A stretch of DNA of 64,000 nt from Isoetes taiwanensis (lineage: Eukaryota > Streptophyta > Lycopodiopsida > Isoetales > Isoetaceae), in NCBI GenBank assembly GCA_021234155.1, contig JAJEKV010000279.1, positions 274,501 through 338,500 on the forward strand, written 5' to 3'. Both the position numbers and the translations under genes were made by a program. Under the pieces are notes generated by a model, which saw only the letters and a program-made list of their open reading frames with translations, did no database searches and was not told where the DNA came from. Shown here piece after piece: positions 1 through 64,000 of the stretch. How positions within the stretch are numbered: position 1 is the stretch's first letter; every line of letters starts with the position of its first letter.

Positions 1-130
1 ATGGCCCAAACTCATCCCAACTACCTCCAAATTAGATGAAATTTATTGCAATAGGATCCTTAGGATGCACTCTTTAATTTAAATTACCTATGAATTGCAT
101 AGCAGCATCTCAAAGTGATAGAGATCCCCA

Positions 131-171
131 AACCCTAAAATTTTCCCAAATTAGGGTTTTGCCTATAAATA
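131..171 (+). promoter_or_regulatory. ORFb promoter of element A
   Basis: Telobox-like AACCCTAAAA (131-140) and its reverse TTAGGGTTTT (151-160) are followed by TATAAATA (164-171), 112 bp before the ORFb ATG at 283. The same arrangement precedes ORFb and ORFa in element D and a relic in element B, which suggests that ORFb has its own promoter. Transcription itself is inferred. Confidence 0.55.
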
Positions 172-282
172 GGACCACACCTCTCATTTGCACCCTACCC
201 TACTGCTCCTCACTCCAAGGCAATTTTACAGCTCCCAGAGGCACTTCCATATTTGTTTGATAACCCCAGCAGCTCTAGCATC

Positions 283-1779
283 ATGGCAACCTCTCCATTC
301 AGGCGATGGTACAACGCCACTGCTCATGTGGCTGAAGCTGACATCGCTCAGTCTTCGCTGTCTTTTAGAAGGAGATCGATGTGGATGCCACCATCAATGC
401 TACTCCTTACTATCAAGAGATCATGACCGAGTTCCATGCCAAGATAGGGCCTCTTTGGTAGAACTTCCCCCTTGCATAGGATACTTTGCACCGAGTATGG
501 CCTTTCGTGCAGCTCTGCAGGACATTCCAAAGATAGACAAGTACCTAGAAAATAAGGCTACCCGCATGCCCAACTACATGTCTGTAGCTGTAAATAGGAG
601 GAGATATTTCTCCTACACTGCAGCTGTAGCTATATTCTTGTCCCAGAGAGCCCAAACCCAGATAGGAGAACCCTCTGTTCAACCCCTAGAGCTTGAGCCC
701 ATGGTTACGAAAGTAGGTGAAGAGGAGCAGATGCTTCTGGAGTACGAAGAGGCAAAGCAGAAGGAGGAGGAAGACGTGGGTCTGACGTGGGTCTGACTTG
801 GAAGAAGACCTCCCGAGCTTCGAAGAGGGATTAAGAGCGACAAGGACAGCTCCACCACTTGGGCTAGGCATCATGAGTCTAACCCCGATTATCATTCAAG
901 GAGAAGCATACCTGACCCTACACGACATCAAGAACCTCCACGAGTGCAGGGGCAAGGGTTATAGGATAGACAAGCTCCTACACCTCCTACGCCAGTAGCC
1001 CGACCTCGATGACTCATCAACTGGGAGACTCAGGGCTTTCCCATCAGTATAAGGGAGGCCCAGACGTACACTGGCCAGTCATCAATATATATCAAAGCCT
1101 ACACCGGCATTAGGCAGATGATGGCTCAGCAGGAGCTACCCTCAGAGGAGGAGTTCATAGCGATCCAAGAGCGGATGGGAATCAGAGGGAAAACAACGAG
1201 TGCACTCCTACCCAACACCTCTGCAGTAGCACCAGTCGGACAGGAAAGAGGCAGTATCAACTTGACCTCTTCTAGGTCCATGTTTGGCGACTACAGGGAG
1301 ATGATAGCAGTACCAGTGGACGAATGCGCGAAAAGACATAGGGCTGCAATCAGAACCGGAGAGGGGGGGGAGGCAGGGCATGACAAAGCCCTCAGGTTCT
1401 ACTTGCCACTGCTCACTGATGGAAGGATAGTGGTCATACACCGCCAATTCAGCCCACGTGGAGAAGAAGGGGTTTTCATGCTGATTGCCCTCTCAGGATT
1501 CGGAAGACATGCCCGGATGCCCCCAAACATCGACCATGTCATCTTGGTCAAGCGGACAATAGCTTTAAGCATCTTCGACTTTGCGGTCCCTTATGGGCGA
1601 CATGGCAGGTTGGCCGTTACCACAACCTACACATCGGAGAGAAGGGTGAAGATTTAGTGACAGCACTCCAAGGTGGCACGGCCACCAACATCCTTAGAAA
1701 CTTGGGGCGAACAGTTGGCACAGCCCAAGTGAAGAAGTTCTTGGAGGACAACCCAGCTTATAGAAGGTTTCAAGAATAG
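283..1779 (+). pseudogene. ORFb of element A, pre-gag protein of unknown function
   Basis: I do not recognise this protein. It starts at the ATG at 283 with the motif FRRWYNATAHVAEAD and ends at the TAG at 1777-1779. Homologues lie at 38387-36896 (element D) and 22205-20697 (element B), always upstream of gag or in the same strand context. Conserved blocks are the N-terminal FRRWY segment, a CIxY/ELxxxPxxxKYLENxAxRMPxYM segment, an acidic E-rich linker near 690-790, a PPLGLGI segment (865-885), and a C-terminal domain (1118-1770) with PLLTDGRIVVIH and FSPRGEEGVFMLIALSGFG. No signal peptide or membrane segment is evident. Frameshifts near 350, 790 and 1650 break it. It is not gag, protease or pol; a structural or chromatin role cannot be told from sequence. 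Confidence 0.65.
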
Positions 1780-1944
1780 AATTAAACTTTTTAACTCTCT
1801 ATTTCTATTTATTGAATGTAAAAATATTATATCTTATAAATATAAGTGATGGTACTATTGCATGTTCTTTTTGATATATCTTGTCCCTACAACTATATCA
1901 TCAAACAAACCAATGCAATAACAAATAAAAAGCTAATCATCAGA

Positions 1945-3193
1945 ATGCAATCTAATGTGTATGCAGCTAGAGCACCCAGGAATATGGAACAAGATAGACA
2001 ACCTCAAACACTCGCAAGGCAATTTCAGCCAAGGAACCTGTTCCAGGAGTTCGAGGCATCAAGCCCAGAAGAAGAAATATCGCAGATAAGGTCGGATATC
2101 CACGAAATAAGAGCCTTGCTGCCAGGAGCGGCAGCAATGGGACCAGACCAAAATGTCCAATAACCTGAAACACCGGGCGGCAGAGCAGACAAAGCAAAGA
2201 AGAGAAGCCGGAGAAGGAGATCACCTAGCCGGATTCCTCCAACTCTAGTTCCGACTCCGAATCTGAGGAGCAGGAAAACAATCGACAGGACTGCTGGGAG
2301 GGTCCCAACCGTGATAGAGGCAGAATGGAAGCAGACTATCAGAAGAAAGTCGATTCGGCACTGAGTAATGTGTGGAAAGCTAGGAAGTTGGAACAGTTCT
2401 TAGGGGACAACAGGTCTGTAATGGAAGCCGAGCATGGTTGGATGAAATAAGGGAGTATGGGAATGCTTATAGCATGAAGGATAAGGACAAGAGGAGAGTA
2501 GCAACAGCCAACCTCAAGGGAGCAGCCAGAATTTGGTGGAAAGGCTATGCCAAAGCCCATGGATTAAGCAGAGATAGCTGCATATTCAAGAAGTTCGCCA
2601 AAGCATTTAAGCGTCATTATGTGCCAAGGGAACACAAATGTCATATGATGCAGCAGTTCTACAGGTTGGAGCAGGGCAATAAGACAGTCCAGAAGTACAC
2701 TGAAGAGTTCATGAGGCTGAGGCTCTATGTGCCAAAATTGAGTGAAAGATATGCAGTAGAGGGGTACATTGAAGGCTTGAATGAGGAGATCCGAAAGCTG
2801 GTGAGAGCAATAAACCCCAGAACAGTGTCAGAAGCAGATTCTAAAGCAACGAGCTTGCAAGGAACAGGACCTCAAGGAAGTGGGCCGAGACAACAGTACT
2901 ATCAGGACAAGGGGAAAGCTACAGGAAGCTACAACCCAAGAGCAACAAACCCAGCAGCTATCAGACCTCAGTACAATGCAAGCTATGGGAAGCAAGGCAA
3001 CACAAATTTTGGCAAGCAGGACAAGAAGCAGGTCAGCTTCAAGGACAAGGAGCAAGGAGGTGGTTCAAACTCCTCCAAAGCAGTGAAGCAGTTCTTACAG
3101 TCCATCCCCAAGGAGAAGAGACAGGAATGTATTGAAAAGAAGTTGTGCTTCAAGTGCTTCTAGCCAGGACATCGGGCACATAACTGCCCATTT
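1945..3193 (+). pseudogene. gag of element A
   Basis: Gag capsid polyprotein of a Ty3-type element, which forms the particle that packages the RNA. The N-terminal part (1945-2160) has NLFQEFEASSPEEEISQI. The retrotransposon gag domain (2438-2850) has AARIWWKGYAKAH, the FKRHYVPREH segment and YTEEFMRLRLYVPKLSER. A basic, Q-rich linker follows, then a CCHC zinc knuckle (about 3147-3190) in which the residue after CFKCF is a TAG stop; the sister copies have glutamine there. Further frame breaks near 2163 and 2440. The many CAG-to-TAG style changes fit decay of a methylated element. Confidence 0.85.
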
Positions 3194-4050
3194 GTGATGA
3201 ATGCGGCATTGGCAGAGCTAGAAGGATGGGAGATGACCCCGAAAATCGATGAAGAAGATGCTCGCGACTACATCCAGGGTGAGTGCCGCATCTTTGCTGC
3301 TATTGACTCTGAGAATGCTGAGAGTCAGTACCAAGTCATTTCGACGATTGGGAAGGTCGTCCGAGCCAAGTCCTTCATAGTGTTGATAGACACAGGGAGT
3401 ACCCACAATTTTGCTTCGCCAAGGATGTAGAGATGTTGAAGCTGAGGCCTTTGAAGTCCAAGCCTAGATCGGTTGTATTGGCAAGTGGGACAATCCGACA
3501 CACAGCGGGGAAGAGGATCAACTTCGACATAGACTTGCCAGGTATCAATGTTGGAATGGGAGCAGAAGTAATGAACATCGACTTGATCATAGGCATAGAA
3601 TACCTTGGACTGGCTGGAGCCGTGATTGATTGTGGGGAGCGAAAAGTAACCTTAACGATGCCAGAGGGCAAGGTCATTGAGATAACAGGTAAAGAAGTCA
3701 CCCCAATCATGCAATGCATGTCTAGTAAGAAGCTACTTAGATGCATAAGGAATGAGCAAGTAGTCTATGTCTTTAAACTCGAAGTTGACGAGCAAGAGGC
3801 AGAGGAAGACAAAGAGGCCAAAGTGTTGAGTCCCAAAGCCGATAGCAAAGTTGGTGAAATAATTCCATGATTTGTTCCCAGATGAGATTAAACAACTTCC
3901 ACCTTACAGGGGAGTCGAGTATGAAATAGCACTTGAGCCAGGAACAAAGCCAACAAGTAAGAGCCCTACAGGATGTCACCTAAGGAGTTGACGGAATTGA
4001 AGAAGCAATTGCAGGAGTTGCTAGACCTAGGGTTTATAAGACCTAGCATC
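3194..4050 (+). pseudogene. Protease and start of RT of element A
   Basis: Continues from gag. The aspartic protease active site LIDTGSTHNF is intact at about 3383-3412, followed by a stop and frame change at 3428. The second protease half (3433-3870) reads IDLIIGIEYLGLAGAVIDCG. A linker leads to the conserved start of Ty3 [20 protein letters not shown] (3990-4040). The reading breaks off at 4050, where the TIR of transposon X begins. The rest of this RT is found inverted at 8206. Confidence 0.8.
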
Positions 4051-4074
4051 CATTAGAAAAAACGTGGGGTCTCG
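4051..4074 (+). repeat. Left TIR of X
   Basis: CATTAGAAAAAACGTGGGGT and the next four bases match 8207-8230 at about 19 of 24 positions. It abuts element A's RT at the expected insertion point. Confidence 0.65.
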
Positions 4075-4591
4075 TGGTGTCCCCATAAGCCCTTTTTTCT
4101 TTTATTTTTACCTCATCTTACTTATTTTTTAGTTGGAGTTTTCGAGGGGCAACCAAAATAAATTCGAATTTGGAGATCTCTATATGTCCAATATCTTTTT
4201 GCCACGTTGCCACATAAGATCCTTAGCAAAATCCTTCCGAAAATTCTTACGAAGATCGAAACCCTTCGAGCTCGTGTGCTTAGATTGTGCATTCGTGTTG
4301 CAGATTCGGGCTCCCCTTTGCCTTCGAATTTATTGCTACCAAGATACAAAGGTTCATGATCCAAGGAATGCACTTATTTCTCTCCAGGTATCATTCTTTA
4401 GGTAAGTCAGATTTCCCCTCCGGTTCTAGTTTGAGGATCGATCTCTAAATTTGAATTTCATTTTCCACACACAAGAATTTGAATTTTTGAATATGTTTTG
4501 AGCTCTAAGATTTGAATTCAAATTTCCCACACATCATCAGATATATAAAAGTGATGGATCCCAATTGTAAGATTTTTGGCCTGTTCTTACC

Positions 4592-4712
4592 ATGGTTCAA
4601 CTTAGAATTACCCTTCCTTCAGAAGAATATGGAAAAGCAAGCACTTCTACAGCTGGGCAGCAAGGAAAGAAGATCGATTTGAATGCTTTGCGAATGAGTG
4701 GAGCTAAAAATG
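4592..4712 (+). pseudogene. X gene 1, N-terminal part
   Basis: Forty codons from an ATG in good context (ACCATGG), beginning MVQLRITLPSEEY and ending at SGAKN, where the sequence jumps into LTR1. The frame stays open into 15194 read leftwards, which supports these being the two parts of one gene separated by inversion. Bases 4075-4591 upstream hold AT-rich leader DNA, a TATATAAA-like box near 4540 and candidate splice sites (CCAG|GTATC near 4387). No function is evident from this part alone. Confidence 0.55.
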
Positions 4713-4816
4713 GTGCAACCCTTTACGGCTCCCAAGTACTTGTCGTGGTGACATGTACGTGTGACGTGGCAGTATAATATACGTATTTGGATCGTATGTT
4801 ATGCTGGAACGTCACA
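4713..4816 (-). repeat. 3' LTR of element A, first piece (LTR1 start)
   Basis: Read on the minus strand it starts TGTGACG at 4816 and matches the start of element D's LTR (44545 downward) over about 100 bp, to the GTAAAGGGTTG segment. It stops where X gene 1 begins. The continuation is at 15195. Confidence 0.85.
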
Positions 4817-4817
4817 A

Positions 4818-4870
4818 TCTCCCCACCTTGAATTGATGCTGTCCTCAGCATCACGCGTCTCCCCACCTTG
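4818..4870 (-). promoter_or_regulatory. Duplicated polypurine tract of element A
   Basis: Just before the 3' LTR, on the coding strand, is CAAGGTGGGGAGA (4830-4818), the expected plus-strand primer of reverse transcription. An identical 13-mer lies exactly 40 bp upstream (4870-4858). Between them is a perfect 7-bp hairpin, GATGCTG-TCCT-CAGCATC (4835-4852). Confidence 0.75.
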
Positions 4871-5530
4871 GAAACCTGCATACTCTGCAACTACATTTGA
4901 TACATATAGTTTTACAATATAATTACCCAGAGGTAATATTTTAATTTATCATAACACATCCTTGTTCAATAACATACTATGATAAGAGGCTCTTTCGCCC
5001 TCTTACTTTATCGCCTATTATTCACAAAATTTTACGGTTTACACCATTATCATTAACATCGTTCTAAAATTCTCTAATTAAGGTTCCATTTTGTCTCCTT
5101 GCAACACATTATGACAAAACATGTATTGCAAGTCTTCGCAGTGCGACCTTCTTGCCGCTAGAATCCCCTATTGGCCTGCAGGTCCAACACCACGTCAGTA
5201 TACATTTAATTATTTTACAGTTGGTTGTTAGGGAACCACCCATTAATTACAACTTATATGGATGCAAGGCTAATCTCCCGGCGTAGGAAGATTATGTTTC
5301 TTCCATCTTAGCCGTGAAGACAACGCCCTATCATGCCTAAGATGATCACTCGTGCCTACACCTTTAGTTGCCTTTGGCATGAAGGTTGACATCCTTCCCA
5401 TATTTGGGCCTGAAGGATGGCGTCCTTCCCATAGTAGTCATTGACTAGAGGTGCTTTTCCTATCAATGCATGCCTGAATGACCTCTTATCTCTCAAGGTC
5501 GTCTACTTCCGTGGGACGGAAGTAGACTTT
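4871..5530 (-). other. Region between chromodomain and 3' LTR of element A
   Basis: No open reading frame that I can support. AT-rich with scattered short inverted repeats (for example around 5505-5530). It is read as the 3' untranslated part of element A. Confidence 0.5.
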
Positions 5531-6145
5531 TCAATCTACCTCCCACTCACCTATCGGTTCAGTGTCGACTACTTCGGTGACGAGCCGACCCTTGCATTGC
5601 TCCATGAATGGGGGGTATTGCTTCTCGAAATCTGATTGTAGTACCCACGTAGTGTCTTCCACAAGTAAGCGCGTCCATTTCACTAGGTATTGGAGAAATT
5701 GGGATCCTCTTGTCTTCTTATAGGCCCTGTCAAGAAGAACCTCTGGGACGATTTCAAGCTGGTCGTCCATCATTTCCAGTAACTTTGTTGTCTCCAATAC
5801 TTCCTCTGGATTAGGAGTGTGCCTCATCAGGAGACTTACATGGAAGATCCTATGGATTTTGAGATGTGCTGGCAGGTCATAGGATTGGCTACCTACTCTT
5901 TTGATTATCCTGAATGGCCCAGCCCATCTTGGAGCAAGCTTCTTACAGTTGCCAATGCGGAGCTTCGCCTGTTTGACTTTGATCTTCAGCCATACGTTGT
6001 CGCCAATCTGGAATTCACTTACCGTTCTGTGCTTATCAGCTATGCTTTTCTGCCTGCTTCTCGCTGTTAGAAAGTATCCTCTTACCTCCTCCACTAGCTG
6101 CTGCATATCCGATAACATCTGCTGGGATACTTCCACTTTTGACAC
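5531..6145 (-). pseudogene. Integrase C-terminus and chromodomain of element A
   Basis: The SH3-like integrase tail reads FQIGDNVWLKIK and APRWAGPFRIIKRVGSQSYDL, followed by HRIFHVSLLMRH. A chromodomain follows (about 5760-5600), with VLLDRAYKKTRG, LQYLVKWTRLLVEDTTWV and a final helix. Chromodomains of plant chromoviruses bind H3 tails methylated at lysine 9 and steer integration to heterochromatin (established for the family). Two of the usual aromatic cage positions appear kept (Y of LQYLVKW, W of TTWV). The ORF is 204 codons and ends at the natural stop. This ties the LTR1 family to chromatin targeting. Confidence 0.85.
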
Positions 6146-7144
6146 TGGATTGTGCCGTGTATCTGGGGTAAGACACTAATACCCATAATTAATCATGAAA
6201 GGAGACATCTGGGATGACTCCTGCTTGGTGCTATTGTAGGCGAACTCCACTAAGTAGATGAAACCATCCAACTTAGACTGTTTGTTCCACACATAATTCG
6301 TTAGCATGTCTTCAATGATTCAGTTTGTTCGCTCTGTCTGACCATCCATCTGCAGATGATATGTTGTACTCATAGAGAGCTTCGTCTGAATGGTGGCAAA
6401 CAAATCCTGCCAGAATGCACTCATAAATTTAGAATCTCTATCCGAGATTATTTCCCTCGGCATCCCGTGGAGTCTAAAGATCTCTTTGGTGAACAATACG
6501 GCAGTGTCCAATGCCGTGTCTGTGGTCCTACATGGCACGAAATGTGCCATCTTTGACAACTTATCCATCACCACCATTAGGGCATCTTTGCCTCTTACCG
6601 TCCTTGGGAGCCCTGTAATAAAATCCATGCTTATGACTTCCCATTTTGCATTCGGCACTGGCAATGGTTCTAAAGCTTCTGGAATTCGGAGTTGCTCTGC
6701 TTTTGTCTGTTGGCATAATTGGCACTTTCGAATGTACCTGGCTATTTGCTTCTTTATGCCGGGCTAGAAGTAGCTGCTTCTGATCTTGAAATAGGTCTTC
6801 ATGAACCCTGCATGCCCGGCTATGGGACGATTGTGTGTATCATGGAGTATCAACTTCCTTACTCCCGAAGATTCTGGTATACACAATTTATTCTTGTGAT
6901 ATAGCAAGTTCCTTCTTATAATGCTTGAAGGTCTCCCTTTCCTTATCTGTTCTTGCCTCTTTAGAAAGACTTGTCCATACTTCCTTGAAGTCTTGGTCTA
7001 GAGGCAACGTCTCTTCTATCTTCTTGCCAAGGCATTGCTGTGGACTCTTGTCGTCAAGGGGTGCCTTGAGAGTGCGTCTGCAACCACATTGAGCTTGCCT
7101 GGCTTGTACAAGATGACAAAGTCGTACTCTTCCAGGAACTCCAT
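6146..7144 (-). pseudogene. Integrase zinc domain and catalytic core of element A
   Basis: The catalytic core at 6664-6320 has the DDE triad: MDFITGLPRTVRGKDAL, ISDRDSKFMSAFW and MDGQTERTN. A stop follows directly at 6319. Between 6665 and 7144 the zinc-binding segment and the end of RNase H are present only in broken frames. Integrase inserts the reverse-transcribed DNA; this copy cannot make a functional one. Confidence 0.8.
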
Positions 7145-8206
7145 TCATCTCCTTTGCCTCAAGTTGAGATGTGGTTGGGTGAAGACATATTGTAGACTCT
7201 GATGGTCTGTATCCAATTGGAACCTCCTTTCCAATAAATAATGTCTCCATATTCTCAATGTTCTCACTACTGCTAGCAACTCCTGATCGTGGGTTGGGTA
7301 GCGCATTTCGGCGTCGTTCATTTTCCTTGAATCATATGCTACCACCGTCCCTTCCTGCATCAAGACCCCTCCTGTTGCAATCTTGCTGGCATCTGTTGCC
7401 ACCAACTTATCTTTCTTTGGATCCGGCAAGACTAAGACTGGCGCGGTCGTTAAAGCGTCCTTCAAAATCTCAAATGATGCATCGTCCTTCCTTTGCCAAT
7501 GACCCGCCCAATCTTTTATCTTCTCTACTTTGCTGAGGTCCGTCAATGGAGCTGCCATCTTTGCAAAGTTCTTGACGAACTTCCTATAATACCCTGCTAA
7601 GCCGAGGAAGCTCCTCACTCCATGGATGTTCTTTGGTGCCGTCCAATCAATTACCGCTTCAATCTTTGCAGGGTCGGTGGAGATCCCTTCTGCTGTGATT
7701 ACATGCCCTAAGTACTCCACTCTTTCCGTCGTGAAGTGACACTTGGATAGCTTTGCATAAAGCTGATGCCTCCTCAACTTTTCAAGTATCTTCCTCAAGT
7801 GTTAGGCATGCTTCTCTAAAGATTTGTTGTAGACTAGAATATCGTCAAAGAAAACTATGATGAATGCATCTAGGAACTCGCGGAAAACATCATTCATGAG
7901 ACTCATGAAGGTTGTTGGAGCGTTGGACAATCCAAACAACATCACTGTGAACTCATAATAGCCATATCTCGTCCTGAATACAGTCTTATGGATGTCTTCT
8001 TTTTTTATTCTGATCTGGTGGTAGCCTGACCTCAAATCTATCTTAGAGAAGACCTTTGCTTCCTGCAGTTGATCCATCAAATCATCTGATCGAGGTAGAG
8101 CATATTTGTTTTTGATGGTGTGATTGTTCAATTGATGATAGTCGATGCACATTCTGAGACTTCCATCCTTCTTCTTGACGAAGAGTATTGGCATTCCAAA
8201 TGGGGA
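7145..8206 (-). pseudogene. RT and RNase H of element A
   Basis: Reads [49 protein letters not shown] and the active-site motif FFDDILVY. The RNase H part has [21 protein letters not shown] and [10 protein letters not shown], giving the expected acidic residues. One in-frame stop separates 7802 from 7798. The first codons, SPFG, are the point where A's plus-strand part (ending 4050) leaves off, and the sequence beyond 8206 is the TIR of X. This shows the segment is an inverted part of A rather than a separate element. Confidence 0.85.
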
Positions 8207-8230
8207 CATTAGAGAAAAATTGGGGTCACC
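8207..8230 (+). repeat. Right TIR of X (now pointing right)
   Basis: CATTAGAGAAAAATTGGGGT abuts element A's RT at SPFG. It is nearly identical to 4051-4074; the same plus-strand orientation at both places is a product of the inversion. Confidence 0.65.
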
Positions 8231-8718
8231 TTGCATCCCACTTGTAAATTTGAAAATTCCACATCAGCTTTTCCTTTGCTCCAATAAGAAGCGAGCTGTG
8301 TGTTAGAAAGGCATGTCAATGTGGCACCATATCTAGGCAAAGATATCCCTCTAAAATTTTCTCAAGATACGTTTTAGTCTCAAATTTTGAAATTCCCCCT
8401 TTCATTTATTATTTTGAGATTTCACACATGAGCCCTTTCATTATTATCACTTGTTTCGTAGGTAACCCCAAAATCGAAAATTTAAAACCTAATCTATTGA
8501 AGGTAATGTGAAAACCTATCTCGATGTAGCTTAGTTTCAACCGAACAGAATTGCCTGGGTTAGGGTACGTCGATAACTTCGGAATCGATTTGAAGAGAGC
8601 AGCTTGGTTTGCAACAGAGGTGAGCTTGTAAAATCGGTTTGCCTCCTACCTTATTTGATCTGAAATTGATTTCTTCCTACCTCATTTGATTGGAAATTAA
8701 TTTATGTTTATGTTGCAG
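8231..8718 (+). other. Subterminal region of X with a leader intron
   Basis: No ORF. It precedes X gene 2. A plausible leader intron runs from GAG|GTGAGC near 8620 to TTGCAG|ATG at 8718, placing the splice acceptor just before the gene 2 ATG at 8719. Confidence 0.4.
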
Positions 8719-9966
8719 ATGCCAAGGTCTGGAGCAAAGACAGTATTTTTGTGCAATAAAAAGAATGATGCTGATGAATGGGAAGAGCTTCATGTTTCAA
8801 TTGGATCTTGGGTAACTATGATGCCTAAAACTACAGGTTATCATGGTGTTCCAAAGCATAAACTAAATGACTGTTTTGCGCATTGGAAGGGGCGAGTGAA
8901 AGAATTTATATTTGGTCCTTGTTGTAGACGGTAATAGAAATTCTTGTGGAGCATGCATACGATTCACATGCTATGGCAAAGGAGGACATTGCAAAGAAAT
9001 GCTCTTTTCCTTCACTTGCATGTAATTGCCTTTGTTCTTCAGATTTTACAGATGTTGTTTCCGCCAAGAGTATCACAAGTGTGCTTGAAGTCTACCATTT
9101 TAAAATAGGTCAACTGTTATTTGGAGACTCTTCCAAGAGGAGCTTGAGAGACAGGGGCATATGATTTCATACTTTCCATTATAGTTTATCCTTAAAAGGT
9201 GTAGGAAAGCTAACAGAAATTGATTTACCAGATTTGGCAACATTGGGAGCTGAGTTTTCTGATCAGAAATTGCTCACTGCCTATCAACAGCAGTTAGGAT
9301 GTGAAGTTTATAAAAATCTCAGAGAACGTGGAGGAGTTAGATGTGCATTTAAATTATTTTTGCCACTCAATGTGTTTTCCTGTTTGTTTCGATTCGAAGA
9401 ATCTATTAAGCTTGCTCCACAAACGTATACAGTCCGTGATGTTTCATTTGCCGGATTAGAACAAATATTTTCTGGAAACTGGAAGCGAAGGGAGCATGAA
9501 ACAGGAGAGCAACTCACTGAATGTGCGCCATCGACAAATACATTTGTGTTCAGGTAGCGTTTTATTTCTTCCTTTAAAATTTATAGATGGTATATAAAAT
9601 TGTAAACCACTGTTTTGCAGGTACAGATTGCCTAAGCAGCTTCTATATTGTAACTTTTTTATTGAGAGGAGAAAACTCGTAAAGGAGAAAGGCCATTGGT
9701 AGTGGAGAGCGGTAGAAGACCATGGTAATAGCTCGCCACTTATGGAGCTGACTATTGGCTGTGGCAACGCTCCTAACATGGTGCTAAATGTGGAAGAGGA
9801 CTGGTCTCTACACGAATGTAGAGAATATCTCAACACTTTCAAAATGTATGGTGAGTTCCAATATTTTTTGGATGACAAAAAGGTTGGATATCGTAGAGAA
9901 TGCTCTGTTTTATGTAAGGAGTGTAAACCTCCACGAAAGTTAAGCATAAGAATGGTAGAAGTTTAG
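8719..9966 (+). pseudogene. X gene 2, unknown protein
   Basis: I do not recognise it. Coding-like blocks follow in order: MPRSGAKTVFLCNKKNDADEW (8719-8930, then a stop), HAYDSHAMAKEDIAKKC (8946-9160), DLATLGAEFSDQKLLTAYQQQ (9228-9555), and, after a credible intron (9555-9620, CAG|GTAGCG to TTTTGCAG), RLPKQLLYCNFFIERRKLV and MELTIGCGNAPNMVLNVEEDW to the stop at 9964-9966. At least three stops or frame changes occur. No catalytic motif is evident. It faces gene 1 from the other end of X, so it may be an accessory protein of the transposon, or a captured host gene. Confidence 0.45.
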
Positions 9967-10650
9967 AAAAATAAAAGGAGACTTTTGGTTTTGTCAGGTT
10001 CAATCCCTGGTGCCTCATTCAACTTTTCAAAACGTCCTTTATTCATATTTGAAGTGTTGTGCCTTTAACTTTTTACACTTAAGAGCTCAGTGTGTGTTTT
10101 TCAGGCAGATTGAATCTGGAGCAGATCAAATTATGCATGCAAATTAGAGATTATAAGTGATCAGAGATTATTGCTGTTACATTATTGTTATTATCTAATC
10201 TAGATGGATATCCAAAGAACACCAATTGGCCTGTAGATGTTCTCTGGCTAATGCTATACCATGTAGTTAAGCTCAAATAAATGGTAAGTGGTAAATTTGC
10301 ATTTGTTACAGTTCCAAACCTGAGCGCAACTGGTTGCATGTTTCAGTTCCAAAGAGCTTACAATTAGCATATACAGTTCCAAACCTGAGCGCAACCCATT
10401 ATATGCCGAGTACTTCAAACAGGTAAGCACTGGTATGGAGATAAAATACCAGTGTATCTTAGGCATCACTGGTCTGTTTCATCTTTATGTTATAAGCAGA
10501 TTTATGTTATGGATTGTCATGAGATAAGTAAGGCTTCTGGATCCATGTAAGGAATACACAGTGCATCAGCATGGACATTTGATTAAGATTCCACAATGGC
10601 AATGATGGAAAACATAGTATCATCTTGCTCCAAAGCTATGTAATGAGTGG
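9967..10650. other. Non-coding interior of X
   Basis: No supported gene. A 20-bp direct repeat, TTCCAAACCTGAGCGCAAC with flanks, occurs near 10310-10332 and 10377-10398. Confidence 0.4.
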
Positions 10651-10679
10651 AGCTGTTCAAAGCTCAACATTTCAATTTA

Positions 10680-10850
10680 TGCTTTGAGGCTCATCAAATA
10701 GGCAGCATATCAGTGGTTCCTGGAACAATTGTGTTGATCCCAGTAATATTGCTGCACCAAGTGGAAGAAAATTCGGGAATTGATGTCAATGAGTTTAACC
10801 CTGATCGTTTGAGGGGAAGAAAAAGATCAATGGACTAGAAGGATTCACGC
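10680..10850 (+). pseudogene. Cytochrome P450 exon fragment
   Basis: The frame reads VVPGTIVLIPVILLHQVEEN then DVNEFNPDRLRGRKRS, which resembles the P450 segment before the haem loop (IPVxxxHxDxxxWGxDAxEFxPDRF). Only about 55 codons are present and the haem-binding cysteine region is absent. It is probably a captured or decayed host fragment inside X. Confidence 0.5.
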
Positions 10851-11145
10851 CCGTAGATGCTCTCTGGATCTGCGAAGACTTTGTTAGTTATTTTTCTCCA
10901 ATGAGTTCAGTTTATCCCCCCTATATGAACATGGTCCTGGGTGTCCCCTCAATATGAAGCCAACTTTTGGATGTCCCATCATAATTCAAAAGATTGGAAC
11001 CAACTTGTTCAAATTTCAGGCTCTTTTCTAGAATGACACTTAACATTTGTAGGCAGTACCATCAGCATAGATACTGCACAATTTTATATGCTTGGTTATA
11101 AGCTCTTGGAGTCTCTTGTAGATATACGTTGTTTTCGATAGTTCT

Positions 11146-11530
11146 AATTGTTGTGCATCACGTTTAAGTAGAAAGTTTGAACATGATGATGGAATGTAGC
11201 AAGCTGCCAATAGCCATTTATTTTTATGTCTGTATTTCATTATAGAAAAGACACAATTTTAAATTGCAACATCATGGCCAAATGGTATTCAACCAAGATG
11301 TTGGATTGTAGGGTGGTTATGTTGCTAACTTCAACTTCTAAAAGTATTGTTGTAGGCCTATTGTTGTGCATCACGTTTTAAGTAGAAAGTTTGAACATGA
11401 TGACAGAATGTAGCAAGCTGCCAATGGCCATTTATTTTTATGTCTGTATTTCATTGTGGAAAAGACACAATTATAAATGGCAACATCATGGCCAAATGGT
11501 ATTCAACTTAAAAGATGTTGGATTGTAGGC
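11146..11530 (+). repeat. Direct duplication of about 170 bp
   Basis: The block starting TTGTTGTGCATCACG near 11148 (through GATGTTGGATTGTAG, about 11314) recurs at about 11360-11530 with roughly 10% differences, at a spacing of about 212 bp. Both contain GTTTGAACATGATGA and TTTATTTTTATGTCTGTATT. No coding potential. Confidence 0.8.
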
Positions 11531-13426
11531 AAGTTCTCATCGTAGACAACTAATGTATATTCTAATGTAACTGAGACAAACTAGACAAGTTCTCATTGTT
11601 TCCATTATAATGTATTTATTCATAGTTATCACATTCTATAGGCGTCCCTAAAGAGACATTTCTTAGGACAACATCATGGGTATTTAATTTGCTTACGCAA
11701 CGCGAGAGCAAACGAGGCAGGCAATGGAAAGACTTATATGCTAATCATTGAGGCATAGGTTTGTTACAATGGGGTAAAGATAAAGATAACGATGGGGCAA
11801 GCACCATGAGGCAAAGATAACCACGAACATTATTACCACATAAGGCACTCTGAGCTCAAAATTTGTTGAGAAAGATCACAAGTCAAGTTGATTAATAAAA
11901 AATTTGTAAAGTTTACATGTTAATCTTCTACGTGAAAATCATGGGAATTATCTAAGTGACAAAAGGGTCATACTTTTCCTGCGTCCACAATTATGTGGCA
12001 AGGGCCTACTGAACAAGTGGAAACTGGTAATTGAATCCATATTAAAGCCTTAATGAAAGTTAAAGACCCAGCTATTAAGCAAGTTTATACTCTAGTTGGC
12101 CTATATTTTTGTCATTCAATCATGGGATGACAAAATTGATCATGGAATGACAAATTGATATTTAAACCCTTCCATTTTATAGAAGGGTTTAGAGGCACAC
12201 ATATATTTCCATACCTCCAAAGTTAATGTTGCAAAAGAAAATCGTCATATATATTTTTATACATCGGATCATACTGTAGCAGAGCTACAAACACTGTAGC
12301 AATGGGAACATCGTCGAAACACTCCGACTTCATTTCACTCCCTTGGATCGACCGATTAGGTCCAGCGGAATTCCCTTTGGGAATCGATTCCCTGCTACCT
12401 CAGCTGGATTCTTGTTGATTTTCAGATTCTGAGCTAAAAGGATTTGAATGTAATCAGCCCACAAAATAACAGGGAGTTTCTATGATTGATTCTGTATTTT
12501 CACAGGATCTTTGTTCTTAATATAGACATCAGTGACCTGTGGGCTATTTTTCATGAACAAAATACCTAGGTAATTTCCCTCTTTCATTTGTAACATTACA
12601 ACTTCTGCAAACTGCTCTTTTATACATGATGAGCAATTTCCAGTTGTGTTTAACATTTCTGAAACTTCCAATAGATGAATATTCGTTTCTGAAACTTATC
12701 AACAGCTCTTGATGAAGAATACTTAATCTTCTGTAACAGCTTATTCTATCTAACCTGCAACAACTTACTATATCAACCTGTAACAACTTATTCTATCATG
12801 TAAAATATAAACTGAAAATATATTCTTGTTGTGGTGTGCATAAAATACAAAACATGGCCACAGTCAACCAAGAGAGGAAACTCACATTTTTACAGGGGCT
12901 TCTGCAGAACTACGGTCTAGTATATCAAGGCTTATGCTTGATGTAGCACAAACTTTCACAAAAAAATATCCCTGCATTAAACACAATCCTAACATTTAAA
13001 ATATAGATTGAAAATTTCAATAAAAACTGGTTCACTCTAATGTAACCTATATGCATCTACATCTGCATCCTATCCTATCCTAACCTGTAACTAATGCATC
13101 TACACCTGCATCCTATCCTAAACCCATCTAAGGACATTCCATCCGTTTGCATCTGTTTACCTCTTTATTTCAGCAATACCTAGCATCTACTCAATTGTTT
13201 TCCTGCTTTTATCCAAAATGAGGACTTCTAGTTTAGTCAAATCTGTTAGCACAATAAATATAAGGCATGGTCAGATTGGAAGACATGATCCTGCTTACCA
13301 AGTAAAGTTGTTGACATGATCAGATTGGAAGACAGTATTTTCTCCCAATCCTTTGCCGTTTCCTTCTCCATTCTATCATACTGTTATTAGCTTCTGAATT
13401 TTTCCAGGCTGTTTGTCTTTGTTTCT
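11531..13426. other. Non-coding interior of X
   Basis: AT-rich. It holds several short repeats (for example CTGCATCCTATCCTA twice near 13060-13120) but no gene that I can support. Confidence 0.4.
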
Positions 13427-15194
13427 TCATAGCTTTTGCAAGTGCATGATGACCTTTGGAGAAGCACGCCTTGCCAAGTTCTCCTCGTGTCTTGCAAGCA
13501 CCCCTCGATAAAACCATTGGCCCATTTGGACCAGCGGATCGGATTGACGAGTGTCATACCCTCCGCCACGCTGAGTCTTCCTGTTAAAAGCCATCTTAGC
13601 CTGCTTATGCGACTTCTCCATGCCTTGGGTGTTCCATATGGCTAGGCTGCCATATTTATCCGCAAACCAGGGTCCATGGGCATAAATTATATGTACATAA
13701 TATGTTACTTCACTCTCCCCCCATGCATCTATGTATGCCTTTGTGAATACATTAACTGCCACTCGGAAGTCTTGCTTGTCCTCTTCTGTGAAGTAGCTTT
13801 TCTGTAGCAGCACATTTAGATCAGACAATGCCTTCCATGCAGTCCGTTTCCTTGTGGATACATTGCTTGTCTTATCTAACTTAGCATCTATCAACTTCTT
13901 ACCAAAATCATACACACCTTTCTTATCATCATTTTGACATAAGAAACGCTTTGCCTTCTCGCCTCCAATGGATACTTTTGCTGGAATTGAGCTTCTTCCA
14001 TTAGATGACTGTTTTGTGTCCTTTTCTAACTTCACACATCCACCATGTAAACCAGCAGCAGATAGTACATTCTCAACACGTTCAATTCCTTGTTTCCTTT
14101 CCTCCTCATTCTTTATGTTCCAAACAAAAATTTCAGAATGATGAATCATTTTCTCGACTATCCTAACTAAAGCATGAAGTGTACAGACATGTACCTTGTC
14201 CAATGGAATCGGTAATATTGCTCTAAACTCTTTATCCTTTGTATGCCGAGTAGGTGGAAGACTCTGATCACACCGTAAAGTACTCTTTGCAAGATCACTA
14301 CTTGTGTCTTTCAATGTCTCGCAGCAATATAAACACATCTTGATGGTTTTTGCTCCTGATGAAGCAATATGATACATGGCCTTCTCCGTTTTTAGATCGG
14401 AAGCCATGTGAAAATTAACATGAAATGACCCAAAGTCTTCAACATACAATTTCTCACCATGATTATAACTTTCAATTAGTGTGGGAATGTTTGTTTGATC
14501 GAACACCCACTTCAATACTTCATAATTCTCTTTTCATACTTGGAAAAGCCCCAACCACCACGTATGGTCCTCTGATTGGACAGAGAACCAATCAGCCTTC
14601 CTTTTTTTCTTTTTGAGCATCTTTTGCTCCTCATACTCTCGTGAGAATGACATGTTCATTAACGTTAATGACACTCTCTCGTATTTGAGTTTATGTGAAA
14701 GCTCCATTTCGTCAAGCTTTAAACACACTTCTAGCTGCCCATCAATGCTAGCTTCATGCAAATTGTAAAAAACAACCATAAATTTCAAGATACTTTCAAG
14801 ATCAAACCATAAGTTATTTTTCTCATTGAGGCTCATAATAGTAGAATCAGTACTCTTTTTAGAACTAGTACTCTTACCTTTCTTAGAACGAGTAGTCTTT
14901 TTACCTTTTTGAGTTCGTAACAACTCGCTTGAGCTCGGCGAACTGCAATTTATGGAGTGCATTCCTCCTAAAATTTCCTTTTTCAAATTACAAGACTCCA
15001 CTTCTTTCTGCTGCAAAGAATATGAGAGTCTATTAATGTGAATGGTCAATTGCATGTTATAGCATGCGATGCTCTCGCAGTAGCCAAATAGCCCTGCCCG
15101 CCCTTCACACACGAATTTGACAAGCCCTGTTAAACAAGTAAAATCAGGATGCTTTCCTGTCAAAGGATTTACAGTTCTCCTACAGCCCAAATGT
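13427..15194 (-). pseudogene. X gene 1, transposase-like main part
   Basis: Two frames, 15190-14534 and 14515-13427, are one reading frame broken only by a TGA at about 14534. In order: a cysteine-bearing segment (CRRTVNPLTGKHPDFTCL), a basic low-complexity stretch (KGKKTTRSKKGKSTSSKK), the segment SLTLMNMSFSREYEEQKML, a CLYCCETLKDTSSD motif, and a C-terminal domain with YYVHIIYAHGPWFADKYGSL followed by AIWNTQGMEKSHKQAK. The last part resembles the end of an RNase H-fold transposase, where the glutamate of QGMEKSH could be catalytic. It recalls KDZ-like transposases, but I am not sure of the family. About 590 codons remain plus 40 at 4592-4712. Confidence 0.5.
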
Positions 15195-16213
15195 CGGCAA
15201 CCTCATATGTTGCGCATGTATATTAAACATATGCAATTAAAACCCCCCATTGCCAAGTGGCAATACCCCATTTGGTCCCTTCTAACCTAATCCTAAAAGT
15301 TCACATATAAGGAACCAAAGGGGAAACCCTAAACCTTTCTTCTTTTCGCATTTTGGGCTTCCCTGAGCCATTCCAGGTGCCGTTGAGCCGCCTTTGCACA
15401 TTAGATTCATCGGGAGCAGCAGTCTTCAGTAAGAACAAAGGCATGGACGCAATCCGAGGAGCTGGATCTAGCCAAGGATCAGGTAACTTGCGATTCTATT
15501 GTGCAAAGCTGCCTCTTAGCCCGGCAATGAGTTAGGATAGTATGTTAGATCAATCAGCCTTGTAGATCCTAAGATCACCAGCCGTAATGAATGAACCTAA
15601 CCTTGTATGATTAGGTAAGATAGATTAGATCTTATTCAGTATTTCAGTCTTTGATGTTGATCTTTGATGTGATGATGTCCATTCTATGCTCTCCTGTGTA
15701 TGTGGGAAGGGGGGTAGAGACCCTGAACCCTTCAGTAGCAGATGATCCTAGATAACCTCATTAATTCCCAATTAATGGGGCCCGTGTACAAGAGCCCGCC
15801 TAGTTGTGGGTGGCGGGGCTAGACCGGTAGAACAAGGGGGACTTGCCCCATCACTGATTGATCCCTCTGGTGTGTAAAGCCTACCAGGGATCTAAGCTTG
15901 CTAGGCTTAATGGTTTGACACTGCGTATGGGCAAGGCATGAGGTCGACACCTCTTGGGTGATGCGTCACCTTCAATGAGGTTCAAGTCGAATACGGGCAG
16001 TGGCCCTCTAACCGCCTGTGATGGGCAAGTATGCCTCTGGAGGGGAGGAGACTCTCCTCCTGCCTCATCGGGACTGGGGAGATGCAACCCAGTAGTAGCC
16101 CCTTTGGCTATGCACCTGGCAGGCTACGGTCCGGTCCCAAGACTCTTCAACCTACTCTGCAAAGTGTGCACGGGAGGGGCGGATGGAGTGGACTACCCAA
16201 CAGCCATGTTCCT
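15195..16213 (+). repeat. 3' LTR of element A, second piece
   Basis: Matches element D's LTR from about 44420 down to about 43378 in sense orientation. It includes a telobox AAACCCTAAAC (15329-15339), a TATA-like ACATATAAGG (15302), and the conserved GAGATGCAACCCAGTAGTAG block. The match stops abruptly after CCTATGCC at 16213 and resumes at 19157 read leftwards. Confidence 0.85.
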
Positions 16214-16309
16214 ATGCCTAAGTTGAAATTTGATATCATTTCTTTTATGATTAACAATAGTTAACTTGTAAATAAAGTTCCACAACAAGTAACTCAAGTA
16301 ACAACATGG

Positions 16310-17580
16310 GTGACTAATACTTGCAGCCAGGAACTTCGGTGCAGGATCTCAAGACAGCGCCGACAACACCAATGGGTAGCAAGAAACTTGTTTGGGCGAG
16401 AACAAGACGACAACAACGAAGAAATGACGGTGGAGACAGTGAATGCAAGGCTCACGCAGATGAGAAACCAGATGCAAATCTGCTTCAGTGGGCAACCCCA
16501 TTGATGAACGCTCAGGAATACGGACCTCCACCTCCACCTCCACCTCCACCTCCACCTCCACCTCTTGTGCAAGGTATTGATGAGGCTCCACAGCCAGAAG
16601 GGGAAGAGAATCAAGGAAATGTTAGGGACAGGAAGAGAAAAAGAAGAAGCAGAAAGAGTCCAACACCATCCAGCTCTAACGTATCAGATACCTCTGACAG
16701 CCAGACCGGTAGCAGCTCCGAGAGCGAGTCAGATGCATCACAGGATAGGAAAAAGAACAGGAAGGCAGATGATTATCAGAAGAAAGTGGATAGTGCCATG
16801 AGTAATGTCTGGAAGACGAGGAAGCTTGGTCAGTTTTCAGGTAAAGACAGGTCAGGCATGGAAGCAGAAGCGTGGCTTGATGAGATGGAGGAATTTGGGA
16901 ATTCCTATGGCATGAAAGACAAGGACATAGGCAAGGTTGCAACAGCCAATCTAATAGGACCAGCCAGGATATGGTGGAAAGGGTATGCTAAGTCTAATAA
17001 GCTGAGACGAAATAGTTGCAGATTCAAGACCTTCAGTAAGGCTTTCCGTAAACATTACGTGCCGAGATCTCACACAAGTAGGCAGATACAACAGTTTTAC
17101 AGATTGGACCAAGGTAACTTATCGGTAGCCAGGTATACCGAAGAATTTATGAGGTTACGACTCAATGTGCCCAGAATCACTGAGAGACAAGCGGTTGAGG
17201 GTTACATTGAAGGGCTCAACAGTAACATCAAGAGGTTAGTTCGAGCAATTAACCCAAGGACAGTCAGGGAGGCCGAGGACAAGGCCTTGAGTTTGGAAGA
17301 AGCACCAGTAACTCCAGGACAGAAACAGTTACCATTCAAGGGTAAAACAACAGGGCAGTATCAGAATAGGCAAGCAGCAAACACGCCAGCCGGAGGCCAA
17401 CAACAAGGGAAAGCTCAGGGAAAGCACTTTGGAGACCGCAGGCCACAGGATGGATCAGGGGGGAGTTCGCCGTCTTTTAGATAGCATCCCTAAGGAAAAG
17501 AGGCAGGAATGCATTGAGAAGAAGTTGTGTTTTAGGTGCTTCCAGCCAGGGCACAGAACACACAACTGTCCATTCGTCAT
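16310..17580 (+). pseudogene. gag of element B (inverted segment)
   Basis: The N-terminus is in frame 16310-16504 (RNLFGREQDDNNEEMTVE) and shifts into 16321-17484. A proline run of about 14 residues comes from a CCTCCA microsatellite (16526-16564). A basic and serine-rich linker follows, then the gag domain with ARIWWKGYAKSNKL, FRKHYVPRSHTSRQIQQFY and YTEEFMRLRLNVPR. A frame change leads to the zinc knuckle CFRCFQPGHRTHNC (about 17530-17572), which is intact. It is about 70% like the gag of elements A and D. Confidence 0.85.
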
Positions 17581-18177
17581 GCAAGCAGCGTTGGCAGAAC
17601 TTGCAGATTGGGAATCTCCAACCGAAGGTGATGATGAAGATGAAGACCAGCAGAAAGACCAAGATTTTATAGAAGGTGAGTGCAAAATCTGTGCAGCTAT
17701 TGAGTCAGGAAATATTGAAAATCAGTCCACAGTCATCTCAACTGAGGGAATCATAGATAGCAGTCCATACCCAGTATTGATAGGTATAGGTAGCTCTCAT
17801 AACTTCGCCTCTCCTAGGCTTGCTGCCCTAATGAAGAGCAAGGCCTTGAAGTCAAAGCCAAGACCAGTTAGCATGGCAAGTGGTGCCATTCGGCACACTA
17901 AGGGGAGGAGGATCACGGTTGACACAGCCTTAGTGGAAGCAAGTGGCCGATGGGGGCAGAGGTGATGGATATTGGAAAGTATGATCTTATAGTAGGAATG
18001 GAGTTCCTAAAGCCAGCTAAAGCCATGATAGACTGCGAGCGCAACGAGATCTCCATGACGGCGCCGGACGACAACCGATTCATAGTAAAAGGTAAGAAGA
18101 TAGCTTCTCCTATGCAGTGCATTTCTATGAAGCAGCTGAGAAAGAGTATAGAAGGAAACAAGGTGGATTATATTCTG
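17581..18177 (+). pseudogene. Protease of element B, active site lost
   Basis: The segment expected to read LIDTGS reads LIGIGSSHNFASPRL (about 17775-17820), so the catalytic aspartate is gone. The second half reads YDLIVGMEFLKPAKAMIDC (17980-18035). The frame then runs straight into LTR2 at about 18178, so RT, RNase H and integrase were deleted before or during the formation of this copy. Confidence 0.8.
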
Positions 18178-18997
18178 AGGTTAGAGGCAATATGGAGGGA
18201 GGATCCCTGCTGAGCGTGGCTACTGGGGATCCCATAGCGGGCTGAGCCTATGGTCGGTCACTTTGTGTGGGCCGGGCATGGGTCTGACACCTCCTGGGGC
18301 AATGGTGTCGCCCTGCCTCTCAGGAGTTGCAAGTGCCGGCTTGGCTCCTGTTTTGGGGGGTTAAGTCGGGTACGATTCATGTGTCATCACGATTCTCTAG
18401 CCGCCTGTGGAACCTCTAGACCCCGGGAAGGGGAGATGCAACCCTTCCTGCCTCGACGGACCGGGGAGATGCAACCTGGAGTAGTCCCGATGGGTGATAC
18501 CATGGGATTGCGTATTCGGAAGGCTAGAGTCATGCCAAAGCCCGATCTAGCTCACTCTACAAAGTATGCACAGGAGGGGCGGATGGAGTGGTCAACCCTA
18601 GCCATTGTCTATAGTCAGCCCCGCCACTGTTATGACTCGATCTGCTCTATCTTGAGGCCTAGCCGGTCAGTCATCCTGCTTATGAGTCGGAGCCATGGGT
18701 AGGAGCTCTCATGTTTTATGGCATATGTTTATCTTCTTTGTAGTTATAGATATGTGGATGGGCTACCCTTCGAGGTAGTATGATGTATTGTTATTGCTAG
18801 TTCTGACGTTGTTTATGCTTCCGCTGTGATAGGAGCCCATAGGGGAAGGGCATGCAAGACACCTTCGTGTCCCCTACCCGCACTAGGGTCATCTCAGAGT
18901 GCGGGATAGACGGAGGGCCCGTGCGGTCGAAGGACCGGATGGGGAATTTCCTGCGGAGTGTACGGCCGGGCGCCGTATATTTAGCAGGGAGCGTCAC
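18178..18997 (+). repeat. 3' LTR2 of element B, 5'-truncated
   Basis: Starts within LTR2 at GAGGTTAGAGGCAATA (the equivalent in the 5' LTR is near 33605, read leftwards) and runs to the terminal GCGTCACA at 18997. It matches 33600-33080 and 25937-25661 read on the minus strand. Long frames here are chance. Confidence 0.9.
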
Positions 18998-19157
18998 AGT
19001 AAGTAAACATAAGCACATGACATCAATATACATCAACAAAGTCACCCCGAAGGGCACATCATAACATACATGTAATAGCATATCAATAACATCCTCATCA
19101 CATGGGGGATCCTACCCAAGGCTCAGACTGGACAGAATTCATGGCAAATGGACTGTA
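18998..19157 (-). repeat. 3' LTR of element A, third piece, with B's target duplication
   Basis: The first five bases, GTAAG, are the complement of CTTAC at 34431. The piece matches element D's LTR at 43198-43350 (for example ATCCTACCCAAGGCTCAGAC). Read on the minus strand it continues the piece ending at 16213. Confidence 0.85.
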
Positions 19158-19182
19158 AGATGGTAATTGAGATATGGGAGTC

Positions 19183-19211
19183 TATTTATAGGCAAAAGGG
19201 AAAAACCCTAA
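19183..19211 (-). promoter_or_regulatory. Relic TATAAATA/telobox promoter in element B
   Basis: On the minus strand, telobox TTAGGGTTT (19211-19203) and TATAAATA (19190-19183) have the same spacing as the ORFb promoter of A and D, but no ORFb follows because the inversion breakpoint is at 19157. Confidence 0.5.
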
Positions 19212-19384
19212 TTTTTGGAAGACAGAGAAAATTTTTGGGTTGGGTAAATCTCACCTATTTTGAGGTCAAAATGAGGATTGAAAAGCTAGTTTGAGGGTTT
19301 GAGCATGAATAAGACTATTTAATGAACCTATTGAAACAACTTGAGGTCAATTGGAGGTGGCATGAGAGAGATAATGCTAAAAGT

Positions 19385-19651
19385 ACTCACGGTGTGCGCT
19401 AGAAGGCTGACCTAAAATTTAGGTCGAGGACCTGGCGCATACCGTGAGCAATTTGGTCCTATTTGGTCAAAACTTGTCTAAACAGGATATACTAAGAGTC
19501 AAAACATAATGGTCTCATCGAGATATGCAAGATTGAGCCCTTACTTGCCCAATTTGGAGGTGTTTAGGACCACTTTTGATGTGAAATACTCACGGTGTGC
19601 GCCTGGGGCCTGACCTAAAATTTAGGTCGATGCTCTGGCGCATACCGTGAG
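19385..19651 (-). repeat. Two nested hairpin repeats, element B set 2
   Basis: Units at 19385-19449 and 19588-19651 (203 bp apart). Outer arms CTCACGGTGTGCGC and GCGCATACCGTGAG pair at 13 of 14 positions; the inner arms form GACCTAAA-A-TTTAGGTC. The DNA between the units is not repeated. Confidence 0.8.
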
Positions 19652-19789
19652 TAACTTCTCACTTTTTGGCCATAAATTGTCTAATTTAACTAAAACAAAA
19701 GGCAATTATTGCTAACTCAATCTAATTAACAACATTTATGCACTTAGAATTTACTCAAAACAACTTTTTATTAACAAAATTTATTATTT

Positions 19790-20590
19790 ACAAGGTTTTA
19801 TCTTTCTCCTTTAATTCCTTGGTCATTAGGGTCACTCTCTTGGCATGCATGGTGCACGCTCTTGAGTCTTCAAAATGCTGCACCAGCTTCTGCTCAGTTG
19901 CTTCTTACAAGGCTAGCAGCATCTCGCCTGTGACCCTCATGCTCGTGTCGAATTCTTGCACGACCTCCTTCACGAGCCTGGCAAATGGTGCTCCGGGAAT
20001 GAGAAGGCCGTAGCTTCTCTGAAAGTGTCGGATCTCTCGGACGGCTTGTGATAGTTTCGATCCGGCTTTCCTTGCTATTGGCTTCTTGGGGGGGTTTCTC
20101 TGGAGGTGGCTTGAGGGTCTTCTTCTTCGATGGCCGTCCTCCTTCGATGTACGTGACCTTGTTCGCCTGATAGTAGGAGTTGTAGGCCTCCCACTTCTTC
20201 ATATATTCCTGGTAGGCCTTCAACTTCTTCTGGTAGACCCTGCGATGGTCTACCACATAAGACTCCCGGGCAGGTCGGGGTGGCTTCTTCGGATCTTTGT
20301 CCTTCGCCCACGTGGGGTAGGGTGGGGGTGTCTGTATCTGCCGATCCTGGTCTGTCCGATCCTCGTCTGTTGGCTTGGAGGAGCTCCCTGCCTCTTGATT
20401 AGGGTTGTAATCTTCATCATCTGAGTCATCCGAGGATGGGGGCTGGTCGGGCGGCCGTTCGTTGATGACAATTTTGGTCAATGGAGTCTTCTTGAGCTTC
20501 CTCTTGGGCTCCTCCTTGTCTTTGCCCTTGAGTTTCTTCTTCTCCCCTGCCTCCTGCTCCTCTCGCTTTCTCTTCTTCTCGGCCCAAGTT
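19790..20590 (-). pseudogene. Second, N-terminally truncated ORFa in element B
   Basis: Unknown protein, homologous to 25097-23990 and to element D's ORFa. It starts inside a lysine/glutamate-rich coiled-coil-like stretch (KKRKREEQEAGEKKKLK). Next come a DDSDDEDYNPN acidic patch, PPPYPTWAKDKDPKKPPRPA, the conserved box KKLKAYQEYMKKWEAYNSYY with YIEGGRP, and a C-terminal part (shifted frame) with RHFQRSYGLLIPGAPFARL and HAKRVTLM. The N-terminal H3-like end is missing. Its place between ORFb and gag is unlike element D and suggests an insertion or template switch. Confidence 0.6.
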
Positions 20591-20696
20591 TAACAATTGA
20601 GTTACGACAATAAGTTATACGTTATAGAGAAAGTAGTAATACATAGGAATTCCAATATATGACTTTAATGACAACACATATATGGAAAGCTATTTA

Positions 20697-22205
20697 TCAG
20701 CGAGAGCCTTTTCTTGAGCTGAAGAATTTCTTGACGTCCTTAAGTCGGAGGCCCTTGCCGATGTTGTGTAGAATGTTCCTGGAGGATCGACCTTCGAGAG
20801 CTCGAGCCATCTGAGGTGGAGGGAGCGGAGGTGCTGATGCTGCAACTATCGTCAATGGCGCGCCTCTCAAATGACCCCTTGGGAAGTCAAGACTATGAAG
20901 GGCCACGGATCCCTTGAAAAGGATGACGTGGTCCGTGTTGCTGCTCAGCTTAGCATGCTGCCCGAACCCCGAAAGTGCCACGAATTCTTCTCCTCGCGGG
21001 CTGAACTCTTTGTGGAAGACTACCATCTGCCCCTGACTGAGGACTGAAAGATAGTATCTGAGCGCCTTTGCCCTTCCTATGGTCTGAGTACCTGTGCCCT
21101 TCCTTTGAGCTGCTCCACCGTAGACGTCTACTGCTAGGAGGTCTTCATGATCTGTCCACATAGTGGTTGCACTTTCTAAGTTGATGCTGCTAGATGCTTC
21201 CCGCATGCTCCTTGATCGAACCGTTCGGCTAGAGCTTGGGCCCCTCCCTGGTTTGTACAATCTGTTTTGGATTTCCTGGAACTCCTCCTATGGGATGATT
21301 GGCTCCTGTTGGCAATATATCTCCCTTATTTGCTCGTAGGCGGCGATGTCGGACATTGTCTCGCCGGCATAGGAGTGTCGCTCTGCTATTTCCCTTGGGA
21401 TTTCTTGATAGGAATAATCGATGAAGTCGCTCTGCTGCTTCTTTGCAATCAGGCCTAGGAGCTCATCAATTCTAAGCCCCTCTTCTTGGCAATATGGAAG
21501 GTTGAGGATGTCGTTTGCCAAGATATATTATTCCCCATCAATTACTATCGGGAATAGGGTTGTGATGCCAATTGGAGGTTCGGTGGCATGCCTGATGTCG
21601 TCCTCGTGTCTGGCTATGTGCCTCTCCATTCTTCTCGCTTCCCTGCTCTCCCAATCCGGGTTTTCTTCCCCTAGCTGCTCGTAATCATGCTCGATTTGCA
21701 GTGCTGAACCCCTGATGTTATGCCATGGTACACGTACTCTGATGATTCGATCTCATGGATCTGGCTCTGCTCTTTTCTTGTGTTGAGTGGCGCCAGGTCT
21801 AGGGGTTGGATTGAAGGTTCCGCAACCTTGTTGATGGCCCTGTACTGCATAAATAAGGAGATGGTTGCTTGTGCCGAAACATATTTGTGCCTGCTGGCCT
21901 TGTAACTCATGTAATATGGCATACTGCTCGTCCTGTGTCATAGCTGCCCTTTGACTCTGGATCCCCCCCAATGACTTGGCTCAGCGACTCTAAAGATACC
22001 CACTTCCCTCCCCTAGGTGGAAGGCTAACTTCCCATGGTAGGATGTTTTGGTCATACTAGCAAATTATATCAGTGTAGAAAGGGGTCCTAGTCAGGGTTG
22101 CGTGGAGGTCGAAGAGATGATGAAACACATGGAGGCCTCTTCAGCAGGGAAAGCACAGATGTGGTTGGCACTGTTGTACTATTGAACAAAGTTTGTTGGT
22201 GCCAT
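20697..22205 (-). pseudogene. ORFb of element B
   Basis: Diverged homologue of ORFb in A and D; function unknown. The start at 22205 aligns with the FRRWY N-terminus (here MAPTNFVQ, then YNSANHI after a stop). A middle block, MPYYMSYKASRHKYVSAQA then EPSIQPLDL, lies at 21922-21800. The C-terminal domain (21260-20697) has RAKALRYYLSVLSQGQMVVF, FSPRGEEFVALSGFGQHAK and NILHNIGKGL. Several frameshifts. The C-terminal domain is the best conserved part across the three copies, which hints that it is the functional core. Confidence 0.6.
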
Positions 22206-22215
22206 TGAACAGAGA

Positions 22216-23313
22216 TGGGTGTAGAAGATGGCTTGAAAGAACTGGCAAAAGCTTGGAAAATCGCCTAAGGCACTAAGACAGGATAATAAAGAGTGGCTAA
22301 AATTCGCCAAATGGCGATTTTTTAGACCTTTAGTCAAATTTCATGGCTAAAGGTTATAAAGGCAATTTTTTTAGTAAAAGCATAATTTAGCCACTCCAAA
22401 AGGGGGTAAATTCTGAACGCTTAGAGTTTAGCCGGGATCATTTGCTGCATGGTGTACTGAATCGCCTTCTCTAAAGTTGATTAGGAGAACTCTGATCAAT
22501 TCAAATAGCCATGCCAATTCTATTCAGGGACCTCTTTCGTTTAGGAATTGCCATTAGCTACCTCAATCATATTTTGAATTTGTATCTATAAGTTGTTTAG
22601 GTTAAATGCTATGAAGAATGTTACATGATGTGCATTTTAAGCTTTAAATAGTAGTGATCTCTTCTTGCAATTGTTGACCCCAAAGGGCTTCATCACCAAA
22701 TTCACCATTTGGATGCATTTGACCCCAACGTAAACATGCATGTTCCTTCAAACGATATTGTTTGTTCCTTATGAATTGTACTTTGAACATTTTTGTTATC
22801 ATTTTGTAAAAGAAGCATATTGAATCAATGTCATTCATGTACTAATCAGTGCTCAAAGTTTGAAGTTAAATAGTTGCACTTTAGCTGGGGACCAAGAAAA
22901 ATTCGCCAACATCCGAATTTCATGTCATATAAATTTTACATTTTAGCCAAATGGGAAGATAATTAAAGGGCTTTATTTTACCAAATTTTGCCAAGAAAAA
23001 ACTCTAAGAACTTTTGTTTTTCATAGGTTTAGCCAACCTTAATTTGAATAGAAAAACATTTAGGGCCGTTAAAATTTACCCTGCACTAAGAACACTTTTG
23101 GTGAAGGAAAAATGGCAAATGAGGCCCTTTTTTATAGACTATGGTCTACCTCGGGTTCCGTGCACAAGGGTTCTTGATCAAACGGGCCTTTGTTCTAAGG
23201 CTATGGATGTCCAAATGAGTTACCATGAAGTGCAAATCTAAGCAAAACAAAGCAGAAACTCTACATGGCAGTTTGTTGGGTCAATTTTGGATAATTTATG
23301 GTCAAACTAGGTC
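22216..23313. other. Spacer of element B upstream of ORFb
   Basis: No ORF that I can support. AT-rich with repeated GCCAAAT-type words and a small hairpin, TCGCCA-AA-TGGCGA (near 22310). Confidence 0.4.
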
Positions 23314-23775
23314 GACTCGGGTCACTTCACACGAAAGGGCTCTGCATTCACGAACGCAGACGCGTTTGGCGCAGTGACCGGAGTGGGCTGATTTCTAGGT
23401 GAAAAGAACATTTCTAAAGGTTAAAAGATACTAAAATGCCTATTTTGATCAATTCTAGGCTAGTTAGCAACTTATTTCATGCTAATTAGGCATTTAAAAG
23501 TGCGAATTTAGCCGACTCGGGTCACTTCGCGCGAAAGGGCTCTGCGTTCACGAACGCAGACGACCGGAGTGTCTTGATTTCAGCTATTTTTGGATATTTC
23601 TAGCAAAAATTAAGTACTATACTGCATTTCTAGATGAATTCTAAGCATTCTAACATCTTTTTATGCTAAATTTGGGATCGATTTACCTTCAAATCAAGTG
23701 ACTCGGGTCACTTCGCGCGAAAGGGATCTGCGTTCACGAACGCAGATGCGTTTGGCGCGGAGTGACCGGAGTGGG
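23314..23775 (-). repeat. Three nested hairpin repeats, element B set 1
   Basis: Units at 23314-23390, 23514-23575 and 23700-23775 (spacing 200 and 186 bp). Outer arms GGTCACTTCGCGC and GCGCGGAGTGACC pair at 12 of 13 positions in the third unit; the inner hairpin is TCTGCGTTC-AC-GAACGCAGA, perfect in units two and three. Unit two has lost most of its 3' outer arm. The sequences between units are unrelated to each other. Confidence 0.85.
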
Positions 23776-23989
23776 TCAATTTTGACCTAATTTTGATTTT
23801 TTTGAAGGAAATTTTCATAGGGATTAAGCAAGGGGTTTCCTAACTATGATACAAAAGATTAATTCAAATTTCAATCCACATAAGTACATTTTTATACTAA
23901 CAAGAAATTATTTTACAAAACAAATACTTTTATAGATAGGCTAAAAAATGTACAGAAACTTATTTTTATACAAATTACAAAATTGGAGG

Positions 23990-25097
23990 CCTTTAGGGCA
24001 AGTGCAGGTCGTTTGGCATGACCGTGACACGTTTGGCATGGATTGCGCAAAGGTTCCCTTCTTCAAAAAGCTGCGTCATCTCCGTCTATGCTGCCTCTTG
24101 CAGTGCCCGGACGGTTAGGGGTGTCACCCTATAATCTGTCCTGAACTCCTGCATTATCTTGCGCAAGGCGCCTTCCTAATTAGGAGATTAGTACACTGTT
24201 GAAAGTGCCTAATCTCCCTGAAAACTCGTGCATGCCTCGAATTAGGTCCATGATGGACCTTCTTCAGCGGCTCCGTCTGGGTGGAGGCGGCTTGGGCTGG
24301 TTCTTCGGCCGCCCTCCCTTAACGTACTTCTGTACGTTTTGTTTACAGTACCAGTCATTGTACCTCGTCCACCGACGGAGGTACTCTTGGTACACCTTCT
24401 TGCGACGCAAGAATTCACGGTCCTGCTTCAGTGTGAATTCTCGCTCTCCCACCTTCTGCTTCTTAATTACCTTCGGTGGCTTGGGCCACTTCGGGTAAGG
24501 TGGGCGAGCGTCGGGGTTTGAGGGTTCCCCGGCGTATCCTTGCTCTTCAACTTCCTCTTCTTCCTCCTCCACTTCCTCGTCGGGAGATCGACGAGGTTCT
24601 TCTATTCGGACCGTCCCTCTTGGGCGGTCCTGCTCCCTTTTCGTCCTCTTCTTCCTTCTTCGCGCTTCCTTCTCCTGCTCCCTCTTCTTCCTAGCTGCCT
24701 TCTCTTCTGGCCACTCAGTGACCTTCTCCTTCTCCTTCTTCGTCATGGAGGTGCCAACCTCCTCCTGACGTGGCTGCTGCTGCTGCTCTTGTTCTTGGTG
24801 CTCCTCTTCCTGGTGTTCCTCCTCCCCGCGTTCCTCCTCCTGGTGTTCCTTCTCTTGGTCGGACAGAGGGCCGAAATGAAGAGTCTCGCCGGTTCGTTGA
24901 GTCTCTACTGACGACGAGCTGCTCTAAGGCTCCTCCTGCGAGGCATGAAAGGTCTCGTCCGTCGAACTGGACGACTTCTCTTCCTGCCTCGACCGGAGGT
25001 GCTCTGGTATCTGCTTCCCATGTCCTCCAGCTGCTGCTGCCATCGAAGGGGAGCGCCTTGGGCCAACTTTTCTCATGGTGCATTTTGTTCTTGCCAT
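23990..25097 (-). pseudogene. ORFa of element B, with histone H3-like N-terminus
   Basis: Unknown protein. The first ATG on this side of the primer site (25097) opens MARTKCTMRKVGPRRSP; eight of the first ten residues equal the histone H3 start MARTKQTARK, with lysines at the H3 K4 and K9 positions. The frame continues through one stop (about 24930), an E/Q-rich run, a K/R/E-rich coiled-coil-like stretch (24740-24620), an acidic run, RPPYPKWPKPPKV, the conserved box KKVYQEYLRRWTRYNDWY with YVKGGRP, and a shifted C-terminus ending [11 protein letters not shown]. Nothing after residue 10 resembles a histone fold, so it is not a captured H3 gene. Confidence 0.65.
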
Positions 25098-25648
25098 GTC
25101 TTACGGTTAAGGAAACTGATGACGTTAGGCTGATCAAGAGAGAGAATGGCTTAGGCAAGGTTAGGGGGGAAATGAGGTGGCAAGAAGATATTTAAAAGGG
25201 AAGATGCTCTAGGGAATATTCCCCTACCATTAATAGGTCTAATAATTAGTCCCCTTTTATTAAGTACTCCAGTATACCTATTTATTTGTATAAAGTTAAT
25301 ACTGTATTATGCTATGAATTCGAATTTTTCCTAATGGTTTGAAGTGTTAATTATGAATTTGCGCCATTTTTCGCCCAGGTTTCGGATTGGCATGATTCTT
25401 CGACTCATTTTAGGTGAAAGATGCTGATGCATAATTTCCACTCCAATTTTACTAGAATGTTAATTTGATTCATTCTTTTTACTCATGTAACAACTTAGCC
25501 TATTCTTACGGACCCACTACCTAGGAGAAAAATTTTCCCCTATTTTCGAGGTTCCATGGTGGAAATTTTCATTTCACACCCTATTAGGCCTGTTAGACTA
25601 CTTTTAGGGACATGGTCAGTGCTAGTTCTTGGTCAACCAAGAACATCA
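25098..25648 (-). other. Leader of element B with a hairpin by the primer site
   Basis: No ORF. A perfect 20-bp inverted repeat, GTTCTTGGT-CA-ACCAAGAAC (25625-25644), lies five bases from the primer site. Element D has a shorter version (TTGGT-CT-ACCAA) at the same place. A TTTAAATA box at about 25187-25194 lies about 90 bp before the ORFa ATG. Confidence 0.55.
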
Positions 25649-25659
25649 CTCTGATACCA
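25649..25659 (-). promoter_or_regulatory. Primer binding site of element B
   Basis: TGGTATCAGAG on the minus strand, one base after the 5' LTR end at 25661. It is complementary to the 3' end of initiator methionine tRNA, the usual primer of plant Ty3 elements. Confidence 0.9.
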
Positions 25660-25660
25660 T

Positions 25661-25937
25661 TGTGACGCTCCCTGCTAAATATACGGCGTCCCGGCCGTAC
25701 ACTCTGCAGGAAATCCCCCATCCGGTCCTTCGACCGCACGGGCCCTCCGTCTATCCCGCACTCTGAGATGACCCTAGTGCGGGTAGGGGACACGAAGGTG
25801 TCTTGCGTATATCACAGCGGAAGCATAAACAACGTCAGAACTAGCAATAACAATACATCATACTACCTCGAAGGGTAGCCCATCCACATATCCATAACTA
25901 CAAAGAAGATAAGCATATGCCATAAAACATGAGAGTT
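25661..25937 (-). repeat. 5' LTR2 of element B, downstream piece
   Basis: Ends with CGTCACA at 25661 and matches 18997-18715. It is cut at 25937 by element C. The last five bases, 25933-25937 (GAGTT), are the left copy of C's target duplication. Confidence 0.9.
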
Positions 25938-26410
25938 TGTTAGAACCTGAACTCTAACCTTGCAAGAAGGATGAAAAACCCAACAATCCAAGCTCAATCT
26001 ATCAGATCAAGACAATGCACAACACAAAGAATCATCATCTCCATAGCTAGATCAAGCAAAAACACTCTCTCCCAATACACCGTCCCTCTCTTCTTTTCTT
26101 CTCTCTCTGCTCAGATAATACAGTGGTCATAATGGCTCCATAATGCGTACGTGCAAATATCATGCACGCGTGCATGTGCGTATCTCCCTCCATATACGGT
26201 ATATAATCTCCTATACCACCTCAATAATGGTGAGTGTGGTGAGTGGTGACAAGTGTGGTGAGTGGTGACGAGTGTGGTGAGTGGTGACAAGTGTGGTGAG
26301 TGGTGACGAGTGTGGTGATGAGTGTGGTGATGAGTGTGGTGAGTGGTGACAAGTGTGGTGAGTGGTGACGAGTGTGGTGATGAGTGTGGTGAGTGGTGAT
26401 CACCCCAACA
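25938..26410 (-). repeat. 3' LTR of element C
   Basis: 473 bp. Nearly identical to 32683-33074 apart from a longer minisatellite and two small indels. Confidence 0.92.
26229..26399. repeat. Minisatellite in element C's 3' LTR
   Basis: 19-mers GTGTGGTGAGTGGTGACAA (or ...ACGA) mixed with 12-mers GTGTGGTGATGA, about ten units. The 5' LTR copy (32960-33060) has about six, so copy number changed after insertion. Confidence 0.9.
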
Positions 26411-26804
26411 GTGGCGACCACAGTGGGAAAATATGCCACTCCGTGGCGGAGAACCCACAACAAAACATACTACTATGGTCCTTGGGACATGTCCCCAAAT
26501 GACCCATTCACACCCTTCTCAAATCCAAATGACTGATACAAACAAACTGGTCCAAAATGACAGTGACGAAACAGAGCCTCTGTAACTGTGGCAAACGTTG
26601 AAAGCTGATATCTTGAGTTGCAGACCTCCGTTTGACCTGCACCATAGCTCGTTGGATTCGTATCGCCGAAACACATCTTTTGATGTAGGATAGATTGTGT
26701 ATTATAGAACTGTCACCATCTGTTTTTACAGAAAAACGACCTGCTGTAACCCAAAAGTTCTCCACAAATTCTCTGTAATTGGAGCTATACCAAATCTGAA
26801 TCCC

Positions 26805-26993
26805 TTAGAATAGCACTTCTCTTTCAAAATAAGGCCTGAAATCCTTGCCATTTCTGGGATTAGGCAACAATTCCCCTTCTGGAGTCATCAAGTAGAAAGC
26901 CCCACCTGGTACCTCTTTATCAATCAGAAATGGGCCTTCCCATGGGCTTTGAAATTTAGATAGATGCTGCTTAGTGGTCCTACACAACACCAA
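26805..26993 (-). pseudogene. Integrase C-terminus of element C
   Basis: Reads FQSPWEGPFLIDKEVPGGAF and LLPNPRNGKDFRPYF, the typical integrase tail of Tat-like elements, ending at a natural stop. Between 26994 and 27174 the linking segment is present with stops. From 26411 to 26804 there is no further ORF and no recognisable env gene. Confidence 0.75.
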
Positions 26994-27174
26994 TTGGCCT
27001 TCCTCAAATGGATTGACAACCTGTAACTTATCTTACTTTCTGTTTATGCCTCATATTGAAGTCTGCTGCTTCTTGTCTCATCTCCTGCAATTGCAGCAAA
27101 TCATCCATCCTATTATGCACTTGATTTGGAGTTGGAACTTCTCCTAAATTCTCATAATAAGGTAGCTCCACAAA

Positions 27175-29076
27175 TCAACACAAAGGAATGTCCAAATGAA
27201 TAGGCATCACAGCTTGCACTCCATAAACCAATTCAAATGGTGTAAATCCTGTAGCCAACTTGTAAGTATACCTGAAACTCCATAATGCACCTGTCAAGGC
27301 TTCATGCCAATTTCTTTGATTATCCTTCACTGTTTTGGCCAAGATAGCTTTCAGAATTTTGTTAGTAGACTCAGCTTGTCCATTTCCCTGTGGATAATAA
27401 GCAGAAGCTTGTACATGTTGAACACCAATCTTTTCTGTTAACTGAGCTTCTACTTTCCCCATGAAATGAGTTCCCCGATCAGACAAAAGAATGGTTGGAA
27501 CACCAAACCGAGAAATCAAATTGTGATAAAGAAAGCTTACTGTGGTACTTTCTGTAGCATGCTTTGCTGGAATTGCTTCTACCCACTTCGTAAACATGCA
27601 TGTGGCTGCCAAGATATACTTATGACCTTTGGAAGATGGAGGATTGATAGGCCCAATGTAATCCAATCCCCACATATGAAATGGACCAACGCTCAAAATA
27701 GGGTGGAATGGCATATTATTGTGGCCTATCAATTGTTTATGCCTTTGACACTTCTCACATTTGCTAACAAAGTCTCTAGTATCCTTGTAAAGAGTTGGCC
27801 AATAATATCCCCAATGAAGGATCTTCCTAGCTGTGGTTCTGGCTGCAAAATGCCCCTGACAATCATGTGCTTGCTGCAACAAATCATGAGTTTGCTGACC
27901 AGCAACACACCTTAATAAGAGACCTTCCATAATCCTCTTATAAAGAATAGCCTCATGCACCACATAACCAGCTGCTTGTACTCTAAGAGCATGCTTTTGT
28001 TGCTTTGAAAATGATGAAGGATAAGTCTGATCTTGTAAATACCTGTATATATTGGCATACCAAAGATCCACGGTCTCAATGAACCCCTGTAATACTCCAT
28101 TATCCTGAAATGCTACTTGCTGGTCTGTTTCCTCTTCTATTTCAGCACCACTACTCAAATAGGCACTTGGATTATGAGCTCCTTGAGCCATCTTAACATA
28201 CTTCAACTCAAATTCTTGTATGATAAGAGCCCATCTTGTAAACTTAGGATCTTGGACAGTCTTATTGTAAATGCATGGCAATGGGTTGACATCCATATGA
28301 ATGTAAACATATTGTACATTTGCTGAATTCCATTGTGAAGGAAGAAGATAATGTCTAAATTTATTCAAAGCCCACTTCAATGCCAACCCAAGATGCTCCA
28401 CATGAGTCCATTTCTGCTCTTGTGGAGTTAACACCCTGCTAGCATAGTAATTCACATCATAATGCTTTTGCTGATTTTTCTGACATAGTGTGACAGCCAA
28501 AGCTTGCTCCCAAACTGTAAAGAATAAATGAAATGGCTCACTCATTCTCGGAGGAATCAACAAAGTTCTCTCTTTTAATTGTGCAAGGCACCATTCAAAT
28601 GCTTCTTGAGCATCTTCCTTCCATCTAAAATGCTGCCCTGGCTTCATACAATCCACAAGTGGCTGGGTTACTTTAGCAAAATTATGCAAATACCTCCTAC
28701 TAAAACTGAGTTGGCCATATAAACTTCTCACTTGGGATACATTTGTAGGTGGTTTGACCTTCTCCAAGGCTGCAATCTTACCATGATCCACTTGTAATCC
28801 CTTTTCTGAAACATAATTGCCCAATAGTTTTCCTCCTCTAGTGAAGAAAATACACTTAGCAGGATTCAAACTTATACCATACAGCCGGCATCTTTCAAGA
28901 ACTTTTCTGAGATGATCCAAGTGATCCTTTCTTGGATTAGAAAATACTGTTAAGTCATCTGTAAAGACTCTCAAAAAGTCTAAAATATCATGAAAAGCAT
29001 ATGTCATAGCTCGCTGAAATGTGGCTGGAGCAATTTGTAAGGCCAAAAGGTAATACCTTATAAGCATAGATGCCAA
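27175..29076 (-). pseudogene. RT (3' part), RNase H and integrase of element C
   Basis: A long frame of 633 codons. It starts within RT (ATFQRAMTYAFHDILDFLRV, then FTDDLTVFSNPRKDH with the TDD active site). It then has the thumb (SLYGQLSFSRRYLHNFAK), the RNase H region and integrase: zinc-binding HDCQGHFAART with CEKCQRHK, then WGLDYIGPINPP, LLSDRGTHFMGK and YYPQGNGQAESTNKILKAI for the DDE triad. RT and integrase copy and insert the element. Frame breaks on both sides show it is no longer functional as it stands. Confidence 0.9.
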
Positions 29077-29555
29077 AAGGTGTTCGAATAGATTTGGATC
29101 TGATTATATCCTGAGTAACCATCCAAGAAAGAATAGGCCTGATTTCCTGCAACAATATCCAGCAAAGTGTCTATGAATGGTGTAGGAAAATGATCTCTTT
29201 TGGTAGCTTTGTTGAGATCCCTGTAATCAATGCATACTCGGATTGACTTATTTGGCTTTCTCACTGGTACAATAGAACTGATCCAATCTGAATTTGGCAC
29301 TGGTACAATAAATCCTGCCTCCAAAAGCTTCATGACTTCAACCTTTACTTGCTCCTCTATTGCTGGACTCATTCTCCTTTGAGCTTGTTGGACTGGTTTT
29401 GATCCTTGTTTCAAATCAATGGTATGAACCACAACCTCTAGTGGAATGCCTTTCAATTCTTTGTAATTTCTTGCCAAAACATCTCTGAATTCTCGTAACA
29501 AAGATATCAAATCACGTTCCTCCTCTTGAGTAAGATCGCCTCCAATAGTAACCAA
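29058..29555 (-). pseudogene. RT N-terminal part of element C
   Basis: Reads EVMKLLEAGFIVPVPNSDW, RKPNKSIRVCIDYRDLNKAT and SFLDGYSGYNQIQI. It is separated from the next part by a frame change with a likely small deletion near 29070, and from the upstream part by a frameshift near 29520. Confidence 0.85.
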
Positions 29556-30403
29556 TTCTTCTTGATTTCCTTGAGAAATATTGATGTTCTTGACTGAATG
29601 TGGTGACTGTAATGAAGGTGGTGAGTGTGGTGACGAATGTGGTGAATGTGGTGAATGTGGTGACAGTGATAAATGTGGTGTGTGTGATGACTGTGGTGAC
29701 TGTAATGGATGTGGTGGATGTGATGAATTTGGTGCATGTGGTGACTGTAATGACTGTGGTCAATATGGACTGATCTGATTTCCTCATCCTCCAGAATGTG
29801 CGCATGCCACCAAGCTGCTTTTCCTTGTATAGTGGGCTGATTTATGTTTACCCCATCCATGCTTGATGTCAAAATTAGCATCTCTACTTGATCTTGATCA
29901 ATACCTTGCTGAAATAAAGTCTCAGCAATGGGTCTTTGAATGGACTCCTCCTGCATGTTTACAAGAGTCTCTTGTAACTCACCTTCACCAATACTTTCAA
30001 GTCTTTGGATATACTTGTCTGTAACTTGCTGCTGTAAATGACATATTTCAGAAATTTGGGTACCTTTTAACCACTTGTACAAAGTCTTATCTTCCCTGCC
30101 ACCCACTTCCAAGACATGAAAACAACTAAGACCTTGCTGGCCTGACACCATAGCATTCTCTTTGCTGATTTCTAACTGCGGGCTGCTCAAAGAAGGATTG
30201 CAAAGAAAGGTACCTTTTACTGATTTCAGAGGATGATCTATAGTAACCTTGTGTTCTCCTTGAAAGATGTTCATTTCGCGCTTCCTCCATGAAGTCTCAG
30301 TTTGTACGGCATCTAACCATGTACGGCTCAGCAACAAAGTATAAGTTTCAGCATGCACACTCTCTGGAAATTTCAAAACCATGAAATCCAAGATTGCTTC
30401 CAC
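29507..30403 (-). pseudogene. Protease-RT linker of element C with a histidine repeat
   Basis: Follows the protease after a TGA (30436). The first part (VLKFPESVHAETYTLLLSRT) ends the protease region. An unrecognised linker follows, then a histidine-rich tract of about 55 residues in His-His-X triplets (IHHIHHIHYSHHSHHTHH) encoded by a 9-bp repeat at 29598-29762. The frame ends at 29507 and overlaps the RT frame through a one-base shift. The tract could bind metal ions or be a neutral expansion. Confidence 0.7.
29598..29762 (-). repeat. Nonamer repeat coding for the His-His-X tract
   Basis: About 18 imperfect copies of a 9-bp unit (plus strand AATGTGGTG or ACTGTGGTG). Its GTGGTGA words recall the minisatellite in the same element's LTRs. 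Confidence 0.85.
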
Positions 30404-30436
30404 CTCATAGACCTTGCATAAGACATGTCTTATGAC

Positions 30437-32356
30437 TCACATAGGTTGCACCTTCATTTGATTGAATGCTTTGAGCATCATAGTTGTCGGTTCCATCATT
30501 TTCAATCCAACTTGAAGCATTATGTGGTAAGGCATTACATTCACTCCGCTGCCGGTATCTATGTTGGCATCTTTGATTAAATATCCATTGATACTCACAT
30601 CACAAAGAAATGGCCCTGGATCCTTGGATTGCCGGGCTGGTGGTTCCATTCTACTTTTATTGGTATCATTGGATATGATTTGTTGGACTGAAATTTCTGA
30701 TTTTGTTCTTCCCCCTAACTCTTGCAACAAATTTGGAGAATAATGCATCAATTGCTCCAAAGTAAGTGTAACTTTAGTGGCCAAAACTTGGCTGATCACA
30801 TCATCTTCATTTTGAATTTCCTCATCCACCATAGGAGGCATCACTATGGGCTGATTTTCTTCTATAGACTGAAACTGTTCTGTGGGCAGCACATTGAATT
30901 GCACCTTCTTAGGTGCTGACACCTTCAAAGCTTGTTCCTTCAAAGCCTTTGGAAAAGAGGTCTTAGTCTTCTCCGCAATTGGCACTACTCTTGGTTCTTG
31001 CACCACCTTTTGTGATCTTGTAACCGCATTTACTTCTCCAATCTCTTCTTCTTGCTGAAATGGGTCACTATCTACCTCAACAAATCCACAATTTACTACT
31101 GATTTTGCCCTCTCTTGTTTCTTAAGCTCCTCAATAAGAGCCTTAACTTGAGGATTATCAATGTACTTTGCATCTTGAATGCGAACATCATTATTAGGAA
31201 GAGGTACTGATTCAAACACTTGCTGCTTTGGTGGATACTTGTTGGTTGCCCATTCTGGTTTCCCATGGATTTTCCAACATGTAGTCTCATCATGCTTGAA
31301 TTTATCACATAACTTGCAATACAAATGAGCCTTACTTGGATACCATCCCTGTTTTGGCTGCACCATTTGTGTGGAACCCATTGGAACTTGTTGGGCAATT
31401 GGAGCTTGTAGCATCATTGGAACTTGTGGTATGATAGGTGCTGCTTGCATTGGTTGAATAGGAATAGGTGGTGCTTGTTGCATAACAGCAAATACTGGAT
31501 TGGCCCTCTCAAAGAATCTCTTCTCCCTACATTCTTGATCATTATGACCTTTTATTTGGCATCTTGAGCAGAATTTCAGCAATCTACATGTAGCATCAGA
31601 ATGCCCAATAGACCCACAATACTCACAAGTAATAAACTGCACCTCCCTTGGCTTCTCACCAATTGCAAGCTTAGAAATCTTGGCTGCAATATCCTCTGTT
31701 TTATGCTCTGGAGCAGCAACTTCATGAATGTATCCCAACTTATCTTCAGCCTTGAGAGCATACTTTTGTGCCTCTAACAATGTTGTAGGCTGATTATCCT
31801 TCACCTTATGAGCAATAGCTCGTTTCAGCCCCTTCACATACCATTGGATATCCATTTCATCATTCCTGACAATCTTCCAATGAACCACAGCTTTGAGAAC
31901 CGCAATATACCTCTGATTATACTCTCTAATTGATTCATCTTCCTTTTGTGTGAAATTGGTCCACCTTTCCATAGTCTTATCCTTACCATGAACTTCTTGA
32001 TAATTGGCAATGAAAGCTTCCTTTAATTCCGGATATGTCATGGTATCTGGCTGAGTTTGTGCCCATTCCTCCACTGAATCTTGCAAAGAACTATGAAACC
32101 AAAGCAAATAATCAGCAGCCGGTAACTTACATTGCTGGCAATACCTCTCAAACTTCACAATATGCTTCAAAGGATCCCGATCTACCAGATCATCAAACTT
32201 TGGAATCCCCATTATCTGAAAACCCCATACCATAGGTGGTAATACAGCCATCTCTGCCTCTTCTTGGGTTTCTTGAAATTGGAAAAACGAAATTGAATCT
32301 CCCTTCAATTTGAAAAACGAAATTGGATTACCTTCTAGATCGGTAAATGGAATCAA
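30437..32356 (-). CDS. gag-protease ORF of element C
   Basis: An open frame of 639 codons. The gag domain reads FERYCQQCKLPAADYLLWF, SVEEWAQTQPD, FIANYQEVHGKDKTMERW and IREYNQRYIAVLKAV. Three CCHC zinc knuckles follow: CEYCGSIGHSDATC, CSRCQIKGHNDQEC and CKLCDKFKHDETTC. A P/Q-rich linker leads to the aspartic protease with NIDTGSGVNVMP (about 30550-30515). It ends at a TGA (30436-30434), after which the same frame continues with protease-like sequence; this is either a decay mutation or a recoded stop. The gene makes the particle shell and the processing enzyme. Confidence 0.9.
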   Translation of the reverse strand: MIPFTDLEGNPISFFKLKGDSISFFQFQETQEEAEMAVLPPMVWGFQIMGIPKFDDLVDRDPLKHIVKFERYCQQCKLPAADYLLWFHSSLQDSVEEWAQTQPDTMTYPELKEAFIANYQEVHGKDKTMERWTNFTQKEDESIREYNQRYIAVLKAVVHWKIVRNDEMDIQWYVKGLKRAIAHKVKDNQPTTLLEAQKYALKAEDKLGYIHEVAAPEHKTEDIAAKISKLAIGEKPREVQFITCEYCGSIGHSDATCRLLKFCSRCQIKGHNDQECREKRFFERANPVFAVMQQAPPIPIQPMQAAPIIPQVPMMLQAPIAQQVPMGSTQMVQPKQGWYPSKAHLYCKLCDKFKHDETTCWKIHGKPEWATNKYPPKQQVFESVPLPNNDVRIQDAKYIDNPQVKALIEELKKQERAKSVVNCGFVEVDSDPFQQEEEIGEVNAVTRSQKVVQEPRVVPIAEKTKTSFPKALKEQALKVSAPKKVQFNVLPTEQFQSIEENQPIVMPPMVDEEIQNEDDVISQVLATKVTLTLEQLMHYSPNLLQELGGRTKSEISVQQIISNDTNKSRMEPPARQSKDPGPFLCDVSINGYLIKDANIDTGSGVNVMPYHIMLQVGLKMMEPTTMMLKAFNQMKVQPM

Positions 32357-32659
32357 AACCTCCTGGATCTGAGAATTAGACCCCAGATCTGCTCCGAATC
32401 TTGATGCAATTTTGAGCCCAAAGATTGACTCACCGGTCCCCTTCTTGTTACGATAGAGCTTGGTGGGATGTCCTTCTTACTTCTCTTGGGCATAAAACTA
32501 TGCTCCCTTTGTCAAACTTACCCCACAAATCAATTACGGCAAAATCCCCTTCACCTAAGAAATTGCTCCTTCCTCAATGGTGTCATTCTTTACCGACGAT
32601 CACCAATACCAATGGTAACAACTCCTTTTTCAATGGAAATTCTTGCCGATCAATGGTCT

Positions 32660-32682
32660 GTCGAGCACCGTGGTCGCCAAAT
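32660..32682 (-). promoter_or_regulatory. Primer binding site of element C
   Basis: Directly after the 5' LTR the minus strand reads ATT then TGGCGACCACGGTGCTCGAC. The complement ends in GGTCGCCA, as an arginine-type tRNA 3' end would; Tat/Ogre elements are known to use tRNA-Arg. A near copy in the other orientation (GTGGCGACCACAGTGGGA) abuts the 3' LTR at 26411. Confidence 0.6.
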
Positions 32683-33074
32683 TGTTAGAAACTCTAACCT
32701 TGCAAGAAAGATGAAAAACCCAACAATCCAAGCTCAATCTATCAGATCAAGGCAATGCACAACATCATCATCTCCATAGCTAGATCAAGCAAAAACACTC
32801 TCTCCCAATACACCGTCCCTCTCTTCTTTTCTTCTCTCTCTGCTCAGATAATACAGTGGTCATAATGGCTCCATAATGCGTACGTGCAAATATCATGCAC
32901 GCGTGCATGTGCGTATCTCCCTCCATATACGGTATATAATCTTCTATACCACCTCAATAATGGTGAGTGTGGTGAGTGGTGACAAGTGTGGTGAGTGGTG
33001 ACGAGTGTGGTGATGAGTGTGGTGAGTGGTGACAAGTGTGGTGATGAGTGTGGTGAGTGATGATCACCCCAACA
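32683..33074 (-). repeat. 5' LTR of element C
   Basis: 392 bp, TG...CA, with a shorter minisatellite than the 3' LTR. Confidence 0.92.
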
Positions 33075-33079
33075 GAGCT

Positions 33080-34430
33080 CCTACCCATGGCTCCGACTCA
33101 TAAGGAGGATGACTGACCGGCTAGGCCTCAAGATAGAGCAGACCGAGTCATAACAGTGGCGGGGCTGGCTATAGACAATGGCTAGGGTTGACCACTCCAT
33201 CCGCCCCTCCTGTGCATACTTTGCAGAGTGAGCTAGATCGGGCTTTGGCATGACTCTAGCCTTCCGGGTACGCAATCCCATGGTATCACCCATCGGGACT
33301 ACTCCAGGTTGTATCTCAACAGTCCGTCGAGGCAGGAAGGGTTGCATCTCCCCTTCCCGGGGTCTAGAGGTTCCACAGGCGGCAAGAGAATCGTGACAAC
33401 ACACGATTCGTACCCGACTTAACCCCCCAAAACAGGAGCCAAGCCGGCACTTGCAACTCCTGAGAGGCAGGGCGACAGCATTTCCCCAGGAGGTGTCGGA
33501 CCCATGCCCGGCCCACACAAAGTGACCGACCATAGGCCCAGCCCACTATGGGATCCCCAGTAGCCACGCTCAGCAGGGATCCTCCCTTCGTATTGCCTCT
33601 AGCCTCGTTGTGTAGTGCTGAGTCACATCATAGCCCCAATAGCCGGTGGGCTCTTATGCACAGGCCACATCTAATAGGAACTAAGGGATCTAACTAGGAG
33701 CATACTACGTAATGGCTCCTAGGTCTCTACCCCCCTTCCGAATACAAGAGGAGCAAACATGATCAACCAACATCACATAGCACCATAACATGATAATCAT
33801 CATAAGAACATCTTAACCTAATCATACCTATCTACCTTATAGTTAAGGTTCCTTGATTAGGGTTCAAGATGTTGAATAAGGGTTCTAGGATGGCTCTACT
33901 CTAGATACGAAATACTAACCCATCTGGAGTGCTAACTTCCAGATGATCTACCAAGAGCACTACTCTACATACCTACTCCAGAAGCACTCCCTCCCAATCC
34001 CGGCGTCTCCATGGTCTTCGAATTGGTCGAAGCTGCACTTGCTCCAAGATCGAATCCACACTCCGGGGGCTGCTGCACTAGACTATGCCACAGCAAACGA
34101 TGCTCGAAACGGAGTTTCGGGCACGTAGATGGGTCTCAGGGTGCTAGGGTCAGGAAAAGAGGTTTAGGGTTAGGGTTTAGGCTAATATAAGTTAGGGTCC
34201 ACATGGGATGCCATGTGGCACCAATGGAAAGGGGCCGTGTGGCGGTTGCCCAATAGGATAAGGCCATGTGGAAAATGGGTCTTATCCTAAGGTTATCTAA
34301 GTTATACATTTAACTTAGATATGCACCCATGCCACTTCCTAAAGGTATACAAGGCTACGAAAGTAGGCTTGTATAGTGACGGGCCCGGAAATATACATAT
34401 TTATAGCGTATATTTCCCTGGAACGTCACA
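33080..34430 (-). repeat. 5' LTR2 of element B, upstream piece
   Basis: Starts TGTGACG at 34430 on the minus strand. It contains a dense telobox cluster (34150-34180, TTTAGGGTTAGGGTTTAGG on the plus strand). Long frames here (33081-33533) also occur in the other LTR copy and are not genes. Confidence 0.88.
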
Positions 34431-34620
34431 CTTACGCTTCCGCAGCTAGGACGGCCCCGAGGGAGGACGGGGCAAATGACCCATCCATTCTTCCTCATTG
34501 ATCCATTGTCAAGGATTGGTGTCAGGTGGATGGCCCCTGTCAGTTTGGCTACCAGGGGGATGAACTCCACGTACCTTCTGATACTATGGGAGCATCGTAG
34601 AGGAAGTAGGGGATGTCACA
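34431..34620 (+). repeat. 3' LTR of element A, last piece
   Basis: Begins with CTTAC, B's target duplication. It matches element D's LTR from 43192 to 43016 (for example CCGCAGCTAGGA, GGTGGATGGCC) and ends GATGTCACA at 34620, directly against element D's RT. Confidence 0.88.
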
Positions 34621-35587
34621 GCGCTCCAAATGGAGAGACGCTAGGTCTTATAAACCCTAGGTCTAGCAACTCCTGCAGTTGCTTCTTCAGTTCCGTCAAC
34701 TCCTGAGGTGAAATTCTATAGGGTGCCTTGCTTGTTGGCTTCGTCCCTGGCTCAAGTGCTATTTCACACTCGACTCCCCTGTAAGGTGGAAGTTTTTTTA
34801 TCTCATCTGGGAACAAATCATGGGTTCCTTCATTAGCTTTGCTATTGGCTTTGGCAGCTTGCTCGATGCTTTTGCCTCCTTGTCTTCCTCTGTTTCTGGC
34901 TCCTCAACTTCGAGCTTAAAGACATAGGCCACTTGCTCCTTCTTTATGCATCTAAGTAACTTCTTGCTAGACATGCATTGCATGATTGGGGTGATTTCTT
35001 TACCTGTTATCTCAATGATTTTGCTATCTGGCATCGTTAAGGTGACTTTTCGCTTCCCACAATCAATCACAGCTCCAGCCGAGCTAAGGTATTCCATGCC
35101 TATGATCAAGTCATACTTGCCGATGTTCATCACATTTGCTCCCATTCCAACGTTGATACCTAGCAAGTCTATGTCGAAGTTGATCCTCTTTCTTGCTATA
35201 TGTCGGATTGCCCCATTTGCCAACACAACAGGCCTAGGCCTAGACTTCAAAGGCTTCAGCTTCAACATCTTTGCCATCCTTGGCGAAACAAAATTATGGT
35301 CGCTCCCCATGTCTATCAACACTATAAAGGACTTGGCTTTGACTTTTTCAATAGTCGAGATGACTTGGTATTATACTCTCGGCATTCTCAGAGTCAATGG
35401 CAGCGAAGATGTGGCACTCACCCTGGATGTAGTCGCAAGCATCTTCTTTGTCGATCTCCGGGGATGCCTCCCATCCTCTTAGCTCTGCTAGTGCCACATT
35501 CATCACAAAGGGGCAGTTGTGTGTCCGATGTTCTAGTTGGAAGCACCTGAAGCACAACTGCTTTTCAATACATTCTTGCTGCTTCAC
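34621..35587 (-). pseudogene. Protease and RT start of element D
   Basis: The zinc knuckle CFRCFQLEHRTHNC (about 35545-35500; the usual glycine is replaced by glutamate) is followed by the protease. The active site reads LIDMGSDHNFVSPRM (35320-35276) with methionine in place of the usual threonine or serine after the aspartate. The second half has YDLIIGMEYLSSAGAVIDCG. After a frame change the RT start reads [18 protein letters not shown] and ends at SPFGA, where A's LTR begins. Confidence 0.85.
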
Positions 35588-36810
35588 TGCTTTGGAGTAG
35601 TTTGAACCACCCGCTTGCTCTTTTCCCTGAAGCTGACCTGCTTCTTGTCCTGCTTGCCAAAATTTTCATTCCTTGCTTTCCATAGTTTGCATTGTACTGA
35701 GGTCTAGCAGCTGCCGGGATTGTTGCTCTTGGGCTATAGCTTCCCGTAGCTTTTTCCTTGTCCTGATAGTACAGTTGCTTCTGTCCATTACCTTGGGGAC
35801 CTGTTTCTTGTAAGCTCACGGCCTTTAACTCTGCTTCTGACACTGTTCTAGAATGTATAGCTCTCGCAAGCTTCCTGATCTCCTCATTCAAGCCTTCAAT
35901 ATAACCCTCTATTGCGTGTCTTTCGCTCAACTTTGGCACATAAAGCCTCAGCCTCATAAACTCTTCGGTGTACTTCTAGACCGTCTTATTGCCCTGCTCC
36001 AACCTAAAGAACTGTTGCATCATATAGCACTTGTGTTCCCTCGGCATATAATGATGCTTAAATGCCTTGAAGAACTTCTTGGATCTATAGCTATCTCTGC
36101 TTAACCCATGGGCTTTGGCATAGCCTTCCCACCAAATTCTGGCTGCTCCCTTGAGGTTGGCTGTCGCTACAATGCCCTTGTCCTTATCTTTCATGCTATA
36201 AGCATTCCGGACGGTACTCTCTCATTTCATCCAACCAAATCTCGGCTTCCATCCCTGACTTGTTGTCTCCTGAGAACTGTTCCAGCTTCCTGGCGTTCCA
36301 CACATTGCTCAGTGCGGAGTTGACTTTCTTCTGGTAGTCGGCTTCAATCCTGCCCTTATCATGGTTGGGACCCTTCCGGCGGTCCTGTCGATCGTTGTCC
36401 TGCTCCTCAGATTTAGAGTCGGAGTCGGAACTAGAGTTGAAGGAATCCATGCTAGGGGATCTCCGGTTCCTCTTCTTTGCCTTGTCTGTTCTGCCAGCAG
36501 GTGTTTGGGGTAGTTGGACATTCTGGTCTGGAGCAATTGCTGCCCTCCTGCCAGCAAGGCTCTTATCTCGTGGATATTCAGTCTCATTTGAGATATCTCC
36601 TCTTCTGGGGTTGGTGCCTCGAACTCTTGGAACAGGTTCTTTGGTTGAAACTGTCTTGCGGGTGTTTGTTCTTCCTGAGGTTGTCGATCTTGTTCTACAT
36701 TCCTGGGTGCTCTAGTTGCATACATATTAGATTGCACTCTTATGATTAGCTTTTGTTTGTTATTGCATTGGTTGTTTGATGATATAGTTGTGGGGACAAA
36801 ATATATCAAA
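35565..36810 (-). pseudogene. gag of element D
   Basis: Broken into four frames. The N-terminus (36734-36500) has NLFQEFEAPTPEEEISQM, preceded by MYATRAPRNVEQDRQP. A middle part has SDSDSKSEEQDND and NVWNARKLEQFSGDNKS. The gag domain has AARIWWEGYAKAHG and YMPREHKCYMMQQFFRLEQ; a TAG follows at 35975, then RLRLYVPKLSERHAIEGY. Same family as the gag of A and B. Confidence 0.85.
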
Positions 36811-36895
36811 AAGCACTCATAATGCCATCAATTATACTCATAAGGTACAATAGTTTTACAATCAATGATAGAGAGAGAAAAGTTTTAATCTATTC

Positions 36896-38387
36896 TTAGA
36901 ATCTTCGATATGCCCGGTTGTCTTCCAAGAACTTCTTCACTTGGGCTGTACCAATTGTTCGCCCCAAGTTCCTAAGAATGTTGGTGGGCGTACCACCTTG
37001 AAGTGCCGTTACAAGGTCTTCGGCTCTGCTATCTGACGTATAGGCCGCAGTGACGGCCAACCTGCCCTGACATCTGAATGGGACGGTGAAGTCGAAGACA
37101 CTCAAGGCTATTGACCTCTTGACCAGGATGTCATGGTCGATGTTTGGAGGCATTTGAGCATGCCTACCAAATCCCGAGAGGGCAATAAGCATGAACACTC
37201 CTTCTTCTCCCCGTGGGCTGAACTGGCAGTGTATGACTGCTATCCTTCCGTCGGTGAGGAGTGGAAGGTAAAACCTGAGGGCCTTGTCATGTGCTCCCTT
37301 TGCTGCCTCTTCTCCGGTTCTGATCCCAGCCTTGTGCCTTCTGAAGTACTCGTTCACAGGTACCGCTATCAAGTCTCTGTAGTCTGCAAACATGGACCTG
37401 AAAGAGGTCAAGTTGATGTCGCCTCTTTCTAGCCTGGCTGGCGCTGTTGATGAGGTGTTGGGCAGGAGCGCGATTGTCATCTTTCCCCTAATGCCCATCC
37501 GTTCCTGGATGGCTATAAATTCCTCCTCTGAGGGCAGCTCTTGTTGTATCATCATCTACCGAATGCCGGTGTAAGCTTCAATGTTGGATGATGACTGTCC
37601 AGTGTAAGTGTGGGCTTCCCTGATGCTGATGGGGAAGTCTTGCGTCTCTCCGTCGATGAAGTCACCGAGATCAGGTGTTGGCACAGAAGATGCAGGAGTT
37701 CATCAACCCTATAGCCTCTGTCTCTACACTCCAAGAGGTTCTTTATGTCGTGCAGCATCAGGTACTCTTGGCCTTCTATGATGACCTGGGTTAGACTGGT
37801 GATGCCTAACCCAAGTGGAGGAGCTGTTCTTGTTATCCTCAAATCTTCGTCGAAGCCCTGAAGGTCTTCTTCTGCTTGTTGCCCTTTGGGGTCGACGTCG
37901 ATGATGTCTTCAACGTCGTAACCTTGTCCTTCCTCTGCCTCTTCCTCCTGCTCTGATCCTTCATACTCTAAGAGCAACTGCTCTTCTACTTCTGAGGCAA
38001 GGGGTTCAATATCCAATGGCTGAATGGAGGGTTCACCTATTGGGCTTAGGCTCTATGGGACAAAAAGATGGCTACAATAGCAGTATAGGAAAAATACCTC
38101 TTCCTGTTTATGGATATGGTCATGTAGTCTGGCATGCGAGCAGCTCTATTTTCTAAATACTTGTTGATGTTTGGAACATCATTCAATTCTATGCATGGGG
38201 GGAGTTCTATCAGAGAAGGGCCTATCTTGGCATGGAACTCAGTCATGATATCTTGGTAGAATGGCGTGGTGTTTATGGTAGCATCCACATCAATCTCATT
38301 TTGAAAAACAGTGAAGACCGAGTTCATGTCAGCCTCAGCCACATGAGCAGTGGCGCTGTACCATCGCCTGAATGATAAAGTGGCCAT
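36896..38387 (-). pseudogene. ORFb of element D, best-preserved copy
   Basis: Function unknown. About 490 codons in three overlapping frames (38387-38046, 38016-37552, 37555-36896), so only two breaks. Order: FRRWYSATAHVAEADMNSVF; NKYLENRAARMPDYMTISI; an acidic linker (EGSEQEEEAEEGQGYDVED); APPLGLGITSLTQ; EYLMLHDIKNLLECRDRGYR; and a C-terminal domain of 220 residues with ELPSEEEFIAIQERMGIRG, ALRFYLPLLTDGRIAVIH, FSPRGEEGVFMLIALSGFG and NILRNLGRTIGTAQVKKF. No cysteine/histidine cluster, nucleotide-binding loop or membrane helix is obvious. It lies between its own promoter and gag. Confidence 0.7.
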
Positions 38388-38466
38388 AGTGTTGATGCAG
38401 TTGGATTAACAAACAGATATATGAGCACCTCTGGAGCTAGAAGATCGCCTTGGAGTGAGGTGGTCA

Positions 38467-38503
38467 TATTTATAGGACCCTAATTTGAGAAATTTTTAGG
38501 GTT
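38467..38503 (-). promoter_or_regulatory. ORFb promoter of element D
   Basis: TATAAATA on the minus strand (38474-38467), about 80 bp before the ORFb ATG at 38387, preceded by an AAACCCTAAAAA telobox near 38505. Same layout as at 131-171. Confidence 0.55.
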
Positions 38504-38644
38504 TGGGAATGTCTATCACTTCAAGATCCTACTAGGTATTGGATAGGTAATCTAAGATTGAAAGTACATCTTAATGATCCTATTGCTACAAATTTCATCT
38601 AAATTGAAGATAGTTGGGGTGAGTTAAGGCTATTTTACTCGGAC

Positions 38645-38925
38645 CACTCACACAGTGCGTGAGAGGCACTTTCAAAACCTTTGAAAAGGGTCCTGGCGCA
38701 CTCTCTGAGGGGTGTGCTCCTGTTTGGGTCCTAGATGGCTCTAAAATTATGATATAAGGGCAGAATCCTACTTATCTCGCGGAGTTAAGCCGGTCTATGC
38801 CCTTAGTTTCTGGTTTTGGACAAGTCTAGGCATAGATCAGTGGCCAAACACTCACACATTGCGCGAAAGGCACTTTTAAAACTTTTGAAAAGGGCCCTAG
38901 CGCACTCTGTAAGGGGTGGGGCTCA
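38645..38925 (-). repeat. Two hairpin repeats of element D, before ORFb
   Basis: Units start CACTCACACA at 38645 and 38849 (204 bp apart). Each pairs AGTGCG or TTGCGC with a CGCACT/GCGCAC arm about 45 bp on, and has an inner CTTT(C/T)AAA...TTTGAAAAG stem. Confidence 0.7.
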
Positions 38926-39059
38926 AATCAATCACTTTTTGGCCAAACAAATTAATTCCAATTATACATGACCACATTAAGTACATTATTACACCTTGCA
39001 ACTTAATCAAAACACTTTTTATATTTATAAAAATTTTATAAGTACATTATTTAGCAGTC

Positions 39060-39598
39060 TTCTTTCTTTATGAATCTAGCCAGCTTCATATCCCTGGGCA
39101 TGCATGTAACTCTTTTTGCATGGAGAGCACATGCTAGGGAGTCTTCAAAATGCTGGACCAGCTTCTGCTCGACTGCCTTCTACAATGCAAGCAACATATC
39201 ATGTGTCACTCACTTCCCCTTGTCGGATTCTTGCAAGATTTCACGGGTTAATGTTGTAAATGTAGCCCTTGGAATCAGAAGTCCGTAGCTCCTCTGAAAG
39301 TGTCGAATCTCCCGAGCAGCCTTTGCAAAGTATGAATCCGACTTCCTCTTCATTGGCTTCATTGGTGGTACGAGTCTCTCTGGGGCCGGCTTCAAAGTGT
39401 TCTCTCTTGTTGGCCTTCCTCCTTCCACGTATATCATCTTGTTTGCTTCGTAATACTTTGAGTATGCCTCGTACATCTTCATGTACTCCTGGTACTCCCT
39501 CAACTTCTTCTTGTACTCCCGCTCATGCTTGAGTACGTAAGACTCCCGTGCCGGCTTGACCTTCTTGGAATCTGTTGATGGTTTTGGCCATTTCGGGT
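39060..39598 (-). pseudogene. ORFa of element D, C-terminal part
   Basis: Continues ORFa after insertion W. Reads KPSTDSKKVKPARESYVL, then the conserved box KLREYQEYMKMYEAYSKYY with MIYVEGGRP, then IRHFQRSYGLLIPRA, and after a stop [19 protein letters not shown] followed by VTCMPRD. These blocks match both ORFa copies of element B, so the YQEYxxxxxxYxxYY box, GGRP and HAKRVT are the family's fixed points. Function unknown. Confidence 0.65.
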
Positions 39599-41717
39599 TG
39601 AAAATAAATAGCCCAAAATAGTTAAGGTTTTTGAGGTGATACCTTATCCCGGTATCACCATTGCAATTCGAAATTAGGGCTTTCAGATCGAATTAGGGCT
39701 TCTGGAATTAGGTCTTCTCGGATTAGGCTTCTCAGAAACGGGCAGCAAAGATTTCGTAGATTCAGTCTTAAGTTCCGCCGGATTTCGATCCAATGATTGC
39801 ATTCTGATAGCATCGAGCACTGATTCCTGAGATTTGAAGCAAAGAATCGTACCATCGGCTCCTGAAAGTTTGAGATTTGAAGCAGGGAATCGTAGCACCG
39901 CTTATGATCCTTAAGAATTTCTTGGAGGCTCATTGTGGGCTTCCCTTAAGAACCCAACAAGCATTACTGTATTTTTCTTTCATGTTTCTTCTATTACTGT
40001 TGGATGCAGATGTCAAGACGACATGTATATTTTCGAAGGAAGCTTTAGAACAGGTCATGGCTTGTTTGCAGATGCCAAATTGTTGGTAAAAGCTACTAGG
40101 TTCATCTTGTTCCTCGATTTATAATTGGTATGTTATGCTGGATGGTGTAACAAGATCTGCTGATTAAGATATAAAATATTTATTGTTCTTTTGGACTCAC
40201 AATATGCAATCACCAGGCTTGTTATAGAGAAAGAAATGAGGAGCATGGCAGAAGAAACAATGCAAACCTCCAAGGCAAAAGCAGCATGCAGAGTCCTTTA
40301 AAAATTACAGGTTAGTATCTTTCAAATACATCTTGTGCAAGAAATACTCCCTGCTAGGGCATAATGTTTGTGATTTGTTATTTTTATTGAAAAAGTGTTG
40401 AAGATGCTTTTACTGTTTCTCAGATTTGATTGTCTGTGATAAATTATCTGCTTGTTACAAAGGGCAGGTTTTGTAGATTTTACTCGTTCTTCTGCAGAAT
40501 GAAACATCTATATAACAGTCATCATAAACTCAGAGATTTGCATCATACATGCTCTAGAGGTCCTGCATAGAGGTCCTGCATGAAGGTCCTAGAGCTCTAG
40601 AGGATACGCATCTGGTCCACAAAGAATTTGCAATGCTTAGAAGAATACCATGTTCCTGGTCCTATTGTAGGTCTACTTTATGATGGCGGTAGATTAATTG
40701 CAGCAGCAGGTAAAGAGGTTTACATCTGGCAGCGTGGTAGATTGCATCCTAATAAAAAACTTGGGGGTCATAATCATGACTTTCATTCCATGTGTTTCTT
40801 TGATCAGAGATAGCTGTTGGCTGCTCAGATGGTTCCATTCAATTTCTTGATATATACAGCAGTAGATGTTCTTTGCTACTCAAATATCACACTGGGCCAG
40901 TGACCTGTGTTACACCATCTGCTGGTTCGAGCATGATTATGAGTGGTTCTAATGATGCTCCAACGGAATCCAGTTGTGTGTTAGGCCCTGGTGTCGGGAT
41001 TATAGCTTCACAACTGAGACTTACTATGATATCCCAACAGTCATCACTTTGCTCCCAATTTTTGTTGTATTCTGAGCTATTCATATCATTTGCAGTTCTC
41101 TTTGCAATCTCACAGAATTCTAGTGCCTTGGTAATTTTGCCATTACTAGCCGAACAATCCACATTTGTGCTTGAGATATATATTTACGTATTCCAGATGT
41201 TTGACAAGTCTGAAGCAGTTGAGCAGCATGAGATTCTGCTTTCTCAAGGTCATGTTGCTGGAAACATGTATCTATAAGACCCAGCTGTTCTTTAATCTCA
41301 CTGTCATACTCATATCTGTGGTGGAATGTGCAGTCCGTGCAACTATCTGCTTCTTCCGGTCAGCAAATTGCATCCTTCTCAGTTGTCTATTCAACCAATA
41401 AGTAAGTTGTCTATTCAACCAATAAGCTTCGTTAATGAGTATTTTATAGTTTGTATTGAACTTGTGGTTTATAGTTTGTATTGAATTTGTGGAAAAAAGT
41501 AAGGCGAAAAAACAAATTAAATTAAAGTAATGTAAATTAAATTGTCCATCAAATACGCATAAGATTTTTATTTAAAAAAAATAGCCCATATATAACTTAA
41601 TAAAATTTTTGATATAACAAAATCGCCCACACAATAATTAATAAAAATATTATTATATTAAAAAATCGCCCATAGTTAACAAAATAAAATTTACTAGGTG
41701 CTCATAATTTTTACTCT
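39599..41717. mobile_element. Insertion W carrying host gene fragments
   Basis: Interrupts ORFa of D; GGGT occurs on both sides (39595-39598 and 41718-41721) as a 4-5 bp target duplication. The left end reads TGAAAATAAATAGCCC and the right end region repeats AAATCGCCCATA-type units three times (41575-41680). A perfect hairpin, GGTGATACC...GGTATCACC, lies at 39633-39657. It contains WD40-like coding fragments but no transposase. The class is not clear; it is non-autonomous. Confidence 0.6.
40630..40990 (+). pseudogene. WD40-repeat gene fragment in W
   Basis: Reads EEYHVPGPIVGLLYDGGRLI and AAAGKEVYIWQRGRL, then after a one-base shift near 40808 AVGCSDGSIQFLDIYSSRC, followed by YHTGPVTCVTPSAGSSMIMS. 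These are two to three blades of a WD40 propeller with the usual GH...W/FD spacing. The source gene is not identified. The frame is broken and flanked by unrelated DNA, so it is a captured relic. Confidence 0.6.
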
Positions 41718-42299
41718 GGGTAGGGAGATGGTGCTGCAGCTTCTTCATTGTCGGGATTGGAAGGTCTCGATCCTTCTGTTAGGCGAGGAATTCTCCACGT
41801 CTCATCGTCCGGCTCTGTCTCTGATGAAGAAGATGGTGGCCTATTAGGCTTCTGCTCCGTTATTGTAACCTCTTTGCTCAGTGTTGTCTTTGTTTTCCTC
41901 CAGGGTTTCATTGGCAATTCTGGGTTATTCCCATTGGCCTCCTTCTGCCTCTTGCACTCCTCCTTCTCTGCAAGTCTCTTCCTCTTTGCTGCCTTCTTCA
42001 TCTTGTCGACTTTCCTTTGTCAACGCGCAATCCTCTTTGTTTCCGCCCGGTCCTCCTCATTCTCCTCCTCTTCTCCATTGCCCTGATTCTCTGGGTTTTC
42101 TTGGTTATTAGGCCCTATTGTTGCTCTTCTTGATCCTGATGCTGCTCATCATCCTCCTGAGTGTCTGGGTTTGGGTTTAAATTTCCTTCATCTCTGATCG
42201 CTCTCGAGCCTCCCTCGCCTTCTATTCTGCTGCAAGAACCTGGACGCTTGTCGATCCGTCTGGCATAACCACTCGAGCAGTTTGTTTGGTGTGGGCCAT
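41718..42299 (-). pseudogene. ORFa of element D, N-terminal part with H3-like start
   Basis: ATG at 42299 opens MAHTKQTARVVMPDGST; eight of the first ten residues equal histone H3 (MARTKQTARK), differing at R2 and K9, which are different positions from the copy in element B. A TAG follows about 24 codons in. Further on come a basic coiled-coil-like stretch (KKAAKRKRLAEKEECKRQ) and the patch RPPSSSSETEPDDETWR. It ends at SPYP where W is inserted, and continues at 39598. The promoter lies about 100 bp upstream. Confidence 0.65.
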
Positions 42300-42390
42300 G
42301 TTTTGAAATAAGTCGATCACCTTCCGAGCGCCTAGAAATCGCCTTCTTGGTCGGAGAGCAGCAAGCTGGAGGAGTATGGTGAAAATGAAG

Positions 42391-42432
42391 AACCCTAAGG
42401 GTCTATTTATAGGTCTGGGAGTTTTAGGGTTT
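42391..42432 (-). promoter_or_regulatory. ORFa promoter of element D
   Basis: On the minus strand: telobox AAACCCTAAAA (42432-42422), TATAAATA (42411-42404), then TTAGGGTT (42398-42391), with the ATG at 42299. Confidence 0.55.
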
Positions 42433-42523
42433 CGACCTGCAATTTCATGTTATGCCATTATGTAAAATATTAGCGTTTGCTAGATTAAGAGATTAGGTTC
42501 TTTTAGACAAAAATTACTGCTAC

Positions 42524-42800
42524 CACTTGTACAGTGCGCGAGAAGCACTTTCAAAACTTTTGACAAGGCCCTGGGCGCACTCTGCGAGGGGTTACTTCTT
42601 TTCTGCTCTAATTTGGGTTTTCTAAACAGTTTCTTAGTGTTAGAACATACTTTTATGGCTTAAATTCAAATTTTAAGCTATCCTGAGCTATCAGATTACT
42701 CTAATCATGCATCTTTCTAGGTCAAAATTGGTTAAACACTAACACAGTGCACGAGAGCCTTGTTCAAAAAATTTGAAAATGCCTTGGGCGCACTCTATGA
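42524..42800 (-). repeat. Two hairpin repeats of element D, before ORFa
   Basis: Units start at 42524 and 42737 (213 bp apart). The first pairs AGTGCGC with GCGCACT; both end in CTCTxxGAGGGGTTAC. They resemble the pair before ORFb. Confidence 0.7.
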
Positions 42801-43001
42801 GGGGTTACTCCCTAATGGCCAGAATGTTTCAGGGTTTCTACTATTTCTTTCAATTAACATTATCCTACTTTATTGTTCTAAGTATTGGAAATTTTTTTTC
42901 CCAATTTTCGAGGTTCTTGCTTGGGTTGTTATTCCCAAGGCTGAAGGTCTACTGTTAGTTATATCAGGAAATGATCAGTGCCTGATCTTGGTCTACCAAA
43001 T

Positions 43002-43014
43002 GGCTCTGATACCA
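43002..43014 (-). promoter_or_regulatory. Primer binding site of element D
   Basis: TGGTATCAGAGCC on the minus strand, one base after the LTR end at 43016; matches the 3' end of initiator methionine tRNA. Confidence 0.92.
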
Positions 43015-43015
43015 C

Positions 43016-44545
43016 TGTGACGTCCTCTACTTCGTCTGCCATGCTCCCATCGTATTGGAAGGCGGAATTCATCCCCCTGGCAGCCAAGCTGACAGAGGCC
43101 ATCCACCTGATGCTAATCCTTTAGCAAGAGATCGATGAGAAGAATGGACAGGTCATTTGTCCCATCTTCCCTCGGGACTATCCTAGCTGCGGAAGTGTAA
43201 ATAAACATAAGCACGTGACATCAAATGCAAATAGAGCCACCTCGAAGGGTGGCTATACCATAGCATACATGTATAAGCACATCAACAACATCATCATCAC
43301 ATGGGAGATCCTACCCAAGGCTCAGACTCCAGGGTATGGACTGACGGCTTGGGTCTCCAGAAGCCATTGCAGACAAAATTCATGAAAGTGGATTGGGCTG
43401 GCATAGGACCATGGCTGTTGGGTAGTCCTCTCCATTCGCCCCTCCTGTGCATACTTTGGAAAATAGGTTGAAGTGTCTTGGGACTGGACCGTAGCCTGTC
43501 GGGTGCATAGCCAAGGGGGCTACTACTGGATTTCATCTCCCCAGCCTCGATGAGGCAGGAAGGGGATCAACCCCTCCAGAGGCATACATGCCCATCACAG
43601 GCAGGTAGAGGGCCACTGCCCATCTTCGACTTGAACCTCATTGAAGGTGACTCATCACACAAGAGGTGTCGAGCTCATGCCTTGTCCACACCAGTGGCAA
43701 GCCATTAAGCCTAGCCTGTTATGATCCCTGGTAGGCTTTGCACACCAGAGGGATCAGTCTGTAATGGGACAAGTCCTCCTTATTCCACCGGTCTAGCCCC
43801 GCCACTCACAACCAGGCAGGCTCTTGTACACATGCCGCATTAATTGGGAATTAATGAGGCTATCTAGATACATCTACTATTGAAGGTTTCAAGGTCTCTA
43901 CCCCCCTTCCCAATATACAGGAATGCACATACAATAGAACATCATCATCAAAGAACTGAAATATTGAATAATGTCTAATCTATCTACCTAACATAACATG
44001 GTTAGGTTCTTTAGTTAAGGCTTGTGATCTTAGGATCTATAAGGTTGCTAAGATTGATCTAATATGCTATCCCAGCTCATCGCCAGACTAAAAGTCGGCA
44101 TTGCACAACAGAATCACAGGTTACCTAATCCCTGGCTTGCTCCTGCTCCTCGAATCGCGTCCATGCCTTCGATTGGATTGAAGGCAGCTGTTCCTGGGAG
44201 ATCTGTTGTGCAAAGGTAGCTTGGCGGCACCTGGCAATGCGAACTAGCAGCTTGGCTTGGCCGGAATGGCCCAAGGAAGCCAAAATGCGAAAATGGAAAA
44301 GGTTTAGGGTTTCCCCTTTGTTCCTTTTATATGACCTTTTAGGTTTAGGTTAGAAAGGGCAAATGGGGTTTTGCCATGAGGCAAAGGGGTTTAATTGCAT
44401 ATGTTTTATAGACATGTGCAACATACGAGGTTGTCCCCTAGGCACAACCCTTTACGGCTCTCAAGTACTTGTCAAGATGACATGTACACGTGGCGTGGCA
44501 GTATAATATATGTATTCGGACCGTATATTATGCTAAAGCGTCACA
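43016..44545 (-). repeat. 5' LTR1 of element D, intact
   Basis: 1530 bp, TGTGACG...CGTCACA with 7-bp perfect terminal inverted repeats. Contains a telobox (AAACCCTAAACC near 44318-44307) and a TATA-like CATATAAAAGG (44334-44324). It is the reference used to join the four pieces of A's LTR. The 5-bp flank at 44546-44550 is CATGC. Confidence 0.9.
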
Positions 44546-47170
44546 CATGCAGCCTTAGATGACAAACCGGCAACAATAGCAACAAGCCCAAGGATACACC
44601 CTGTGTTTCTCACAAAGCAATAAGAAAATAATGATATAAACATCACAATTGTGCATTCTAAATTATCACAGGTGGTCTTCTTTTACTGTTGCAAATTTGA
44701 TGTCTTTCCAATAGAAAATAAAAAGTTTTGACCTATCTTCTTACAGTTTTCATTCTCTATGACTTAGACGAACCGAATATGCGCAATAGCCATTGTGCTA
44801 TAGCCAAAATCTCATGGAGGACAGTAATATATTCTACATGCTCAAGAAAGTCAAATATTACAAGATCGGACCGAGAAAGTCTGCGAATAGTACTTAGCAA
44901 GGATGGAATAATCAATTAATGGTGATCTGGTTTTAAATGAGCTTACCACACGACATTAGCTGGAGGAGATTGTATAAAGTTATTTGTAAGTAGTGAAATT
45001 ATAGCTATAATCTTCTCATTCTCCCTAGATGATATAAAGCTCTTTACAACTTCTTGAACCTGTTATGGTTGGGAAATAAGAGATTCTTATAGTGGCCAAG
45101 TAGAGCTTCTCTGCAAAGCCAAATTTTGTGTGAGAATCTTATAGCAAATGATTTTGAAATTTTGAGGCTTGAAGAGAAAAGTCAGAGCCGCTTTTTAAAG
45201 GCTTTGAGCTTGCCTTTGGAACCATTTTAAAATGCTAAACACGCAAGCATCTGACATATGAGATATGAGGAATATGGTAAAGCATAATAAAATTTCAGGC
45301 AGATGTCCGCATGCTTGCAGAATTGCAAAACTAAGTCGTTAATCTTCAACACAACACAAGACATAGTCTAACCTACTGAATTTATCATTCTGGAACTACT
45401 CTACCGAAAAGCAAAAACATAAGACTAGGACGGCTAGGAAAACATGCGGTTAGCGCCCAAGGCATTGTTCTTGGCCGGCTAAGGGGCGGCCGCCCCCTCT
45501 GCCGATCACCACAGGGTGGCTCTTGAAGAAAGATTCGTGGCTTTTGAGGCTAGCAAGGCCCGATGGATTTCTTCTTTAGGAGAAGTGGAGATAAAAGTCT
45601 GTTGGAGTGATTTAAATGCATCTTTTCGGTGACAATCTTGCAGTAAGTATCCTCTAACGAGGATGTTCTTTCGTGCTTCTGCGCTTTGTCTTTTTAATAA
45701 AGACTTGCCGAAAGGGTAGATTCATATGGATGCCAGCCTATAAGGCGAAGAACAGATCAGCAATATTAGGTAAAGATGTTTATTTGAGTTTTATTTTCAT
45801 CAGAGGATATCACAATTCGCTCTTTTGGAAAGAAGCATGTCTATCGCCCTTCCTTTTTCGCTCTTTCTTGCTAGCAGAAAGATCCGAATTCTACATCTAA
45901 TGTATCAAAAGATTCTTCTGTCATAGGAATTGCAAGATCTGTCTCTGATTTGTGTTGAAGTGGTTCAGGTAACAGGTTGTATGTCAGATTGTTAAGTATT
46001 TGGAATTTCCTAGCATCTTGTTTGCTTTTTCAATTCTTGCTATGATTGAAGAAGTCGTTCAAGTTCTGGAGCTTGAATATAATTTGGTACTGATACCAAT
46101 CCACTGGATATGGTCTGCTCAAATACTGCTACATTTGAGTTGTATGCTAAGATCAGGTATTGATGCCTGAATTCCATTCTATTTGGCTACTCTTATACAA
46201 ATATGCTTTTAGGTCTTGTTGGGAGCAAGGCGCATATATCTTCTTCCTATTTTGGTCATTCGAATTATTTGCATGTCCCTTGGATAAGATGAATTATTTC
46301 CAAGTGCCTGTTGGCAACTACAGATCATGTTGTTTAATCTAGTTATGATGCGGATAGGCCTTATGAGCTTCTCAAGGAAGGATATCAGCTTCCAAAGCAA
46401 TTAATAAGTTCATGCATGTAGAGAATGAAGATGTCGAGATTACTCCTGTAGTAATTCTCTATAAGCAGTTTAACATTTTACTCTTTATGTTTTAATATAG
46501 AATATAAAAATTCGTTCCCTCAAAAAAAAAACAAAAAGAGAGAGAATAGAATAGAATATGATTTTATCGTCCACGGAGACCAACTGGCCTATGGGACCCA
46601 AGTACAAAGAGAGAGCAGCAGGCGTATTACTATCAGGATTAAAAAGAGACTAAGATGTTAAAGTTCTAGCCTTTGCAATAGTTACCATGACTATTAGCTG
46701 TGGAAAATATGGGAGTTGCATAGTCTGGGTTCATCAAATAGTAGTCAAGAATGGAACATAACCAACCGATGAAAAATACTTGCATATGGGACATATAACT
46801 TCGGTGGAAGCTCGATTGACGAATAGAGAGCGGGATAGAGATTAGGCATCATCAAGAGGCGAAATTCTAATTTCTGGAGGTTTTTTAAATTTTCCTAGTC
46901 GTTGATGCAAAAAAGCTGTAGATCAACAACTGTTAAAAAAAATGCCTAGCTTAAAGTGGGAGGAACCTCACTCTAAAAATAACATTTAGCCCTAAATCCC
47001 AAAAATCAATGGGGTAAAAACAAATTTAAGCCTAAAGCAATAAGGCAAAATGAGTTTTCGAGTGCCATAAAAGAGATTTGTCATTTATATTTTTCACGGC
47101 CAGAAAAATAATCTTATCTTATCTTATCTTATTCTTATATTATAATGTTTTAGTGCAAGTAATGGACCAC
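44546..47170. other. Host intergenic DNA, no supported gene
   Basis: Short frames such as 45673-45900 and 46160-46342 are not recognised. A perfect GC palindrome, GGGGCGGCCGCCCC, lies at 45484-45497 in otherwise AT-rich DNA. Scattered GT-AG sites suggest decayed exons but none can be assigned. Confidence 0.4.
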
Positions 47171-47177
47171 GCCCTAG

Positions 47178-47281
47178 ATCCAACGGCTGAGGTTTAATCA
47201 CTTTATCCTGTGGTTACGATTTGCCACTCATCCAACGGCTGAGGTTTAATCACTTTATCCTATGGTTACGATTTGCCACTC
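47178..47281 (+). repeat. Tandem duplication of 52 bp
   Basis: ATCCAACGGCTGAGGTTTAA begins at 47178 and again at 47230; the units differ at one base. Confidence 0.9.
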
Positions 47282-47315
47282 TTTCAAACTTAAGGATTGA
47301 GAGTTAACGCAACAC

Positions 47316-47500
47316 AGTTTTAGCGCTATTCCTTCTTACTCCGGCAGGATCAAAGACCAAGGCATGATAGAAACCGACAGCATTATGCTATAGGTTTACC
47401 AAGAGTTTTAGCGCTATTCCTTCTTACTCCGGCAGGATCAAAAGACCAACAAGGCATAAGGCATGATAGAAACCGCCAGCATTATGCTATAGGTTTATCA
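47316..47500 (+). repeat. Tandem duplication of about 90 bp
   Basis: GTTTTAGCGCTATTCCTTCT recurs at about 47405, each followed by CATGATAGAAACCG and ATTATGCTATAGGTTTA. The second copy carries a short extra AAGGCATA. Confidence 0.9.
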
Positions 47501-48286
47501 AGAACGGCCAGCATGATTTCCAAGTTCCGGTCTTGCGTTTATCCTCTGAGCTCCTGCCGTGGAGGTTCTAGCTGTGGAGGTGGTTATGGCTATGGATCGT
47601 AGCTGCTACTTATGGCTCTGAGCGTAGCTATGGCAAAAGCTTTAGCTTTGGCAGCGGGCATGTAAGAACCGGGCATGTAAGAACCGATGATTGGTATTGT
47701 TTGACCGATAGCCGCAACGCGCTCAAAACTACGCATAAGCGATTAAGCGATACAAAGATGAGCCTTTGGAGGGTTTGTCGGGGAGTTTATGATAGAAGTC
47801 CGTGAGTCCGAGGCACGGATTTTCGAGGTTATGGGTTTGGATAGTGGTAGAGGCAAAGGCAAGATCGGGATGGACAAGCATTTGCACTAGGTAACTTATT
47901 CTATAAAGCATCCTTTGTACACATAATCTGAGGCTTCCATTACGCAAATATAACAACTCTTTTTCTTGGTAAGATTATTTTTGAGCTACTTGCGACTCTT
48001 CTTCTATAACCGAAGTTTTATATTCATCGTTGCTTTTTATTCTGTTGCTTTTGTTGGATTTAATCGGTTATCTTCTTCACGCTCTACATCCATTAAATAT
48101 ATACACGAAGCAAGCAAGGCCATCCATGAAGCAGAATCTGCTTGAATAGGCATGCATATGATCATATCCTCTGCTACATCTATTTTCTTTACACGTCCAA
48201 GAAGGTCAATTACACAATTGACATGTTTTACTGTGAGGATGATTCTATGATCACTTTCCAGAGAAAATAGGTGGTGAAAACCTTCG
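47501..48286. other. No supported gene
   Basis: Contains a small direct repeat (GGGCATGTAAGAACCG twice near 47657-47688) and glycine/serine-like codon patterns, but no recognisable protein. Confidence 0.4.
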
Positions 48287-48740
48287 TTAATCGGGCCAAG
48301 ATTGCCACACTGACACGGTATCTTTGCAAAAAGTCACTTCATTAACCATCACTCCTTCAATGTGCATTTCCTGAACAAGGCGAAAGACTTCTTCTGCAAC
48401 ACTAGAGAATCCACTCTGTTGAGCATATGCAGCAATTATAGTATTCCATGAGACCACATCATGATTGGGCATACTATCAAAGAGTTCCATAGCCTCCTTG
48501 AGCTGTCCACCCATTATAAAAGCCAAGATCACATTATTCCATGATACATTGTTATGGTGTGGCATTTGCTAAAAAAATTTAGTGCTTCCTTTGCATAGCC
48601 ATACTCAAAGACATCCCGCAAAACAGTATTCCATGTAATTGTGTCGCTTTGAGGCATTTTTTGAAAGAGTTCAAGAGCGGTAAAGTGACCATTACCGCAC
48701 ATATATGCGAGAGATCATGATGTTCCAGGCCCTTTTCTTT
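48287..48740 (-). pseudogene. PPR protein fragment
   Basis: Three pentatricopeptide repeats in two frames: ALELFQKMPQSDTITWNTVL, then NNVSWNNVILAFIMGGQLK with EAMELFDSMPNHDVVSWNTI, then AEEVFRLVQEMHIEGV followed by VNEVTF. Plant PPR proteins bind organellar RNA and guide editing or processing. The frame breaks near 48570 and the N- and C-terminal parts are missing, so this is a fragment. The P-L-S style with MPxxDVVSWN is typical of the large PPR families of seed-free plants. Confidence 0.8.
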
Positions 48741-48974
48741 CCGGCTTAAATTTTGTCCCTGATCCCCAAAATTCGCCGGCTTCATGGCCTCTTGGATTTA
48801 TTCCAGTATAACATTACTGCATTTATATTGGCATTTCGCTTGCATGCAGTTTTCATCTGTCATTCTGGTTGTTTGCTCAATTAGGGCAAAACATGCAAGT
48901 TTAACAAATCGTGTCTTCCAACAATTCTCTCGCAGTTGACCTAATTAATGTTATTGATCTGTTGTTATTGGAGT

Positions 48975-49024
48975 AGAGAAGAGAAAAGCAGAGGCTGCAC
49001 GGATTTGTGAGAAGTATCCTGAGA
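48975..49024 (+). pseudogene. ATG8 exon fragment
   Basis: Reads EKRKAEAARICEKYPERIP followed by a GTAAGC splice donor, matching the N-terminal helix region of the autophagy ubiquitin-like protein ATG8 (RxAEAxRIRxKYPxRIP). No neighbouring ATG8 exon is visible, so it is an isolated exon. Confidence 0.7.
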
Positions 49025-49790
49025 GGATTCCTGTAAGCTTTCTATGTACTTTTTGCTTATGCATGTTAGAATAGTTAAACACAAGAATGTTCCAATATTT
49101 TTTATTCACCTTCAGGCCTCCTCAAACTTCACTTACTTTAGGTTTTTATGTTCAAGGCTTTTAGGAGCGAACCCATCTTGAGCAAGCAAGTCGGCAAAGA
49201 TGAAAGCACGTGCAATGTAGTTCTTGGAGACATAGAAGGCTTTAAAAGTTGTGATTTTCAGAAGGATTCCTATGTCACCAAGGGACCTTGATGATCATCA
49301 AAGGTTTTCGTTTGGTGATGTTTGGAGGTATGAAAAGATTTAATTCCTTTTTGTCTTAGTGAACTAAATTATGCAGAGGAAAAGCATTAGCATAAACAGG
49401 GTCTACTCTATAGCCATGCGTTTTTTGTAGATGCATATTTGTTTGTAGGGTTTTGAGTAGGACAAATGCAACGATAATGGTCAGCTTTCTCTCCAACCAA
49501 TAAATGATCTTACAGCTGCTTTAGATTGCAAACATCATAGATCGTTCATGAATAAGATCGAGCTTCTGTATGGTCATAGGCTATATCAGATGGCTAAGCT
49601 TAAAACAAGGCCATATGGCCCCTCTTTTCTTGCATTCGCATATAATCTAACCCGCTGTAACAGTTTGTTTCTTTCTTTGCAAATGCCATGGTAGTTTGTT
49701 TCTACCTTTATAGATTAGGCTACGTCATATTAGGATTCTGCAAAATAATGGGTTCAGATGCATGGTCTTCTTCCAAATGTCTTGATTTTA
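49025..49790. other. No supported gene
   Basis: Only short non-homologous frames. AT-rich. Confidence 0.4.
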
Positions 49791-49799
49791 GGTCAGCAG

Positions 49800-50565
49800 C
49801 TCTCAAACTAGCTCCAATTCCTCCAGTTCTCATGCATTCTTCCACAATCAGTACGTTGTGTGTTTTTTCTTACTGAATTCCCTATTGTATAAATGTCAAA
49901 AGTCTTCAATGACCTTATATCAATAATTTCAGGATTATAGCCCTCTCTCACAAGGGTCTTAGCTGCTTGGAGAACATGATGCCTCATCCTGGAGTATGTC
50001 AAAATGGTGATATCATTTCCAAGGCCGCACAAGCTCTGCCTCCTCAAGACAAAGCACATAGACTTCGTTTGGTATTCTTTCCTTCAAATTATAAAGCAGC
50101 ATGTTCAAATAAAATAACAGGGTTCTCGCTCCTTATTGCAGCTTTCATCAGTCCCTTGGCATTATAAGGAGTTGAGCATGCAACCATCTGCAATCCAGGA
50201 ACAGGCTGGACATATGACTCCAGTCGTTGAGAATGTTCTGCCCCAAGCTGCCTGCCGACACTGCCAGGGCCCCTAATGACACAAGGAATTTTGAACTGTC
50301 CCTCTGAAGTATAGTGAAGCATGCCACAGTTATTTGAAATCTGGTTGAAATGTTCATGCCCTCAATGACTGGGCTCAAGCCTGTCATGGCAGCACCAATG
50401 GCCATGCCAGTAAACGAATTCTCACAAATAGGGGTATCAAGCAGTCTCAGATCTCCAAACTTCTCTGCAAAACCCACCATAATGGCCAACGTCCTCTCCA
50501 ATGATTGGGATCCCTTTCCATCTCCTCTTCCAAACCTTCTCGGAGGGCCTCAAAAAGCCACAAAC
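49800..50565 (-). pseudogene. Processed pseudogene of pyruvate dehydrogenase E1 beta
   Basis: Contiguous without introns, in four frames: [15 protein letters not shown] and [11 protein letters not shown] (50560-50460), [20 protein letters not shown] then [14 protein letters not shown] (50467-50340), [20 protein letters not shown] with [17 protein letters not shown] (50322-50200), [19 protein letters not shown], and [20 protein letters not shown] with [19 protein letters not shown] (50020-49870). This is the beta subunit of the pyruvate dehydrogenase E1 enzyme, closest to the plastid form as I recall it. Lack of introns plus several frameshifts mark a reverse-transcribed copy. No poly-A tail is obvious. 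Confidence 0.85.
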
Positions 50566-50709
50566 ATCAATGTGGATTCCTTTATGGAGTTGTGATATAC
50601 TGGGAATGATGGCGAATCTTAATTCCCCCATACCTCCTCGATATGGTGGTCCACCATTTCTATTCTGAAATTCTCTAAACATCATCACATTCAAATGCAT
50701 CCATCTATT

Positions 50710-51640
50710 CTAAGACGAACAACAATTTAGATGAATAACAGAAATCATAATAAGCTGCTCCTTACGCCTAGCATGCCTTCAAGTTCGTTGCAAAACTATC
50801 CTTTGTAAAGGAAACCTCTTCAGTCTGTGCTACACGAGTATAATTCACAAATGGAAATTAAGTAGTATTAAAACATGTTGAAGTGGAAACTGAGAAAGTA
50901 TAAAACATGTTGAATTAGTTGTTACTAAAGCATGGTCTTCTGCCGAGTTTACTTAAAGAACATGGAAATACTACATGTTGGAGCTTGGCTAAGAAAAATG
51001 AGTTCTAATATTAGGTCTAGAATCCAAAATTGCTACACTTGACGAATGTGGTTCTTCAGAAAATATTGCATTACTTCAGTCAGATACATATGGGGCTCTA
51101 AACAATTCGTCTATGTAATTTTTCCACTTTTACTGAAGTTCATAAAAAGTGATGCTAAATGTCTTAGATCCAGAATCAAGTAGTCCACAGAGTGTGTAAA
51201 TACTCTCTTTTATCTAAGATTAGGAGACACTATGGTATTCCTCTGCTATTGTTACATGAGATTTTTATTCATTTTTTCCTCCATTAATCCATTCCATATG
51301 TCTATTAAAATTCTAACTTCTTTATTGCACAAAATGTTTGTGAGCAATCTATTTAGAGTAAAATGTTTTGTATGAAGGTTATAAAATAGGCATTTTTTAG
51401 AAGTTAATTAATTCGATATATTGCTCTCCATTTGGCCCTTAATCTAAGGAAATGTCCCTCCGCCCTGCTCGACGGCCCAGATTTGTCTCTTTGCCCCTTT
51501 GCCTTGATCAACGGGTTAGATTGTGCCATATGGCATGTCTCCAAACGAAAGGGTGTGACGTCCAAAATGTAGCCAAATATTGCTGTTCATTACATCAGGT
51601 GCGTTTCGATTTGGTATTGCAAATAGGTTATTGGCATACA
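50710..51640. other. No supported gene
   Basis: AT-rich intergenic DNA without a recognisable feature. Confidence 0.4.
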
Positions 51641-51646
51641 GGCTTT

Positions 51647-51718
51647 CATCGACTTCTATTTTCCTTGACAATGCTGCTGCCGCATCGACTTCTATTTTCC
51701 TTGACAATGCTGCTGCCG
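51647..51718 (+). repeat. Tandem duplication of 36 bp
   Basis: CATCGACTTCTATTTTCCTT at 51647 and again at 51683, identical. Confidence 0.9.
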
Positions 51719-51964
51719 GATAGCTTGATAAACTGTGCCTGCATTGAAAGTTTGCAGACTTGGAAGGTCGCTTCATTTCTTTGAAAGAAATATTTGCGCC
51801 AATGCCCTGAAGGTAAAGAAAACCCGATTTCATAAAGAAACATTTTTACAACAAAGAGGACTTTTGCAAATTGAGTTTTTACCATATGCTAGAAACTCAA
51901 TTTAAAGTTATTTACTTAGATAACACAGTACTCTCCGAATACTCATATACAATCACATAGAAAG

Positions 51965-52164
51965 CCCACCAACGGTGGGCAATTTTCTATAAGCGAAGAT
52001 TCAAATCCATACACATCAATTTTCGTAAACTTTGTAGGTAACTTAAATGATCATAGCAATGATTAACCACCCCTCATATGTTGCAGCATGATGTTCATAC
52101 AAGAGATTTTAAGAAGTAAACATACAACCAACTTATGCCCAGCAACGCTGGGCACCATCACTAG
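51965..52164 (+). mobile_element. Possible Helitron 3' ends
   Basis: Hairpin TGCCCAGC-AAC-GCTGGGCA (52136-52154), six bases, then CTAG (52161-52164) followed by T: the layout of a Helitron 3' terminus. About 170 bp upstream a related hairpin, GCCCACC-AAC-GGTGGGC (51965-51981), is followed by six bases and CTAT. No 5' end or Rep/helicase gene is seen. Confidence 0.45.
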
Positions 52165-53935
52165 TAATTAGTAATAAATAATAGCCGTCAGGATCAGGAT
52201 CACGAGATATGCCTTTAGAATATGCCTTAACCACCTTCTTTAGCAGGGGCAATCCAAGAAGAGGCCTTTTAAACGGTGGGTTTGAGAAAATACCAAAAAC
52301 TATATCCCTCTCCTAAATTTGATATTTTATTGGATGCTGTAATGCTTGATATTTAGGCCCAGGGTTCTGTTCGAAAGGAAGCCGTGGAAGAAGTACGCTG
52401 CTCCATGGCGAACCCTCTTCCGGATTTGCAACAGGATTCCAACCTGAGGAACTGGAGATCCGACAATTAATTTTATTTTCTCCATTTTAGATCTTTCCTT
52501 TTAGGTCTATGTGGCATCCAGCGGCTCTTCTGGTTCTAATGGTGTCGAAATTGTTACGAGAAAACTACCTGTTAAAACGTGTTGCAACAGACTTTTTGTG
52601 ACAGCCTTTGCGTGTAATATAGAAGTATCGTCTCCATTCCATTTCCATTTGATTTTCATTGTATGGAACTGTGATTTTGTGGAGTATGCTTCTTCATAAG
52701 CATTGTTCCGGATTTTACATCACGAATTCGGCCCGAACGATTGGACACCCGGCCGTCATTTCTTTGACCCATTTCAGTTCTTCTCCTTTTACAGTATTAC
52801 TCTTCATGATTTTGATTCATTCTAAAGAGGGCTGCTCACGATTCGATTGTGGCCTTTGATTTGGTTCAAAGACATGCGTTATCTGCTTTCAGTTTTATTT
52901 GTGATGGCAATGGCAATTGTCGTTGGCACAGTATTTAGTTTTTATTATGTAAGCTTGTACCTACTTTGTGTCATACGAAGAACTTTTTTTTTATACGTCT
53001 GCTGCAGAGTTCGAAAAGCTTTCTAAGCCTTATCAGACAATTTCCCGTCTACCAGATTTAATATATACCGGATTTTACACTACTGGACTATGTTATTTTA
53101 CACTAAACTATATTATTTTGTATTGGACTATGTTATTTTACACTAAACTATGTTATTTTCGGACCTTGGCTCGCCCTAACGGGCTCACCAGGCCCTTACC
53201 AGGCAAAGGGCGAAATTGCCTGCCCTGGCACATTCTTTAACGTAATGCTTCGGGGCAGAGGCTATTTAGCTTACTGGTTCTTCAGAATCATTGCAATTTT
53301 ATAGAGGCCAAGAGAGGAGGCCATTATCAGAGATAATCTGGGTCCGTAATTAGGAGAAATAGCCTCTGCCCGAACATTACGTACTGGAATTTTGCGGGCA
53401 TCCAAAAAATCTAAACTGGAAATGTTAAATTTCAACCGGAATTTTAAGGGCCTAACCCCAACTTTTTCAAACCCTGCTCCTAGTGGCTATGAGTGTATAT
53501 TCATCACCCTTATCACTTATGCACCTTAGCAATTCGTCAGTTATTAGATATGCCTCCTCTAACTAATTGCCCCTTAAACAAGGGCAATCCAAAAAGCACC
53601 ACTTATGACCAACCAAATTTAAAGTACTACGTCTTATTTTGTGGTAGCATGCACCTTCCACTGTAGACACAATCATAGCAATTATAATGGTCAACCCAAG
53701 GAAATTGTGGTGCTTTTAATTGACCATTTGGGAAACAAAATCTTGAAACATTTAATGATTGTGAATTTTCTTACACAGACCTGCAGTTTCAGACCCTTCT
53801 CTTTTTCTCCCCCACAAATTGCCAAACTTAGATTCTAAATTCTAAACGTCTGAAGATGGTGAACATTTGACAAACGTTTTCCTTCCTATTATAAAGCAGT
53901 TACATTTTTCTGCTCGCCTCTAATATCTTCCTTAC
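52165..53935. other. No supported gene
   Basis: Includes an AT-rich tandem of about 38 bp (TATGTTATTTTACACTAAAC at 53090-53160). Short frames such as 52511-52699 are unrecognised. Confidence 0.4.
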
Positions 53936-53937
53936 AA

Positions 53938-54250
53938 ATTAGGAGAGCATGACACGTTGCATTGAGGCATTTATGGCATTAATTTCAGATTTTGAGGCAT
54001 TTATGGCATTTGTTTCAGATTTGAGGCATTTATGAGCATTTATGGCGGAGGAAGATATGAGCATTACCATAGAATGACATGTTGCATTCATCGCATTACA
54101 TTTTTGTGTTCGCACGTAATTTCTTCCTTAAAATTTAGGAGAGCATGACACGTTGCATTGAGGCATTTATGGCATTAATTTTGATTTGAGGCATTTATGA
54201 GCATTTATGGCGGAGGAAGATAAAGCATTACCATAGAATGACACGTTGCA
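53938..54250 (+). repeat. Direct duplication of about 110 bp
   Basis: AGGAGAGCATGACACGTTGC at about 53940 recurs at 54137, each followed by GAGGCATTTATGGCATTAAT and GGCGGAGGAAGAT. Confidence 0.85.
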
Positions 54251-54253
54251 TTC

Positions 54254-54645
54254 ATCGCGATTTATGGCGGTTGTGCACTTTGCATTTATTGCGGCCATTA
54301 ATACGCTTTGCATTTATTGTGGCCATTAATACGCTTTGAATTTATTGTGAATTATCAAAGCACGACATGTGTGCACTTTGCATTTATTGTGGCCATTAAT
54401 ACCTTTTGCATTTATTACGGCCATTAATACGCTTTGCATTTATTGCGGCCATTAATACGCTTTGCATTTATTGCGAATTATCAAAAGCGACATGTGTGCA
54501 CTTTGCATTTATTGCGGCTATTAATACCCTTTGCATTTATTGCGGCCATTAATATGCTTTGCATTTTTATGACCATTAATACGCTTTGCATTTGCGAATT
54601 ATCAAAGCCACGACATGTGCACTTTGCATTTATTGCGGCCATTGA
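54254..54645 (+). repeat. Minisatellite of about 28 bp units
   Basis: About a dozen units of TTTGCATTTATTGCGGCCAT followed by TAATACGC, with higher-order blocks marked by GAATTATCAAAG and CGACATGTG. It ends about 190 bp before a TATA box. Confidence 0.85.
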
Positions 54646-54835
54646 CAAATTTGTTAGAAGATATCAATCCCAATATATAGAATCTTAATGATATCCATTT
54701 TAGGATAATTATGGATATGAAATATATATCGAATGATATTAATGATTCTGTCATGCGAAGTTGTGATATAGGCACTTGGCATAAATATAGCCCTAGATTA
54801 GTCATGTGTGTTGATCATCCAACAAAACTCCATCT

Positions 54836-55097
54836 TATAAATAGAAGGCCTTCTTATTGTCTCGACGCATTGAGAGCACTTGAAGAGCTATTGTGGAGCT
54901 TCTCTTCTCGCTTCACTAATTGCATGCAAGGTGAATATTCTCCCATTTTGTTACATTGCTAAAGCTTGGATTGTTTAATATGAAACTAGCATTTTTCTTT
55001 CATCCTTAATCTTGGCGTAATGCGTATGTGGATTCTATCGTTGTGTGAAATTGTAGCGAACGTTTGAGTTGATTTGCAATTATATTTTGATTTGCAG
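54836..55097 (+). promoter_or_regulatory. Promoter and leader of the 71-codon gene
   Basis: TATAAATA at 54836-54843, a likely leader exon to GCAAG|GTGAAT (54930) and an intron to TTTGCAG (55097) just before the ATG at 55100. The other two tandem copies lack this promoter. Confidence 0.55.
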
Positions 55098-55099
55098 AG

Positions 55100-55315
55100 A
55101 TGGCACAGATGAAAAAAGACTACATTATTGAGCTAAATCTAGATGATTTTTATGGATGGTGGATGAGCGCTTTTGGTAACTCACCAGCCTTCGTGTCGAG
55201 AGATGCTGTATTGGAGTTCCTTTTGGATTTATTTCGTAATTTATATTATTCGCAAAAATATCATTCTAGTGATGATGAGGCATCTTCAGTTCTGCAAATT
55301 GATAATTCTACTTGA
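55100..55315 (+). CDS. 71-codon ORF, copy 1, unknown function
   Basis: Begins MAQMKKDYIIELNLDDFYGW and continues AFGNSPAFVSRDAVLEF and NLYYSQKYHSSDDEASS to a TGA. Acidic, with a central aromatic stretch; no signal peptide or clear membrane helix. I do not recognise it. It is the only copy with a TATA box and leader exon, so it is the likeliest to be expressed. It is tail-to-tail with the duplicated cpFtsY exon. Confidence 0.5.
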   Translation: MAQMKKDYIIELNLDDFYGWWMSAFGNSPAFVSRDAVLEFLLDLFRNLYYSQKYHSSDDEASSVLQIDNST

Positions 55316-56329
55316 TGTTTGATGTCTGTGAACACATGAACCTTCAATAACAAAAAGTATTGACCAACTTTTTAAAAGACTAAGCTAAATATTGTACTTT
55401 GTAATTTCTAAATTAGAGTTAGAATGTAAGATCTTACGAAGTTGCTTCACATCAATCTAGAATCACTTGGCCATTGCAGAAGAGAATGTTGGACGTTAAC
55501 TGGGGTCCAACTGCACAGTTTTGAAAAAGAGAAATGTTCGCGGCGGCGAAGGCCGCCGCGATAAATTTCTTGTAAGAAATAACTACATGTCTTAGAAACG
55601 TAAACGGTCACTTGGTCTTAACAAGAGAGATGATAAAAAATCTTGCAAATTTTTGCATCTGACCATATGCTTCGTAAGCAAGAAAAAATGCACATATTTT
55701 TACATCTTATCGCATGCTTACCAGGTCTGGAAAAGGAAAGAATGAATAGGCCCGAAGCGGTTATATTATATTCTATTATAAAAACGCTCGAAAAGTAAGA
55801 AAGGTGGGTGGCTGTCATTTAAGTATTTTGGCTTGCTACAACAAAGGGCCTTGGTCTTATCCAATAGTGTAAATGATCTATAGGACAAACTAATCGACTC
55901 TTATTTACGTGTATAATTTGTCATTAACGCAAGCTTCCATTCCCCAAGCCAAGAAACAAGCAAAGGGCAACAAATTTGAGATGCCATAGAGACGCTTACT
56001 CCTGCCATTGATGGACCGTAAATATAAGAGTCTACACATCTCCTAACATCCCTAACTCAAGGGATGATATAGCATGAAACTGCGGGAGTTGAAGTTTGCA
56101 TCTTACCCAAGATCTAGGTTTCATATTTTTATATTGTGGCTAGATTTGAGATGTAAGATCATGTATATTAAAGGCCACCAAATGCTTGTGTCTCTGATTT
56201 TTCTTCTCTTTGAAACATTGTGTCAAAGCAAGCTTATGGAGACAACTTCCACAAAAAAACCATGCATCCTGGGAAAGAATGCTCGAAACCCCTCATAGCC
56301 CTAAGTAGGTGGAGTTTTCATCCCAAAGT

Positions 56330-56443
56330 CTAAGGAAACAGGGCATCCACAAAGGCTTCTGGATTGAAAGGCTGAAGATCATCAAGAGCTTCTCCTATGC
56401 CAACAAATTTTACAGGAATCGCGAGCTCATCCACCACGCTTAC
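56330..56443 (-). pseudogene. Duplicated last exon of cpFtsY, copy 1
   Basis: Encodes SVVDELAIPVKFVGVGEA and LQPFNPEAFVDALFP, then TAG, with a splice acceptor upstream, but no other exon of the gene is attached. The upstream intron has a 35-bp deletion. Confidence 0.85.
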
Positions 56444-56543
56444 CTGGACATTCCCCAAATTAAAGAAAATTACATACCACACATCCTCTCCGAGATGTAG
56501 CGAACGTTTGAGTTGATTTGCAATTATATTTTGATTTGCAGAG

Positions 56544-56759
56544 ATGGCACAGATGAAAAAAGACTACATTATTGAGCTAAATCTGGATGATTTTTATGGA
56601 TGGTGGATGAGCGCCTTTGGTAACTCACCAGCCTTCGTGTCGAGAGATGCTGTATTGGAGTTCCTTTTGGATTTATTTTGTAATTTATATTATTCGCAAA
56701 AATATCATTCTAGTGATGATGAGGCATCTTCAGTTCTGCAAATTGATAATTCTACTTGA
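56544..56759 (+). CDS. 71-codon ORF, copy 2
   Basis: Same protein as 55100-55315 with one visible change (FCNLYY for FRNLYY). No promoter or leader exon; the sequence upstream of the shared intron end is cpFtsY DNA. Expression is doubtful. Confidence 0.4.
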   Translation: MAQMKKDYIIELNLDDFYGWWMSAFGNSPAFVSRDAVLEFLLDLFCNLYYSQKYHSSDDEASSVLQIDNST

Positions 56760-57762
56760 TGTTTGATGTCTGTGAACACATGAACCTTCAATAACAAAAA
56801 GTATTGACCAACTTTTTAAAAGACTAAGCTAAATATTGTACTTTGTAATTTCTAAATTAGAGTTAGAATGTAAGATCTTACGAAGTTGCTTCACATCAAT
56901 CTAGAATCACTTGGCCATTGCAGAAGAGAATGTTGGACGTTAACTGGGGTCCAACTGCACAGTTTTGAAAAGGAGAAGCCATGCGCGCTTAAGGCCGCCC
57001 ATGAAAAATTTCTTTTGTAAGAAATAACTACATGTCTTAGAAACGTAAACGGTCACTTGGTCTTAACAAGAGAGATGATAAAAAATCTTGCAAATTTTTG
57101 CATCTGACCATATGCTTCGTAAGCAAGAAAAAATGCACATATTTTTACATCTTATCGCATGCTTACAGTGTCCGGAAATGGAAAGAATGAAGAGGCCTCG
57201 AAGCGAGTTATATTATATTCTATTATAAAAAACGTCGAAGTAAGAAAGGTGGGTAGCTGTCATTTAAGTATTTTGGCTTGCTACAACAAAGGGCCTTGGT
57301 CTTATCCAATAGTGTAAATGATCTATAGGACAAACTAATCGACTCTTATTTACGTGTATAATTTGTCATTAACATTCCCCAAGCCAAGAAACAAGCAAAG
57401 GGCAACAAATTTGAGATGCCATAGAGACGCTTACTCCTGCCATTGATGGACCATAAATATAAGAGTCTACACATCTCCTAACATCCCTAACTCAAGGGAT
57501 GATATAGCATGAAACTGCGGGAGTTGAAGTTTGCATCTTACCCAAGATCTAGGTTTCATATTTTTATATTGTGGCTAGATTTGAGATGTAAGATCATGTA
57601 TATTAAAGGCCACCAAATGCTTGTGTCTCTGATTTTTCTTCTCTTTGAAACATTGTGTCAAAGCAAGCTTATGGAGACAACTTCCACAAAAAACCATGCA
57701 TCCTGGGAAAGAATGCTCGAAACCCCTCATAGCCCGGCGGGGTGGAGTTTTCATCCCAAAGT

Positions 57763-57876
57763 CTAAGGAAACAGGGCATCCACAAAGGCTTCTGGATTGA
57801 AAGGCTGAAGATCATCAAGAGCTTCTCCTACGCCAACAAATTTTACAGGAATCGCGAGCTCATCCACCACGCTTAC
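57763..57876 (-). pseudogene. Duplicated last exon of cpFtsY, copy 2
   Basis: Identical in length (114 bp) to the real last exon and intact at its splice acceptor and stop, with the full-length last intron, but cut off at 57969 within the preceding exon. Confidence 0.85.
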
Positions 57877-58017
57877 CTGGACATAGATTAACTCGCACAA
57901 ATAGGCATTTTGTTTCTAACATGGTCCCCAAATTAAAGGAAATTACATACCACACATCCTCTCCGAGATGTAGCGAACGTTTGAGTTGATTTGCAATTAT
58001 ATTTTGATTTGCAGAGA

Positions 58018-58232
58018 TGGCACAGATGAAAAAAGACTACATTATTGAGCTAAATCTAGATGATTTTTATGGATGGTGGATGAACGCCTTTGGTAACTCA
58101 AAACCTTCGCGGTCGAGAGATCTTTGATTGGAGTTCCTTTTGGATTTATTTAAGTAATTTATATTATTCGCAAAAATATCATTCTAGTGATGATGAGGCA
58201 TCTTCGCCTGCAAATTGATAATTCTACTTGAT
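58018..58232 (+). pseudogene. 71-codon ORF, copy 3, broken
   Basis: Same start, MAQMKKDYIIELNLDDF, then a small change region near 58100 introduces a frameshift and a stop (RSRDL then TGA-type stop). Confidence 0.7.
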
Positions 58233-59247
58233 GTTTGATGTCCGTGAACACATGAACCTTCAATAACAAAAAAGTATTGACCAACTTTTTAAAAAGACTA
58301 AGCTAAATATTGTACTTTGTAATTTCTAAATTAGAGTTAGAACGTAAGATCTTACGAAGTTTGCTTCACATCAATCTAGTAATCACTTGGCCATTGCAGA
58401 AGAGAATGTTGGACGTTAACTGGGGTCCAACTGCACAGTTTTGAAAAAGAGAAATGTTCGTGGGGGCATGGGCCGCCGCGATAAATTTCTTGTAAGAAAT
58501 AACTACATGTCTTAGAAACGTAAACGGTCACTTGGTCTTAACAAGAGAGATGATAAAAAATCTTGCAAATTTTTGCATCTGACCATATGCTTCGTAAGCA
58601 AGAAAAAATGCACATATTTTTACATCTTATCGCATGCTTACCAGGTCTGGAAAAGGAAAGAATGAATAGGCCTGGAAGCAGTTATATTATATTCTATTAT
58701 AAAAAAACGTTCTGAAAGTAAGAAAGGTGGGTGGCTGTCATTTAAGTATTTTGGCTCGCTACAACAAAGGGCCTTGGTCTTATCCAATAGTGTAAATGAT
58801 CTATAGGACAAACTAATCGACTCTTATTTACGTGTATAATTTGTCATTAACGCATGCTTCCATTCCCCAAGCCAAGAAACAAGCAAAGGGCAACAAATTT
58901 GAGATGCCATAGAGACGCTTACTCCTGCCATTGATGGACCGTAAATATAAGAGTCTACACATCTCCTAACATCCCTAACTCAAGGGATGATATAGCATGA
59001 AACTGCGGGAGTTGAAGTTTGCATCTTACCCAAGATCTAGGTTTCATATTTTTATATTGTGGCTTTGAGATGTAAGATCATGTATATTAAAGGCCACCAA
59101 ATGCTTGTGTCTCTGATTTTTCTTCTCTTTGAAACATTGTGTCAAAGCAAGCTTATGGAGACAACTTCCACAAAGAAACCATGCATCCTGGGAAAGAATG
59201 CTCGAAACCCCTCATAGCCCGGCAGGGTGGAGTTTTCATCCCAAAGT

Positions 59248-61899
59248 CTAAGGAAACAGGGCATCCACAAAGGCTTCTGGATTGAAAGGCTGAAGATCAT
59301 CAAGAGCTTCTCCTACGCCAACAAATTTTACAGGAATCGCGAGCTCATCCACCACGCTTACCTGGACATAGATTAACTCGCACAAATAGGCATTTTGTTT
59401 CTAACATGGTCCCCAAATTAAAGGAAATTACATACCACACATCCTCCCCGAGATGTACCATCCAGCTTCGTCAATACAAATCCCGTAATGCCTATCATCT
59501 GTGTGAACAGAATAACCAGCATATTGTATTTACCTCCATGTTTCCTGTGTGTAGCGTGAAATTCTGAAAAGAACATACCTGATGAAATTCTCGAGCTTGA
59601 GGCAGCATGTTCAGGCCTGTTGTGCCATCAAGCACCAATAGAACCTCCTATACCAACCGAAGCATATTTAGATCAATTAGTAAACAACAATTAAACACCG
59701 ACCTACAATAAAATAAGATTGTGTTCTAAGTATCTCATATCTATTGTTATACCACCCTATAAAGCTCATGTTCATACGTCAAAAAGCTGCTCATTCAAGC
59801 AAGCAGAAGTAAATTTCATGTGAAAGGAATAGAAAAGCATACTTAACCAATGCAAAAAGGTAAAAATTGTACAGACCTCATAAAAGGTGAATCGGGCCTT
59901 AAGCTTTGGATGCAAATAGAGATGACTTACATTTGGGGCACTTGATATGACTTTGGTGATTGCACGCTTACAACCACGGAGCTCCTCCATCAAGTTATAA
60001 TTTGTATGAAGCCCTGCACAACCATTAAATACACCTCATTTATGCCCTTGTTCCAAATTACTCGAAACATGAAGGCTAACTAAGAATAATGCTTACTTAC
60101 GGCCTGAAGTGTCTGCTAGGACAATATCGAATTTCTCGTCCACAGCCCGTCTCATAGCTTGAGACAACACTATAAAAACACGGCTATGCATATCATATTT
60201 CTGCACTACATAAAACTACCATAATGGTATTGGTTATCTAAAAAGGATCCCACCATGAAGCAAATGCCATAATTCGGCAAAGATAAATAGGTACTTAAAC
60301 GAGAAGGAAACCATCCACGCATCCTTATCAAGATGCTGAAGGAGGTTTCCTCACAAATTAGATTGTCTCAGATCACCCTTACACTAATTGACTACAACAT
60401 TTGACATGCAGGACTTATTTTTCACGCAGATCAATCTCATAGCAACAGAATTTTGTTGAAAATATCTGACTTTATTACACATTAGAGTCTGTTGAGTTTA
60501 GCATAAGCTTAAGTTGTTCTACCATACCTGATGCTGGCCGTGCCTTCTCTCCCCCTGCCATACAAATCTCTGAGCCGTCCTTTCTGCCCATACTTCTAGC
60601 TGTTCCCCGGCTGCTGCTCTGAAAGTATCACCCGCTGCCATGAGCACCTGAAGGCTAGGTCTTTAGGTGTACGTGAATTTCAGAGTAACAAGAACGATAA
60701 AAATGCAACATTGAATACGCCTCACTCTCTCTCTCTCAAGCATACAATTTGAGATCTAAATGATGTCATACTTATAGCAGCTCAGACTGTAGTAGCAAGT
60801 TTCATCATTTCAAACAGGTATTCTTTGCCCTGAGACGTCAAATCTAGTCTGTCTCTAATGCTAAAGAGAGCTTGTAGGTCCTTTAGCATTCCTTAACATC
60901 TTCATAAATCATGTATACAAACTGAATTAAAAAGCCCGTAACACATGGCACACCTAGCGTCCAGTGTAATTTGTTTTATGATACATATAAAGATTGTTAT
61001 TCAGAAAAAGACAAACCTTGACATTATCTTTCTTGAACCTGTAAGCCAATTTTCCTGCAAAATTGAAAGGAAAGGCATAAACACTCCTGACTCTTAAAGA
61101 TCTGGCTGAACAATCAGACATACCGAGTGTGGTAGTTTTTCCTCCACCATTGACACCTACAATCATTATCACTGCAGGGCGACTGAACAAAATGCCTTTG
61201 GTTAACACACAAACGTATATGTGCAACTGCAAAGAAGCACCTTGTACCTGGATCCCAACTGAAGCTCTGTGTTTGTAACTCGACCTGTTAATAAACTGAG
61301 TATTTTTAACTTTAAGGCGACCTGAAAACAGACACAGTAAATAAAAAGGCCTGAGAATGCACTAAAAGAGACCATAAGATTTCAACCTTAATTTCGGGAC
61401 CTGATTTCAATTTTCCTGAAAGAATATCCTTTCTTAAAGCATCAATTATCTTAGCTGCAGTTCTTGGTCCAAAGTCTGCAACAAGCAAAGCCTGGAAAGC
61501 ACTTCCATGTCAAAAAATCTTGCAGCCACACTCTGATCAAAAAGATTTTACCTCTTCCAACTGCTCCAGAACATCTTCAGTGTCAGACAGGTTCCAATAC
61601 GTTAGCAACTCGTCAACCACAGCTAAATTCTCTCTTGTTTTAGATACACCGGAAAAGAGCCGCTCAATGTCGCTTTTAGCCTTCTCCTTAATGACTCGCC
61701 CTAATCTGCCGAAGAAGCCAGCAGATTCACCGGCACATCTGATTCTCAATCTGCTTGTTCCGGCAGAAGAAGGGTGGAGTATAGGAAGTGTTTTGGAAGC
61801 AAATTGAAAAAACAGCGTCTTTGGTGCAGCGCTTGCCGGACAACAAGGCTGGTTCTGGTGGTAAAGCGCCATAGCCACGGCCTGTTGGATTGCCATCAA
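59248..61899 (-). pseudogene. cpFTSY: Chloroplast SRP receptor cpFtsY gene, frameshifted
   Basis: GTPase receptor at the thylakoid that docks the cpSRP54/43 complex delivering light-harvesting proteins. Eleven exons with GT-AG introns: 61899-61552, 61491-61387, 61321-61248, 61182-61124, 61054-61017, 60647-60528, 60169-60101, 60013-59931, 59647-59579, 59498-59436, 59361-59248. The start (MMAIQQAVAMALYHQ) is a plausible transit peptide. The N domain has FFGRLGRVIKEKAKSDIERL. G motifs are GVNGGGKTT, GDTFRAAA, DTSG and TKLDG. Length fits the family (about 380 codons). Exon 6 is 120 nt where 121 keeps phase: one base is missing near 60575, which shifts frame and gives an early stop in exon 7. Either a recent mutation or a base error. 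Confidence 0.9.
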
Positions 61900-62059
61900 T
61901 GGCCGAGATTTCCTTCTCGTATCAATATCTTCTTCTTTTCGAAATATCCTTCCTATGTCGACAAGGCATTAGTTCTGTCTGACGTGGCTTTTTGACGTAT
62001 TTTTTTTCCTGATGTCCCCTATAGGGAACGTTCCCACGACCCTAAGGGCCGGGTCACAT

Positions 62060-62251
62060 GATCATGTTGACATGATCTAGTTCATGTTGACATGAACGTT
62101 TCTAAAACACGGCGGTCACATGTTCATTTAAAGAAGTAATGCCACGTCAAAACATCATTAATCGTTCAACAAAAACTTTTAAAAATTGGACGGGTGAGTC
62201 TTTTCAAGATTGCAACGTGTCAAAATTAAAAGGGTTCATGTCAACATGAAC
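62060..62251. promoter_or_regulatory. Three 18-bp dyads upstream of cpFtsY
   Basis: GATCATGT-TG-ACATGATC (62060-62077), GTTCATGT-TG-ACATGAAC (62080-62097) and GTTCATGT-CA-ACATGAAC (62234-62251). All are perfect; the first two start exactly 20 bp apart. They lie 160-350 bp upstream of the cpFtsY ATG. They could be sites for a dimeric regulator, or relics of a small inverted repeat element. Confidence 0.5.
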
Positions 62252-63028
62252 TCCTTCAGCCGAAGAGAGAGCCGGTTGAATCCATCGATGTTGACATCAA
62301 GCCTTCCATGTCAAAAAGTATCATGTGACCCGTAGTTTTTTACATTTTGATGTCTATCGCTTCATGTTGATATGTACATGTGACCACACCCTAACCGGAC
62401 TTTAAAAGAGATGCCACGTGGATAAAGTTATTTTCATTTTCTAGGACGTGTCTGCATGCGTGGACCTGACCGTGCACAAAACCCTGGTTCTCAAACGGGG
62501 ACAATCCAACCGGATAGTGCACCCATAGCCGATTGCGCCTGATATTTGCGCCAGTGGTTTCTAAGCTTGGAATTTTTTCATCGGACCAACAGCCAATCCT
62601 CCGGTTAGTGCTTTTCCTTGTTCCTGGTTTTAAACTGCTCTTCAACTCTAACATTTAGAAATTTGGTTGAAATTGTAAACTAGGAAGAACAGTCTGTCAT
62701 GTTAATTTGGGAAGAAAAGTTTTTCATAGGAAATAGCTGCATTAAAATCCAAAGCAAAAAAAACAAAATCTGTGCAATGAATCTCTATCATTTTCCCATA
62801 TAAAGAGAAGAATCAGAAAGAAGTTTGCCATGTCTATATCTGTAGGCTGAGTTTCGTTTTTGTAGTTGAATTTCAGTAGATCCAATATATTTATGAGAGA
62901 GCGCTAAAATGATTTTTTTGGAAGGTATTTGCCATGGAACCGATTGTATTACAGTTGTCCTCGATCTTGCAAGCCATCTTCATTGCAGTGAGAATCGATG
63001 AGGAAATGAATGCCATTATTGAAGAAAC
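62252..63028. other. Intergenic region
   Basis: More partial CATGTTGA/ACATG words (62285-62375) continue the dyad theme. No gene is supported in 62380-63028; a short frame from 62935 (MEPIVLQLSSILQAI) may be the true start of the HARBI1-like gene in another frame. Confidence 0.4.
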
Positions 63029-63430
63029 ATGGAACCAGACATTAGTGGACAATCCCTTTTGCCTTCTTTAGCTGCCAATGACTTTGAGCTTACAGAAATT
63101 AATTCTCCATGGTTTTGGGCTCTGTTGCAAGCGCAAGATCATTTCATACTCTTGGAATTGTATGATAGCTCTTTTGGGCCCTGGTACATACGACCTCGTT
63201 CAACCCATTGGTGGTACCATTTTGAGGAATACGTCATACATGTTGATCCAACATGCTTCAAGGAATTGTTTCGCGTTTCCAAAGAGACCTACTATTACAT
63301 ATGCTTACTTGTAAGGGATGTGTTGCAAAGAAATCCTCCAGAAGGTCTTGTCACGATTCAAGGACGCCTAATTTCAGTTGAGAAGCAGGTTGCAGTTGCC
63401 CTTCGTAGACTAGCAATAGGCAACAGTTGA
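63029..63430 (+). pseudogene. HARBI1-like nuclease, N-terminal fragment
   Basis: Reads RSTHWWYHFEEYVIHVDPT then CFKELFRVSKETYYYICLL and SVEKQVAVALRRLAIGNS, the helical N-terminal region of PIF/Harbinger-type nucleases (HWWxxF...FRVSxxTFxxL...GRxxSVEKQVAxALxRLAxG). The frame stops at 63430 just before the DDE catalytic domain should begin, and that domain is not seen before the window ends. Either a decayed transposon gene or a broken host-domesticated one. Confidence 0.8.
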
Positions 63431-64000
63431 TACAACGAAGTACTCTTCAGACCAATTCAATAACTAAAAGCAAAAGAAAAACTTCCCTTCAATCTTTAGA
63501 AGGTTTAGACCATCCAACCGGGTTCGGGCTTTACTACAGGAATTCGTTATCCTGCTGGCACCACAAACTGGATTACAGTCTTAAGAGAATTCAGAGAACC
63601 AGACTCTAGCTAGGAAGACTTTAGCAAGGCAAGGAGATCACTCAATCAAGCAACCGGATTTTTCTCGCCAAGATCAAGAAATTAAATTACCGCTTATATA
63701 GGTATTGGGTCCGTCTATTTTAAAATACCCCTTTATCCATCCGAAATTATCTAGTTACTGGGGAAAAGATCCCAAGATGCTAAAATCGGCCGGAGATATC
63801 AATAGCTCGCCCTTTTCTCTTTGGATCGATCTTTCTCTCGATCGGATCAGGAAGATCCTTACAGTCCAGAGATACTTTCGTTAAATTGCCGCGTCCGTTA
63901 TCTCGGCCCATTGTTTTAATATTGCTATTTTTAAAGCCAATGGTTCATTATTCCATTAAATCTCTAAATTGCCAACATTGGCCCTAGTGGCATAAGAAAT
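63431..64000. other. No supported gene
   Basis: No continuation of the HARBI1-like frame and no other recognised feature. Confidence 0.4.

Follow-up and report, generated by a model that had tools for sequence, protein, structure and literature searches.

Plants silence transposons through H3K9 methyltransferases of the SUVH4/KYP type. In a 64-kilobase (kb) stretch of the Isoetes taiwanensis genome (C723:274501–338500; hereafter referred to as the window), two retrotransposon copies, B and D, contain an open reading frame (ORFa) whose product begins much as histone H3 does. What kind of protein follows this start, how widely is it shared, and what might an H3 tail do for a retrotransposon? 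Here we report that a large group of Ty3/gypsy long terminal repeat (LTR) retrotransposons encodes an H3-derived histone ahead of gag, an identification that follows from the H3-like fold behind the tail, its low dN/dS and the Ty3 genes located behind ORFa. The fold is under purifying selection, and the ninth residue of the tail alternates between lysine and hydrophobic residues.

ORFa in the window

Both copies of ORFa lie on the minus strand. The start of copy B (25068–25097, ATG at 25097–25095) reads MARTKCTMRK, with two tail substitutions, and that of copy D (42270–42299, ATG at 42299–42297) reads MAHTKQTARV. As the earlier note had stated, and as we found on re-reading both frames, each matches the H3 start MARTKQTARK at eight of ten residues, with the mismatches at different positions in B and D. 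In a six-frame scan of the window against ARTKQTARK, both tails scored 7/9 and every other stretch 5/9 or less; 20 mononucleotide shuffles yielded 6/9 stretches at 0.2 per shuffle and none at 7/9. The tails are located 562 nucleotides (nt) (copy B) and 715 nt (copy D) downstream of primer-binding sites on the same strand, which presumably pair with initiator tRNA-Met. The site of copy B (25648–25659) has one mismatch and follows an LTR ending in ..CGTCACAA, and that of copy D (43003–43014) is the exact TGGTATCAGAGC and follows an LTR ending in ..CGTCACAG; when two mismatches are allowed, the occurrence of the primer-site motif is not below chance.

Both copies are broken. In copy B, the tail is followed by a linker of acidic and basic repeats (24232–25067, minus strand), which ends in ..YVKGGRPKNQPKPPPP and contains an in-frame stop near residue 58 and another ahead of a decayed H3-type fold (23999–24231, minus strand; REIRHFQQ..LLIRKAP..; tblastn E values of 6e-16 and 7e-4). 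This fold lies in other frames and is disrupted by a frameshift and stops. In copy D, an H3-type fold with two internal stops (39060–39329, minus strand; E = 9e-18) is separated from the tail by a 2.1-kb insertion within ORFa (39599–41720). Since a further tail-bearing locus, L038, is contiguous across the same point, the tail and the fold of copy D represent a single ORF split by the insertion. A third H3-type fold, with one stop and no assigned tail, belongs to an element fragment at 19809–20054 (minus strand; E = 3e-21).

The window also contains other parts of the family. Its conserved second ORF, ORFb, is present as two pieces that probably belong to copy D (38387–38046 and 37555–36896, together 36896–38387, minus strand) and as one piece of copy B (20697–21206, minus strand), and a further ORFb stretch lies at 326–1770. 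The downstream coding remains at 34798–36725 (minus strand), probably also of copy D, comprise a gag-matching segment (36492–35688) and then an open frame (35310–34798). A Ty3 gag of the same family lies on the plus strand at 16372–17484 (Retrotrans_gag, 8e-17; Ty3_capsid, 2e-17), and an integrase C terminus with a chromodomain lies on the minus strand at 5531–6118 (Chromo, 27.3 bits; cut-off, 25.1).

Histone-family LTR pieces at 18177–18998 and at 33606–33074/25935–25661 are in opposite orientation and 91–96% identical, an arrangement that suggests an inversion or two nested copies. A different Ty3-type element, with gag at 32251–30437, pol at 29067–27175 and terminal repeats that are 94% identical, occupies 25937–33075 and is probably nested inside the LTR of copy B. 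At 55052–59457, a unit of approximately 1.45 kb is repeated three times in tandem, the copies being about 94% alike.

The H3 tail and its carriers across the genome

We searched the genome (1,658,258,908 bases in 1,110 contigs) with a degenerate M-ARTKQTAR pattern, which also accepts serine at R2 or R8, and obtained 1,888 matches (904 + 984), as compared with none for the reversed control. ARTKQTAR thus occurs far beyond the two window copies, as a check set by the earlier note had asked. Host H3 genes are ruled out as the origin of these matches: a genome search with H3 found just 15 full-length genes (95–96% identity), and only two of 100 listed places, on C97 and C105, were such genes. From these 100 places we examined 48 tail loci, the first 28 (L001–L028) and 20 further down (L029–L048), all on small contigs and selected by the tail pattern. 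None is an H3 gene and, given the 15 host genes, some 98–99% of the 1,888 matches would be other than host H3.

The tail reads exactly MARTKQTAR in 47 of the 48 loci, the exception being L005 (MARTKQTAS, with serine at residue 8), which supports the proposal in the earlier note that an exact H3 tail was the likely ancestor of the two window versions. At the DNA level, the 48 loci use 35 different spellings of the tail. Three tails were found without selection for the tail, those of copies B and D and of a second element in L027; each departs from the eight residues of ARTKQTAR at one or two places, the sole difference in the L027 element being a stop codon.

ORFa is located between the primer-binding site and gag, and in 10-kb loci the order behind it is ORFb, gag, reverse transcriptase (RT), RNase H and integrase. 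The last three of these lie behind the tail on its own strand in nine loci (L012, L016, L017, L019, L020, L022, L023, L025 and L028), all of which except L028 also have gag. The pol genes of L014 are in the opposite orientation to its tail and therefore represent another element. The claim that the integrase of this Ty3 family has a chromodomain holds beyond the window copy, since the chromodomain part was matched behind exact tails in L025 (Pfam, 21.4 bits, below the cut-off of 25.1) and L028 (tblastn); in L012, L013, L016, L017, L020 and L022 the integrase was matched solely in the part ahead of the chromodomain. The 519-residue ORFb of L017 had no Pfam match, and a comparison of ORFb with the PDB gave no convincing match. 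Of the 48 loci, 13 have a primer site, at a distance of 574–971 nt ahead of the tail, and copies B and D have one as well. Between primer site and ORFa, these 13 loci contain 7–16 ATGs, none of which, in 12 of the loci, is both in frame and open, indicating that translation of ORFa needs splicing or some other route.

The tail is carried by three lineages. The core lineage is of the Ty3 type and has a long linker; one of its members, L009, showed an RT piece only of the tested Ty3 proteins. The IHP lineage (L007, L018, L021, L031 and L034) has a shorter spacer and decayed H3-like folds that are weakly detected, and L034 has a weak ORFb match (29%). The VPG lineage (L011, L015, L037, L045 and L048), grouped by eye, combines the exact tail start with a different protein: neither a histone match nor a relative in the database was found for the 335-residue ORF of L048 (L048:1001–2005). 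The VPG lineage, without a recognizable fold, indicates that tail and fold do not always go together. Its dN/dS is 0.25–0.73 in four of six pairs, the other two being saturated. Searches of L011, L015, L018 and L021 detected none of the tested Ty3 proteins. The downstream frames of L037 and L015 contain the stretch FWIVNGNHTT, and a piece 86% identical to H3 (L018:2–127), clipped by the sequence start, lies 1.9 kb upstream of the IHP-type tail of L018.

A fourth group of H3-like ORFs comprises at least 135 loci (9,090 candidates, 150 scored) and is closer to H3, with 70–85% identity over approximately residues 25–135 and open frames of up to 567 residues (for example, C101:624398–624718 and C974:15275215–15275541). 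No exact tail was found near these ORFs at the seven checkable places (C1, C25, C68, C90, C101, C180 and C224). For PF00125, the genome contains 8,705 first-look candidates.

The histone fold, the linker and residue 9

According to the earlier note, ORFa beyond its start is no histone. This part of it is overturned by the decayed folds of B and D and by an H3-like fold behind the tail, on the same strand, in 39 of the 48 loci (tblastn, E ≤ 0.1, up to 3 kb downstream), 36 of them at E < 1e-6; the matches in L018, L022 and L031 are weak. Under the same tblastn search, nine loci gave no fold (L009, L011, L015, L026, L027, L037, L042, L045 and L048). The Pfam Histone family (PF00125) matches L028 (E = 1.4e-24), L043 (3e-23) and L029 (5e-9), and each of the best 60 of 175 PDB matches for L028 is an H3. 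A single frame of 434 residues runs unbroken in L043 from the tail through the linker to the fold, although four residues of the long helix are missing from that fold. That ORFa is an H3-derived histone is therefore close to certain.

The αN helix and fold are 48–59% identical to those of H3 in gapless alignments of 85–89 residues. Ten folds are gapless against H3 (L002, L008, L010, L014, L023, L024, L027, L028, L033 and L036) and thus have no loop-1 insertion. Across 11 folds and 88 positions, 30 residues are invariant and equal to H3, including R83, D106, C110, K115–T118, D123 and L126, several of which we take to be interface or DNA-contact positions of H3. Departures from H3 include proline at R63 in all 11 folds, F84V and the loss, in most folds, of K79. 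Tail residues 10–46, with K14, K18, K23, K27 and K36, are replaced by a divergent, charged linker of about 200–300 residues that is rich in acidic and basic runs, and a weak GGRP..KQ echo remains beside the fold.

A second genome search did not use the tail pattern but took the L043 ORF, itself tail-bearing, as the query; from 22,590 first-look candidates, 97 ORFs received a score, that of L043 among them. Seventy of the 97 align from residue 1 (58 directly and 12 through a second aligned piece), which denotes similarity and not an exact tail, and the other 27 start later. No stop occurs within the match in 36 ORFs and an internal stop occurs in 61; 26 ORFs, counting L043 itself, extend from residue 1 to at least residue 427 without a stop, and many open frames exceed 440 residues. 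Most of the tail-locus copies examined are disrupted by stops and frameshifts.

Among 11 folds of at least 80 codons, 20 of the 55 pairs could be used and gave a median dN/dS of 0.057, with no pair at or above 1; the remaining 35 pairs are saturated or too close, and the median pS and pN are 0.80 and 0.12. For the linker, dN/dS is 0.14–0.49 in 22 pairs passing a filter that drops the most diverged. Codons A1–R8 of the tail have a pS of 0.79 and a pN of 0.02, as compared with 0.67 and 0.58 for codons 11–18 in an unaligned comparison. That residues 1–8 show no amino-acid change arises by construction, because the loci were picked by their tail, whereas the synonymous spread does not.

Residue 9 is lysine in 27 of the 48 loci, valine in nine, isoleucine in seven, methionine in three, leucine in one and glutamate in one, the last being L005, which is frameshifted and off the tail from residue 8. 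We followed this residue through 37 copies of the core lineage on a midpoint-rooted tree, from which 11 of the 48 loci (L005 and the two other lineages) were dropped and in which the position of L027 is meaningless, since the aligner reversed that sequence. Residue 9 changes state five times on this tree; lysine and hydrophobic residues replaced each other on at least three separate occasions, and no change led to another kind of residue. Outside the core, residue 9 is isoleucine in the IHP type, and valine or isoleucine in the VPG/IFG type. One-step changes of a lysine codon lead to a hydrophobic residue (methionine or isoleucine) in one case and to other kinds of residue in six; that lysine gives way to hydrophobic residues only, despite the six other options, argues for selection. 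The 20 hydrophobic copies would not be readable as methylated K9 by the chromodomain of the element.

A precedent for a hydrophobic residue at this position has been reported: H3K9M has a raised affinity for H3K9 methyltransferases, traps Clr4/G9a and, in fission yeast, dominantly blocks methylation of H3K9, and norleucine at residue 9 likewise raises G9a binding (PMC5030085). The 20 element copies share with H3K9M, as described there, a hydrophobic residue after H3 residues 1–8, but these putative inhibitors are natural, carry valine and isoleucine more commonly than methionine and have non-H3 residues beyond position 9. A literature search on H3K9I together with H3K9M found no reported test of valine or isoleucine at H3 residue 9.

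Relatives and possible function

ORFa resembles cellular core H3 (PF00125) in the exact residues 1–8 and in the αN helix and fold, but differs in being retrotransposon-encoded, in the 200–300-residue variable linker past residue 9, in the frequently hydrophobic residue 9, and in R63P, F84V and the loss of most K79. CENH3 is defined by a divergent tail and a longer loop 1, whereas ORFa has a canonical tail and no loop-1 insertion, which places it outside that class. The elements share the initiator-tRNA-Met-type primer site, gag, RT, RNase H, integrase and chromodomain with Ty3/gypsy chromoviruses that have extra 5′ ORFs; here, however, the first extra ORF is an H3-derived histone. Pathogen proteins such as influenza NS1 carry histone-mimic peptides, short copies of the H3 tail on a parasite protein. 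By contrast, the ORFa tail stands at the true N terminus, spans 8–9 residues and is mostly joined to a histone fold. Virus-encoded histones exist, as the histone doublets of giant viruses and the H4 of bracoviruses. They are alike in role, by description, as core histones of a parasitic element's own, but ORFa belongs to a retrotransposon, is of the H3 type, has an intact N-terminal H3 peptide and places a long linker before the fold.

In comparisons with other species, the linker-bearing L003 ORF (279 residues) matched nothing, and for L043 the 7,996 word-richest candidates included 1,044 matches, the best 120 of which cover 18–37% of the query. Six of these candidates (P0001, P0004, P0006, P0070, P0099 and P0113) were rejected as relatives because they are tandem or fused gene models of ordinary H3. 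We know of no retrotransposon that encodes a histone. Consistent with the statement in the earlier note that such a tail is undescribed in plant retroelements, a search of the open-access PMC literature found no retrotransposon-encoded histone among the matches listed, and we rate the finding as new for retroelements, with virus-encoded histones as the nearest kind. The word 'histone' is absent from the main text of the genome papers of I. taiwanensis (PMC8566536) and I. sinensis (PMC10541799).

What might such a protein do? We propose, at about even chances for the statement as a whole, that ORFa is a silencing-resistant H3 variant that enters chromatin and evades or traps H3K9 methyltransferases. 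Removal of the initiator methionine would expose an authentic N-terminal A-R-T-K, and the conserved fold would pair with host H4, so that ORFa could become part of nucleosomes, or of particles resembling them, either on the DNA of the element or more widely. The resulting chromatin would present the K4 side of the tail, with K14, K18, K23, K27 and K36 gone and with K9 gone in many copies; it would resist H3K9 methyltransferases, and the copies with valine, isoleucine, methionine or leucine in place of K9 may actively trap them. The linker could connect the ORFa particle with other element proteins. Chromatin entry and interference with H3K9-based silencing are here inferred from sequence features. 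Counting against this reading are the retention of K9 in 27 of the 48 loci, the nine loci without a fold, the ATGs that precede ORFa, the late starts and internal stops among the 97 scored ORFs, the changes at R63 and K79 of the fold, and the fourth group, in which no exact tail was found at the seven places checked. A bolder version, which we advance only tentatively, is that the family evolved a silencing-resistant and, in several sublineages, methyltransferase-trapping H3 that disarms H3K9 silencing, with the peptide also deployed in the fold-less lineage.

The chief rival takes the tail as a peptide decoy or hook for host proteins that bind the H3 N terminus (PHD, BAH-PHD and WDR5-type proteins and K4/K9 enzymes), with the fold as a dimerizing or DNA-binding platform. 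Readers of the H3 N terminus grip residues 1–8, which fits the part of the tail that is retained, and the lineage that bears the tail without a recognizable fold and the 20 copies with a hydrophobic residue 9 speak for it as well. A mere platform, however, need not be more constrained than the linker, as the fold is. We consider this reading rather unlikely as a general account: the decoy tail proposed in the earlier note is incomplete for the main lineage, because an H3-like fold under purifying selection follows the tail there, yet it stands, and is favoured, for the five fold-less loci. The location of ORFa beside gag in elements with a chromodomain integrase, together with the acidic and basic runs of the linker, would also suit a histone with a part in replication or target choice instead of one that counters silencing; it would package cDNA or RNA of the element, either in the particle or in the pre-integration complex, or tether integrase to host nucleosomes. 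Taken alone, such a role leaves both the retention of residues 1–8 and the lysine-to-hydrophobic pattern at residue 9 unexplained, and we regard it as improbable.

Plant elements capture host genes, and the stops and frameshifts in most copies would be expected of a captured H3 passenger, or of processed H3 pseudogenes lodged in elements, either of which would do nothing for its carrier. This is very hard to reconcile with the strong constraint on the fold, at which most pairs are synonymously saturated, with the synonymous spread in the tail, and with the same ORF recurring across subfamilies at tree branches of 0.2–0.5, many of its frames remaining open over 440 residues. A chance or convergent likeness of two ten-residue starts, or their local gene conversion, the alternative named in the earlier note, is next to incredible: nothing was found in its favour, the shuffles speak against it, and it is refuted by the 1,888 matches against an empty reversed control and by the histone fold in the same ORF.

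The silencing-resistant variant, if ORFa does work in chromatin, would mean that transposons write part of the host nucleosome code. The copies in which K9 has become hydrophobic would then be naturally evolved counterparts of the inhibitory K-to-M histones known from cancer, and the arms race between transposons and silencing would become testable at single histone residues, with these elements as an extensive collection of naturally occurring H3 variants.
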